Assembly (NCBI RefSeq): GCF_042453785.1
Contig: NC_091676.1
Span: forward strand, 1,681,501 to 1,745,500
Source of the DNA: Malus domestica
Lineage: Eukaryota > Streptophyta > Magnoliopsida > Rosales > Rosaceae
Length of the DNA stretch: 64,000 nt
Direction of reading: 5' to 3'
Below, piece by piece: positions 1 through 64,000 of the stretch. A program made the translations under genes and the position numbers. Within the stretch, counting starts at the first letter, position 1; every line of letters begins with the position of its first letter. The notes under the pieces were generated by a model. The model saw only the letters and a program-made list of their open reading frames with translations. It did not search any database and was not told the origin of the DNA.

Positions 1-10
1 TCAGAAGTTT

Positions 11-469
11 TTGAAAGCTAGAGGTATTATACATTTAGTTTCTTATCCTTATACCCCTCAACAAAATAGGATGGCTGAGAGGAAACATAGGCACATAATT
101 GAGACTGCAATCACACTGTTGAATTCAGCTAAGTTACCTCATAATTTCTGGACACATGCATGTATTCATGCTATCTTTCTCATAAATCGAATGTCATGTT
201 CTTCTCTGGACATGAATTCTCCTTATTTTAAACTCTTTGGAAGTCATCCTGTGTTACATTCTGTTAAAGTGTTTGGGACTGCAGTTTATCCTTATCTTAG
301 ACCCTATGTAAAGAATAAATTGGAACCAAGAACTGAACAGTGTGTTTTTCTGGGATATATGTTGGGTTACAAAGGTGTGGTCTGCTATCACAGGTCCAGA
401 AAGAGGTTGTTTATCTCTAGGCATGTTTTTTCCTTTTCACAAACCATGCATAGTTCAAAGCAGACATGA
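11..469 (+). pseudogene. Copia-1 integrase C-terminal fragment
   Basis: About 150 residues match the end of a Copia integrase core and the region after it: the PQQN..AERKHRH block near residues 17-28, which carries the catalytic glutamate of the DDE triad, then the FLINRM and KVFGTAVYP blocks typical of plant Copia pol. The frame ends at 469, while the pol frame continues in the ORF that starts at 342. The element therefore carries a frameshift near 430-470 and cannot make one polyprotein. The start is a window-edge artefact, not a real start codon. Confidence 0.88.
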
Positions 470-2468
470 TGTTTCATCTTCTTCTACGATCCATCCTATC
501 ATTGTTCCTTCTGTATTTTCTGTTCAATTTGCAAATTCAGCTAGTATGGTAGAATTGGGTGATCATCACGATTTTGGTCTACTTAGATCTTCTGCAGTAC
601 ATACTTCTCATTGTGCACATAACAATGGCTCCTCTTCCAGAGTAACATCTGCTAGTTCATTTTCTTTACAGGCTTCATCAAATTCCACTACTCCACTCTC
701 TTCATCAGCATCTTCACATGCCCTGTTGCCTGTCCCAAGTTTGCCTCACCCTGAGGTACATTCCCATCCTGTTACTTATGCTAATGTACCAGTTAATGAT
801 GACAATATTGTTGCTTCTCCTCTATCCTTGTCAACTCATCCAATGCAAACAAGATTGAAGACGGGAACCATTTCTCGAAAAGATTACACTGCATGTTCAG
901 CTAGTACATCTCTTGAATCTTCTGACAATTCATTTGGTTCGAGTGTTTTTCCTTGTCTTGGTTTCACTGATGTCTTTGATATTAAGGAACCTACAGAACC
1001 ATCATCATATAAACAGGCTGTTACTTGTGAACAATGGAGAGAAGCTATGAAAGAGGAATTCAATGCTCTTCATAAACAAGGAACATGGGAACTTGTTCCA
1101 ATGCCTACTAACAAGAATGTCATTGGCAGTAAATGGGTATATAAGATCAAACGAGATCAGAATGGCAAGATATCAAGGTATAAGGCGAGATTAGTAGCTC
1201 AAGGTTTCAGTCAAGAACATAGTTTGGATTATGAAGAAACTTTTAGTCTAGTGGTCAGACACAGTACTGTTCGGATTGTTCTTGCTTTAGCTGCTACAAA
1301 TAAATGGCCTTTAAGGCAATTTGATGTTAAAAATGCATTTCTCCATGAAGATTTGCAGGAAGAGGTTTTCATGAAGCATCCTCAAGGTTTTACAGATTCA
1401 TCTCATCCTGATTATGTCTGTAAATTGATTAAGTCCCTTTATGGCCTTAAACAGGCACCTCGGGCATGGAATTCTAAATTTACAACATACTTGCCTTTTC
1501 TTGGTTTTGTGGTTTCCGAATCAGATACAAGTTTATTTGTCAAGACCCAAGGTGATGCAGTTGTTATTCTTCTTCTCTATGTTGATGATATAATCATCAT
1601 TGGATCTGATTCAGTATTGGTTCAACAAGTTATTTCCAATCTTAGAGAGGTATTTGATATGAAGGATATGGGGGCTCTCACATTTTTTCTTGGATTACAT
1701 ATTACTTACCAAGTGAATGGCGATTTGTTTCTTTCTCAATCGAAATATGCCAAAGACTTGATAAAAAAGGCGGGTATGACTACTTGTAAGCTTTCTCCTA
1801 CTCCTTGTAAACCTCATACACAACTATTGCGAAATGAAGGAACTCCACTCATTGATCCTACTATTTTTCGAAGTTTAGTGGGTGCACTGCAGTATCTGAC
1901 TTTTACCAGGCCTGATATTGCGTTTGCTGTCAATTATGCATGTCAATTCATGTCCAATCCTACTGATGTACATTTTGAGTTAGTCAAACGCATTCTGAGG
2001 TATTTACAAGGGACTGTTGAGTGTGGTGTTACTTATTCATCTGCTGATACTATGGATCTCACTGCATTTAGTGATGCTGATTGGGCATCGGATATCAATA
2101 CCAGAAGGCCCACAACAGGATATATGGTGTTCTTGGGACAAAATCCAGTGTCTTGGCAGTCTAGAAAACAAGGTAGTGTTTCAAGAAGTTCGACAGAGGC
2201 CGAATATAAAGCTCTAGCCAATGCTACTGCAGAAATAGCTTGGATTCGATTGATTCTTAAAGATTTGAAAGTGTTTCTGCCTTCTCCCCCACTTTTGCAT
2301 TGTGATAATGTTTCCACTATTGCTCTGTGCTCTAATCCTGTTTTTCATACCAAAATTAAACATCTCGATACGGACTTTCATTTTGTTCTTGAACGGGTTC
2401 AAAAAGGAGATTTACAAGTGGAGTACATTTCTTCTACAGATCAGGTTGCTGATATTCTTACAAAATGA
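342..2468 (+). pseudogene. Copia-1 reverse transcriptase and RNase H
   Basis: Contains the RVT_2 type reverse transcriptase of Copia elements: [44 protein letters not shown] and the catalytic LLLYVDDIIIIGSD. The RNase H region has DADWASD, PVSWQSRKQ and SSTEAEYKAL. A Ser/Thr-rich, poorly conserved linker precedes the RT. The frame stops at TGA 2466-2468, where related elements read a glycine codon, so the last roughly 25 residues are cut off. Together with the upstream frameshift this marks a decayed copy. Confidence 0.92.
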
Positions 2469-2544
2469 CTTCATGGACCTGTTTTCTTACATCATTGTCT
2501 TAATCTCAAACTGGGTTCCCCAGTTGCGATTGAGGATGGGGTAT

Positions 2545-2805
2545 TGAATATGATAATAGACATATGGCATTATCCTGTATTGACAAATGTCATAATCGTG
2601 TGAGATCATTGTTGAGATGTTAGCTTAGTCAATAAGCTACTATGTTTACTATAAATAGGAGATTGCACCACCATGTAACTAAGTCTTCTGTATTCATTAC
2701 AATCAATATACAAAAATATTTTCTCTCTATCTCTCTTTTTCTCTATTTCTTTCTTCTTCCTTGTCGATGGGTTTCTTGATTTCTACTTCCGCAACTCTGT
2801 TATCA
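2545..2805 (+). repeat. Copia-1 3' LTR
   Basis: Begins TGAATATG right after the polypurine tract and ends TTATCA before CACAT. It holds a TATA-like CTATAAATAGG at about 2650 and a CT-rich stretch at 2720-2760. At 261 bp it is similar in size to the LTRs of Copia-2 and of the 5437-7240 element. The 5' partner LTR is outside the window. Confidence 0.85.
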
Positions 2806-3886
2806 CACATTATCCAGAAGTTCATTCTCATTTACCTCAAGATCATCGACAAGATCGATCTTCCAATTTCTGAGACTGAGATTTCTACCTTTTTTCCCCC
2901 TAGTTATATAACTTCCACTACCACTAGTTTCCCAATTTCATCTCCCCTACCATCCATGGCGTCTGCAAGCTCTCACAAACACCCATCTCCTCTGTCATCC
3001 ACTACTTTCCCCATCACTTTCCCACCTTCCTCTTGGAGTTGTAGAAGGAGCTTGCTATGAAGATCTGTTGTGTGAAATTGTGCATCTTGGATTGAAAACT
3101 TTTTTAACAACTGGGTTTTGGATTTGTTTCCTGGTCTGCAATGCGACGACGAGTTGAAAAATACTCTGATCAGATTTCGATTTCGAAAATTAAAATCTGG
3201 TAAAACAAGAATATCAACGATGAAGATTCGATCTCAACCCAATGAGAAGGAGAAACGGAGGAGCGTATTTTTGAGATTGTGAAAGTTTCATTAAAATCTA
3301 CTGTTCACCCGCCTTCTTGAAAAAATAAAAGCTGGTTTTGAGAAGCAGCAAAAATGCAACTTCTGATTTTTGCCACTTTTCAGCTTATAATGACCTGTGA
3401 TTTTTAAAATAAGCAGAGTTACCAAACACAAATTGTACTCCAATTTTTTTTCATCCCAGCTTTTAAAATAATTTAAGCAGTACCAAACCTTACCTTATTC
3501 TAATTGCAACAAAGAAAGCTGAAACTGGAATAATTCGTGATTTGTTCAAACCAAGAATACGAAATCAACAACCTACTAGAAAATATGCTCGTAGAGATTT
3601 ACGGGTTGTTTCAGCAAGTAATTTTGCTAAAAGCGCTTTTATTAAAACAACGTTGATAAATCACTTTTATAATGATATAAGCATGCCAAAAGATTAAACT
3701 AGTTTACAACATCAATATTATAATGATAGTACTCTCAGTTCATTCTTGCTCATAGAATTAAAGAGAGAAACCGAACTAAACAACAATGCGGACTAGCTTG
3801 GTCAACTCTCAGGCCTTTATTCTTGAAGATAGCAAAATTACTCAAAGTTCCATATCATATGTATGCATAAATCTTGTGCTTGGCAC
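2806..3886. other. Duplicated 3' flank of MLP-A (copy A of the segmental repeat)
   Basis: No convincing gene. The stretch matches 53166-54243 nearly base for base, including a reading frame of about 80 codons on the plus strand (2811-3060; paralog 53139-53420) with Ser/Pro-rich content. I cannot assign that frame to a family. From about 3300 to 3500 the sequence resembles a MITE end (GCAGTACCAAACC). From 3540 it is the conserved MLP 3' flank, also seen at 9700-10120 and partly at 13580-13745. Confidence 0.6.
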
Positions 3887-4810
3887 TTATTCCTTGAGAA
3901 GATGTGCATCAATATCTTTAATGACATTGACCATAAAGCTGAGGTACTTCTGTGGAGGCGGATCGTTCTCGTTGAGTTTTTCATATTCTAAAGTAATTTT
4001 CACAAAACCTCCTTCACTCTTTGGAGTGACCTGGAAAATGATCTTGTAGCTTTTGTAATTGTCCAGCACATGTGATCCTTCCAGAGCTGTAAGACTCACC
4101 CACTTGTTTACTTCATCTATTTCCACCTTTTCCTTGAATGTCTCGACATTTCCATCTACACGTCACATGGAAAATTACAATGATACATCTATTCATGGAG
4201 AGATTTTTCAATGCTCAGAACACTAGGTGGTACGACACATTATTATACAAACGAATGAAAATTATTTTCAAGTGTCTTTTCACTTATATAATGAAATATA
4301 ATTTATGTATCCATGTTCCGAGCACACTAAAAATTCTCTCATGTCCATGATCCGATTCTTTATATATTCATCGTCAGGTAATGCAAACCTAATGGCGCAT
4401 GGATGGCCTGGTCAATATATTTCAGTTTTAATTCTAGAAGAATCTTATACGTACATATACATATCACGTTAGCATGTTTATTTCATAGCAGGTTAGTTTG
4501 TGTTATTAAAAAAAAAAAAAAATAATAATAATAGTAATAATGTTACAGTATTAACTATAAACGTAACATTATTATTATACAACTTTTTTTAACAAACAAT
4601 ATTATCTACATTAAGGGAAAGAGGTGAGCTTAGCCTCACAATGTTTGAACGATGGAAATAAATTTGGACTTTTGACAAAATTTAGAATTTATAAATTAAC
4701 ATGCACCAATTCTCTTGTCTAGATTCATAAACATAGAAATTTAGAATTTCCGCGTGAAAAAAGGGAGAATTTGAGACCTCCAATTCCCAAGTTTAAATTT
4801 CATGTAAATA

Positions 4811-4978
4811 AGTCACTCAGTATTACAGTCTTATAGTATTTCTCTTCACTTGAAAGTGAGAGGTTATAGGTTCGAATCTTGTTAATGACGAATTTGATAC
4901 CAAATTAGGCTACCCATTGTGTGGCTTTGCCGAACTCCCCCTCCCCTTAGTGTAAAAATATCGATGTACTAAAAAAAA
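4811..4978 (+). mobile_element. tRNA-derived SINE in the MLP-A intron
   Basis: A 168-bp insertion ending in an A run and flanked by the 11-base repeat TCATGTAAATA (4800-4810 and 4979-4989), as expected for LINE-driven target duplication. It holds a Pol III B-box-like GGTTCGAATC near 4870. The same insertion with the same target duplication is in the MLP-B intron, so it predates the block duplication. Confidence 0.8.
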
Positions 4979-5436
4979 TCATGTAAATAGGTGTTATTCC
5001 AAATTTTTATGAGTGAGAGTTTAAAGATAACAAATTCTATATTGAATTTATATTATTCTTTTAAGTTAGTCAAACAAGAAAATTTACAAATTCTAGAAAT
5101 AAAATTTCATAGTAATTTTAAATTTTCTCATTCAAACATAATGTTAGAGTCATGATGTAACACCCGTCGCTTTTTATTTAACAAAATTAATTATTAGTTT
5201 AACTAGGTTAGGAGGAGAGAGGAGGGTGATTAATTTCATATTACCTAGGGTGTATTTCCAGAGCTTGACAGAGCCAGAAGTTTCCCAGTCACCTTCATGT
5301 ACTGCAACATCGTGTATTTTATCAGAGGCTGCTTTGGGGACGTCGTGGTGCTGGTTGCTGATGACTTTGTACAACTTATCAGCGTTGGCTTTGATCTCTA
5401 CCTCAACCTCCACAGTCAGCTTGCAAGCACCAGCTC

Positions 5437-5679
5437 TGTTGAATATATCAGTCCACCTCATCATTCCAGCTCAGCAATAGTTAGTTAGGCTGTTATCAAA
5501 TTAGTTAGTTAAATAGCTTAGGCTGTAAACTAGTCATGATGGCTATATAAACTGTATTCTCATAGTTGTAAAGATTAATTCAGTATCAATGTAACCAATT
5601 ACTGTCTCTCTCTCTTATTCCCTTTTCTCTCTTCTTCTTCGGTACATGCTCTTTCTGCAACTCTTCATTTCTGTTAACA
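5437..5679 (+). repeat. 5' LTR of the short Copia derivative
   Basis: TGTTGAATATATC...CTGTTAACA, 243 bp, with TATA-like GGCTATATAAAC near 5540 and a CT-rich transcribed part. Identical on reading to 6998-7240. Confidence 0.93.
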
Positions 5680-6077
5680 TGGTATCATCGCCATGGATGA
5701 TCTTTTGACTTCCGTTGTAGTACCTCTGATGGGTAGCTGATCTCTGTGTAAGGTTGATGACGTTTTGCTGTTCTTGGGAGGCTTCGATACTTGTCTATGG
5801 AGTTTTCGTTGGTGATGAAGATCTGTGCGCTCCAGGTGTTTGATAATTTGTGTCAGCCAATTGTCGGAGTTTGCGAGGATTCTGGTATAGGTGTGTCATC
5901 GCCGGAGGTCGGTTCTTGGTGATTTGTTGCTCTTCCGCTGTGGGTGAACAAGCTTGGATGTTCGAGTGCGTTTTCTGGGTTTCAAGATTCAAGTTCTCAG
6001 GTTTTGTTTCTGATTACTAGTTTTCTTTCCAGCATATCAACTATTGTGACTCAGTGAGAATTTTGTTGGGAATTTCG

Positions 6078-6615
6078 GAAGTGTCAAGGCCAATAGCCGT
6101 ATACTTCAGATTTGTGAAGAGTTCAAGGTCGAATGTCATATTTGAGAATCTTTAAGGCAAATTGCCATTTCTCAGTTGCTATAAAATTGTTGATTGTATT
6201 TCCCTAAGGCCGATTGCCGGGATTTTATGTTGTCTAAAAGATTGTCTGTTAATTGGGTTCTCTGTGATTGTATGCTGTACTCCCTTAAGGCCGATTGCCG
6301 GAGTATAAAGCTGTCTGAAAGTTGTTTTCTTGATGCAAAGTGTTTGTTGGGATAGAGAGGCCGATAGCCATTTCCCTTTTATGTTTCACTTCAGAAAGGC
6401 CGATAGCCAGAAGTGTGTGTAGAACATTAACTGATTTAGAAGAATATGAAGGCCGATTGCCATTTCTTCTAAGAGAAAGATTGTTTAGTAGGATTTGAAG
6501 GTCGATTGCCATTGTTGAAAGATTGCTGAAAGATTGAATCTTTGATTCATTATTGGGTATTGTTTGATTGTTTGTTGGGTATTGTACACTCAAGAAGGCC
6601 GATTGCCAAGAGTGT
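6078..6615 (+). repeat. Array of about ten GGCCGATWGCC hairpins in the leader
   Basis: The core recurs near 6088, 6128, 6161, 6207, 6286, 6358, 6397, 6449, 6499 and 6595. Most cores sit between inverted arms of differing sequence: GAAGT/ACTTC (6078-6107), TGAGAA/TTCTCA (about 6143-6173), TCCC/GGGA (6201-6222), TACTCC/GGAGTA (6278-6305), CACTTC/GAAGTG (6387-6415), TTAGAAGAA/TTCTTCTAA (6436-6472) and ACACTC/GAGTGT (6586-6615). The core itself can close as GGC/GCC around a CGATW loop. No reading frame explains it; the arms change while pairing is kept. Confidence 0.8.
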
Positions 6616-6997
6616 CTTAGTTCAAGATTCTGCAAAGTTGTTCATATTCTATCTGCAAAAGTGATGTGTGATGATAATGGGATGAGCAACCTGTTTTAGT
6701 TTTGGCAAGTTTGAAAGGATGATAACTATATGTGGTTGTACCTTATCGCAAAAGAAAATAGTAGCTACAGAGGTGTAGAAATCAGTTTGAGGGGCTGAAA
6801 TTCTTTGGGCAGTTGATGGATGAGTATGAAATTGCATCGTTCTTAAGTAATTTTCAATGCTTGCAGCCATGGAGGATTAATTGGTGAGGAGCAGCAGAGC
6901 TAGGAGTATATGGACAAGAAGGACTTCCTAAGTTCTACATTTCTCAAAGCACTCATTCAATCTCCAACTAGGAAACTCAGTTGAGATTGAGGGGGGA

Positions 6998-7240
6998 TGT
7001 TGAATATATCAGTCCACCTCATCATTCCAGCTCAGCAATAGTTAGTTAGGCTGTTATCAAATTAGTTAGTTAAATAGCTTAGGCTGTAAACTAGTCATGA
7101 TGGCTATATAAACTGTATTCTCATAGTTGTAAAGATTAATTCAGTATCAATGTAACCAATTACTGTCTCTCTCTCTTATTCCCTTTTCTCTCTTCTTCTT
7201 CGGTACATGCTCTTTCTGCAACTCTTCATTTCTGTTAACA
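6998..7240 (+). repeat. 3' LTR of the short Copia derivative
   Basis: Same 243 bp as 5437-5679; followed by the second AGCTC target copy and then the first codons of MLP-A read on the minus strand. Confidence 0.93.
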
Positions 7241-7258
7241 AGCTCCACTCACTGCCAT

Positions 7259-8954
7259 TTTCTTTTATTTGTTATTAGTAATATGTGATTAGTCTGGGGA
7301 AATTGTAGGAGACGTATACTAACCTACAGGTTTCAACTTCTTATATAGAGTCGCAAAGTTGTAAATTAACATGTTATAAACTGATAGTTATGGAGGCAGC
7401 GTGTGGATATGATCCGATCACTTAATTAAATAGTTATATAATAATATTGTGTCTGTGGATCTTCCACGCAGAGTTTTATTATTACACCTACCAAACTTAA
7501 GAGCACCCGCAAACTTGATGAGACATATATCAACACGTGAGAACAATGATTGATCAACATTACCTCCATAGTATTATTAGAGTGAATGATTGTATGATAT
7601 TAATTAAGCATTAAGATCTTGGGAACTTTAATGAAAAATTTCTGGTATTATTCATTTTAATAAAAAATTATATTTTTACATTAAAAAGTCAATCTTAATA
7701 CTATTCACTTTATTCTTTATTTTGTCCTTATTGTTAAAACTCAAAATTTTCAAGCCATTTTCATTAATTTTCTTTAAGATCTTTTGATTTGGCATGCGGA
7801 AGTGTGTGTTTGTATATTATATAGGGATAATACTAAGTTAGGTTCATATTATCTTAACTAGTGATAAATTAAGGGTTCTTTCGAGTTATTCGAAACAGTG
7901 GTTTATATTATCTTGACATACGTGCAACCAAACACAAAAAAGAGAGGCTGTATTGGCTTCCAAAATAAAACTAGATGCAAACAATAATGTGGAGTTCCGG
8001 TTACTCTTTTGGAATCAACCAAAGCTGAATCATTGATGCCTACTTTCAGAAAGTTTTCCTTTTCTGCATGCAGATCTTTTCAATGGATGTAGCTCGTTTT
8101 GGGAGGTAACCACTTACTTCTTCGAGTTCATTAATTTTAGTCAATCTAAAGTAATTTAATTAAGTTTATTAACCTTACAATTTTGAGCGTTAATACTCAA
8201 TTTTGGAGGAATTGCATCACGTTTACGTAAAGGCAATCGAAATAATAGAGTGGAATTAAATTTCAATTACGGAATACTCCAGTATTTACTAAATATTGGA
8301 GAATAAAAAATTTGATAGCACCCACTCAATTTTTTTAATCCAATACTAATTCATACTCAAATTTTGGAATAAAAAATCTAATACTAATTCGTACTCATCA
8401 AATGAAAGTAAAATCTAATTCTTCATTTTTTAAGTACTTAATTATTGTAATGTGAGTAAACGCATGAAAATCATGATTTAGAATATTTTCTAATGCAGAC
8501 TCTAAGTCTGAAATTGAAATATAAAGATAGCCCTTGAAGGGTCGATTCTGGTTAATCTAGGCATGAGAATACGAAAAAATACACACAAAGTTATTAAGAT
8601 AGCTTTCCTTTTTTATATTTTAGCGATAGTCTAGTCTAATCCAACATTAGACCACATTCAGTAATTCAAACTAAGAGAAGGGGGATTCAAACTTGGCTAC
8701 ACTCGGATTCTCATATTAGGATTGATTCTGAAGTAAAAGAATATAACCAAGTTGATCAAGAAATTTCAAAATTTCTAATGGAAACTTATTAGAATTTTTT
8801 TGTGAATGTGTTGAAGTTGGGATTTTTTTGTTTTCGTATTGAAGTTGGGATTGAAACAGAAGATAAAGCATAATATAAAGTTTCATTACAATTAACAACA
8901 TGTTCTATTAAATGAAAGTGACTAAATATTGAAAAACATGCTACGCCGCGTTGA
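7259..8954. other. MLP-A promoter region, MITE and RALF-A 3' flank
   Basis: No gene seen. 7259-7560 is the MLP upstream region, also present at 11130-11350 and 55796-56025, with TATATAA at 7341-7347 on the minus strand. 7621-7775 is a MITE. 7800-8100 is conserved MLP far-upstream sequence (also 12080-12380, partly 23640-23760). 8370-8950 is AT-rich and matches 50500-51125, the flank of RALF-B. Confidence 0.6.
7621..7775. mobile_element. Mutator-like MITE, about 155 bp
   Basis: Starts GGGAACTTTAATGAAAA and ends with a near-inverse TTTTCATTAATTTTC. It is flanked by a direct repeat of at least 8 bases, AAGATCTT (7613-7620 and 7776-7783). Relatives lie at 33812-33966 and, on the other strand, at 22215-22366 and 22478-22633. 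Confidence 0.72.
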
Positions 8955-9302
8955 TCAACTCCGGCAACGAGCATTAGCACTGCATCCACGGTTGTAGGGG
9001 TTGCTCTGATTCTGAGCACCCGGCTTGCAGTTGTTGGAGGAAGCACCTCTCTGAGAGCAAGGAACAGTGTTTCTCTGCAGCGCTTCATAGCTTATGTTTC
9101 GTGAGGTGGCCAAGATGCGCCTGCTAATCTCCGAGTCCATGCCAAACTCATCATCACGATCATCCATGCACTCTGCTACAGAACCCTCGCAGCGAGGTCT
9201 CACTGGAGCCCAGCTCACCCCATGATCGCCGCCTGCATCAACGGAGATGACCAGAGCGGCCGCGAAAATCAACGAAAAGATAATCGCAGAGGAATTAGCC
9301 AT
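8955..9302 (-). CDS. RALF-A: rapid alkalinization factor-like prepropeptide
   Basis: Complete intronless frame of 115 residues. Residues 1-23 are a hydrophobic signal peptide. An acidic propeptide follows, then the subtilase (S1P-type) cleavage motif RRIL at 61-64. The mature peptide of about 51 residues has the four RALF cysteines at 82, 92, 107 and 113, and the conserved NPYNRGCSA block. RALF peptides are secreted ligands of FERONIA-type receptor kinases and act in the apoplast on growth and immunity. The receptor-contact motif is usually YISY; here it reads NISY (69-72). The copy at 51129-51476 is nearly identical. MLP-C starts 0.8 kb to the right on the same strand. Confidence 0.95.
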   Translation of the reverse strand: MANSSAIIFSLIFAAALVISVDAGGDHGVSWAPVRPRCEGSVAECMDDRDDEFGMDSEISRRILATSRNISYEALQRNTVPCSQRGASSNNCKPGAQNQSNPYNRGCSANARCRS

Positions 9303-10129
9303 AGGTTTTGGTACGGTCTGTGTTTTTAGCTGCCAACTTGTATTTTGTTGTACGCCTGTTTAATTACAGAGGTAGAGAGAGGGGGCGGCAAGAAAGAGAA
9401 GAGATAATCGGTGAAATTTTGATGTGTATATTCTTTCACCCTATTGTGCTAATTATAGTAGTAAAAAGGGAAAATTTTTGTCTTTCAAGTAATTCATAGG
9501 AGTTAGGGAAAATCCTTGTCTCTCAAGTAATCCATCTAAAATAGGACATTATGTAAAAGATATTATACAATTCCATAAGGATTTACACAATCATATTCCT
9601 AATTAAATTAAGACTGTGACATATTTAAATTTGGTTAAATAAAAATTGGATGTTGATTTCTTTAAGGAGGTAATTACTTAATTGACATGCTTTAATTCAA
9701 CCTTATTCCAATTGCAACAAAGACAGCTGAAATTGAAATAATTCGTGATTTATTCAAAACCTAACAAGAAAACAAAATCAACAACTACTACAAAATATGC
9801 TCGTAGAGATTTCCGGGATGTTTCTGCTCTTAAGTGTTTTTGCTAAAAGCTCTTTTATCAGTACAAGGTTGAGACTTTAGTTAAAAAACTAAGTTGTTCT
9901 CGAAAAAATATAAGCATGCCAATAGATTGAACTTGTTTACAACATCAGCATTATAATAATATCACACTCAATTCATTCTTGCTCATAGAATTAAAGACAA
10001 ACCAAATCAGAAACCGAAATAAGCAACAGTGCTAACTAGCTTGCTCAGCTCTCAGGTCTTTATTCTTGAAGATAGTAATATTACTCAATGTTCCATATCG
10101 TATGTATGCATAAATCTTGTGCTTGGCGC
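9303..10129. other. RALF-A promoter and MLP-C 3' flank
   Basis: 9303-9660 is the upstream region of RALF-A, alignable with 51477-51800 next to RALF-B, and includes a GA-rich 5' leader near 9370-9400 and a TATA-like TATAAT on the minus strand near 9455. From about 9690 it is the conserved MLP 3' flank. No further gene seen. Confidence 0.55.
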
Positions 10130-11128
10130 TTATTCCTTGATAAGATGTGCATCAACATCTTTAATGACATTGACCAGAAAGCTGAGGTACTTCTGTGGAG
10201 GCGGATCGTTCTCGTTGAGTTTTTTATATTCTAAAGTAATTTTCACAGAACCTCCTTCACTATTTGGAGTGACCTGGAAAATGATCTTGTAGCTTTTGTA
10301 ATTGTCCAGCACATGTGATCCTTCCAACCCTGTAAGACTCACCCGCTTGTTTGCTTCATCTATTTCCACCTTTTCCTTGTAAGTCTCGACATTTCCATCT
10401 ACACGTCACATGGAAGAGTATAATTATACAGCTATCCATGGTCCGATCCTTTAAATATTCATCGTGTGGTAATGTAAACCCTATGCATGGAGGTCTTGTC
10501 ATTTTTAATTCTAAAAGTACATATATATGAGGTAACGCAAACCCCTAGCTTGCTAGGTTTCAAGTTAGCATGCCTAATTATTTTGCAGCAGGTTAGTCTG
10601 TGGTATTAAAAAAAAAATGTTAGTCATAAGTATAACCTTAACAATGTTTGGTTGTAATTTGCTTGCTCCTTCATGCAATCTCACAGTCTCACTACCACCT
10701 CCACAAGTTTGCGGAGTAAGCATCTTCATTCGCCCCAAAAGGGCTTCGTTTCACTATCTTTTACACAGCGGAGGCTGTATAAAGCTACGACAGAACAAAA
10801 TTCGGCACCCGGGAGAGGGACGATCTCCAGAGATTCTTTAACATTTTTTGTATTTCTTTTTTTGTTGAATCATTTCTTGTAATTTAAACATTTAGCGTCA
10901 TCTTGTAATTTAAATATTACCTATGGTGTATTTCCAGAGTTTGACAGAGCCAGAAGTTTCCCAGTCACCTTCATGTACCGCAACATCGTGTATTTTATCA
11001 GAGGCTGCTTTGGGGAAGTCATAGTGCTGGTTGCTGATGAATTTGTACAGCTTATCAGCGTTGGCTTTGATCTCTACCTCAGCCTCCATAGTCTCCAGCT
11101 TGCAAGTACCAGCTCCACTCACAGCCAT
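10130..11128 (-). CDS. MLP-C: major latex protein-like (Bet v 1 superfamily), intact
   Basis: join(complement) exon 1 10921-11128 and exon 2 10130-10398, phase-1 intron 10399-10920 (GTAATATT...GTGTAG), 158 residues, the usual MLP length. Starts MAVSGAG. The glycine-rich loop EGDWETSGSV lies around residue 55, the intron falls right after WKYTI, and the C-terminal helix ends DVDAHLIKE. Predicted cytosolic, ligand-binding single-domain protein with no signal peptide. The upstream region carries TATATA on the minus strand at 11222-11228, like MLP-A and -B. About 90% similar to MLP-B with a two-residue change near position 12 (LETMEAE versus LTVEAE). With MLP-B, the best candidate for a working gene here. 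Confidence 0.93.
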
Positions 11129-11355
11129 TTTATTTTATTTGTTCTTTATAATATGTGAATAACGATAGTGTAAGTCTGGGGAATTGTAGGAGACGTATAC
11201 AAACCTATAGGTTTCCACTTCTTATATATAAAGCCATGTTATAGTTACGGAGGCAGTATGTGGATATTATCCGATCACTTAAACAGTTAAATGATAACAA
11301 TGTGAGAGTGGATCTTCCACGTAAAATTTTATCACCACTACACACCTACCAGAAT

Positions 11356-11960
11356 AAAACTTTTTTCTTTTTTTTTTAATTAAAAGAAGAAATGTCAATT
11401 TCATTCCGCATTATTATCATGGAACAAGACATTATTTTGAATACATTGAAGAAGAAAAAAAAATATATATAATAAGTTAGAGGGGACATGAAGCCTAGCC
11501 CTAACAAGAAGTAGAAAACTATTTGAAACAACAATCAATTAAGACAACTCCTAAGAGAAACAAGAATTTGGAAACACCGAAAGATTATGAGCAAAAGTCA
11601 TAACTGCACATGACGGATAAGAATCACACAAATAATGAAAACTAACATGATCAACATAATAGTTTGCTAAACAATTTGTTACATGATTTCCTTCCCGATT
11701 AACGTGAGAAAACTGAACATGCATGGAAGAGAGAATGGTATAGTAATTTGTCAAATCAACCGATAAACTATGGTGCATTGCCAAACAAGAATTACACTCA
11801 TTTCAAAGAGAATGCTGCTAACCCCTTTCGAAAGCAATATAAATAACATGAATAATAGCTTTAAGTTTCACTTCCAAAGCAGTAACAATGCCAAAAAAAT
11901 CTTGTATTAAAGCATCAAAGAGACCCAAGTGATCACGAAAAATACCACAAAAACCAGCAA
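11356..11960 (-). pseudogene. Truncated LINE-like insertion with RNase H fragment
   Basis: Compared with MLP-A, the MLP-C upstream region carries about 600 extra bases here. On the minus strand they encode, in broken frames, pieces of a plant retroelement RNase H (GFCGIFRDHLG near 11940, HVNREGNHVTNCLANY near 11700) and end in an A-rich tail (T run 11356-11382 on the plus strand). This fits a 5'-truncated LINE copy. The target duplication is not clear (ACCAG is a candidate). Confidence 0.6.
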
Positions 11961-12876
11961 ACTTGATGAGACATTTCAACACGTATATATATAAGAGGAT
12001 CAATGATTGATCAACTTTACCTCCATAGCATTATTGGAGTGAATGATTGTACGATATTGAGGCGTTTGTTTGGATTTGGCACGAGGAAATGTGTGTATAT
12101 ATTGTATATATAGTGATAAAACTAATTTAGGTTTATATTACCTTAACTAGTGATAAAATTAAGGGTTCTTTAGAGCTAATAGAAATCAATGGTTTATATT
12201 ATGTTGACATAACCTAGAGAGAGAAAAAAAAGAGGTTGTATTGTCATCAAAATAAAATTATGACACAAACAAATAATGTGGAGTTCATGTTACTTATTTG
12301 GAATCAATCAAAGCTGAATCATTGATGCCTAATTTCAGAAAAGTTTTTCTTTTCTGGATGCAGCATCTTTTCACAGGATTTTTTTTTCGGTTGTTGTATT
12401 GTGAAGGAACTTCTTGGATAGTTTTTTTTCCCTTTTACACTAGCTTAGTGTCTTCCTGCCAAAATAATGACACAGAAATTTTCATCAAAAGGGTTGGCGA
12501 TGTCGGGCAGCAAATGTAGTTTCCCGTGAAATTGCAAAACTTGCTCACAATCTGATGATTTTGTCTCTTGGGTTGGCTCTCCCTTCTCCTAACTGCTGAA
12601 GACTGATGAAGCAGAAATTTAATCATCAATGAATTTCCTTGACTAATCCATTATCTTTCCGTTGCCCGTTCTCTTTGATTTGTTCATAATCCGATTATTG
12701 TTCATTCCAATTCCAAGCGCGTAAACGTGCCCTCATAGTTATGGACTTGTTCGCATCGTTTAATTTTCCTTGAATACCTGACTTTGTCGCCTATGGTTTC
12801 ACAAGAAAATAATCTCTTTGTTAAACCAGAAAATTTAACGGTTCATTAATTAGCAACTATTTCATTTTTTAACAAT
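11961..12876. other. MLP-C far-upstream region
   Basis: 11950-12380 aligns with 7520-8100 upstream of MLP-A. From 12380 to 12876 I see no gene. A short minus-strand frame near 12435-12629 and a weak RNase H-like plus-strand string near 12500-12620 are too degraded to call. Confidence 0.45.
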
Positions 12877-12880
12877 ATTT

Positions 12881-13257
12881 GGCTACTCAAAGGATGAGTA
12901 AGAGTTCCTACTCAAACCTATTTGTTGCCGATCCATAGAACTTCATGTTTATAATAGAGCAGTTCATATTAGAAATCACTTTATAAAAATTGTCTCTACA
13001 AAAAATCAATTAGACTAAGGTCGTTTAGTAGTCGAACTGTGAAAAAACAAAGGAAAGAAATTGGTGAAAACATTACAAACCATTTATGTATTTACTAGAA
13101 TAAATTGACTAAATGACCTTAATTTTAATTCAATTTTTGCAGAAATGATCTCCACAGTGTGATTCATAATATGAACAGTTCTGTTCATAAGCACAAACTT
13201 CAGTGATTCGAACATGAAAAATTTTGAGTGGGAGTTCTTACTCATCTTTGAGTAGCC
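12881..13257. mobile_element. Foldback MITE
   Basis: Terminal inverted repeats of about 35 bp: GGCTACTCAAAGGATGAGTA at the left end mirrored by TACTCATCTTTGAGTAGCC at the right end, with further inverted matches inside (GAACTTCATG, GTTCATATTA). It carries no frame. Target-site repeat not resolved. Confidence 0.65.
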
Positions 13258-13579
13258 AAGCATTGTTCTTCATTTTTTTTTATGTCAGTAATAGTCTGAC
13301 AAAGAACAATAATAAGTAAACTGTGAAAAAAAAAATATTTTACAAATGGAAAAACAAACAAAATGAAAAAGAAAATAAATTAATATTTTAAGTTGTTTTC
13401 ACTTTGAAAATTTTGTTTTATTCATTCCCTCTTTATCTAATTCTTAGCCTTCATGTATTGAATTATGCATTGTATTGTAGAATCCAAAAAAAAAAAAAAA
13501 AAAACTTTTTTGGAATCCATATGTGTATAAGCATGAAATTATAGCCCACCCATATGAAAATTTTGACTCCGCGGTTGCA

Positions 13580-13745
13580 TGTAAGGATAAACATGCCAAT
13601 AGATTAAACTTATTCACACTATAACATAAAAATGCTATTACACTCAATTATAGAAGTTGCTCAAAAGACTAAAGACAGTCCAAGTCGGAACTAAACAACA
13701 AGGCTATAGCTTGCTCTTCTTCCAGCCTTTATTCTTGAAGATATA
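13580..13745 (-). pseudogene. MLP-D 3'-flank remnant (exon 2 missing)
   Basis: This 165-bp stretch aligns with the 3' flank of MLP-A and -C (GCCTTTATTCTTGAAGATA and the preceding 130 bases), but no exon 2 follows before Copia-2 begins at 13989. The matching exon 1 relic lies beyond Copia-2 at 22010-22208. Exon 2 was therefore lost, apparently before the retrotransposon landed between the two relics. Confidence 0.6.
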
Positions 13746-13988
13746 AGATTATCTCCCCTCTTAATCTCTCTTTCCATTCCTCCTCTCCTATTTAAATGTT
13801 TACCGCGTCAACATCTTGTTTTAAATTTATTATATAGAGAAAAAGACAAAAAGAAAAGTGTAAGATGAGGAGGGAGAATGAAATGGTATTGGAAGGTAGA
13901 GAATCCTACTCCAAGTGTTCGTTAGGGGAGAGGGGGACCCTGAGAGCAGAAGACTCTTCATCTTCAGGTTTGAGAGTAAACGCTTTAC

Positions 13989-14278
13989 TGTTGAAGATAT
14001 ATAGTGATTGACACATCATCATAAGTGCTACATCAGCTATTGGAGTTAGTTAGTTTTTTAAGAATCAGTTACACAAGTGGCTTAGCTGATAAGCTACATG
14101 TGCAGACTATATAAAGGAATCAGGGGTCTTTTGTATCTCTCTTCATCCTTATGAAATAACAAAACTTTTACTCATTTCTTTCTCTAGTTCTCTCTCTATT
14201 CCTTTTGATCTTTCTCTCTCTATTCCTTTGATATTGCTTGCATACATTCATCTGTTAGTTGTTAGATGAATGTTATCA
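13989..14278 (+). repeat. Copia-2 5' LTR
   Basis: TGTTGAAGATATATAG...GTTATCA, 290 bp, with TATA-like GACTATATAAAGG near 14107 and a CT-rich 5' transcribed part. Confidence 0.93.
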
Positions 14279-14489
14279 TGGTATCTTCGCCGAGGGTTCG
14301 ATCTCGTGGTGTGTATTTCCGCTGTGTTGTGCCAAAAGATTGTCTTGATTGCTGTGCTGTGCTTTAGTGGGTTAATGAGCTTTTGGCGTTTGGGAAGTCA
14401 GACTTCGAGTTTATCAGGTGTTATTTTTCTTTTTGCACTCCAAGTGTGTGTGTAATTGTCGCAATGATGAATCTTTTGTGAAAGACTAA

Positions 14490-14721
14490 AAGTTGAAGGC
14501 CGATAGCCATTTCTTGATGTTTGGAATATGATATTGAATGTCAATAGCCATTTCTTGATGTTTGGAGTATGATATTGAAGGCCGATAGCCATTTTTCTGA
14601 TTGAATAATTGTTGAAGCGTTTTCTGTCAAAGCATAAAGGCCGATAGCCATTGCTTTTGTTTGAGTGTTTGTTGGGTTTTTTCACAAGAACAAGGCCGAT
14701 AGCCAGTAATGTGTGTTCTTG
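14490..14721 (+). repeat. GGCCGATAGCC hairpin array in the Copia-2 leader
   Basis: Five copies of the same core seen in the 5437-7240 element (about 14495, 14537 degraded, 14579, 14636, 14692). The last two have perfect flanking arms of unrelated sequence: AAAGCA/TGCTTT (14629-14657) and CAAGAAC/GTTCTTG (14685-14721). It lies between the primer-binding site and the gag start at 14788, so it would be in the genomic RNA leader. Confidence 0.75.
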
Positions 14722-14787
14722 GAGTTATTATACTTCTTGAAGATTGTTTGAGTACTTGATTTCTTGATTCAGTTTCTATCAACAATA

Positions 14788-16040
14788 TGGCGTTTAGTTC
14801 TATCAAAATTGAAAGTCTTTTGGGCATGATCACTGTTAAGTTGAAAGAAGATAATTTTGTCAAATGGGATTATCAGTTTCAATAGGTGCTTAAGGGGTAT
14901 GATTACTTTGATTTCTTTAGTGGGGAGTCTCAGTGTCCTCCAAAGTTTGTAATTAATACTGAGACTGGGGTCACTAAAGAAATTACTACTGCATATAAAG
15001 ACTGGGTTAAAACAGATGTCTCTCTATTGAGTTTGTTGATTGCTACACTTTCGGATGAAGCTATAGACTATGTCATTGGGTGTAAAACTTCTCAAGAAGC
15101 TTGGAAATCTTTTCAGGAACGATATGCATCTGTATCTGTTGTCCGGGTTAATCAACTCAAGACTGAGTTTCATACTGTACATAAAGGTGCAGATTATGTT
15201 GACAAGTATTTGCTTCGATTGAAGGTTATCAAGGATCAACTGGTTGCTGCAAGGGAGAGAATCACTGAGAATGATTTGGTCATTGCTGCTTTGTCTGGTT
15301 TACCTCCAGAGTTTGAAATGATCAGGACAGTAATCTTAGCAAGAGACACTCTGATTTCAATGAAAGATTTTCGAGCTCAACTAATTGGGGCTGAAGGCAG
15401 TATTGAGTCTCGACTGACAACTTTATCAAGTTCTATGGCTGCCATGTATGTTCAGGGCAATGGCTCGAATACACAGGGATCTCAGGGAAATACTCCAAGT
15501 TATGAACAATGGGAGAGTTCAAATGCACAAAGGTCTCAAGGGAGGAATAATTACAATAGTGGTAATAACAACAGGAGGTATAATGGGAATAATTTCAACA
15601 ATCGAAAATTCTCTGGTGGTTATAATGGTGGGAATAATAATTACAGGCCATATTCTACTTTTGGGAATAATGGGAAAGGTGTTCAAAATGGAGGTTCTCA
15701 AAGTTATTTTTCTGGTAATGGAAGCAAACAAGGAAACACTTGGAATGGTGATACAAATTACAGAAATGCTATATCTCCTGAATGTCAAATCTGCTATAGA
15801 AGAGGTCATACAGCACCAAATTGTTACTTTGGAGCTGATAACAATCAATCATCTGGAGGGATCTTGGTATGTCAGATATGTGGGAAAATAGGTCATCGGG
15901 ATTTGGAATGCTTTCATAGAAATAACTTCTCATATCAAGGCAGTGCACCACCCACATCTCTTGTTAGGATGGCTGCTCAAGGCTCAAATGTTGCAACTGA
16001 AGACTCAAATATCCATGGTTTTTCAGCTGCTGATACATAG
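14788..16040 (+). pseudogene. Copia-2 gag with two CCHC zinc knuckles
   Basis: The likely start is ATG 14788 (MAFSSIKIESLLGM); an in-frame TAG at 14883-14885 interrupts it after 31 codons and an open frame follows to 16040. The N-terminal part resembles the UBN2-type Copia gag (TSQEAWKSFQERY, LPPEFEMIRTVIL). A Gly/Asn-rich spacer follows (residues about 195-290 of the open part), then CQICYRRGHTAPNC and CQICGKIGHRDLEC, two zinc knuckles that bind RNA in the virus-like particle. The TAG at 16038 sits where a tryptophan codon is expected at the start of the protease. Confidence 0.88.
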
Positions 16041-18095
16041 GTAGTTGACACAAGTGCAACTCAACCACATGACATCACATGTCGAAGTTTTAAATCATAT
16101 CACTCCTTATAATGGTGATGCCACGATCACTGTTGGTAATGGAGAAGGTTTGGTGGTTAAAAATATTGGTTCTTCTGTTCTTAACACTCAACAAAAGTCA
16201 CTCATTTTGCAAAATGTGCTACATGTTCCACACATTACAATGAATTTGTTGTCTGTTAAGAAATTATGCAGAGATAATAATTGCTGGTTTGTATGTGATG
16301 ATCTGATCTTCTTGATACAGGACAAAGCAACTCGAAGGATTGTGTACCAAGGCCAGAGTGATGATGGGGAGCTCTTCAAGATACCAATAACAGTGCTGTC
16401 GAGATCCAGAGTACCAAGTATTGAAAGATGTGCTGCTTTTGTTAGAAAGAAGCTAAAGACTGCAGTTTGGCATAAAAGGTTGGGTCATCCATTTGAAGAA
16501 GTGCTTACTGCAATGTTGAATAAGTCTAAAGTATTAGCTAGTATAGATTTGTCTCCATCTATATGTACTGCTTGTATTCAAGGCAAAATGACTAAGTTGC
16601 CTTTCTCTGTAAGTCCCGATAGGTCAAAAGTTGTATTTGAAAGGATACATTCAAATATATGGGGTCATTCACCGCATAGGTCAATAGAGGGTTATAGGTA
16701 TTACATAAGCTTTGTAGATGACTGCTCTCAATTTGTATGGATTTTTCAGATGGTTAATAAATCCGATGCTTTTCCAATCTTTACCAAGTTTCTTACATTT
16801 CTTGAGAATCAGTTTAATGCTTTTGTTAAAGTTCTTCAATCAGATGGTGGAGGTGAGTATATGAGTAATGTGTTTAGACAGTTGTTGGAGATAAAAGGAA
16901 TTATACACCAAGTTTCATGTCATCATACACCACAACAAAATGGTCTTGCTGAACGAAAACATAGACATTTGGTTGAGATTGCTATTAGTTTGCTATCAGA
17001 TGCTCAATTACCTTCAGCATTCTGGTATCATGCTTGTTTTCATGCTGCATTCTTAATCAATAGGATGCCATCTAGAACTTTGAAGATGTAGTCTCCCTAT
17101 CAAGTTGTGTTTGGTTGTGTTCCTGAAGTGCAGCATCTTAAAGTCTTTGGTACTGCAGTTTATCCTCTATTGAGACCATTTAATAAAAATAAATTGGAGC
17201 CATGGTTAGCTCAATGTGTATTTCTTGGTTTTGCTCATGGATATAAAGGAGTTATTTGTAATGATATCAAGACTAGAAAGTTCATTCTGTCAAGGCATGT
17301 AGTACATGATGAAGATGTATATTCGTTTAAACAAGTTTTGCCATCTAAGGATTCTACACCTACAAATAGGTGTTCTCAGACACTTGTTTTGATTCAGTTA
17401 CAAGTTCCAAGTGAAAAAGTCCTGCCTCATACACACATACAACATGATTCACAAGCAGCTAGTTCTATACATATATCAGCAAGTGATACTGGTTCACATC
17501 ACAGTATTCCTGTAAATGGTGACAGTATAAATATGGTTGGTGAATTGAATGTTTCTAGTTCGGACAATACACAGGTGATTCAACCTAGTGATCAGGATAC
17601 AAATTCGACTGATACCACTACTCTACATGCATCTCCAAGCTCTTCCCATCATCACTCTGGTACACAATCCTTGTTGCATGTCCACTCCGAGTCACAACTT
17701 GAGGTAATCCTTCCTGATTTATCTCCATTTGATCTCATTTTACATACTGCACCATCGACTTACTCAATGGTCACTAGATTGAAGAGTGGAACAATTGAGA
17801 GACAAAATTATGCTGCTTTAATAGCACAATGTCCTGAGCTTTGTTCTCTCCAAATCACTAATGAAGAACCTTTCACGGGTGGCTATTCCTTTCTTTCTGA
17901 GATCACTGATGCTTCAGAACCGAAGACATTTCGGAAAGCGGCTACTAATCCACAGTGGCAAAAGGCAATGCAGGAGGAATATGATTCACTTCGAGCACAA
18001 GGAACTTGGCTATTGGTTCCTGCACCTGAAGATAGAACAATTGTAGGAAGCAGATGGGTATACGAAGTGAAGAAAAACCCCGATGGCAGTGTCTC
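16041..18095 (+). pseudogene. Copia-2 protease remnant, integrase and RT start
   Basis: After the 16038 stop, protease-like sequence (VVDTSAT) runs into an integrase: zinc-binding HKRLGHP...CTACIQGK, then the catalytic core with SNIWGHSPH, FVDDCSQFVW, LQSDGGGEY and QQNGLAERKHRH. A TAG at 17089-17091 interrupts it, and 17107-18095 continues with KVFGTAVYP, a variable linker and the RT start (WVYEVKKNPDGSVS). At 18095 the frame is cut by the solo LTR; the last five bases, GTCTC, are its target site. Confidence 0.88.
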
Positions 18096-20150
18096 TGATG
18101 TGAAAATTACTTGACACACAAATTAAACCCTATTGATGACAATTGTAGCAAAGATGTTAGTAGGGATCGTTCTAAACCGGGAATTAACTAGGGCTGCTAA
18201 TCTACTCAAATTAAACTCTAAAACACTAAACTAGACTTAAAAACACAAGAATAGACTCTATAGACTCTAAACTGACCTAAGACACTCAAATCTGCAAAAC
18301 TAAGTGAAATTGACTCAATTCTAAACCTAACAAGTGAATTGGACGAAATTAAAACTTACTTTGACTCAAAAGATTAAAAGAAAACAGATTGTAACTTAAC
18401 TAACTTAGAAAACACTTAAAAGACTCAAAACAGCACAATACTAACAATTAGACTCAAAACAGATTCTAGAGATGAAATTGGACGAATTTAAGACTAAACT
18501 AAGACCCAAACAATGGTTATGGACTAAACCTAACCTATATTGACTCAAAACACTCTAAAGAACCTAATTAGGACAGATTCTGACCTAATAACATAAAACA
18601 GAAAAGGGTGTTTGATTTCTGACGAAATTGAATTAAAACTAAACAAATTGCAAATCAAAGTAAACTAAAACGAAATTAAGATGAATTCAAGGGTGAAAAG
18701 CTAGTTAGAGGATCCTTCTCCACACATGAACATATGCAACATAAATCGATTTCCAGTATTGTTTCTTTAAACCATGAACGACAATGCCCCAAATTAATCG
18801 TGAATGCACAAATTAACTCTCAGATTTCCCTAAATTCATTGAATTGGATGAATGCATGCAACAACCCAAATTATTCTTCTCAAGTTCCCTATATGAACAT
18901 CATGATAGAGATACATTCAAAGATCATTAAATTCCATGGAAATCATAAGCATTGACAAGGCAATTATAACTATGAACTGCATGATACTTTTGCCAAGAAT
19001 CTACTTAACACGATTGTGACTAACAATCTCCACTACTTGTAATTATAAGTTTCTAACGATTAGGTGAAAGTCCCTTATAATTTAGCATCAGATTCAAGCA
19101 TGCAAACTAAGTAGGCCTCCTTAATCAACACACAAGAATAAGTTATCAATCAAATAGATAAGTAAATCGCATTCATGTTTTACGAAACAATAACTGAAAG
19201 GAATCAATTCATATTAACATATGTCCATGGCTTCAAATTCACCACTAACTAATAAGAGTTTAGTTCCACATGTTCATAACAATTGAAACGCAAATTAAAA
19301 TAAACATCGAAACTGAAACGAGGGAAGAAAAAACTATGAAAACTCCCAAGGATGCAGATGGCTTGCGCACAAGGCCCTCCTTCATCAATGGAATGCACGA
19401 CAAGGTTCTCCTTCTTCTCCAAAAGGTGCGGCAGAGATGTATATGGATGTAGGATGGTGTTTTGTGATGTAGAATGGTGATTAGGGTTGCGGCAAGGTGT
19501 TTCTGAATGGTGTGAAGGGTGGTGACAAATTTAGGCCTTAAAAACACATATATATAGGCATGGCAAAGCTAGGGTTTTCACAAAATTTGATGGGAAAAGG
19601 TTAGGGTTTTGGAGATAAAAGGCTTGGCCCATTCAAAGGAGAAAAGAATTAGGGTTTTATGCAGATTCCTAGGCTTCTAGAACACTAGGTGCGGCACAAC
19701 CCTAGGGTGGATGGACTAGGGTTTAAATTTAGCAGAAAATAAAGGATTAGGGCCCTAGGGTGCGGCATGGGCTTAGAACAAAGCTGAAAAAGGATTAGGA
19801 AACTTCAAATTCAAGAGTAGAAACTTTCAAGAATGGAAACCTCCAAGAATAGCAACTTCCAACTTTAGAAACTTTGGTTTCCAATTCTGAACTCTTTGCT
19901 CTTCATGTTCATTTCTTCATTTCTTCCCTCCTTTGATCTTCAATTTCGTTCATCCCTTTGGCTCCAAGCATGTGATATCCATTTTATGCTCAAAACTGCT
20001 TCAAAAGGCTCCAAATTGCACTTTCTCGCCAACTTTGTCATTTGGACCTAAAAACACACGAAAATAGCTTAAAACACTATAATAACCACAAACTAACTAT
20101 AAAAGTGCAAGAAAACAAGCTAACTAAGTTGCATAAATATGCTCCTATCA
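18096..20150 (-). mobile_element. Solo LTR nested in the Copia-2 RT gene
   Basis: A 2,055-bp insert flanked by GTCTC on both sides (18091-18095, 20151-20155), with ends TGAT...ATCA. Read on the minus strand it begins TGATAGGAGCATATTTATGC, a start I associate with long-LTR Gypsy-type elements in plants. No coding domain is present, so it is best explained as a solo LTR left by LTR-LTR recombination. Removing it and one GTCTC joins the RT frame exactly. Confidence 0.87.
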
Positions 20151-20155
20151 GTCTC

Positions 20156-21509
20156 CCAGTATAAAGCAAGGCTTGTAGCTCAAGGGTTCTCCCAAGAACA
20201 TGGTATTGACTACTTGGACACATTTAGTCCTGTTGTTCGACATACTACTGTAAGGATTATTCTTTCTTTAGCTGCCATGAATCATTGGACTCTTCGACAA
20301 TTAGATATCAAGAATGTTTTTCTACATGGAGATTTACAAGAAGAAGTTTATATGCAGCAACCACAAGGGTTTATTGATCCATCATATCCTTCTCATGTTT
20401 GCAAATTGGTCAAGTCATTATATGGCTTGAAACAGGCTCCACGCGCGTGGAATTCAAAGTTTACAAGTTATTTGACAGTTATGGAGTTTCATGCCTCAGC
20501 TTCTGATACAAGTTTGTTTGTCAAGAAGGATGACTCTGATATCATCATCTTATAACTTTATGTTGATGATATCATCTTAACTGGTTCTAATCCTTTGAAG
20601 ATCCAAAAAGTGATTCAAGAATTATCTGAGGTATTCGAGTTGAAGGATATGGGACAGCTTACATATTTTTTGGGTTTACAAGTTCAATATAAAGCGGATG
20701 GCAGTGTTTTTGTTAATCAGTCTAAGTATATCAAAGATCTTGTCCATAAAGCAGATATGGAATCGTGTAAACCAGCAACCACTCCGTGTAAACCTCATCA
20801 TCAAATGTTACACTCTGAGGGACAATTGTTGACATATCCAACTTCCTATAGAAGCATTGTGGGATCTTTACAATATCTGACCTTTACTAGGCCTGATATT
20901 GCCTTTGCTGTAAACACAGTATGTCAGTTTATGTCCTCACCAACTGATGTTCATTTTGGCGTTGTTAAACGCATCATTCGTTATCTTCAAGGAACCATGA
21001 ATATTGGTATTACTTTTTCTGCAAACACAGTTTCAAAGCTTACTGTGTTTTCTGATTCTGATTGGGCTGCAGACTTGAATACTTGTCGGTCTATCACTGG
21101 TTATGTTGTGTACTTAGGCAATAATCCAATTTCTTGGCAATCGAAGAAACAAAACTCGGTATCCAGGAGTTCTACTGAGGCTGAATATAAAGCCTTAGCA
21201 CATACTGCTGCAGACATAGCTTGGATTCGCAATATATTGAAGGATTTGGATGTACTTTTGGATGCTCCACCAACAATTCACTGTGACAATATGTCCGCTA
21301 TTGCCTTAAGTGCCAATCCGGTGTTTCATTCAAGAATCAAACACCTTGATACAGACTACCATTTTGTACGCGAACGAGTGCAGCAAGGCGATCTGGAGGT
21401 GTTGTATATCCCAACTGAGGAGCAAACTACCGATGTTCTTACCAAAGGTCTTCACAGTCCTTCACTTGTCAAACATTTTTACAATCTCAAGCTGGAAAAT
21501 CCCGGTTGA
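20156..21509 (+). pseudogene. Copia-2 reverse transcriptase and RNase H, 3' part
   Basis: Resumes at [15 protein letters not shown], then [12 protein letters not shown] and [15 protein letters not shown] at 20553-20555 falls two codons before the catalytic YVDD, where relatives read leucine. The second half (20556-21509) has the YVDD box and RNase H blocks SDSDWAADLN, ISWQSKKQ and SSTEAEYKALAH, ending in the lineage-typical C-terminal tail before the polypurine tract. Confidence 0.9.
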
Positions 21510-21522
21510 GATTGCGGGGGGA

Positions 21523-21813
21523 TGTTGAAGATATATAGTGATTGACACATCATCATAAGTGCCACATCAGCTATTGGAGTTAGTTAGTTTGTTAAGAATC
21601 AGTTACACAGGTGGCTTAGCTGATAAGCTACATGTGCAGACTATATAAAGGAATCAGGGGTCTTTTGTATCTCTCTTCATCCTTAATGAAATAACAAAAC
21701 TTTTACTCATTTCTTTCTCTAGTTCTCTCTCTATTCCTTTCGATCTTTCTCTCTGTATTTCTTTGATATTGCTTGCATACATTCATCTGTTAATTCTTAG
21801 ATGAATGTTATCA
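21523..21813 (+). repeat. Copia-2 3' LTR
   Basis: 291 bp, TG...CA, about nine differences from the 5' LTR, followed by the second TTTAC. Confidence 0.93.
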
Positions 21814-22009
21814 TTTACATCCTACACCATGCTAATAATATCCACCAATTCTCTATTTTATTTAAAAATAAATAAAAAATATATATGAGGTAACGCAAGC
21901 TCTAGCTAGGTTTCAAGTCTACCATGTTTATTTTGTAGCAAGCAAGTGGAATTAATTAAGAAAAATTTCAGTTTGGGTTAGGAGGATAGAGGAGGGTGAT
22001 TAATATTAC

Positions 22010-22208
22010 CTTTGGTGTATTTCCAGACTTCACAGAGCCCGAAGTTTCCCAGTCCCCTTCATTTACTGCAACATGGTGGTACAGTATCAGAGGCTCGGGA
22101 ATGTACACGTGGTGCTGGTTGCTAATGACTTTGTACAAACGATTTATCAGCGTTCGCTTTGAACCCCCCAGTCTCCAGCTTGTAATCACCAGCTCCACTC
22201 ACAGCCAT
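22010..22208 (-). pseudogene. MLP-D exon 1 relic
   Basis: Starts ATG 22208 (MAVSGAG...KLET as in MLP-C), then loses about 15 bases around the AEVEI block and shifts frame; later parts match MLP in other frames (LYKVISNQHH, VNEGDWETSGSVK). The donor site GTAATATTA at its left end is kept. No exon 2 follows. The upstream MLP promoter block can be recognised at 23461-23760, separated by 1.2 kb of inserted MITE-rich sequence. Confidence 0.82.
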
Positions 22209-22214
22209 TTTTTA

Positions 22215-22633
22215 TAAAGGAAATTAATGAAAATGATTCGAAAATTTTGAATTTTAACTATAATAATAAATAAATGGTAAAGTAAATAGTACCATGATTG
22301 ATTTTTAGTGTAAATATATTATTTTTCCTTAAAATAAACAATATCAGAAGTTTTTCGTTCAAATTCTCTTTTTTTTAATTAGTAATTAATATTAAAGTTC
22401 ATCTAAGATTATTTTTTAAAGGAGATATATATTAAAAGTATCAAATAGAAAAACAAGACAGCATCATTTAAAAAAAGGAAAACTAATGAAAATTGCTTGA
22501 AAACTTTGAGTTTTAACGATAAAGACAAAATAAAAAGTAAAGTAAATAGTACCAGGTTTGACTTTTTAATGTAAAAATGTGGTTTTTCGTTAAAGTGAAC
22601 AATATCGCTGGTTTTTCGTTAAAACTCCCTTCA
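22215..22633. mobile_element. Two MITE copies of the GGGAACTTTAACG family
   Basis: 22215-22366 and 22478-22633 are each reverse-strand relatives of 33812-33966 (AAAATTAATGAAAA at one end, GTTTTTCGTTAAA at the other; inside, AAAGTAAATAGTACCA). They sit side by side in the former MLP-D promoter. Confidence 0.6.
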
Positions 22634-22995
22634 AAAAAAGGGAAAGGGATCATTTTCGGATTTGTTCTACCTAATCATCCTCATCAAATAATCCGAGCTT
22701 TTAAAATTTGATCTAACGGCTAAAGTTATTATAACTTTTAGAATTAGCCCGTATTTTTAACCGTTTAATCAAATTTTAATGATCTGAATTATTTGATGAT
22801 GAGAATTAGATAAAAAAGATTGAATGATCGCTTTTCCAAAAAAGGAAAAAGAAAAACAAGACAGCAAGTTTCTTTTAACAGATGAATTTTATTAGAGGTG
22901 GAACTGGTGTCCAACATCCCAGGTGTTTTCTGATAGCATAACCCAATAACGTCAAATCCATTAATTTGATTATTTAATAAATGGCTCCCACAATA

Positions 22996-23184
22996 GGATT
23001 TGGATCCTCTCCGAGGCAATTGGTCGGATCCTTCTGATCAATGTTTGTGGACTGTTAGATTTTTATTCAACGACTATAAATAAGGGGACATTCTAAAGTT
23101 ATAATAATTGTAGTCGTTGGATAAAAATTCAACGGTCCATATACATCGATCTGGAGGATCCCGACTCGAAGAGGATCCAAATCC
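22996..23184. mobile_element. Hairpin MITE with 9-bp target duplication (Mutator-like)
   Basis: 189 bp, GGATTTGGATCCTCT at the left mirrored by AGAGGATCCAAATCC at the right. A second inner palindrome is ATTTTTATTCAACGACTA against TAGTCGTTGGATAAAAAT. Flanked by a perfect 9-base repeat CCCACAATA (22987-22995, 23185-23193), the target length of Mutator-like elements. Confidence 0.85.
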
Positions 23185-23193
23185 CCCACAATA

Positions 23194-25286
23194 CACCAAT
23201 CACGTACCCCACCCAACCAATTTACACAATTTTTGTAACAGTAGGTCCCACAATATATAAGAAAAAAGAAATTTGACTCATCATTTGAAAAAATAAAAAA
23301 AAATTAACATTTAACTTCAAATACTCATTTTAGTCATTAAATAAAATTTAACAATTTATAAATGAGTAATGTTAGAGAAGCTAATTTTTTAGACTAAATT
23401 TTATAAATTATATGTATTTGTTAACGATTAAATTATTATTTAAGTGTTGCTTAATGTTTATATAGAGCCACAACCCACAAAGTCCTAGACAAATAGCATG
23501 TTTTAGTTATGGAGGCAGTTGTGGTGGATATGATCTGATCACTTGAAGAAAATGACGAGTCTGCGGATCCTTGTGCATCTTCATCTTTGACATGGGAGGT
23601 TTTATGACTAGACCTACCAAATTTAATCACAACAGCGAACTTGATAATGAGACATCAATAATTCAACGATTCAGAAAACTTCAATTAAATTGGGACCCAT
23701 AAATAAATATGCTATTACTTCTTTTGTAATCAATCAAAGCTGGATCATTGATGCCTAATTCAGAAAGAGAAGTGTTATTGGCACTTCAAAAGTCTCATTG
23801 TACACTCTTTACAAGTGTATTTTTCTTTCTTAATATAGAAAATTTGGAGTGTAGAATAAGATTTTTGAAATGCTACTAACAATTCCCTTAAAAAAAAAAA
23901 AGGTTTTTATGTTTTGCATGCAACATTTGGACACAGGAATATTCTTTGGGATTCTAATTGCGCATACGTATTATCTTTCAAATATATAAAATTTGAAGTG
24001 CAATTAAATTTTTAGAATGTAAATAAAAGGGGAAACTTGATATAACTTCAATTTTTTGAGCCAATAGTAAGAATAGTCCAATTTATTAAAATAAGTCCAA
24101 TTCTTTAAATTTAATTATTTTATTATCAATAATTATCTCTTAAAAGAAAAAACTTATTGTAAAAATCAAATTTCTTCCTAATTATCTCTTTGATTATTTC
24201 TTTTTATTTATTTATTTGTTATTTCTTGTTCTTCCTCCTGCTTTAACCCATTTATAGATTTTTTTAAATTTTTATAATCAACCTATATCATAGGTTAATT
24301 GTATTTATCTACCTATATGACATATTCTCTTTCATAGTCAACATGTCACATATTAATGTGTCTTGCTTGTAGGTATATTATATTTTTTTCTACTTTTTAG
24401 TTAGGTTTCATATCTCACTTATAGGTATAATATACATTCATATATTTGCTACTTGAGTTAGGGTTTACTGTTTTGCAGATAGATTTATGTTAGTATATTA
24501 ATTTTTTTTTGTTTATAAGATATTAGTTAGATATTTTGGAGTTGAAAAATGCATAATATTAAAATATTTTAATTGATTTTTAATATTTTTAGAAAATATA
24601 AAAGGAGTATAAAAGAAATAAAAACATATAATTAGATAACTGGAGTCACTTCTAAAAACACTCTATGTTTTTTGACCTGGATCTAAAAGCCCCTAAATAA
24701 AATTACCTTCTTTTATTGGTTTTTTTTTAAGGCTCGCAAAAATGGTTGTCTTTGTTGTTTGGCGAAGGAACTTCATGGATATCATCATATTGTGGTCTTC
24801 TTTTTCACTTGTATTGCTAAAAAATAACTAATTACAAATCAATTTTCATCAAAAGGGTTGTTAAATAAGATATTAATTAATGCTATTTTTTTTCTTGATA
24901 CTGTTTGGGTCTCTCAACCTCGATCTATTATTTTGCATTTTATTTCTTCCATGATCATATGTGTCTCCATTGTTTAACAACAACTAAAAATACTATTGTT
25001 TCTTTAAAAAAAGTACTATGTATTTGACTAAGGCGATTTTATATGACGATGAGCAACAAAGTGGAGATGGTGCACTACACCTTTTATTTTGCATACCATA
25101 GTTCATACATTACAATCTCACATATGATATCCCTTCACGTACATTTGTTACAAGGCAACTTACAAAGCAAAGCATTTTAATTACTTGTAATCAAGCAAAA
25201 GGCACGCATTATTAACACAAATATTATATACTAACGATGGACGTCACACTGTTTCACCATTGCATTCTTTTCCTTTCCTTAATTTA
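23194..25286. other. MLP-D upstream remnant and AT-rich intergenic DNA
   Basis: 23461-23760 aligns with the MLP-A/-C upstream regions. 23768-23888 looks like a small MITE (GTGTTATTGGCACTTC against a diverged inverse near 23880). 24000-25250 is very AT-rich and I see no gene, RNA gene or clear repeat in it. Confidence 0.5.
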
Positions 25287-26387
25287 TCATGCCTTGATAA
25301 AGTGAGCATCAAGATCCTTGACGATGTTAACCATCAAACCGACGTATTTGTCCGGACTGCAACATCCTCAGTCAGTTTCTCATATTCAGTCGACAATTTT
25401 GCAATGTTGTCTTCATTCTTTTGAGTGAATTGATAGACTGGCTTGAAGCTCTTGTAATACTGGAAGACATCTCCTTTCAGTCCATTCAGTGTTATGGATT
25501 TGTTCTCGTTGTTTGACTACACTTTTTCCTTGAATACTCGAACTTCGTCCCCTATGTATTCACAAGAAAGTGGTCTCTATATTGACCAAGGAACAATATA
25601 AAGGGAGCGTTTGATAAATAATTTGTTTTAAGTTTTCACAAAAATGAAAATTGAAGTTATTTTTGTCAGTTTTCTAAATTTATATTAGTAATTTTTATTT
25701 TTTGAAGACTGAAATAACATGAGATGGTTGAATTATTGCGGCACACCTCGATTCTTTACCAACATATTTTGTTCTAATTATCCATTATATCAATATATAT
25801 TTTTCACGTATGGGTTAAAAGTTGTTCGCTTGTGAATCAGGGTTTAGTTATTGCGATCCTTCTAGTATTGCTGGATTATGATTAACATATAATTGTGTTC
25901 TGATCTTAGAGAAAAAAGGTACATACCATGTTAAATACATGAAGGTATTTATATATAAATATAGAGCTCGTTTGGATGTGCTTTTAAAATGGTTAAAAAC
26001 ACTTTTAGAGAAAGAAAAAAATTTGTTCCAAAAGCACTTAAATTGCTTTCTGCAAGAAGCAACAGTTATGTGCTTTTCCAGGAAGCACTTTAAATGCTTT
26101 TCCAGAATTAACTTACATTTTTACCAAGGATTGGTTTTAAAAACATTTTCACAAAAAATGTTTTCAATCATTTTAAAAACATATCTAAACAAACACATAT
26201 ATTATGCACGTATACTGAAATTCCAACTTTTGATAGATCGAGCCATGAGTTTCCTCCTTCATGCACGTGAACTCCCTGGATACTTCCAGAATAAATTTTT
26301 GGGACGTGTGGCGAGCCTGGCTATTGAAGATATTGTAGAACTTCTCAGCAGGTGCCTTAATTTCAATCTCTGTTCGTGCAGAGTCAT
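25287..26387 (-). pseudogene. MLP-E: decayed MLP gene
   Basis: Exon 2 (25287-25551) keeps YYKSF, FTQKNE, KDLDAHFIKA and a usable stop, but has an in-frame TAG after EKV near its start and a one-base frameshift near 25355, before the DKYVGLMVN block. Exon 1 (about 26222-26387) keeps KAPAEKFYNIF, a CAC-AC-GTCC frameshift shared with MLP-G, a further short deletion at the GDWETHG loop and another after CTGCAC. The intron holds a MITE (about 25966-26196). Belongs to the same MLP subgroup as 31458-32310. Confidence 0.83.
25966..26196. mobile_element. MITE in the MLP-E intron
   Basis: GCTCGTTTGGATGTGCTTTT at the left, with a diverged inverse (AAAACATATCTAAACAAAC) at the right and repeated AAGCACTT / GTGCTTTT motifs between. 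No frame of its own. hAT-type assignment is a guess. Confidence 0.5.
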
Positions 26388-26563
26388 GTTTATGATCAGT
26401 TGGGATGGTGCTCAACAATGCGTCGCCAAGGCCTGTTCTAAAGAAAACTTAAGGTCACCCCTCTACTGCTACAGTTAAATTATGCAATATTAATTTATGC
26501 TATAACTTTGAAAAAGTAGTGCTTCGAACGATCGCATGAAAAACATTCGTTTATTAAAAAAAA

Positions 26564-27593
26564 GGTAAATCGTCAAAATGGTCCTTGAGATTTGTATAAC
26601 TTATCACTTTGATCTCTAAGATTCCAAATCGATAAAAGTAGTCCCTGAGATTGTCTACCATCCATCATTTTGGTCATTCGGTTAAAAAATCCGTTAAGTG
26701 TCCCGGAGCTCTTAGCCGGAGGTTTGGACAATTTTCAAAACTTCGTAACTCAATCGTTTCTTAACCAAATTTGACCCATAATATATCAAAATGAAGATAG
26801 GAAAGTGTAGAATAAGATTATACCTATTTCAAAGCCCAATGGTTGCCGAAGATTGTCAGAAAATAGCCTCAAAGTTGACTGGTTCGAGTGAAAACTTGAA
26901 AACTCGCTGGAAACTGAGTAAACTTTAAACGTTCATAACTTCTTCAATACTCAACGAAATCAAGTGATTCAAAAACAAAAATCATACTTCTCGATGAGAT
27001 GAAGAGAATGATACCTTTTTAGATGGCTAAATCGTCGTGGTTTGGCCGGAAAGCAGCTCGAAAGTGGCTAACTCGAGACCAAGATAGCCACTTTCAAGCC
27101 GTTTTCCGGCCAAACCACGGCGATTTAGTAGTTAAAAAAGGTACCATTCTCTTTGTCTCATCGAGAAGTATGATTTTCATTTTTGAATCACTTGATTTTG
27201 TTGAGTATTGAAGAAGTTATAAAGGTTTTGAAGTTTACCCAGTTTCCGGTGAGTTTTCAAGTTTTCACTCTGACCAATCAACTTTGAGGCTATTTTCTGG
27301 CAATCTCTGGCAACCATTGGGCTTCGAAATAGGTATAATCTTATTCTACACTTTCCTATCTTCATTTTGATATATTATGGGTCGAATTTGATTAAGAAAC
27401 GATTGAGTTACGAAGCTTTGACAATTGCCCAAACTTCCGGCCAACAGCTCCGGAACACTTAACAGAGTTTTTAATGGAATGACCAAAATGATGGATGGTG
27501 GACAATCGCAGGGACCACTTTTATCGATTTGGAATCTCAGGGACCAAAGTGATGAGTTATGCAAATCTCATGGACTATTTTGACGATTTATCC
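26564..27593. mobile_element. Long palindromic foldback element
   Basis: About 1,030 bp formed by two inverted arms of about 500 bp (GGTAAATCGTCAAAATGG at the left against a diverged inverse at the right), meeting near 27080 in GAAAGTGGCTA...TAGCCACTTTC. Flanks are TTAAAAAAAA on both sides (26554-26563, 27594-27603), consistent with a 9-10 bp target duplication and thus a Mutator-like foldback, though the low complexity of the repeat weakens this. Apparent frames inside read across the arms and are not genes. Confidence 0.78.
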
Positions 27594-27603
27594 TTAAAAA
27601 AAA

Positions 27604-29046
27604 TTCAGATAAAGAAAATGAGAAATTAATTTCTCATCCCTCTTTTTTCTATTACATTGATTAAAATCTTATTTTTGATCAAGGTCCTAACTTTCAATGA
27701 ACGTCATTATTTCTGTTATAAATTATTTATATATCAACATAATTAAATTTTATTTTTGAAATATATTCAATTAGTATTAGAAACATTACATTTGGTACAT
27801 TTATATTTATCATTAAACTTTGTATCATATATTTCTATTTTTAGTTTGTACCATTTTTAATTGGCAACCCTTTTTTAATTTGTATCAATTTTCTTTTTAA
27901 TTTTAATGTGTACCGATATATTAATTTCATTTTGTGCCCATAATTTTTTTTAAATTTTTTTATACTCATAATTCATTTATAATGTACCCATATTTCATTA
28001 AAACTCTTTTTTTTTCTTTATAAATGTACCACTTTGTTATATGTAAGATGTACCAAATTGTTTTTTTTGTAAATGTACCATTTTTATGTAAAATGTTCCC
28101 ATATTTAATGTAAAATCTATTTATTTTTTTATTAAGAATGTGTACATATTTATAATAAAACGTTCCCCTTTTCAATTTTTTTGAACACTATGGGTACATT
28201 TGTTTGACATTTATTATTTCAAAGGTATATTGTTACCTATTTTTATCTATTTATTCAATCAAAATTTTTGAGTATTTTTTTTATTGTAATCGTTTTTAAT
28301 TTATATGCTATATAATATGGGATTTTAAATCTCATAACATGTCAAGTAATTAATATCAAACAATGAAAATACATATTAATAGCCATAATGAGGTGTACCT
28401 TTAAAGTCAAGGGACTTTGATAAAAAATTGAATACTATTAAAGGTTTAGTCAAATAATGTTATTGACTAGGGACTGAATCCAAAGTCTCTCTAAAAAATA
28501 TATATATATATATAAGACAAACGTACGTAATCACTTTCGGTTCGATTAAGAACATGATTTGGATCAATAATATTAGGGTGCTAATATTGATATCATTAGA
28601 TTTCAATTACTAATCACTGGTTTTTTTGCAATATTATACTTTTACTCAACTACCACATTTTTTCCCTTCTGGATGTATGAAAATTTAGGTATTGCGTTCG
28701 TTCTTTTTTGAGAAGTCATCGCCAACTCCCTTGCCCTACTATTTTTATCAAGGAAAAACTCCCCATGTTTAAAAGCTGTATAATTAACCAGGATGAATGC
28801 TGGACAACTGTCGAAAGCAAAACTCAAAGTTCATTGTATAATTATAACAGTGAGACTACAGCCTGACGAAGAACATGATTGTCAAAAGTTATATAAAAAA
28901 AATGATATCAGAGTAAATCTCCAATGAATCGGAAAGTGAGTCTTTAAAATATAGAGTCTTAAGTGGATTAGTGTAGAATATCTTTTGTACTAAAAAAAAA
29001 GTTATGTATATAATGTTGAGAATGAATCCCACATTGATAGGAGGAG
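27604..29046. other. AT-rich intergenic DNA with degenerate TGTACC repeats
   Basis: 27770-28200 repeats AATGTACCAT / TTTGTACC-like motifs many times in very AT-rich sequence; 28498-28513 is a short TA run. No gene recognised. 29018-29046 is a repeat end (GAGAATGAATCCCACATTGAT) that recurs diverged at 31116-31150. Confidence 0.45.
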
Positions 29047-29624
29047 TGATAAGGATTTTTATCACCTGCAAATATAAGGATAAAAACACTTAAAAATACT
29101 TGCAAAAGTACAAGGTTGTCGTAGTATAGCAGTTCAAGCAAGGTCATTTTTCACAGGAATTGAATGCATAGTTTATGTTTATACTAATTCTTAGCTAATT
29201 ATTTAGAACAAAGATTGGAAAAGGTTGATTTTGAATTTAAAAATAATAAAAACGAATTTAATTAAAAACAATTAAAGGAATTTACTAGAGAACAATTTAA
29301 AGAAAGTCAATTTGTAAAGATTAGGGTTCCGCCGTTCCCTTAACAATCCTACGCAATTTTACCAATTACTTATGAATTTCCACACACATGCTTTGAAGGT
29401 TAGGTTTTCCTAATGCATATTTTTCTCGTGATGTTCAAGCGAAAACATAAATCTAACATGCAACCCTTTTGTAATGTTCAGATCAAATATAAACATGCAA
29501 GACTCATTAAGCTTTGTGAAAACCCTTTGAAAAACCATGGAACCCTTAAGAGCGTGATGTTCGCCTTAAGTGAACTTACAATTACTAATCATAAGAAGCC
29601 CTCCTCAATTTCAGGGTGATGTTC

Positions 29625-30060
29625 TGTCACATCCCGGCATCGTGCTAGGTAGATATGAGAATATACATATAAGGATCACTCCCCTGGGCGATGTGGGATC
29701 TTACAATCCACCCCCCTTAGGGGCCTGACGTCCTCGTCGGCACACCACAACCAGGGTTAGGCTCTGATACCAAATAGTCACATCCCGACCTGGGCCCCCA
29801 TCACATCCCGGGCTCGACTCCACCGTAGCACGATATTGTCCGCTTTGGGCCCCGACCACGCCCTCACGATTTTGTTTCTGGGAACTCACACGAGAACTTC
29901 CCAGTGGGTCACCCATCTTGAGAATGCTCTCGCGCGAACTCGCTTAACTTCGGAGTTCTTATGGAACCCGAAGCCAGTGAGCTCCCAAAAGGCCTCGTGC
30001 TAGGTAGAGATGAGAATATACATATAAGGATCACTCTCCTGGGCGATGTGCGATCTTACA
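29625..30060 (-). mobile_element. Cassandra-type TRIM with 5S rRNA-like LTR
   Basis: Flanked by TGTTC on both sides (29620-29624, 30061-30065). Read on the minus strand: a full LTR (30060 to about 29789) starting TGTAAGATCGCACATCG, a primer site TTTGGTATCAGAGCC (about 29778-29764), a very short interior, and an internally deleted second LTR (about 29704-29625). The full LTR contains a stretch matching 5S rRNA (see 29886-29968). Cassandra elements are known non-autonomous retrotransposons of vascular plants. Confidence 0.9.
29886..29968 (-). other. 5S rRNA-like segment of Cassandra
   Basis: On the minus strand it contains AGAACTCCGAAGTTAAGCG, GATGGGTGACC and GGGAAGTTCTCGTGTGAG, matching the internal promoter half and 3' half of plant 5S rRNA. 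It is embedded in a retroelement LTR and has diverged in the middle, so it is not a ribosomal gene; it is thought to supply a Pol III promoter to Cassandra. Confidence 0.88.
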
Positions 30061-30929
30061 TGTTCCAACCGAAATTGCATCAAATTACTTGTCTAAAAAT
30101 CCTAATGGTCGCAAATTACTAAGACAATTAGATAGCTTTAATCGCAATGATTAATAATTCAAAGCAAGCATGCATCCATTCATAAGGAAATTAATAAAAT
30201 CACATATTCATGCTAAGGCTCATGGCTTCGCCCTAGCAAACAGAAATTAGTTACGAACTATAAAAACTAAAGAAAATATATTAACTAGAAAAAGGATTGA
30301 AAACACCTTGTAGGTAAAAAGTCTGAAATTCTCCAAAATAATGTGTGCCTTCTCCCCCTAACCTTAATGGCTAAAAAGCCTTATTTATACTACTCCAAAT
30401 TAAAACCCTCATAGAAAAGGTTTTCTAAAAACTAGGAAATAAAATAACAAAAGGATAACTAAGAATTGCATTCCTATTATGACTATGAAATCTGCCCATA
30501 AAAAAGATAGCCATGTTTCTGGATCTTCAGGGTTCCAAAACAGACCCAAAATGGCTAGAATTAAAGATTAGGACCTCCTCTTCAAGTTAGAAGAAGAACC
30601 CAAGTCCAAAATCCATCATCTTCCAACCCAAAAGTCACAAATAAGCTCTGCAGCCCAATCTGCCAGCACTGCACGCTGGGCATAAATTAATTCACCACGA
30701 TCTGATGCTTTGAGATAAAATTATGAAATTCTGATACAATCTTCTTGACAGACTCACGAACCCACTCCAATTGGAATCACTAAAAAATTCCACCGTTTGA
30801 GTACTTTATGATCAAAACAAGTTCGCATGTCCTACAATAAAAACATAGAGCAAAGCCTCAAAATCTCACTAAAATAATAACCAAAATATACCAAGAATAG
30901 GGAATAATATATAGTATAAAATTGACTCA

Positions 30930-31457
30930 TTAGGACATTGCATGAACTTATAAGTAAGTTGGGCTACTTTCTATATTGCCAATTGGTTTTATGGTGTAAC
31001 CTTAACTTTCTTCATACCCATGTGTGAAGCCAAAAGACCACGCACGCTCCATGTCACCCATTTGTGTTGTTCACGTATTAGACTTGAAAATTCGCCACAC
31101 GTGAGGGCGCGTATTAAGAATGAATCTCACATTAATGGGAGGATAAATCTTGCATGCACCTATAAGTAGGTTGAAAAACAATATTGGACAAATATTGTAG
31201 AGTACACCACATTTTATTTTATAGATGCGATCGACAACCATAATCTATTACATCACAATGTCATATATGACATCCTTCGTACATCTTTTACAATACACAC
31301 AAACCTAATTAAGAAAAGCATTTTATTTAAGTAGGTACGCATTGATGAACATATGCATGCATGATTACATATAATTGAACCCTTTTTAACAAGACCAGCA
31401 AAAGCTCTTTCCAACCGTTGCATATGACGTATGGTTTTTATTCATTAATTAATTAAT
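30930..31457. other. Repeat-derived intergenic DNA
   Basis: 30930-31150 contains CACGCACGCTCCATGTCACCC and AATGAATCTCACATTAATGG, a repeat end related to 29018-29046. No gene seen; 31200-31457 is the 3' flank of MLP-F. Confidence 0.4.
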
Positions 31458-32310
31458 TTATGCTCCCAGAAGGTGAGCGTCAAGATCCTGGACGAGTTTA
31501 ACCATCAAACCGACATATCTATCTGGAGCTTTAACATTCTCATGCAGTTTCTCGTATTCGATCCACAGGTTGGCAATGCAGGTGCCTTCATCTTTTTGAG
31601 TGAATTTATAGACACCCTTGAAGCTCTTATAATACTTGAACACTTCTCCTTCCAATCCTTTCAGAGTTGCGGCTTGTTCCCATCGTCTAGCTCCACCTGT
31701 TCCTTGAATATCCCGACATGATCCCCTATATATATGCATGCATGCATTCATGGTTAATTTCATAACAACAAAATATATAAACTTTCTCACCCTCTCTTAT
31801 TAGGATCTTGTTTCCACTGTAGCAAAAAGGGGGCAATATGACTTATTTAGGAAACATGTATTTACTGTATATGACTCTCATTGTCTAGAACAAAAATTGA
31901 AGGAAGCATTGAAATATATATAAGAGGTCATATATGGTAAATACATGATTTCTACGATTGTTCTATCTCGACCTTGTTTTTGCTACAATAAATCAGAATT
32001 TCTGCGAAAAAGCTGTAAACATTGAAACTCGTGCTATGAACGTATGATGATTTGAGCGCATCTGTTAAGGTATACATACATATAAAGTGAATAATTAAAC
32101 AGGAAAATTGAATTAAGTAGCGGTACCTAGTTCATATTTCCAAATCTTAACAGAGCCGTGTGTTTCCCAATCTCCTTCATGCACATCAACTCCTTTGATA
32201 TGGGTATTAGAGATGTTTGGGATGAGGTGGGCGCTCTTGAACATGTTGTACAACTTGTCAGCTGGTGCCTTAATTTCTATTTCAGTCCCAATTTTACCAT
32301 GCAAAACCAT
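31458..32310 (-). pseudogene. MLP-F: MLP gene with one frameshift
   Basis: Exon 1 32127-32310 starts MVLHGKIG and carries KAPADKLYNMF and HEGDWETHGSVKIWKYEL. Donor GTACC, phase 1. Exon 2 31458-31725 after an ATATATAG acceptor starts GDHVGIFKEQVELDDGNK and then meets a stop, because the rest (TLKGLEGEV...KLVQDLDAHLLGA) lies one frame over. The summed exon length is 452 nt, one short of a multiple of three. Everything else (start, intron borders, loop, C-terminal helix) is intact, so this is either a very recent pseudogene or a one-base assembly error. TATA-like sequence upstream is not obvious. Confidence 0.82.
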
Positions 32311-33811
32311 GTTTATGAGCAGTTTTGATGGGTGCTACTCAGAAATTATAAGAGAAGAATGTTAAAGGATATGTATAATTTGGGCTCCTACCCTCCTTAA
32401 ATAGAAGCGACTAGAGTTAAATTGCGAGATAAAACTTAATATATCCGGAACACGATACAGTACGCCATATATATATAATATGTAATATAAATATGGAGGG
32501 AAAGTTTTTTTTTTTTTTTTTTTTTTTTTGCAAGTGTTTCTCTACTTGTGTAGACGTATGTACCCGTGTTCTAGATATTAAAAATTCTCCCGTAATATTT
32601 TAATAGTGGGTAATCCAATTTAAAAACCAAATCATGCAACACGTGATAAAGATTAAGTCATATATTTTTTAAATCATACTTCTCGGATAATTGGAATCCT
32701 ATGAAGTAATGATCACAAGTTCACAATATGCATGGATAGATGAAGGGTTTGCTCATGATTAATGTTAGGGAGACCAAATTTCTAAATCAAAATTTGTAAA
32801 CAAAATAATGTGGAGGTAAATGATTGAATTATTATTTAAGTGTTAATTAATATGCTTGTTTCTTATTAATAACATATCATTTGATTTGCATTCACGCATG
32901 CGATAAAGATTAGATTAGTACGATCACACTAAAAATTTATATGTAAATGTTTTAAAATAAAATGTAATTTATCTGCAAAATGTTTTTTTTTTAAAAGGTA
33001 CGATATTCTTTAATAACAAATTTATACGTACATCAATGAGGATAGGGTGTAAACAAATGGCCTCGATAAAAACCTTGCCGGGGTTTTTAACCCGATCGAA
33101 GAGAGATTTTTCAATGTGACCGTCACACAAGGAGGTACACCACGTGTCTCTATGTAAATGGTTAGATATGTGTGTTAAAAGATTAATAACTTAAAAATTA
33201 AAATTTTCCACCACTTACATAAAAATACGTGGTGTACCATCCGTGTTCCTGTCACAACTAAAAATTTTCCCCGGTTGAAGGGAAAAAGAGTGTCCCACAC
33301 CAACATAATTAATTAAGAATTGCTATCCTAAAAAAGAAGATCAAGAATTACATTAGGAAGTTCCTCAGACCAAACCACACATTGTTACCATAACTCAAGC
33401 TCATACGTGCTAGCCTGTGTGCCACCTTGTTCGTCTCCTTTTGACTAAATTCAACCTTCCACTTGGACAATGAATGAATAATTGCGTGTGTCGTTTAGAA
33501 TGTTTCCAAAGTGTGAGGTGTCAATACTTCCTTCTGCAAAATGTTTTAGAATAAAAAGTTTTATATCTTGTAGGATCACATCTATTTATTTATTATCATT
33601 ATTATATTTTTGGAAAGATCGATACGTATGGGCCATGGCGTCTGGTTCTTTTGTTAAAAAGCCATCAAATGGGGAGGCATGGATGAGGTATTAGGTATCC
33701 ACAAATGTCAGTTCACAAAATATTATACTAAAAGTAATTGAAAAGAATCAAACAAATATTAATTCTTTCCCAAGATAATCCACTAAAATGAGGGTCCACA
33801 ACATAGTTTTT
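32311..33811. other. Intergenic DNA between MLP-F and MLP-G
   Basis: A run of about 27 T at 32505-32529, AT-rich sequence and a GATCGAAG / CACGTGTC-type repeat region near 33040-33290 with weak inverted matches (ACACGTGTCTC against ATACGTGGTG). No gene recognised. Confidence 0.4.
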
Positions 33812-33966
33812 CGGGAACTTTAACGAAAAACACCCGGTACTGTTCACTTTAACGAAAAACCACATTTTTACACTAAAAAATCAATCCTGGTACTATTCAC
33901 TTTACCCTTTATTTTGTCCTTATCATTAAAGCTCAAAGTTTTCAAGCCCTTTTCATTAATTTTCCT
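33812..33966. mobile_element. MITE of the GGGAACTTTAACG family
   Basis: CGGGAACTTTAACGAAAAAC at the left and CATTAATTTTCC at the right; the flanking TAGTTTTT (33804-33811, 33967-33974) is a likely 8-9 bp target duplication. Best preserved of four family members in the window. Confidence 0.7.
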
Positions 33967-34029
33967 TAGTTTTTTCCACTAGAGTTTATTGATCCTTGAA
34001 GACTATCATTGACGATTGATCATCCAACA

Positions 34030-34470
34030 GGTGCATTATTTATTTTTTAACAAACGGTAATAGTTACTATTTCTTGAATTGGATAGGGGTATCGATACTA
34101 TTTCTTAAATAAAACATTAATACTATTATTATTTCTTAAACTGAATACTGGCACTATTACTATTTTTTAAACTGAACATTCATTATTTCTTAAACCGAGC
34201 GCTGGTACTATAACTATTTCTTAAACTGAACATTCAGTATTTCTTAAACTGGACATTCACTATTTCGTAAACTGAACACAAATATTATTACTATTTCTTA
34301 AACTGAATATTCATTATTTTGTATACTGAACACGGATATTATCATTATTTCTTAAACGTAACACTAATATTATTACTATTTCTTAAGCTGAATACTGACT
34401 ATTTCTTAAATTGAACAATAACTATTTTTATAATTGAATACAAGCACTGTCCCTATTTCTTAAACCAAAA
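34030..34470. repeat. Degenerate minisatellite (TATTTCTTAAACTGAACA)n
   Basis: About 15 imperfect units with cores TATTTCTTAAACTGAA and spacers such as CATTCA or TACTAATATTATTAC, irregular in length. Confidence 0.75.
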
Positions 34471-34609
34471 ATAGTGAATTAGGGTTTAGTTATTACGATA
34501 TATTACTGGATTATGATTAACATATAATTGTGTTCTGGCCTTAGAGAAAAAAGGTACACACCATGTTAAATACATGTAGGCATTTATATATAAATATATA
34601 TTACATACG

Positions 34610-34798
34610 TATATAATTCCAACTTTTGATAGATCAAGCCATGAGTTTCCCAGTCTCCTTCTTGCACCTGAACTCCCTGGATACTGCCAGAACAAATTTT
34701 TGGGACGTGTGGCGAGCCTGGCTCTTGAAGATGTTGTAGAACTTCTCAGCAGGTGCCTTAATTTCGATCTCAGTCTCAACCTTACCGTGCAGAGTCGT
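34610..34798 (-). pseudogene. MLP-G: orphan MLP exon 1
   Basis: Matches MLP-E exon 1 and its flank (34476-34900 against 25836-26470). The start codon is mutated (ACG at 34796-34798 where MLP-E has ATG). KVETEIEIKAPAEKFYNIF is intact, then the same CAC-AC-GTCC two-base insertion as MLP-E shifts frame; the loop EGDWETHG survives in the shifted frame. No exon 2 is found to the left. Confidence 0.8.
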
Positions 34799-35244
34799 GT
34801 TTATGATCAGTTGGGATGGCACTCAACAATGCGTACAAGGCCTGTTCTAAAGAAACTTAAGGGCAGCCCTTTTCTGCTACAGTTAAATTATACAATATTA
34901 ATTTGAGGTATTCATCAATTTACCTCCTAACTTATAAGAATTGGTCAATTTTCCTTATCAACTTTCATAATTAATCAATTTGCACCATACTATTAATTTT
35001 TTAAAATTTTTCATCCTTTCTTCTGTTAAGTATGTCAAGTGTTATCCGCATGACTGCCTTTAAAGGGTAAAAAGGTCATTTTACCTACACCTTCCGTCTT
35101 CTTTCTCTTCTCCGAACTTTCTTTTCTTCTTCTTTTTCACCAAGCCGAGCCCGTACTGTTCCACCGTGCTCCACAGGCACGATTTTCCCGGCGAACACCA
35201 AAAGAAACAGTGGGAGGGATCTGAGCTCGTAGATCCGCGTTCAC

Positions 35245-35530
35245 TACATCCCCTTCTTGCACTCCTCGCAAACCCTACCCTCCGATTCTAATGGGACACC
35301 TCCCCCGTCGCCACTGAGTTCCTGAAGAAGAACCGCGCATACGACTTGGCCACCACCGCCGCCACTCCAACCACTCCCAGAGCCACAGGCGCGTGCTCCC
35401 CCGAAGACCCGCACCTGAAGTTGGCGCCCCCAATTATGATCGAGTACTTGGACTTTCTCTTTCCCGGATCCACGAAGCGCGTGGAGTAGGAGGCGGGGAG
35501 GTTGCATAGCGTGTAAGACCCTAGCTTGGC
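35245..35530 (-). pseudogene. 3-isopropylmalate dehydratase small-subunit fragment
   Basis: GC-rich island on the minus strand. It encodes KLGSYTL, TRFVDPGKRKSKYSIIIGGANF, CGSSGEHAPVAL and SYARFFFRNSVATGEV, then, one frame over, PLESEGRVCEECKKG. These are successive blocks of the LeuD/IPMI small subunit, a plastid enzyme of leucine biosynthesis. The conserved GSSREHAP loop has Arg changed to Gly, GANFGCG reads GANFRCG, and there is a frameshift near 35288. The N-terminal half and the C-terminal end are absent, so it is a non-functional fragment. Confidence 0.83.
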
Positions 35531-35847
35531 GATGTGGGGAGAAGATGAGATGGATTTGATCAAAGACTTGCCGAAGAATCTGGGGAGAAGATGCGGGGAC
35601 TTTCTCTCTCCCGTATTACTTATCCTATCATTTTCCTTGTACGGGCTGCCAAACGAGGCCTTAGTATGCTATTGCCTTGTATTTGAAATTAGACAATCGT
35701 TTTATTTAAAAAAAAACAAACTTACTAAGTTCACACTTAAACATATTTAAACAAACTTACTAAGGTCAACACACTTGCAGATAACACAATTAAAACTAAA
35801 CATACCAACAAACATGGATCACACTTACAAGGCCAAACAAAGCATAT

Positions 35848-35906
35848 ATATATATATATGTATGTATGTATGTATAATGTATGTATGTATATATATGTAT
35901 ATTATA
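35848..35906. repeat. TA/TATG microsatellite
   Basis: (TA)n followed by imperfect (TATG)n, immediately upstream of Copia-3. Confidence 0.85.
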
Positions 35907-35974
35907 TTTATGAACAGTATTGCCCTTGCTCTTGTCTTTGCCCAACTGGTAGTAGAGTTGCACAGAGACAAAGT

Positions 35975-36567
35975 TGTTGGTATATGGTCCAGCCCATGAT
36001 CAATGTTCTAGATTATTCTAGTAAGCAAGAGATGAGGCTGAAGCTTGCTAGACAATTCTAGAATGTTATTAAGTTGATGGAAGAAGCTAGAGAGTACTAG
36101 CTTCCTTGGTTGCAAATGGAAAGATCTAGAAGCTACAAGTATATGGCTAGTCTAGATTTTTCTATACTAGAGGTTTGAAGAAGGAACTAGAAACTAGTAG
36201 AATGCCAAACCCTCACCTATAAATATGGGTGTGATGTAACCAATTGAGAACCAAGAGTGAGTAGCAAAGGATCAAGTCCAAAGCTAGAGTTCCACTCCAA
36301 GAGTGAGAGTGAGAGTGTTCCACTACACATTGTGTGAGTGAAGTTTAGAGTGATAGAAAGTGTGTGTTATACTTTCTTGTATCCATCAAGCCTTGTCTTT
36401 GGCTTGGTAAGACTACTCTTGTTGTATTCATCTTTTTCATATAGTGAAGATTGATCCTTGTTTGGTGGACGTAGGCATAAATTGCCGAACCACATAAACT
36501 TTTCTTGGCGTCCATTTTCTACTTTACCTTGTGCATTCTCTATCTTGTAGTACCGACATTCCTAACA
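35975..36567 (+). repeat. Copia-3 5' LTR
   Basis: TGTTGGTATATGG...TTCCTAACA; TATA-like CTATAAATATGGG near 36218. Confidence 0.94.
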
Positions 36568-36602
36568 AGTGGTATCAGAGCCCGGTTGGCTCGTACTACG
36601 AG

Positions 36603-39050
36603 ATGGAAGGAAGTGGCACTATGATCAAACTCACCAACTCCAATTGGGTAACATGGAAGCCAAGGATGGAGGACATTCTCTATTGCAAGGATTTGCATGA
36701 GCCAATTGAAGGAGATGCCGCTAAGCCCGAGAGCATGTCCGATGCCGAGTGGAAGAAGATGAATCGCAAGGCTATTGGCACAATTAGACAATGGGTGGAC
36801 GATAGTGTTTTTCACCATGTGTCTAATGAAACCAATGCTCGCGAGTTTTGGACAAAGCTTGAGTCCTTGTTCGAGAAGAAAACTCCAGCTAAGAAAGCCT
36901 TCTTGATCAAAGAGCTCATCAATGTGAAGTACAAGGATGGTTTAAGTGTAGCAGAACACTTGAACAATTTCCAGAATATCATCAACCAGTTGGCTACTAT
37001 GAAAATGATGATCGAGGACGAGCTACAAGCGCTCTTGTTACTTGGATCCTTGCCAGACAGTTGGGAGACCTTTGTGGTGAGTATAAGTAACTCTGCTTCT
37101 AATGGTGTTCTTACTCTTGATAATGTTAAAAATAGCATGCTCAATGAAGAAACAAGGAGAAAGACTTCTGGCACAGATAGCAGCCAAGTATTTGTCACAG
37201 AGAACCGCGGAAGAAGCAAGAGTAGAGGGCCTAGAGGTCATGGCAGGAGTCCTAGCCGATCCAAGTCAAAGTTCAGGGGTGCATGCCACCACTGTGGCAA
37301 AGAAGGCCATATGAAGAAAAATTGTCGAGTTTGGAAGAGAGAGCAAAGGGAAGGAAACAATCAGAAGAAAGATGATACTGGCAATACCACCGCTGTCATC
37401 TGTGGTGATGTACCAGAAATATTGTCTGTTGGTGAATGTCTGCATATGGGCAACTCTGACAGAGACATTGAATGGATCTTTGATAATGGAGCTTCCTTCC
37501 ATGCTACGTCCAAACGGGAGTTCTTCAGTACATACAAAGAAGGTGACTTTGGCATAGTGAAGATGGGGAATGAAAGCTATTCCAAAATTCTTGGAATTGG
37601 TGATATCTGCTTAAGAACTAATCTCGGCTGCCAATTGATGTTGAAAGATGTGAGACATATTCCTGATATACGTCTCAATCTGATATCCATCGGTACCCTT
37701 GATCGACAAGGATATTATCACCATATTGGCGAAGGAAAATTGAAGCTTACTAAAGGCTTAATGGTGGTAGCAAAAGCACGACTTTGTTGTACGTTGTACC
37801 GGTCAAATGCACAGGTTTTGAAAGGTGAGTTGAATGCTGTGGAGGACTCATCTCTAGACTTATGGCATAAGAGGCTGGGCCACATAAGCGAGAAAGGCCT
37901 ACAAGTTTTGGCAAAGAAGTCTCACATTCCCTTTACCGAAGGTACGTCGTTAAACTCTTGTGAGCATTGTTTATTCGGAAAACAAAGAAGAGTTAGTTTT
38001 TCTGTTCCATCTACAAAGAAAGGAAACTTGTTAGATCTTGTTTATTCAGATGTGTGTGGTCCCATGGAAGTCGAGTCACTTGGAAGAAATAAATATTTTG
38101 TTACTTATATTGATGATGCTTCACGAAGGGTGTGGGTGTATTTGTTGAAATCCAAAGACCAGGTGTTTCAGACATTCCAGGAGTTCTATGCCATGGTGGA
38201 GAGGGAAACTGGGAAACCTCTCAAGTGCCTTCGTAGCGACAACGGCGGCGAGTACACATCTCACCAGTTTAGAGAGTATTGTGTAAAACATGGCATACGT
38301 CATGAGAAGACAGTTCCTGGAACTCCACAACATAACGGTGTTGCTGAAAGAATGAACCGAACCATCATGGAGAAAGTCAGGTGTATGTTGAGGACTGCAA
38401 AGTTATCTAAGCAGTTCTGGGGTGAAGCTGTAAGGACAGCCTGCTATTTGATCAACCGATCTCCATCAGTACCATTAGGTCTTGATGTTCCAGAGAGAGT
38501 ATGGACTGGTAATGATGTGTCTTACTCTCATCTGAAGGTGTTTGGTTGCAAAGCTTTTGTGCATGTGCCCAAAGAGCAGAGATCGAAGTTAGACTACAAA
38601 GCTACACCGTGCATCTTTCTTGGTTATGGCGGTGAAGATTTTGGTTACAGATTATGGGACCCATACCAGAAGAAGTTTATCCGAAGTAGAGACGTGGTCT
38701 TTTATGAAGAACAAACAATTGGGGATTCGGATAAAGAGGCACAACCAGATGGCGCAGTCAGAGGAGTTGATCCATTAGCTTCAGATGAAGAAAGTCACGA
38801 TGACATCCCTGAAGCAACTGCCAATGAAGTGCCTGCAGAATCAGATAATGCTAATCAAGAGGAGCCTGATCAAGATGTGCCAAACCATGAGATTGCTCAT
38901 CAGGGGAGCCTAGTCAAGAAGAGCATATTCAAGGAGAACCCAATCAGGGGGAGCCTCCAGCCCTACAAGAGAATGAAGATCAGGTCAGAAGATCCATCAG
39001 AAGTCGAAGACCGTCTACCAAGTATTCTTCATCAGAGTATATCATGTTGA
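36603..39050 (+). pseudogene. Copia-3 gag, protease and integrase
   Basis: Start ATG 36603 (MEGSGTMIKL), 33 bases after the primer site. Order: gag with LTNSNWVTWKPRM and FLIKELINVKY; one zinc knuckle CHHCGKEGHMKKNC (about 37288-37329); protease WIFDNGASFHATS; integrase HKRLGHIS...CEHCLFGKQ with catalytic D in SDVCGPM, D in LRSDNGGEY and E in NGVAERMNRT. The protease triad reads DNG where D[ST]G or DTA is usual. The frame is lost near 38903-38906, where the repeated unit CAGGGGGAGCC has four G instead of five; the published-type frame continues in the ORF at 39044. Confidence 0.9.
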
Positions 39051-40615
39051 CTAATTATGGAGAGCCCGAAACATATGAGGAGGCCAGAGCTCATAACGAC
39101 AGTGACAAATGGATGAAGGCAATGGAGTCGGAGATGGATTCCTTATCAAAGAATGATACCTATGAGCTGGTGGAGCTTCCAAAGGGCAGGAAAGCATTGA
39201 AAAACAAGTGGGTGTTCAAATTGAAAAGAGACGACAACATGACAAGGTACAAGGCTCGTTTGGTTGTCAAAGGTTTTGGTCAAAAGAAAGGAGTTGACTT
39301 TGATGAGATTTTCTCACCGGTGGTGAAGATGACTTCCATTCGAGTTATCCTTGGTATGGCAGCAAGCATGGATCTTGAGCTCGAGCAGTTAGATGTTAAA
39401 ACTGCATTTCTCCACGGCAATTTAGAAGAGGAGATATACATGGAGCAACCCAAAGGCTTTGAAGTCAAAGGTAAAGAAAATTTGGTGTGCAAGCTCAAGA
39501 AAAGTTTATATGGTCTTAAGCAGGCTCCGAGACAGTGGAATAAGAAGTTCAACTCACTCATGGTGAGTAATGGGTACAAGAGAACTCATGCTGACTCTTG
39601 TGTCTATATCAAACAATTTTCTGGAGGTAAATTCATCATCTTATTGCTTTATGTTGATGACATGTTGATTGTCGGACAAGATACCTCTATGATTAAAAAG
39701 CTCAAAGAAGAGTTATCTAAGTCCTTTGACATGAAGGACTTAGGGCCAGCCAAGCAGATTTTGGGCATGGATATAATTCGTGACAGAAAATCCAAAAAGT
39801 TGTGGCTGTCACAAGAAAAGTATGTTGAACGGGTGCTTGAAAGGTTCAACATGAAAGCAGCCAAATCGGTAAGCTCACCTTTAGCCAATCATATCAAGTT
39901 GAGCAAAGAGTCATGTCCAAAAACATATGAAGAAAAGGAGAAAATGGCAGTTGTTCCCTACTCTTCAGCAGTAGGAAGTATCATGTATGCAATGGTGTGC
40001 ACACGGCCAGATATTGCTCATGCAGTAGGTGTGGTGAGCAGGTTTCTCTCTAATCCAGGGAAGGACCACTGGGAAGCTGTTAAGTGGATTCTCAGATATT
40101 TGAAAGGGACTTCTAAGATGTGCTTGTGCTTTGGCGGTTCCAAACCAATCTTGGAAGGATTTACAGATGCTGACATGGGAGGTGACCTGGATGGTAGAAA
40201 ATCTACGTCTGGGTACTTGTTTACTTTTACAGGGGGAGCCGTGTCTTGGCAATCCAAGTTACAAAAGTGCATTGCTTTGTCCACAACCGAGGCTGAATAC
40301 ATAGCCGCTACAGAAGCATGCAAGGAGTTGTTGTGGCTGAAGCGGTTTCTCCAAGAGTTGGGTTTGAAGCAAAGTGATTATGGCGTTTATTGTGATAGTC
40401 AGAGTGCTCTGGACTTGAGCAAGAACACTACATATCATTCACGCACTAAGCACATTGATATTCGTTATCATTGGATTAGAGACGCTATCGAGAACAAGTT
40501 GCTGCAGCTGAAGAAGATTCATACCGATAATAATTCTTCAGACATGTTGACAAAGGTAGTCACAAAATCAAAGTTGGAATTCTGCATTAAGGCTGCTGGG
40601 ATGAACTCCAGGTAA
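39044..40615 (+). pseudogene. Copia-3 reverse transcriptase and RNase H
   Basis: RT blocks [57 protein letters not shown] and catalytic LLLYVDDMLIVG, followed by RNase H blocks RKSTSGYLFTF, SWQSKLQKCIALSTTEAEY and HIDIRYHWIRD. The frame is open throughout. Only the upstream one-base loss keeps it from being one polyprotein with 36603-39050, so RT would depend on frameshifting, repair by recombination or help in trans. Confidence 0.92.
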
Positions 40616-40663
40616 CTTGGAGTCATGATCGGAATTCCTCCCTCATGGACTGGAGGGGGAGAT

Positions 40664-41253
40664 TGTTGGTATATGGTCCAGCCCATGATCAATGTTCTAG
40701 ATTATTCTAGTAAGCAAGAGATGAGGCTGAAGCTTGCTAGACAATTCTAGAATGTTATTAAGTTGATGGAAGAAGCTAGAGAGTACTAGCTTCCTTGGTT
40801 GCAAATGGAAAGATCTAGAAGCTACAAGTATATGGCTAGTCTAGATTTTTCTATACTAGAGGTTTGAAGAAGGAACTAGAAACTAGTAGAATGCCAAACC
40901 CTCACCTATAAATATGGGTGTGATGTAACCAATTGAGAACCAAGAGTGAGTAGCAAAGGATCAAGTCCAAAGCTAGAGTTCCACTCCAAGAGTGAGAGTG
41001 AGAGTGTTCCACTACACATTGTGTGAGTGAAGTTTAGAGTGATAGAAAGTGTGTGTTATACTTTCTTGTATCCATCAAGCCTTGTCTTTGGCTTGGTAAG
41101 ACTACTCTTGTTGTATTCATCTTTTTCATATAGTGAAGATTGATCCTTGTTTGGTGGACGTAGGCATAAATTGCCGAACCACATAAATTCTTGGCGTCCA
41201 TTTTCTACTTTACCTTGTGCATTCTCTATCTTGTAGTACCGACATTCCTAACA
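40664..41253 (+). repeat. Copia-3 3' LTR
   Basis: 590 bp, same as the 5' LTR apart from a 3-base deletion (ACATAAATTCTTGG against ACATAAACTTTTCTTGG). Confidence 0.94.
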
Positions 41254-41409
41254 AAAGTATTGTTCATAGTAAAAAGTACGGGCAAGCCAACTGCCTTGTT
41301 CTTACACTTGCGTTCTCCAAACGGGTGAAACTGCTATTATGATCGGTCTGAAGTAGACGCGCTTATTCTTGCGTGAGGAAATTATCAGTCTCCTTAACAA
41401 GAATAACAG

Positions 41410-41924
41410 CTAACTGGAGCTGAAGTTGGGGATCCGGAACCCATCATGTAGCTTTTCATATTGTAGAACCAAATTCACCACGCTGCCCTCATCATGAACG
41501 CCTAATTTTGGAGTAACTTGTAAAGTGATCTTAAAGCTCTTGTATCGATCTAGAGGGTTTCCTTCAAGCACTGTGAAAGTCACCGAATGATTTACATCGT
41601 CTATGGCTTCAGTTAACTCCTTGGAAAAAGTTGGTTTCCCATCTGCTAACATTTCATCACAAATCAATTACTTGCTTCATCCACAAAAAAACATGTCGAC
41701 ATATATAGTAAGAGAACAATCTTTCAGCCACACTTACCTTCAATATAATCCCACAAGAAGACACAACCCACTTTACCCCATTCACCTTCAAGTAATTTAT
41801 GACTCGGAACTTTGTCGGGGCTGATGTTGCATATTTCGTACGGTGTTCGTGCAAAGAATTCATGGAACCTGTTTGCTTCAGACTTGATTTCAACACTCGT
41901 CTCCACCTTGCTAGAATTTGACAT
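41410..41924 (-). pseudogene. MLP-H: divergent MLP-like gene lacking the C-terminal helix
   Basis: Exon 1 41738-41924 (MSNSSKVETSVEIKSEANRF, loop EGEWGKVGCVFLW), donor GTAAGTG. Exon 2 41410-41642 (DGKPTFSKELTEAIDD, YKSFKITLQVTPK, YEKLHDGFRIPN) with a phase-1 intron. The frame is open for 139 residues but ends FSSS-stop where MLP proteins continue into a helix of about 20 residues that covers the ligand cavity. Sequence left of 41410 is unrelated and Copia-3 ends 150 bp away. Most distant from MLP-A to -D. It could still be translated as a short protein. Confidence 0.75.
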
Positions 41925-42400
41925 TTTCCACAAGTACCAGAGTTGAAGGAAAAACGACTTTGGTGGTTCCCAACGTGAAAATGGCGGGGTTTAGTGCAGC
42001 AACAAAGAAAATGGCGGTGGCTGCTGCAAATGGATGTGGTGATTCCCTCTCCCGCAGAAAAGAAGATAAGTTTTTCTTACAATATTCTAATTATTCTCCA
42101 TGATGATGTCTGCCATCTGCAATAAAAAAATAATAAAAAGAAAAAAGACAGCCACTGATGATTGGTGAAGTGACGAGATAATCATCAACTAGCTCAGCTC
42201 CACCCTCAGCACAACTGTGACGAAACCCACTTTTCTGAGAAAATCACGAGAAAAGCAGAAAGCAAAAGATAAAGCAAAAGGAAGACACATGGGGACACTG
42301 CAAAAGTAAGGAATAAACATCCCACCAGAATGATGTAATTTATTTTTATTATCTTTCGGAGACATCTGTATAAACCCCATCAGAGGGTAATTAAAAAAAA
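41925..42400. other. MLP-H upstream region
   Basis: The first 200 bases would hold the MLP-H promoter and leader; no clear TATA on the minus strand. 42110-42400 shows nothing recognisable. Confidence 0.35.
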
Positions 42401-43076
42401 AAAGCCCAAAATAATGGGCTGCAAACCCAAAATAAGGGGCTACAATGTCATGGGCGAAGGCCCATATGCCCAAAAGACCCATACCCTCTATTACCACCAA
42501 CCAGGTGATCAAAAGTACGCCCAGTACTCCACAATTATTCGACAACCTGCCGCTATTACCACCAACCAGGTGATGAAATGTACAACCCGTACTCTAAAAT
42601 CATTTGGCAACTAGTCATTCATGCCACCAACCAGGTGATGAAATGTACAACCCGTACTCTCCTTCATGCCACCAACCAGGTGATCAAAAGTATGCCCAGT
42701 ACTTCATATTATACATGAACATTACTCATGTCAATCATACACAAACATTCATGAGTATCACTCATATCAATCATACATATACATTCATGAGTATCACTCA
42801 TGTCAACATTCATGAGCATCACTCATGTCAACATCCATGAGCATCACTCATATCAATCAAACATTCATGAGCATCACTCATGTCAAACAGCTTCAAAAGC
42901 TTCATTTACAAAAGCTCTAGCTTCAAAAGCTTCATTTACAGAGCTTCAGCTTCAAAGCTTCACTTATAAAGCTTCAGTGCAGGGTATACAAATACCGCCT
43001 CCGAACAACCGCCACTTCGGCCCATACATGGATTCAATTTGAAGTCTCCAGCTAACAGACTCTATTGACCGAAAAG
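42401..43076 (+). repeat. Tandem minisatellites inside LTR-element remnant
   Basis: 42480-42710: four units of about 40-60 bp with CCACCAACCAGGTGATCAAAA or GATGAAATGTACAACCCGTAC. 42720-42880: CATTCATGAGTATCACTCATGTCAA repeats. 42890-42975: CTTCAAAAGCTTCATTTACA repeats. The segment precedes a polypurine-like GACTTGGGGGACTAC (43077-43091), so it probably is the untranslated 3' interior of a Gypsy-like element. Confidence 0.6.
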
Positions 43077-43091
43077 ACTTGGGGGACTACA

Positions 43092-44165
43092 TTATATACC
43101 ATATATTGGGCCTCAACTGGGCCTCATAAAAAATACTTGGGGGACTTAGCCCATTATCTATGTACTGAGGAGCGAACCCTTATTCTATAAAAGGGACTTC
43201 CTCACTTTCATTAGAGAGCATCGCCGCCAGCTGAGCAACCGCCTCGCCGCGAGCATCACTCCTAACCCATCACTTATGTATTGAGGAGTGGGCCCTTATT
43301 CTATAAAAGGGACTCCATCACCATCATTAGAGAGCATCAACTCTAGCCCATTATCTATGTACTGAGGAGCGAGCCCTTATTCTATAAAAGGGACTCCATC
43401 ACTTTCATTAGAGAGCATCGCAGCCAGCTGAGCAACCGCCTCGCCGCGAGCATCACTCCTAACCCATCACTTATGTATTGAGGAGCGGGCTCTTATTCTA
43501 TAAAAGAGACTCCCTTACCATCATTAGAGAGCATCAACTCTAGCCCATCATTCATGTATTGAAGAGCGAGCCCTTATTCTATAAAAATGACTCTCTCACC
43601 TTCAACGCCACAAGCCGAGCCAACCAAGGCAACATAAGCCACGAGCCGAGCAGCCTCGCAGCATGTGCTACTTCTAGTTGAGCATCATCTCAGATTGAGC
43701 ACCGCCTCATATCGAACATCAGTTCAAGACAACGTCTAGTTACTTCGGCCCACACATGGACTGAATTTCAAGTCTCCAGCCAAAAGACTCTCTTGACTGA
43801 AGACTTGGGAGACTACTGTTTATACCATATTTAGGGCCTCGTATTTAGATCTTGTACAAATACTCAGGGGACTTAAATGTAATTATGTGATAAAAGAAGG
43901 GGCAAATATGTAATAAGTGAGGAGTCCTTATTCTATAAAAGGACCCCTCACCCTCACAATTAGAGGAGGCCAATTCCTAGGCCCTCTCACCCCCTCTCAA
44001 CGCTCTCACTATCAGTGCTCCCTCTCCCTCAGATAAATACATAATCAAAGTGGACGTAGCCCAAACCTTGGGGTGAACCACGATACATCTTGTGTCATTT
44101 ACATTACTTGCAGATTCACGGTCGGATTTACGTTGTTCCAAAACCTCCGGTTTTGTGCATCAACA
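43092..44165 (+). mobile_element. LTR remnants with repeated TATA-box segment
   Basis: 43817-44165 is a complete-looking LTR (TGTTTATACC...TGCATCAACA, 349 bp) after the polypurine-like GACTTGGGAGACTAC. 43092-43700 is a related, diverged LTR part in which a segment GAGCGAGCCCTTATTCTATAAAAGGGACT recurs at about 43189, 43296, 43376, 43493 and 43574 (spacing 107, 80, 117, 81); the intact LTR has one copy at 43928. Each unit has its own TATA box TATAAAA. No pol genes are left. Confidence 0.72.
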
Positions 44166-44952
44166 GCCCTTACATTTATATAGAAGAAAAGAGGGAAACA
44201 AAAACTTTACAAGAACCTAACAATTTGCCCATGCCATCAGACATGGATGTATTTATTCACTAAAAAAAATGCGTTAGTTGTATTATTTTACTAGAACCGA
44301 ACAATTTGCCCAGTAGACATGGATGGTGGAATATCTTGATCAATATTATTCCTCGTTTGCTCTCGTCGTTTCTAAGAAAACAATGTTTTGTGGTTTTATT
44401 AAATAGCTGGAGACAAAATGTTTCGATCTTGTTCGTTTCTCTGTTTGTATGCTTTTATACATGTTATTTCTAAACAATTTGTTTGTTTTATGGTGGGCAT
44501 CTTTAAAAGTAAGATACCCATTTGTTTTTAAAGAAATGTTATTGTCACCTAAAAATTTAAGTGTGTATTTATAATTATTTATATTTAAAAAAAAATATTC
44601 TTACAATGAATGTACAATTAGATTTTTGTAGTGTAAATTTTCTGTCTTCAATTTCGACTACTCGAAATATATGATCCGATTGACCCCCAAACATTGAGGT
44701 TTAAATATTTATGGCTGGGGAAGACGAATTCACCCAAACCTCGAACTCCTTTTCTTAGGAAATAAATTGAAAGTTATAATCTAAGGCCAAATTCAAACCG
44801 AAACAACAACATTCTATTCTATAATTTCTCCTAGTCCTGATCGGTTAGGGATTCTAGTTAGTTCGTTTACAAACTACGTTGGCTAATATATTTCAGTTAC
44901 AACTTCATATATAAATGCATTCTTCGTCGAATTAACAAATAATCAGTTTGTA
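44166..44952. other. Intergenic DNA left of the Helitron
   Basis: Includes a short direct repeat (CAATTTGCCCA...AGACATGGATG at about 44223 and 44289). No gene recognised. Confidence 0.4.
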
Positions 44953-46954
44953 TCTATATATATAAAGTGAGAGCCCTAGTTTGGTGAAGCATTTGATAAA
45001 CCAAAAATGCCCTCACTTCATACACTATACCAACGTTAATTGTCCAATAAAATTAGGGTCAAAATTGTAATATAATACAACGAAATTCTACTGTGCGAAT
45101 AATACATGCACTCATCTGAACAATGACAATTTTCAACCACTAGATAAAAATATACACACTTAAAATTCATTGTGACCCTTAGATCAATCCTCCCACAAAT
45201 ACTGCATCACATTCTATCTTTCCACCAAAACCAAAATAACAAATAAATTGATAAAAACTGACAAACACTCCCTCCAAATTAGAGTAGAACTGTCAAACAC
45301 GTTGTCGCACAAAACAGAACACCGGTTGCAGCAGTTGCAAAGATCGGAGATAGAACCACCAATCTACCACACGTTCTAGAGGGGATAGCGATCATTCCAA
45401 CCCCAAATGCACAGAAAAGAGGAAGAACTCATTTTCGTCTTCTGCACAAACCTCTCATCCACGTGTTTTTCCAGAGTTTCTTCTGCATCCACACTCAATT
45501 TACACAAATTCAGGTGATTTTTTTTTCATAATTTCTACCCTCCAATTAAGTAATATTACCCACATGAATCTGCTTTTCCGCTTGTTTTGTTTATTATTCT
45601 ATATAATTTAATAAGGAAATTCGAATCATTGATGGCGTAGGATGGGATTGCTGGGCGTTCAAAATTGCTCAGTGATTAGTACTTAATCGACCACACTGCT
45701 TATATTATTTAAACTTAATTGTTGTCATATGGGTTTTTCTGGATTCCATTTCTCTTATTTATGTGATTTGAGTCAGTGGTAGTCAGGTGCATGCAATGAG
45801 AGACATTTGAGGCTATAGCTGGGAATTTGGTTTCTATAAAATTACTTCTGCAATTGGTCAGAATTTATAGGAGTTACTAAAATTACCCCATTACCAGTTT
45901 TTGTTTTACTATAGTTGGTAATGATTTGTAAGCAGATTGTACATTGAGGTAATGTGTGAATTGAATTCTGATGGTTAAACTAATACGACAAACTGGTAAA
46001 AAACCATCACTGAAAAAAGATAAAGCATCACAACTGTAGAGTTTTGCCTAATGAAGAATTAGAACCGCGACGTGGGATTCAACCACCCTCCACGTTCTGC
46101 AAACTACAAACCAGATTGACAAAGACTCTTCCTCTACAGAAAACGAGGGGAGGGAGAAATAGAGATACATATTGACAAAGACTCTTCCTCTACATCGACT
46201 GATTCTTATCGCAGGTAACTTTCAAACTTGATTCTCAATTTTCTATGTATTCCTTCCAGCGTTTGTTCAAACTTTCAAACTTGACTCTACTCGCCGTGAT
46301 CAACAACTGCAGCTTCTTGAAACAGCCTTTCACTCGTCATAAACGACAAGTGTGGCTTCTTTACCAGTATGTTTATTAGTCTCTTTTCTAATCAAATTCA
46401 TTGCCATTAATTAACTGTTTCTCATCGATCATTCATTTCTGATCATATTTTCAATTTCCGTTCTATTCCCATTTATACATCTTTTTCAATTGTGTATGAA
46501 TTATTTGCTTTGATGAAGCAGAATTAGATTTGCGTTCATATTCAATTCTAATTAATTGACGATGTCCTTTGAGAGCGAGCCCAAACTATCTAGCGATTCG
46601 ATATAATCGGAGAAAGATTTTCCAGGGTGAACCATATCCTTTACCTGACTATTGAGCCGTAAAGTTTCCGGTTTCTTAAGGTTTCGGATATCCACTCAAT
46701 CTATTGGGACCTGTCTGGAAATCCCCACAGCCATGTGACTTGCGATTCTTCTTCTTAATAAACGACTTAGTTTTTGCATTTTTTGTTCGAATTCAAAGTT
46801 TTTTTTATACAAATTTGAAGCTTTTCTTCAAGCTTATTCATTATATAGATTCCAAAATTTTTAAATCCTCTCAAAGTAGTAGGGATTTGGAAATGAACTC
46901 TGCTAGAGAAGGTGGCTTGCGTTGAAATTACCATAATAACAGTGTTGGGTTGGG

Positions 46955-47993
46955 AATTTTTTACTGGTTTTTTATTTAATATGTTTTGAATCTTATCTTG
47001 CAACCTGTTGTTTTTCTTCATGGGGTTCAGGAGGAGGAACTTCACCAAGTATTCAAAGTAATCAAAGATTCTTCAATCCCGAGTTTTACCGATCATTCTG
47101 TTTGATCAGGTTGCTACTTCACCCTTTATGATAAGTTATTAGATGCATTTCAGTGTGTCCTGCATTTGATAACTGAGTTATTTCGTTATTGCTAGAAAGG
47201 TAAATTTTACGCTAGATTGCAATGCAAGGTATGTAACTCGATAGTTTGATGAGTTTGAATTATTTTTTTTATTAGGGCTGTTGCTACTTATTTAATTATG
47301 CTTGGCAATTAGCCTGCTTGATCGGGGGTATGATCGTTGTGAATGCCGTATGATTGCAATGGCAAAATTTTATTGATTCAAGTGTGAAATAGATAAACAA
47401 ATAAGAAAAAACCATGTTCATGCGTAAACCATGTCATTGTCATTGAAAAAACTATAGGTAACCCTCTAAAAATTAATAGATGAAGTCAATGGAATTGAGA
47501 GCTATGTAATCCAAGTCCCAGTTGCATATGTTATTGGTGCATTCAAGAGCTAGCTAATTGAGGAAGAAATTCAGAGGTTGATGTAAGTTGTCTGCAAAGC
47601 ATCATAACCTAGGGTTGAAGCACTTAGCTTTTCTCTACCCTCTTCCATATAATTAGGATTACAAGTTGTTTTAGATATTCAGTTAATTTTGAAGCCATTG
47701 GCAATGTTTCAGTTGCAGAGTTTGATTTATCAATTATCTGCTAAATGCATGGAATTTCATCTTTTTTACTTTCAATTTTGGGTCAAATGTTGGGAAATTT
47801 TTACTGGTTTTTTTATATAATATGGTTTAAATCTTATCTTGCAGCCTGTAGTTTTTCTTCATGGGGTTCAGGTGGAGGAACTTCACCAAGTATTCAAAGT
47901 AATTAAAGATTCTTCAATCCCGAGTTTTACCGATCATTCAATTTGATCAGGTTGCTACTTCATCCTTTATGATAAGTTATTAGATGCATTTTA
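46955..47993 (+). repeat. Internal 200-bp direct repeat of the Helitron
   Basis: 46955-47152 and 47795-47993 are about 93% alike (CTTCATGGGGTTCAGGAGGA, CAATCCCGAGTTTTACCGAT, TGATAAGTTATTAGATGCAT shared), separated by 640 bp. Confidence 0.8.
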
Positions 47994-48353
47994 GTTTGTG
48001 AAACTAGGAAGGGCATTCTTTTTGCTTAGTTGTAAGATACTTGAGAAGCCGAATATTACACTTAATCAAAGAACCGAAATGGCAATGTGCTATTTCACTT
48101 TGTTTCTTTGATGACTCAAAATTGTAATATGATTGAACTGAATGATTACCTGTTTTCATCTGCATCTCCAGATTCATTTCTTTCATTTTTAGAATCATCA
48201 ACTCCATGATTACCTGTTTTCTTTCATATATGTTTTTCTTTTACTAATTTATGTTTTAACTTTTCGTTCTCTTTCAATTTTCGTAAATCTGAGTTTTAGA
48301 AAACACATACAATTCATGTTACTAACAAAACTTTTGATGCTTTTACACACTCA

Positions 48354-48761
48354 TTGGGATTGTGTAATGGTACAAGATTATTGTGTCGTGGTAATTACCA
48401 AAATCTTATTGATGCTGAAATTCTAACTGGACAATTTGTCGGATCCAAAGTTTTCTTACCAAGAATCCCTCTCAAAAGTACTAATACTGCTGGGCTTCCA
48501 TTTAAACTTACAAGAAAGTAGTTTCCAGTGAAACTAAGTTTCTCTATCACTATAAACAAATCTCAAGGTCAGACAATACCACATGTAGGCATTTACCTTC
48601 CAGATCACATCTTCAGTCATGAACAATGATATGTGGCTTTATCGAGGGGGGTCTCAAAGTCAACCACAACCGTGTTAGTAAAAAATGGCTCCATAATCAG
48701 CCAACAAGGTGTATTTACACGGAATGTAGTATACAAAGAAGTCTTGCTTCATTCCAGCTAA
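48354..48761 (+). pseudogene. Helitron RepHel helicase, C-terminal remnant
   Basis: In one frame: LGLCNGTRLLCRG, FVGSKVFLPRIPL, LPFKLTRK, then a stop, FPVKLSFSITINKSQGQT, VGIYLPDHIFSHEQ, then a stop, YVALSRGVS, ending TAA 48759. These are the last motifs of the PIF1-like SF1B helicase fused to the HUH Rep nuclease in Helitrons. Two internal stops (TAG at about 48519, TGA at about 48627) and loss of the Walker A half and Rep domain make it non-functional. Confidence 0.9.
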
Positions 48762-49402
48762 TTATGGTGATTTCTAATAGGTAACAATTTTATTATCGAT
48801 AACCTTTCAGTATGCATTTCTCACTTATCAATTAACTCTTTTTATTTGATTTTTAATTTTCTCACTATCATTTGTAGATTGGCAATGAAAATTTGAAGCA
48901 TCAATCATGAACAAATGGGTGGAAATTGCAGCATTGATATCAAAATGAAAACTTTTTTTTCAAAAGAAACGGTGACATATAGACTCTATGGGTATTGTGA
49001 ATAATGTACATATTGTTATGCAAGATTTATATTTTGACATTTAAGTTGTTTTGTATTTTTCTACGAGTAATGTTTTCATCTACTCTTTTTTTTACATCTA
49101 CTTACTATTGTCCATGGACTTTAGGTAGGAACTTGCGTCTAAAATCCCATGTTGTTTGACAAGTGCATGAATAACATTTAAATCATTACTTTACGCAAAG
49201 TAAAAACGAAAAACATGATAACTTTTTAGGATATGCATGATAAAAAAAGAGTTCCTCTTTGCACAATACATTTAAAATATATCTTGACAATTACGATGGG
49301 AAAAACTAACACAATACACATTTAGGGGCGCGTAGCACCCGTGATGTAAAAATGCCTCTCGCACGCACATTAGTGGGTGCGGAGAGGCTAGTAATTAATT
49401 AA

Positions 49403-50029
<627 letters not shown>

Positions 50030-51128
50030 TGTTTTAGTTTTTACGTGTTGAAATTTTATGCCCTTTTAGTTGTACCATAATGAAAATTCATTCATTCGCT
50101 TAGTGACGGGTCCCACGTATGGGAGTGATTTTTTTGTTGTTGTTGATTTAGCATAATCACGAAATTTAGACATGCTTATAAATTTAGTCCTCAATTTAGG
50201 AGTAGGAAATTTTTAAGAATATATGGACATGCATGTTTACTTAAAAAATTAGAATGAAAAATTATGAATGGAGAAAGTCAAAAATACAATGAAAGAAATT
50301 CATATAAAATTAACTACCCCTGATAAATTTGATACCTGGAATGAGAATAAAAAGTCATGAATTGAGAAGTTGGAAATAAGATAGAATAAATCCGTACGAA
50401 ATCAACTACTCCCTGATAAATTTGATTCTTGGCATGAGAAGTCATGAATTGATACGAAGTCTAATTCTAATTCTTTTGACATATTTTTTTCTATTTTTAT
50501 TTTATTTTTTAGTTGTTAAATTATCAATGTAAAGTAGAACTCAAATACTTTTTGACTCCACATAACCACATAAAAATCAAGAATTGAAACAGAGTAATTC
50601 TAATACTAATTCGTACTCTATCCTAGTGCAAAAAGTTAGAATTGTAAAAATTTAGAGCTGATCTTGGTGAAATATAGAACGTCATAGGACCATGATTCTG
50701 GAACTCCTTTCCCTCCTTCGACTGTGGTCGGCCTGGGTCAGATTTCTTCGTTCAGGGATTTACCTGTTCTGAATAGTCTGCCCTTGATGGGTCAACTCTA
50801 GTTAGTTAATCCAAGCATAGGAAGATGAGACAAAATACACACAAAGTTGTTAGGATATCTTTTCTTTTTATATTTGAGCGATATTCTAGTCTAATCCAAA
50901 TTCATGGAAGGAGGATTCAAATTTGGCTACAATCGGATTCACATATTAGGATTGATTTTAAATTAAATCCAGGTTGATAAAAATATTTCAAAATTTTTAA
51001 TGGAAACTTTTTTGTGAAGGTATTGAAGTTGGGATTGAAACAGAAGATAGAGCGTAATATAAAGTTACAATAACATGTTCTATTAAATGAAAGTGACTAA
51101 ATATTGAAAAAAATGCTACACTGCGTGA
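50030..51128. other. Intergenic DNA between phosphatase and RALF-B
   Basis: AT-rich. 50500-51125 matches the 3' flank of RALF-A (8370-8950). 50280-50460 has a short internal repeat (AAATTTGATACCTGG..ATGAGAA). No gene seen. Confidence 0.5.
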
Positions 51129-51476
51129 TCAACTCCGGCAACGAGCATTAGCACTGCATCCACGGTTGTAGGGATTACTCTGATTCTGAGCACCCGGCTT
51201 GCAGTTGTTGGAGGAAGCACCTCTCTGAGAGCAAGGCACAGTGTTTCTCTGCAGAGCTTCATAGCTTATGTTTCGTGAGGTGGCCAAGATGCGCCTGCTA
51301 ATCTCCGAGTCCATGCCAAATTCATCATCACGATCATCCATACACTCTGCTACAGAACCCTCGCGGCGAGGTCTCACTGGAACCCAGCTCACCCCATGAT
51401 CGCCGCCTGCATCAACGGAGATGATCAGAGCGGCCACGAAGGCCAAGGAAAAGATAATCGCTGAGGAATTGGCCAT
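51129..51476 (-). CDS. RALF-B: rapid alkalinization factor-like prepropeptide
   Basis: 115 residues, same architecture as RALF-A: signal peptide 1-23, RRIL cleavage site 61-64, four cysteines at 82, 92, 107 and 113. The mature peptides of A and B are identical; the few differences are in the signal peptide (LAFVAALIIS) and propeptide (Trp-Val for Trp-Ala, Arg38 for Cys38). Loss of the extra Cys38 in B leaves one cysteine in the propeptide. Upstream, the minus strand has TATAAAT near 51620. The next gene right on the same strand is MLP-B, 2.8 kb away, the gap widened by inserted DNA (about 52420-53165). Confidence 0.95.
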   Translation of the reverse strand: MANSSAIIFSLAFVAALIISVDAGGDHGVSWVPVRPRREGSVAECMDDRDDEFGMDSEISRRILATSRNISYEALQRNTVPCSQRGASSNNCKPGAQNQSNPYNRGCSANARCRS

Positions 51477-52420
51477 AGGTTTTGGTATGGTCTGTGTTTT
51501 TAGCTGCCAACTTGTATTTTGTTGTACGCCTGTTTAATTACTGAGGGAGACAGATGGGGCGGCAAGAGAGAGAAGAGTTGGTGAATTCTGATGTATATAT
51601 TATTGCACTCTATTGTGTTATTTATAGTAGTAAAAAGTATAAAAAAGGGAAAGTCCTAAGGGAAAATCCTTATCTTTCAGGCAATCCATCTTAAATAACA
51701 CACAATCTACAAGATATTCTGCAGTCCCATAAGGATTTTTTACACAAAAATTCCTAGTAAGTTTGGACTTTGATACATTTAAATTTGATTAAATGGAAAA
51801 TTGGATGCTGATTTCTTCAAGGAGGTGATTGTGGATGCAAATTTCTTCCTCCTTGATCTTGGACAAAATTGGACCTACAAAACAATTAACACCTTAGGGT
51901 CAAGGCCAAGAGCCTCACGTGTCCACGATGAACGCGGGGGGGGGGGGGCTTTGGCCGAAGAACCTCTGATGCCAAAGTTAGAATTTAGAGAGAAAAGTGT
52001 TTAGAGAGTATTGGGAATTTTGCGTGTTGGACCTAGGTTTTGGTGAAAATGGGAGCCAATACATAGGGCATAGGGTGTAACTTATGGTTTAATGTGTGAT
52101 TTAATGGATTAATTAGGCAATTAATCGATTAATTGGTTAATCAACACATTTTTGGCATAAATATTTTGGGGGTTATGTAATTTATACCTTGTGGAAAATA
52201 TAGGATGAGGATGGATGAAATAACTTTGAATTTGTTACTTATTTTGGGCATGCTTGATTTGGTTGAAGGATGATTGCCCGCTACTCGCGCGTAGGAATCC
52301 CGTTGTACCTCAAGGGTATTTTTGTCTTCTTTTGTCCAAAAATCCACGTGTCGCCTTGTGATTATTTTTGGCTCCATAGTGATTACTTAAATGACTTGCA
52401 CTAATTAGCCTTAGGGCTAG
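51477..52420. other. RALF-B promoter and flank
   Basis: 51477-51830 aligns with the RALF-A promoter. 51936-51947 is a G run of about 11. Beyond that no homolog in the window and no gene seen. Confidence 0.45.
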
Positions 52421-53853
52421 TTTGGTATTACTGTGCTTTGAAAAAAAACTGCTTCTGCTGTGCTGCGAAAATAAACAACTGTGAAATAAAGCGGTAGAGT
52501 GTTTGGTAAACTTTTTTGTAAAAATGCTTTTAGCAAAAAAATCAGTGTTAAAGTGTTTGGTAAATTTTTATATAAAACTGCTGTGATTAGGTTAAATGAC
52601 TAAAAATGATATAATGTTAAATTTAATATATAATTTTTTATTTTTTAATCTCTATAATTGTTGAGTCATCCAAACTCTTCCATTTTCCAAATCCCATTTA
52701 TAATTCTAGAGTCATCCTTTTCGCCTAATTTTTTTTTTCATCTGACGTTCAGATCCGATACGTTAGCGTTCCGTTGGTTATCAGACAGGATCAAACTAAG
52801 CGTAGGCTGTTTCCGGATCAGATCTAGTCGAAGAGCTCTCCCCTATCGTACTTAACTTGAATAAGGCAGTTTCCCACTAGCCGCTTAAAGGAGTACTCAA
52901 GGATTACCCTATTACCGATCTCGAACTGGCCTCCTACTGTCCTCGCTAAGAAAGAGTCTGCCCGCTTAATTCAATGAAGTAGTTGATATTTATCTATTAA
53001 AGTAATTTATCAATTACGGCATTCAAGGTCGGATGATAACAGTTCTCTTTACCCAAGAAGCTCGGGGAAAGGAAACAGAAGCCATGCAGACTGAAATTGA
53101 CGAACTCCCCACCCACACTAAAAAGCAAATAAAGACCCATGTTTAGCGTCCTCCACTCTAAGGACCACATCATCCAGAAGTTCAATCTCATTTACCTCAA
53201 GATCATCGACAAGATCGATCTTCCAATTTCTGAGACTGATATTTCTACCATTTTTTCCCCTAGTTATATAACTTCCACTACCACTAGTTTCCCAGTTTCA
53301 TCTCCCCTACCATCCATGGCGTCTGCAAGCTCTCACAAACACCCATCTCTTCTGTCATCCATTACTTTCCCCATCACTTTCCCACCTTCCTCTTGGAGTT
53401 GCAGAAGGAGCTTGCTATGAAGATCTGTTGTGTGAAATTGTGCATCTTGGATCGAGCACTTTTTTGACAACTGGGTTTTGGATTTGTTTCCTGGTCTACA
53501 ATGCCACGATGAGTTGAAAAATACTCTGATCAGATTTCGATTTCGAAAATTGAAATCCGACAAAACAAAAATATCAATGATGAAGATTCAATCTCAACCC
53601 AGCGAGAAGGAGAAACGGAGGAGAGTATTTTTGAGATTGTGAAAGTTTCATTAAAATATACTGTTCACCCGCCTCCTTGAAAAAATAAGTTGGTTTTGAG
53701 AAATAACAAAATGTAGCTTCTGTTTTTTGCCACTTTTCAGCTTTTAATGATCTGTGACTTTTAAAATAAGCAGTGTTACCAAGCACAAATTGTACTCCAA
53801 TTTTTTTTCATCCCAGCTTTTAAAATAATTTAAGCAGTACCAAACCTTACCTT
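52421..53853. mobile_element. Possible TIR element carrying unrelated fragments
   Basis: GGCTAGTTTGGTATTACTG near 52424 and its diverged inverse GCAGTACCAAACCTTACC near 53836-53853 could be terminal inverted repeats. Between them lie MITE-like poly-A sequence (52440-52560), a GC-balanced stretch of different texture (52745-53040), and the reading frame of 93 codons (53139-53420) shared with copy A. A transposon that captured other DNA is possible; two unrelated MITEs is the alternative. Confidence 0.35.
52745..53040. other. Stretch of organelle-like base texture, origin unknown
   Basis: Higher GC, dispersed short words (CCGCTTAAAGGAGTACTCAAGG, GTAAGAAAGAGTC-like) reminiscent of plant mitochondrial intergenic DNA. 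No gene is recognised. A nuclear mitochondrial insertion is a guess from texture only. Confidence 0.25.
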
Positions 53854-54243
53854 ATTCTAATTGCAACAAAGAAAGCTGAAATTGGAATAATTCGTGATTT
53901 GTTCAAACCAAGAATACAAAAGCAACAACCTACTAGAAAATATGCTCGTAGAGATTTACGGGTTGTTTCTGCAAGTAATTTTGCTAAAAGCGCTTTTATT
54001 AGAACAACATTGAGAAATCAATTTTATAATGATATGAGCATGCCAAGAGATTAAACTAGTTTACAACATCAATATTATAATGATAGTACTCTCAGTTCAT
54101 TCTTGCTCATAGAATTAAAGAGAGAAACCGAACTAAACAACAATGCGGACTAGCTTGGTCAACTCTCAGGCCTTTATTCTTGAAGATAGCAAAATTACTC
54201 AAAGTTCCATATCATATGTATGCATAAATCTTGTGCTTGGCAC

Positions 54244-55795
54244 TTATTCCTTGAGAAGATGTGCATCAATATCTTTAATGACATTGACCATAAAGCTGAG
54301 GTACTTCTGTGGAGGCGGATCGTTCTCGTTGAGTTTTTCATATTCTAAAGTAATTTTCACAAAACCTCCTTCACTCTTTGGAGTGACCTGGAAAATGATC
54401 TTGTAGCTTTTGTAATTGTCCAGCACATGTGATCCTTCCAGAGCTGTAAGACTCACCCACTTGTTTACTTCATCTATTTCCACCTTTTCCTTGAATGTCT
54501 CGACATTTCCATCTACACGTCACATGGAAAATTACAATGATACATCTATTCATGGAGAGATTTTTCAATGCTCAGAACACTGGGTGGTACAACACATGTT
54601 ATTATACAAACGAATGAAAATTATTTTCAAATGTCTCTTCACTTATATAATGAAATATAATTTATATATCCATGTTCTGAGCACACTAAAAATTCTCTCC
54701 TGTCCATGATCCGATTCTTTATATATTCATCGTCAGGTAATGCAAACCTAATGGCGCATGGATGGCCTGGTCAATATATTTCAGTTTTAATTCTAGAAGA
54801 ATCTTATACGTACATATACATATCACGTTAGCATGTTTATTTCATAGCAGGTTAGTTTGTGTTATTCAATAATAATAATAATAATAATAATAATGTTACA
54901 GTATTAACTATAAACGTAACATTATTATTATACAACTTTTTTTAACAAACAATATTATCTACATTAAGGGAAAGAGGTGAGCTTAGCCTCACAATGTTTG
55001 AATGATGGAAATAAATTTGGACTTTTGACAAAATTTAGAATTTATAAATTAACATGCACCAATTCTCTTGTCTAGATTCATAAACATAGAAATTTAGAAT
55101 TTCCGCGTGAAAAAAAGGGAGAATTTGAGACCTCCAATTCCCAAGTTTAAATTTCATGTAAATAAGTCACTCAGTACTACGGTCTTGTAGTATTTCTCTT
55201 CACTTGAAAGTGAGAGGTTATAAGTTCGAATCTTGTTGATGACGAATTTGATACCAAATTAGGCTACCCATTGTGTGGCTTTGCCGAACTCCTTAGTGTA
55301 AAAATATCGATGTACTAAAAAAAATCATGTAAATAGGTGTTATTCCAAATTTTTATGAGTGAGAGTTTAAAGATAACAAAATCTATATTGAATTTATATT
55401 ATTCTTTTAAGTTAGTCAAACAAGAAAATTTACAAATTCTAGAAATAAAATTTCTTAGTAATTTTAAATTTTCTCATCCAAACAGAATGTTAGAGTCATG
55501 ATGTAACACCCGTCGCTTTTTATTTAACAAAATTAATTATTAGTTTAACTAGGTTAGGAGGAGAGAGGAGGGTGATTAATTTCATATTACCTAGGGTGTA
55601 TTTCCAGAGCTTGACAGAGCCAGAAGTTTCCCAGTCACCTTCATGTACTGCAACATCGTGTATTTTATCAGAGGCTGCTTTGGGGACGTCGTGGTGCTGG
55701 TTGCTGATGACTTTGTACAACTTATCAGCGTTGGCTTTGATCTCTACCTCAGCCTCCACAGTCAGCTTGCAAGCACCAGCTCCACTCACTGCCAT
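54244..55795 (-). CDS. MLP-B: major latex protein-like (Bet v 1 superfamily), intact
   Basis: join(complement) exon 1 55591-55795 and exon 2 54244-54512; intron 54513-55590 starts GTAATATG, ends GTGTAG, phase 1. 157 residues. MAVSGAGACKL at the start, glycine-rich loop GDWETSGSV at 53-61, intron after WKYTL, DGNVETFKEKVEID at the start of exon 2, C-terminal helix ending DIDAHLLKE. No signal peptide. Predicted small cytosolic ligand-binding protein. TATA box on the minus strand at 55878-55884, about 85 bases before the ATG. The gene, intron and both flanks are near-identical to MLP-A, but without the retroelement. Confidence 0.94.
55165..55324 (+). mobile_element. SINE in the MLP-B intron
   Basis: Orthologous insertion to 4811-4978 with the same TCATGTAAATA repeats (55154-55164, 55325-55335); 8 bases shorter through loss of a C-rich stretch. 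Confidence 0.8.
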
Positions 55796-56025
55796 TTTCT
55801 TTTATTTGTTATTAGTAATATGTGATTAGTCTGGGGAAATTGTAGGAGACGTATACTAACCTACAGGTTTCAACTTCTTATATAGAGTCGCAAAGTTGTA
55901 AATTAACATGTTATAAACTGATAGTTATGGAGGCAGCGTGTGGATATGATCCGATCACTTAATTAAATAGTTATATAATAATATTGTGTCTGTGGATCTT
56001 CCAGGCAGAGTTTTATTAATTATTA
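55796..56025 (-). promoter_or_regulatory. MLP-B promoter region
   Basis: TATATAA at 55878-55884 (minus strand). The block is the same as 7259-7490 upstream of MLP-A and alignable with 11130-11350 upstream of MLP-C; GATCCGATCAC and GTGGATCTTCCA-type words are kept in all three. Confidence 0.65.
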
Positions 56026-56928
56026 CATCTAGGGGTGGAATTTTTTCCCGAAAATCCCGAACCGTCCCGATCCCGTCCCGAAATTTGACTGAAAAATTCC
56101 CGAACCGAATTTTCCGAAACATTCGGTACCCGAAACCGAACCCGTCCCGAAAGTTTTGGGTTGGGATTTGGCCACAGCTTTGAAAGCTTTCGGTAATCCC
56201 GAACCGAACCGATTATTATATATATTTATTTTTAATTTTTAATTAGAAATTACTTGAACCGTTGGATTTGTTAAAATCTAATCCAACCGTCCATTAGTTA
56301 GGTCATTTTATTAGGTTGTGATCAGATCTCTCGGACTCACTCACTCTCGGTCTCTCCGCTCCACTCTCGCTCACTCTCTGCGCTCCGCTGTCACTCACTC
56401 TCTCCGCTCTCTCTTGCTCACAGTCTCAGTCTCCCTCACACGCACTCTCACAAACAGTCTCGCCGCCCGTGCTCCCGCCGCTCTACTCCTCCGTCGAATC
56501 CACGCTGCTCCTCATCCTCCACAACTCACGCAAACACAGGAAGGAACCAATTGAGTCCCAAAATCCAGGATAGGGTTTTTAATTTTCACTGGGGTTTTGT
56601 CCTTTCTCTCTCTTTAACTCTTCAGACAGCATTTCACAGAAACCCAATTAAACATATGAAAATATACAAGCAACAACCTGTAAAATTTAACATAAATAAA
56701 CAATGGTAAACTACAATTAACATAAAAATTGCTCACAGAGAGAGAGAGAGAGAGTTCTTACATGAGGTGCTGCAATTGCTTGAGAGAGTTCTTACATGTG
56801 GCTTTGTAGCTAGTGTGGATTGTGACCTACTTATTTGTGTGTTTAGATACGCAAGCTAAGTATAGCTGATTGGTTTCGTATCTGTTTGAGATTTTTATTT
56901 TATTTTATTTTGCTGTCATAATGTGCAG
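56026..56928. other. hAT-like repeat end, CT-rich region, possible leader of the RING gene
   Basis: 56030-56230 is CCCGAACCG-rich sequence typical of a widespread plant hAT-like repeat (AGGGGTGGAATTTTTTCCCG); similarity to MLP-A upstream DNA ends here. 56330-56520 is CTCACTCTC-rich and could be a 5' leader of the RING gene; no ATG exon for it is recognised. 56738-56753 is a GA microsatellite. Confidence 0.45.
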
Positions 56929-56979
56929 GACAATCCCAATTTCGAGGGTGAAACATGTAGGATCACTACTAGAAATTTC

Positions 56980-57480
56980 CACTTTGCCGACAAAAATAGT
57001 TTGTAGGCAAAAGTCAAAATTCGTCGGCAAAGAGCCTTTCCCAACGAAAAATTTTGTCGGCAATTTTGTCGCTAAAAGCATGTCGCGCAAGATCTTTCTC
57101 GACAAATCTTGATATTTCGTCGGCTCATTTTTAAGGCGACAAATCTCAGCCGTCAAACTGTGCCCATCACCAAAACAACATTGCGACAAAATATTTTGTC
57201 AGCATAGGTTGTTTCTTCGCGATGAAATTATTTGTCGGCTTAGTGATCTTGTCGCGACAAAATATTTTGTCGGCTGAGTAATCTTGTTGCGACAAAACAT
57301 TTTGACGGCTAAGTAATCTTGTCGTGACAAAATGGTTTTTCGGCTATGTAGTCCTATGACAACAAATTGGTTTGTCAGCTCAAATGACTTGTGTAGACAA
57401 AATAATTAGTTGGTTGAATCTTTTGTGAACAAAAACATTTGTCGGCTAATTAATTTTGTGCCGACAAAACATGTCAAGTC
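56980..57480. repeat. CACTA subterminal repeats
   Basis: About ten degenerate, mostly palindromic copies of GACAAAATATTTTGTCGGCT spaced 40-50 bp. In En/Spm such repeats bind the element's own DNA-binding protein. Confidence 0.8.
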
Positions 57481-60002
57481 CAATATTTTCTAATTTTTAA
57501 TAATATTTTTAACCATCACAAACAAGCAAGCTTAAGAGATCGAGAAGGGGCGTGAATGAAGAATTAATGTAGGAACAACACAAAATTCATGTAATATAAA
57601 CTAATGTAAGGTTCACAATTCGGTGTAGCTACAAAATACAAAAATATCTATGTTTTCATTTCGAGATTACTATAATATAGATAAAATATCCTTAAGTATC
57701 ACCATTCTCACTATAGTCCTCATCAAGTTGATATGCAGCATCATGAAATCGGGAAACGATAAGGATCATCATGAAACACTCCAGTATCAAACAACTGTAG
57801 AAGAAAAACAAATTAAAAAACTTGATTAGCAAACGTTAAGGGTGCTAAATATCATTGACATTAAGGAACGCAAGGCCACACTAGAGTGGTATTTCTAAAC
57901 AAATAACTTATGAAACCATAAATGTGTAAACAACAAGATAAAGATATCTACTAATCAAGTTAACTTACCAACGCCATGCAGCATCACAACCTAGCAAAAT
58001 TACATGTTTAATAGATACCAGGTAATAACCAAGTTAACATCAACTACTTATATGTCATTCATCATTGTAAACAACAAGATAAACATTATAAACAGCAAGG
58101 CAACATGATTATCACTCTGTAAACAAGGCAGCATGATAAGTAGATCATATAAATCCTTGAAAGGTATATAATTTATATAAACATAACAATACCAATCACC
58201 TATCTAAGTAGGTTATAACTCTAGAACATAAGCATATGCACCTGGAAACATAAATAAACTATACTAAAGCATCCTAATTCATCATTGTTTATAATCTTTA
58301 TCAGTGTAAACAAGAAGATATAGACATCTACTAATCAAGTTAATCCTCAAATATCAAAATTACCTGGTGTGAATGATCCTCACATTGGTCTCCATGCCGT
58401 GCTGATACCAGTTGTAAGCTATCTAGCCCAGAATTCCACTGAGCCATAGACAACCTGCAAGTGTTATAGAAAGGAAAAACAAATATGTCAAACCTAGACC
58501 ACAATATCGAAAAATTACAGTGGAAATCTGGAATTAAAGTCAAAGGACATTGTTTTCACCAATATTATACAAATGGATTGCCAAATCAACCAAAAATTGG
58601 AAACCTAGATCATAAAACTCGAACCCAAATGAAATAGTTCAATTAAGAACATGTTTTTCATCCATATATGCGATTCAATCAAAGCAAATACAATTATTTC
58701 ATTTTCCAATAAAAACATGGAAAACGAATACAAAAACAAACAAACAAGTTAGCAAATTAATGTGGTAAGGAAAATGCATATACAAAATCATGATAAAACC
58801 TGCAATCATGATAAAAAAATATAATATTACAAAGATAGAAAAAAATTCCAGCCTTGAATATTTATAACACAAAGAGAATGAAAACTTCATTTTATATCCA
58901 ATTCTACTCTCTCACTGACTGATTAATTATGTGTGTTCCCCATTTCCCATATACCATTCCATTCCATTAGTTTTAATAGGAAAGATCATCCAAATCATCT
59001 AAAACAATGAAAACTTCATTTTATATCCATGAACAAAAGCTCCAAACTCTGAAAAACAAAACCAATTTTAATTCATTCCAGAGCAACTGAATAAAACAGA
59101 ACTAAACACAACTGAGAAGAAAAACTGTTTAAGCCAATCACACACAGACTATATTAAATCTTTACAAACCAACCGAATGATGCAGAAATGCTTAATAACA
59201 AAATAGTTAAGCAACAAATCATGTAAAATAATCATAAGTCAACTCAACAAAACCAAACAAAACACCGACACCACTGAATAAACCCTGCCCATTGGAAAAA
59301 AATAATACCTAACAAAGAACCCAACCACTGCAAGTGTAAATTCAAAAGACATAAGCGTTCAAACACTGCAAAAATAAGTGGAAGAAAAACACAAAGTCAC
59401 CAAAGACAAAAGCTTCCTAAAACGAAAAATCAAACCAGATGGAACAACCATAGACAAATGATCACAAAATAGAAGAAAACATTTGAAAGAAAGAGCTAAC
59501 AGACCTTTATTCGAAAGGGCTTGCAACGCTGTTCACAAAACCCCCAAACTCTGGAGACCAATATTTTCTGCAACACAAAAGCCAATCAGATTAGGGAACC
59601 ACACCGAAATCACTAAAAAAATAACCAAACAATGAATGAAAAACGCTAAAAGTTCAATTTCACACCGATCAAGCAATAATGTATAGGAAAACCCTAAACC
59701 CGAAAGACCCAAATTTCCCAAAACGAAAAATCGAATTAGATCGAACAGCCACACCAAAATAAGCAGAAAAAAAGAAGAAAACATTCGAAACAAAAAACTT
59801 ACAGACCTTAATCACATATGCTCTGCAAGACTATTCCCAAAAACCCTAAAATTCACACACCAACTTTTGCTGAAACCAAAAACCCAATCGGATTAAACAA
59901 ACACGCTAAAAACAAAGAAAAAATTAGGAAACAACCAATATAACACAAACACTCTAATTTTACAGGCATCAATCTGCAAATTTTCTTCCCAATCAAAGAA
60001 AA

Positions 60003-60037
60003 CACACACACACACACACAAAAAAAAAAAAAAAAAG
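60003..60037. repeat. (AC)n(A)n microsatellite
   Basis: ACACAC repeats followed by an A run, inside the CACTA element. Confidence 0.9.
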
Positions 60038-60352
60038 AGAAACGACCTCAAACAGCGCAATGAATCAGAAAAAGAAACTCTTCAGACAACAGAGGATCGA
60101 TGCAGAGAGATAAGCAGAGACACGAAAGATCAAGGCAGGCGGAAGAACACATAAACAAAGAGGAAGAAAAAAGGGAAAGCTACGGAAGAAAATAAGCGAT
60201 CCCTCGCTTCCGCACCAAAAACGACGGAGACCACGTGGTAGATGCAGCAATTGAAATTAAACAGACCAAGCAGGGGCAATTGCGTCACAACACTGTTACT
60301 TTCACTGTTCATCAACAGTGTTCCACCCGTTTGGGTTTTAGTATATATAGAA

Positions 60353-61830
60353 TTTATACTTTCATTAAGTATAACATAAGAATCTGTGGTATCCACAAGT
60401 GTAAATATTTTAAATTGAAGATCGAGCTCATTCATTGTATTCATATAGGATCAAGGAGTGTAGCTGTACAAAATCATCAAAATCGAAGTTAAAATAACCG
60501 TTAAATCATGATTTTTCGTTTATAACCGTCAGAACGTTTTGTCTCCTTACATGATCTCTGAAGGTTTTTTTTTTGCAATTTTTGGCGTATACGATCTCGA
60601 AACATATATAAACAAGTTTGACGGTTGGATCGTTGAAACTAGTTTCGTATAATGCGTATCCTATGAAAATGATAGATTCACTAACACTTAGAGTTTATTT
60701 ATACTTTCATTAAGTATAACATAAGAATTTGTGGTATCCACAAGTGTAAATATTTTAAATTGAAGATCGAGCTCATTCATTGTATTGATATAGGATCAAG
60801 GAGTGTAGCTGTAAAAAATCATCAAAATTGGAGTTAAAATAACCGTTAAATCGTGATTTTTCGTTTATAGCCATCAAAAAATTTTGTCTCCTTACATGAT
60901 CTCTGAATGTTTGTTTTTTGCAATTTTTGGCGTATGCGATCTCGAAACATATATAAACAAGTTTGACGGTTGGATCGTTGAAATTAGTTTCGTAGAATGT
61001 GTATCCCATGAAAATGATAGATTCACTAACACTTAGAGTTTATTTATACTTTCATTAAGTATAACATAAGAATTTGTGGTATCCACAAGTGTAAATATTT
61101 TAAATTGAAGATCGAGCTCATTCATTGTATTCATATAGGATCAAGGAGTGTAGTTGTAAAAAATCATCAAAATTGGAGTTAAAATAACCATTAAATCGTG
61201 ATTTTTCGTTTATAGCCGTCAAAAAGTTTTGTCTCCTTACATGATCTCTGAATGTTTGTTTTTTGCAATTTTTGGCATATGCGATCTCGAAACATATATA
61301 AACAAGTTTGACGGTTAGATCGTTGAAATTAGTTTCGTAGAATGTGTATCCCATGAAAATGATAGATTCACTAACACTTAGAGTTTATTTATACTTTCAT
61401 TAAGTATAACATAAGAATTTGTGGTATCCACAAGTGTAAATATTTTAAATTGAAGATCGAGCTCATTCATTGTATTCATATAGGATCAAGGAGTGTAGCT
61501 GTAAAAAATCATCAAAATTGGAGTTAAAATAACCGTTAAATCGTGATTTTTCGTTTATAGCCGTCAAAAGGTTTTGTCTCCTTACATGATCTCTGAATAT
61601 TTGTTTTTTGTAATTTTTGGTGTATGCGATCTCGAAACATATATAAACAAGTTTGACGGTTGGATTGTTGAAATTAGTTTCGTAGAATGTGTATCCCATG
61701 AAAATGATAAATTCACTAACACTTAGTTTATTTATACTTTCATTAAGTATAACATAAGAATTTGTGGTATCCACAAGTGTAAATATTTTAAATTGAAGAT
61801 CGAGCTCATTCATTGTAAATATTTTAAACT
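60353..61830. repeat. 345-bp tandem repeat, about 4.3 units, inside CACTA
   Basis: The marker word ATCCACAAGTG recurs at 60391, 60736, 61081, 61426 and 61769 (steps 345, 345, 345, 343). Units include TTTCATTAAGTATAAC, GATCGAGCTCATTCATTG and AAACAAGTTTGACGG. Units differ by a few percent. Similar minus-strand frames of 78 codons in each unit come from the repetition and are not evidence of a gene. Confidence 0.93.
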
Positions 61831-63458
61831 GAAGCCCTTTTGTGACGCCAGCATTAGTGTCGCTATTCCAATCCGACATTACATTGTTTTATGTCAGATT
61901 TTTTTCTAAATTTCCGATAGAAATTGGGTTTCTTGTCGGTTTTTGCTTCGCCACTGATAAGGTATATTGCAGTAGTGGGTGTTGGTACCAAGTAACAGAT
62001 TCATGATAAATCGTTCATTTATTTGATTCACATACATTATCTCTGAGCGGGAAGATCCCCGCCAAAATATTACATGATATTTTAAATGATTTTTCGTTAG
62101 TTTTCATTTTTTATTAAAGTGTAACAAGGTATGTTTATATCTTTCGCCAAAAAAGTAACCAAAAATTGTTAGAGAAGGGAGACAGATAATAGGGGCGTGG
62201 ATGATAATCAGTTAAGAGTGCAAGAATCGTAAACCTAGGGATAGAAATCGTCAAAATTGTTTCTGAGCGGGAAAGACCCCGCCAAATTGTTAGAAGATAA
62301 ATAAGAATTCTTATCAAACTGAAATCGGATGGCGTGAGCGAAGAATGTGGGAGGGAAGTCATGAGCAATTGGGATTAGCATGCAATTGGGAGGGAGATCA
62401 TGAGGCGACAAAATAGGAATAGCATGCAATGGGAGGGAGATCAGGCAATTGGGGGATGTGAACCGACAATTGAGGGATGTGAACTGACAATTGGAATAAT
62501 AGAAATATTATGGGAGGGAGATCATGAGGCGGCAAAATAGGATTAGACAAAATATGGGAGGGAGATCATGCAATTGGCAGATGTGAACCGACAAATTAGG
62601 TTTGGATTGCCACGGGAAATTTATAAGTTTGTTCTTATAATCATATGTTATGTTTTTAGAAAACTTGGCATGCTTGTCGAATTAGAATGGATGATTACAT
62701 ACAACTGTATTCAAATTTACAATTGTAATTGCTAATAATTGATCATAGCCTAAACCAAGTTATATGTTGCTAGAAAGTAGTTTGGAGTTAGAATTGATAG
62801 GAAGAACTTTTTCAAACACTCACATATTATGAAATCAAATTGTCAATATAGATTATTGATGGCATAAAACTACAATCCAGAAATATGAAATGCTAGATAT
62901 CTCTTTATCTATGCTCCCGTTCATATAGAGAAACAAGAGAGAATGACAGCATAAATAGTTGCCAAGAGCTTTGATTGTGTTCCCCGGAAAAAAATGGATA
63001 GGTGCACTGGTGAAAACCTCTCACGTAGAGTTATTAATACCTTACCAATGACATACTTTATTGCCTCTCTAATCAATTTGCCGATGAAATACTTTGTTGC
63101 CTCACATCATCGGCTAATATTTCAATATAGTGGGAAAAGTTCCCGCCAAAGTTTACCCGTCAAAACAAAATTTGTCAGGGTATCGAATTTACGCCTACAA
63201 AATGATCGTCGGCTAACGTTTCAATTTTCTCGGCTAAGATTGGCATTGTAAATTGGTTCTAGTGTGAGTATTCAGCCGACAAATTAAAAATTTCGTCGAG
63301 AAAGGACTCTTGTGCCGACAAAATTTTGCTTTGTCGGTTTATAATTTGTCGGCAAAATTATAATTTCTAGTAGTGGATATGCATGAATGCAATAATCGAC
63401 AGGGGTGTTCTCGATTGCTGCCAGCATTGGTATGTGCTTTAGTGTGGTTTTGTGTGTG

Positions 63459-63481
63459 TGAGAGAGAGAGAGAGAGAGAGG
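63459..63481. repeat. (GA)n microsatellite in RING-gene intron
   Basis: GTGTGTGT followed by about 11 GA units between exons a and b. Confidence 0.9.
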
Positions 63482-64000
63482 AATTTTATTTTATGACATG
63501 GGTTCATCTTGGGGTTTTCAGGTTCTGTTTCTCATGCATTGACAATTGGGCTACCATTACAAACCTCTGCCCGCTTTGCCAGAATGAATTTCAAATGATC
63601 ACATGTGTTTCGGAGAGTGATGCAAATAAACAGTTATCGCTTTAGTATTATTTCTGTTATGATTGCTATGGATTATAGAATGGTATTAATGTACAACCAG
63701 TTTAAAGCACAGTTGTTACTTTGATTTCTTAACTATCTGTTTTCAATAGTTTTCTTTTTGTTGCAAACAGAATTTTTATTTTGAAGTTTTCTCAAAATAA
63801 CGATTTGATGCTGGTTTGAAGTGGCACTAAATCATAAGAGTTTGATTTGTATGTGAAGGTATACGATACTATTGGGAGCATCAAAGCGGACGAGGACTCA
63901 ACTTATAGGTACTTTCATAATTATGGATAATGTGTTTAAGTCTATTGGTGAGGGTTCTTTGTTCACATTTATATGCGGCACATGTTCCCAATTTGGAAGC

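Follow-up and report, generated by a model that had tools for sequence, protein, structure and literature searches.

The window analysed here, 64,000 nucleotides of the Malus domestica genome, contains at 5437-7240 a complete LTR element without genes, which we named element A. Its 5′ LTR (5437..5679, + strand) has TG...CA ends and is identical at 243 of 243 positions to the 3′ LTR (6998..7240, + strand), and a 5-bp target-site duplication, AGCTC, is found at 5432-5436 and 7241-7245. Because the two 243-bp LTRs are identical, element A appears to be a recent insertion. Directly after the 5′ LTR lies TGGTATCATCGCC (5680..5692, +; TGGTATCA at 5680), which we take to be the primer binding site, and GAGGGGGGA at 6989..6997 (+) is presumably the polypurine tract. 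The interior (5680-6997) holds no open reading frame of at least 120 amino acids and no gag match. With two LTRs, TG..CA ends, a target-site duplication, a primer site and a polypurine tract, element A is an LTR retrotransposon; its interior without gag or pol and its short family place it among the non-autonomous short LTR elements of the TRIM/LARD type. The element A LTR gave 45 matches, which form 15 LTR pairs 1.07-1.83 kb apart (counted by eye, with 40 of 94 candidates scored). Since the pairs are short and the 45 matches listed include none spaced at about 5 kb, the length of a full element, family A is a standing gene-less family.

The preliminary description of this locus reported about ten copies of GGCCGATWGCC within 6078-6615, and seven pairs of arms that differ in sequence between copies and still pair around the core. 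Both observations held. We located nine matches with at most two mismatches within 6088-6607 (six exact, two with one mismatch and one with two), which start 39-97 bases apart, and a tenth, weaker core, GGTCGAATGTC at 6127, with three mismatches. The whole window contains 19 matches against 6.8 expected, a number that none of 100 shuffles reached. All nine hairpins were annotated on the + strand. In the first (6078..6107), GAAGTGT and ATACTTC enclose the core GGCCAATAGCC (6088), and in the second (6142..6175) TTGAGAA and TTCTCAG enclose the core variant GGCAAATTGCC (6156). These are followed by TCCC/GGGA around the core at 6208 (6201..6222), TGTACTCC/GGAGTATA around 6289 (6276..6307), GGGA/TCCC around 6359 (6349..6376), CACTTC/GAAGTG around 6398 (6387..6415) and TTTAGAAGAA/TTCTTCTAAG around 6451 (6435..6473). 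The eighth hairpin (6484..6519; core GGTCGATTGCC at 6500) has weak arms with several G.U pairs and a score of only 10, and the ninth (6586..6615) has ACACTC/GAGTGT around 6597. The leader thus has the seven arm pairs named before and the GGGA/TCCC pair around 6359, two of these eight being only 4 bp long. The summed arm score of the ten sites (the nine cores together with the 6127 variant) was 140.5, compared with 101.1 (sd 8.6) after swapping right flanks between copies and 99.9 (sd 8.3) after shuffling flank letters; none of 2000 swaps and none of 2000 letter shuffles reached it. The region folded as a whole (6050-6640) was no more stable than its dinucleotide shuffles (z +1.2; 88 of 100 shuffles were at least equally stable), and we dropped global folding as evidence for structure. 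The structure signal in element A is therefore local and centred on the cores.

The preliminary description had placed the array in a retroelement leader, which is that of the gene-less element A; arrays also occur in related copia elements with gag. Element B, a copia element in the same window, has its 5′ LTR at 13989..14278 (+) and its 3′ LTR at 21523-21814, with two repeat pieces of 98% and 96% identity. Its array (14498..14704, +) lies between the primer site (14279) and gag and consists of five cores, four exact and one variant, at 14498, 14539 (the variant, TGTCAATAGCC), 14580, 14639 (AAAGCA/TGCTTT arms) and 14694 (CAAGAACA/TGTTCTTG arms). For these five sites alone the arm pairing was not significant, the score being reached by 283 of 2000 swaps and 160 of 2000 letter shuffles. 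Gag (14886..16040, +; Retrotran_gag_2) is followed by the integrase part of pol (16045..17091, +; rve) and the reverse transcriptase part (20139..21509, +; two ORFs; RVT_2), and this order, with integrase before reverse transcriptase, is that of Ty1/copia elements. The roughly 2 kb in front of the reverse transcriptase (18115-20138) have no listed pol ORF and probably represent inserted DNA. CCHC zinc knuckles are the usual RNA-binding part of Gag, and the translated gag of element B shows what we take to be two such motifs. Of a third copia element, C, a pol part lies in the window (11..2468, +), and its leader precedes the window (L096:3818-4350). The element C gag is 44% identical to that of element B, and its leader contains no GGCCGATWGCC and carries, between primer site and gag, an array of another loop sequence, ACGAA, with four GGCACGAAGCC-type cores (one of them GGCACAATGCC) and one more degenerate copy. 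A further copia element at 36531-40615 has long open frames and no array; its leader is very short, with TGGTATC at 36570. Elsewhere in the window, five TGGTATC words spaced by about 345 bp at 60387-61765 point to a tandem repeat, and an open frame at 49436-50029 presumably resembles a plant atypical dual-specificity phosphatase. Rfam covariance models searched at E up to 1 over 5000-22500 gave no match within the arrays; the sole match there was to the MIR2275 precursor at 8279-8359, below threshold (E 0.27; 27 bits, where the cut-off is 60.5).

The genome (651 Mb, 19 contigs) contains 676 exact GGCCGATWGCC cores, whereas the reversed pattern occurs 104 times; core pairs 20-50 nt apart number 150, and those of the reversed pattern 16. 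We fetched all loci among the first 100 listed exact cores (contigs C1-C3) and the 38 listed pair loci on C4-C14; single cores (L001, L003, L004) and sequences overlapping L009 (L006-L008) were left out. Arrays were present in 63 of the resulting 91 sequences, two of them from the window, with 341 cores at no more than two mismatches. A separate dispersed repeat (L003, L031, L032, L040, L046, L052, L056, L057) seems to combine one exact GGCCGATAGCC with a near-match that follows 439 nt downstream; it shows no gag match and is not an array.

For the arm pairing, 303 core-like sites were reduced to 53 by removing near-duplicates. Own arms outscored swapped arms with z 5.6, and none of 50,000 permutations did as well; stricter thinning gave z 4.5 for 40 sites (0 of 20,000) and z 3.8 for 28 sites (4 of 20,000). 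The excess was present separately in loci with gag (z 5.4) and without (z 4.2), and an earlier arm test had given z 6.2 (0 of 20,000) for 50 sites, selected out of 109 in 20 loci and the window, a few of them outside arrays. As a control, 290 pseudo-cores were drawn from these loci, at 60-330 nt upstream of the first core, and they had no arm excess (z -0.8). Folding energies of the 53 sites likewise favoured own over swapped flanks in the sense strand (z -6.0, 0 of 20,000), and the core hairpin was part of the minimum-energy fold at 45 of 53 sites, compared with 39.1 on average with swapped flanks. The antisense strand also beat its swaps (z -5.4), so that the strand cannot be assigned from pairing alone. 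Of the 53 sites, 22 had strong arms (score of at least 12), where 8.4 were expected; arms are therefore common, not universal. Among 32 seeds, the layer adjoining the arms had G.T in 12 and A.C in none, the swaps giving 5.9 and 1.8 of 22 seeds, an excess that hints in the same direction as the substitutions in the core described below.

The core consensus is AA-GGCCGATWGCC-(A/G), and of the 53 sites 52 have A at -1 and 48 have A at -2. We located 263 distinct orthologous sites by their flanks alone. Substitutions in their stems that leave a G.U pair (C to T at 3, 10 and 11) numbered 33 and those that abolish pairing (G to A at 1, 2 and 9) 13 (p 0.005), whereas loop CpG changes were 16 and 16. 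We regard this bias as supporting evidence only, because the copies are related, the contexts differ and the contrast between stem and loop has a Fisher p of 0.06. Comparison of orthologous hairpins yielded 26 clusters, 19 with a stem and 7 without. In the 19 stem clusters 1260 of 1420 cells pair, compared with 1243 in shuffles, and none of 2000 shuffles reached the observed number, in a control that ignores relatedness. The covariation for which the preliminary description proposed a test is thin: nine cells with a double change, in four clusters, stand beside 65 single changes compatible with pairing and 160 unpaired cells, 93 of which fall in a single cluster for which a long stem had been set. 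We dropped orthologous covariation as the chief proof since divergence is too small. A MAFFT alignment of the hairpins, intended for a covariance model, had no usable pair columns because the distance from arm to core is variable.

These data also bear on an origin of the arrays at the level of DNA, in which slippage would have spread quasi-palindromes that template switching corrected, or the sites would bind a protein as DNA, in either case without RNA function. Some units do look duplicated (in L022 and the ACGAA arrays), and the nearly equal strength of antisense pairing is as such an origin would have it. We nevertheless consider it quite improbable, since each copy has its own arms around a core that stays fixed, pseudo-cores of the same loci have no excess, the C-to-T changes that keep G.U prevail in the stem while the loop CpG shows no such bias, and the place and orientation before gag are fixed (see below). 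The claim of a selected RNA structure is supported, because own arms exceed swapped ones over many loci, pseudo-cores are null, GGC and GCC are kept while the loop varies and G.U-keeping changes prevail, although strong arms characterise only the 22 sites mentioned.

Three loop classes lie between GGC and GCC, CGAT, CGATW and ACGAA, all of which contain CGA. The preliminary description had noted that variants keep the GGC/GCC stem of the core, and this extends to loops differing in both length and sequence, as expected of a stem. The ACGAA pattern (GGCACGAAGCC) formed 170 close pairs genome-wide and the CGAT pattern 31, against 0 for the reversed pattern in each case. Eight ACGAA loci contain 41 cores, with a gag match within the stretch at four (L096, L099, L102, L104) and none at the other four. 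The outer flanks of 22 non-redundant ACGAA sites showed no pairing beyond chance (z -1.7). The constant unit is thus the small GGC-loop-GCC hairpin, and outer arms belong to one loop class, CGATW. Three further leaders upstream of gag carry GGCCGATGCC, with a 4-nt loop, and one of them (L105) has GGCCGATTGCC too; both sequences also occur in 7 of 33 gag-bearing loci. Some GGCACGAAGCC copies (L103:467-533, with the locus turned motif-sense, and similar places) lie in head-to-tail repeats of 28 bp; the stretch shows neither primer site nor gag, and these places may be another kind of locus.

Alternatively, the hairpins could be dimer-linkage elements or initiate reverse transcription, the loops or GGCC of two genomic RNAs pairing with each other. 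The array follows just after the primer site, and passages of a retroviral study place dimer linkages nearby and allow GACG-loop hairpins a part in them (PMC516450). We find this reading unlikely: judged from the sequence, no loop class is self-complementary, and up to nine sites seem more than a dimer link would need. A kissing dimer through GGCC was not preferred, as the ACGAA class lacks this tetramer.

We compared the positions of listed arrays with 103 of 148 gag matches, namely those beginning near the N terminus of the query, taking one place each for most ACGAA and CGAT loci and leaving out the listed C14 pair places as well as those ACGAA places that are listed from C10:26.7 Mb onwards. 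In all 23 listed arrays with gag within 900 nt, the array lay upstream of gag and in sense, and none lay otherwise. Gag followed within 900 nt on the same strand in 14 of 48 CGATW, 3 of 47 ACGAA and 6 of 23 CGAT listed array loci, low fractions that do not mean absence, as only relatives of the element B gag are in the gag list and the lists of arrays are themselves incomplete. TGGTATC precedes gag within the stretch examined in 28 of 33 gag-bearing loci. The array is thus a lineage trait of related copia elements, located between primer site and gag. LTR elements keep their packaging signals in the RNA region between these two landmarks, and leader hairpins near the primer site and upstream of gag would, by position, be candidates for a packaging signal of the retroviral type (psi). 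A Gag tree was built from 26 of the 33 gag-bearing loci, the other 7 being without the N-terminal part or 100 amino acids; the leaders with only CGAT loops (L105-L107) are outside it as their gag is too short. On this tree the label CGATW or ACGAA needs a single change, and 1 of 500 shuffles was as low; the ACGAA side (3 rows) has support of 94/80. That the loop class follows Gag may be plain common descent. The lineage may be Ale (Retrofit), as a study of Rosaceae elements (PMC5659011) suggests.

Arrays differ between loci with and without gag, a status defined by gag matches alone. In 27 of the 63 array loci gag follows the array and the median number of cores is 4, while the 36 gag-less loci have a median of 6.5 (one-sided rank test, p 1.6e-6, which overstates independence because the 36 loci represent few families and include fragments). 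This difference speaks against hairpins that serve translation or RNA fate by recruiting a host RNA-binding protein or by ribosome shunting or internal entry past upstream AUGs, since copies are more numerous where there is no gag to translate. A host reader would also not be expected to see loop identity separate along the Gag tree. In the seven gag-bearing loci examined, the leaders are 449-555 nt long and contain 3-10 ATGs, which fits such a role, as do the structured leaders that control translation in plant pararetroviruses (PMC5902531); on balance we hold it to be improbable.

We propose that the leader hairpins are probably a multi-site packaging signal for the Gag of the element itself, through which gag-less elements would be packaged in trans. 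In each hairpin, GGC would pair with GCC and present a loop of 4-5 nt, CGAU, CGAUW or ACGAA, each containing CGA and a single unpaired G; in the CGAUW class a copy-specific outer stem would hold many of the hairpins, connected by a one-sided internal loop (the consensus AA before the core). Assembly of Gag on several hairpins would then select genomic RNA for virus-like particles, and gag-less elements, by keeping or multiplying the hairpins, could be packaged by related copia elements. A landing platform with several sites for Gag is the simplest account because hairpins with CGA loops lie in the packaging-signal region, are multiplied in gag-less elements and change their loops along the Gag tree. 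Going further, the loops (CGAU, CGAUW, ACGAA) on the GGC/GCC scaffold might be a lineage-specific address code co-evolving with Gag, with gag-less parasites outbidding their hosts by copy number in a packaging arms race; this extension we put forward only tentatively.

Packaging signals with GACG hairpins in retroviruses also sit between primer site and gag. In passages of PMC516450, the GACG tetraloop hairpins of alpha- and gammaretroviruses, including MLV, are likewise small leader hairpins with a conserved loop and a role in packaging. Those described here, known from sequence alone, differ in belonging to plant copia elements, in standing up to nine in a row and in having a 3-bp GGC/GCC stem, copy-specific outer arms and lineage-specific loop classes. 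Closest in logic to trans-packaging is the barley copia pair BARE1/BARE2, in which gag-defective BARE2 keeps its packaging and dimerisation signals and its RNA is packaged by BARE1; the passages on this pair contain no array of repeated hairpins, unlike the elements here (PMC3735527). For Ty1, the passages at hand place packaging determinants in the first few hundred nucleotides, together with a pseudoknot, and report gene-less mini-Ty1 moved in trans (PMC4974528); kissing loops of the 5′ region are also described (PMC5454406), and the passages of PMC4974528 on this cis-acting region include no repeated unit, unlike the arrays. The Rosaceae TRIM elements AACA3/AACA4, with LTRs of 203-244 bp, lengths of 2.1-2.7 kb and primer sites like those of Ale copia elements, are short and gene-less like element A, and differ in their LTR ends, AA..CA instead of TG..CA, in the passages concerned (PMC5659011); the word "hairpin" does not occur in the main text of that paper. 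Our searches of open-licence PMC papers turned up no account of comparable arrays in a plant retrotransposon, and the three papers containing one of the 11-mers were poultry and avian studies by title. In the small RNA viruses MS2 and satellite tobacco necrosis virus, the dispersed packaging signals are degenerate hairpins, several in number, that the coat protein recognises; they lie scattered along the genome, unlike the hairpins here, which are confined to the leader.

Rather little is known about the selection of genomic RNA by plant LTR elements, or about the way in which gene-less TRIM-like elements come by a partner. With a short, countable motif whose loops are specific to lineages, packaging partners would become predictable from sequence, and the hairpin gives a defined RNA for binding assays. 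If the address code were true, a packaging arms race between copia elements and their gag-less parasites would be readable from genomic DNA.
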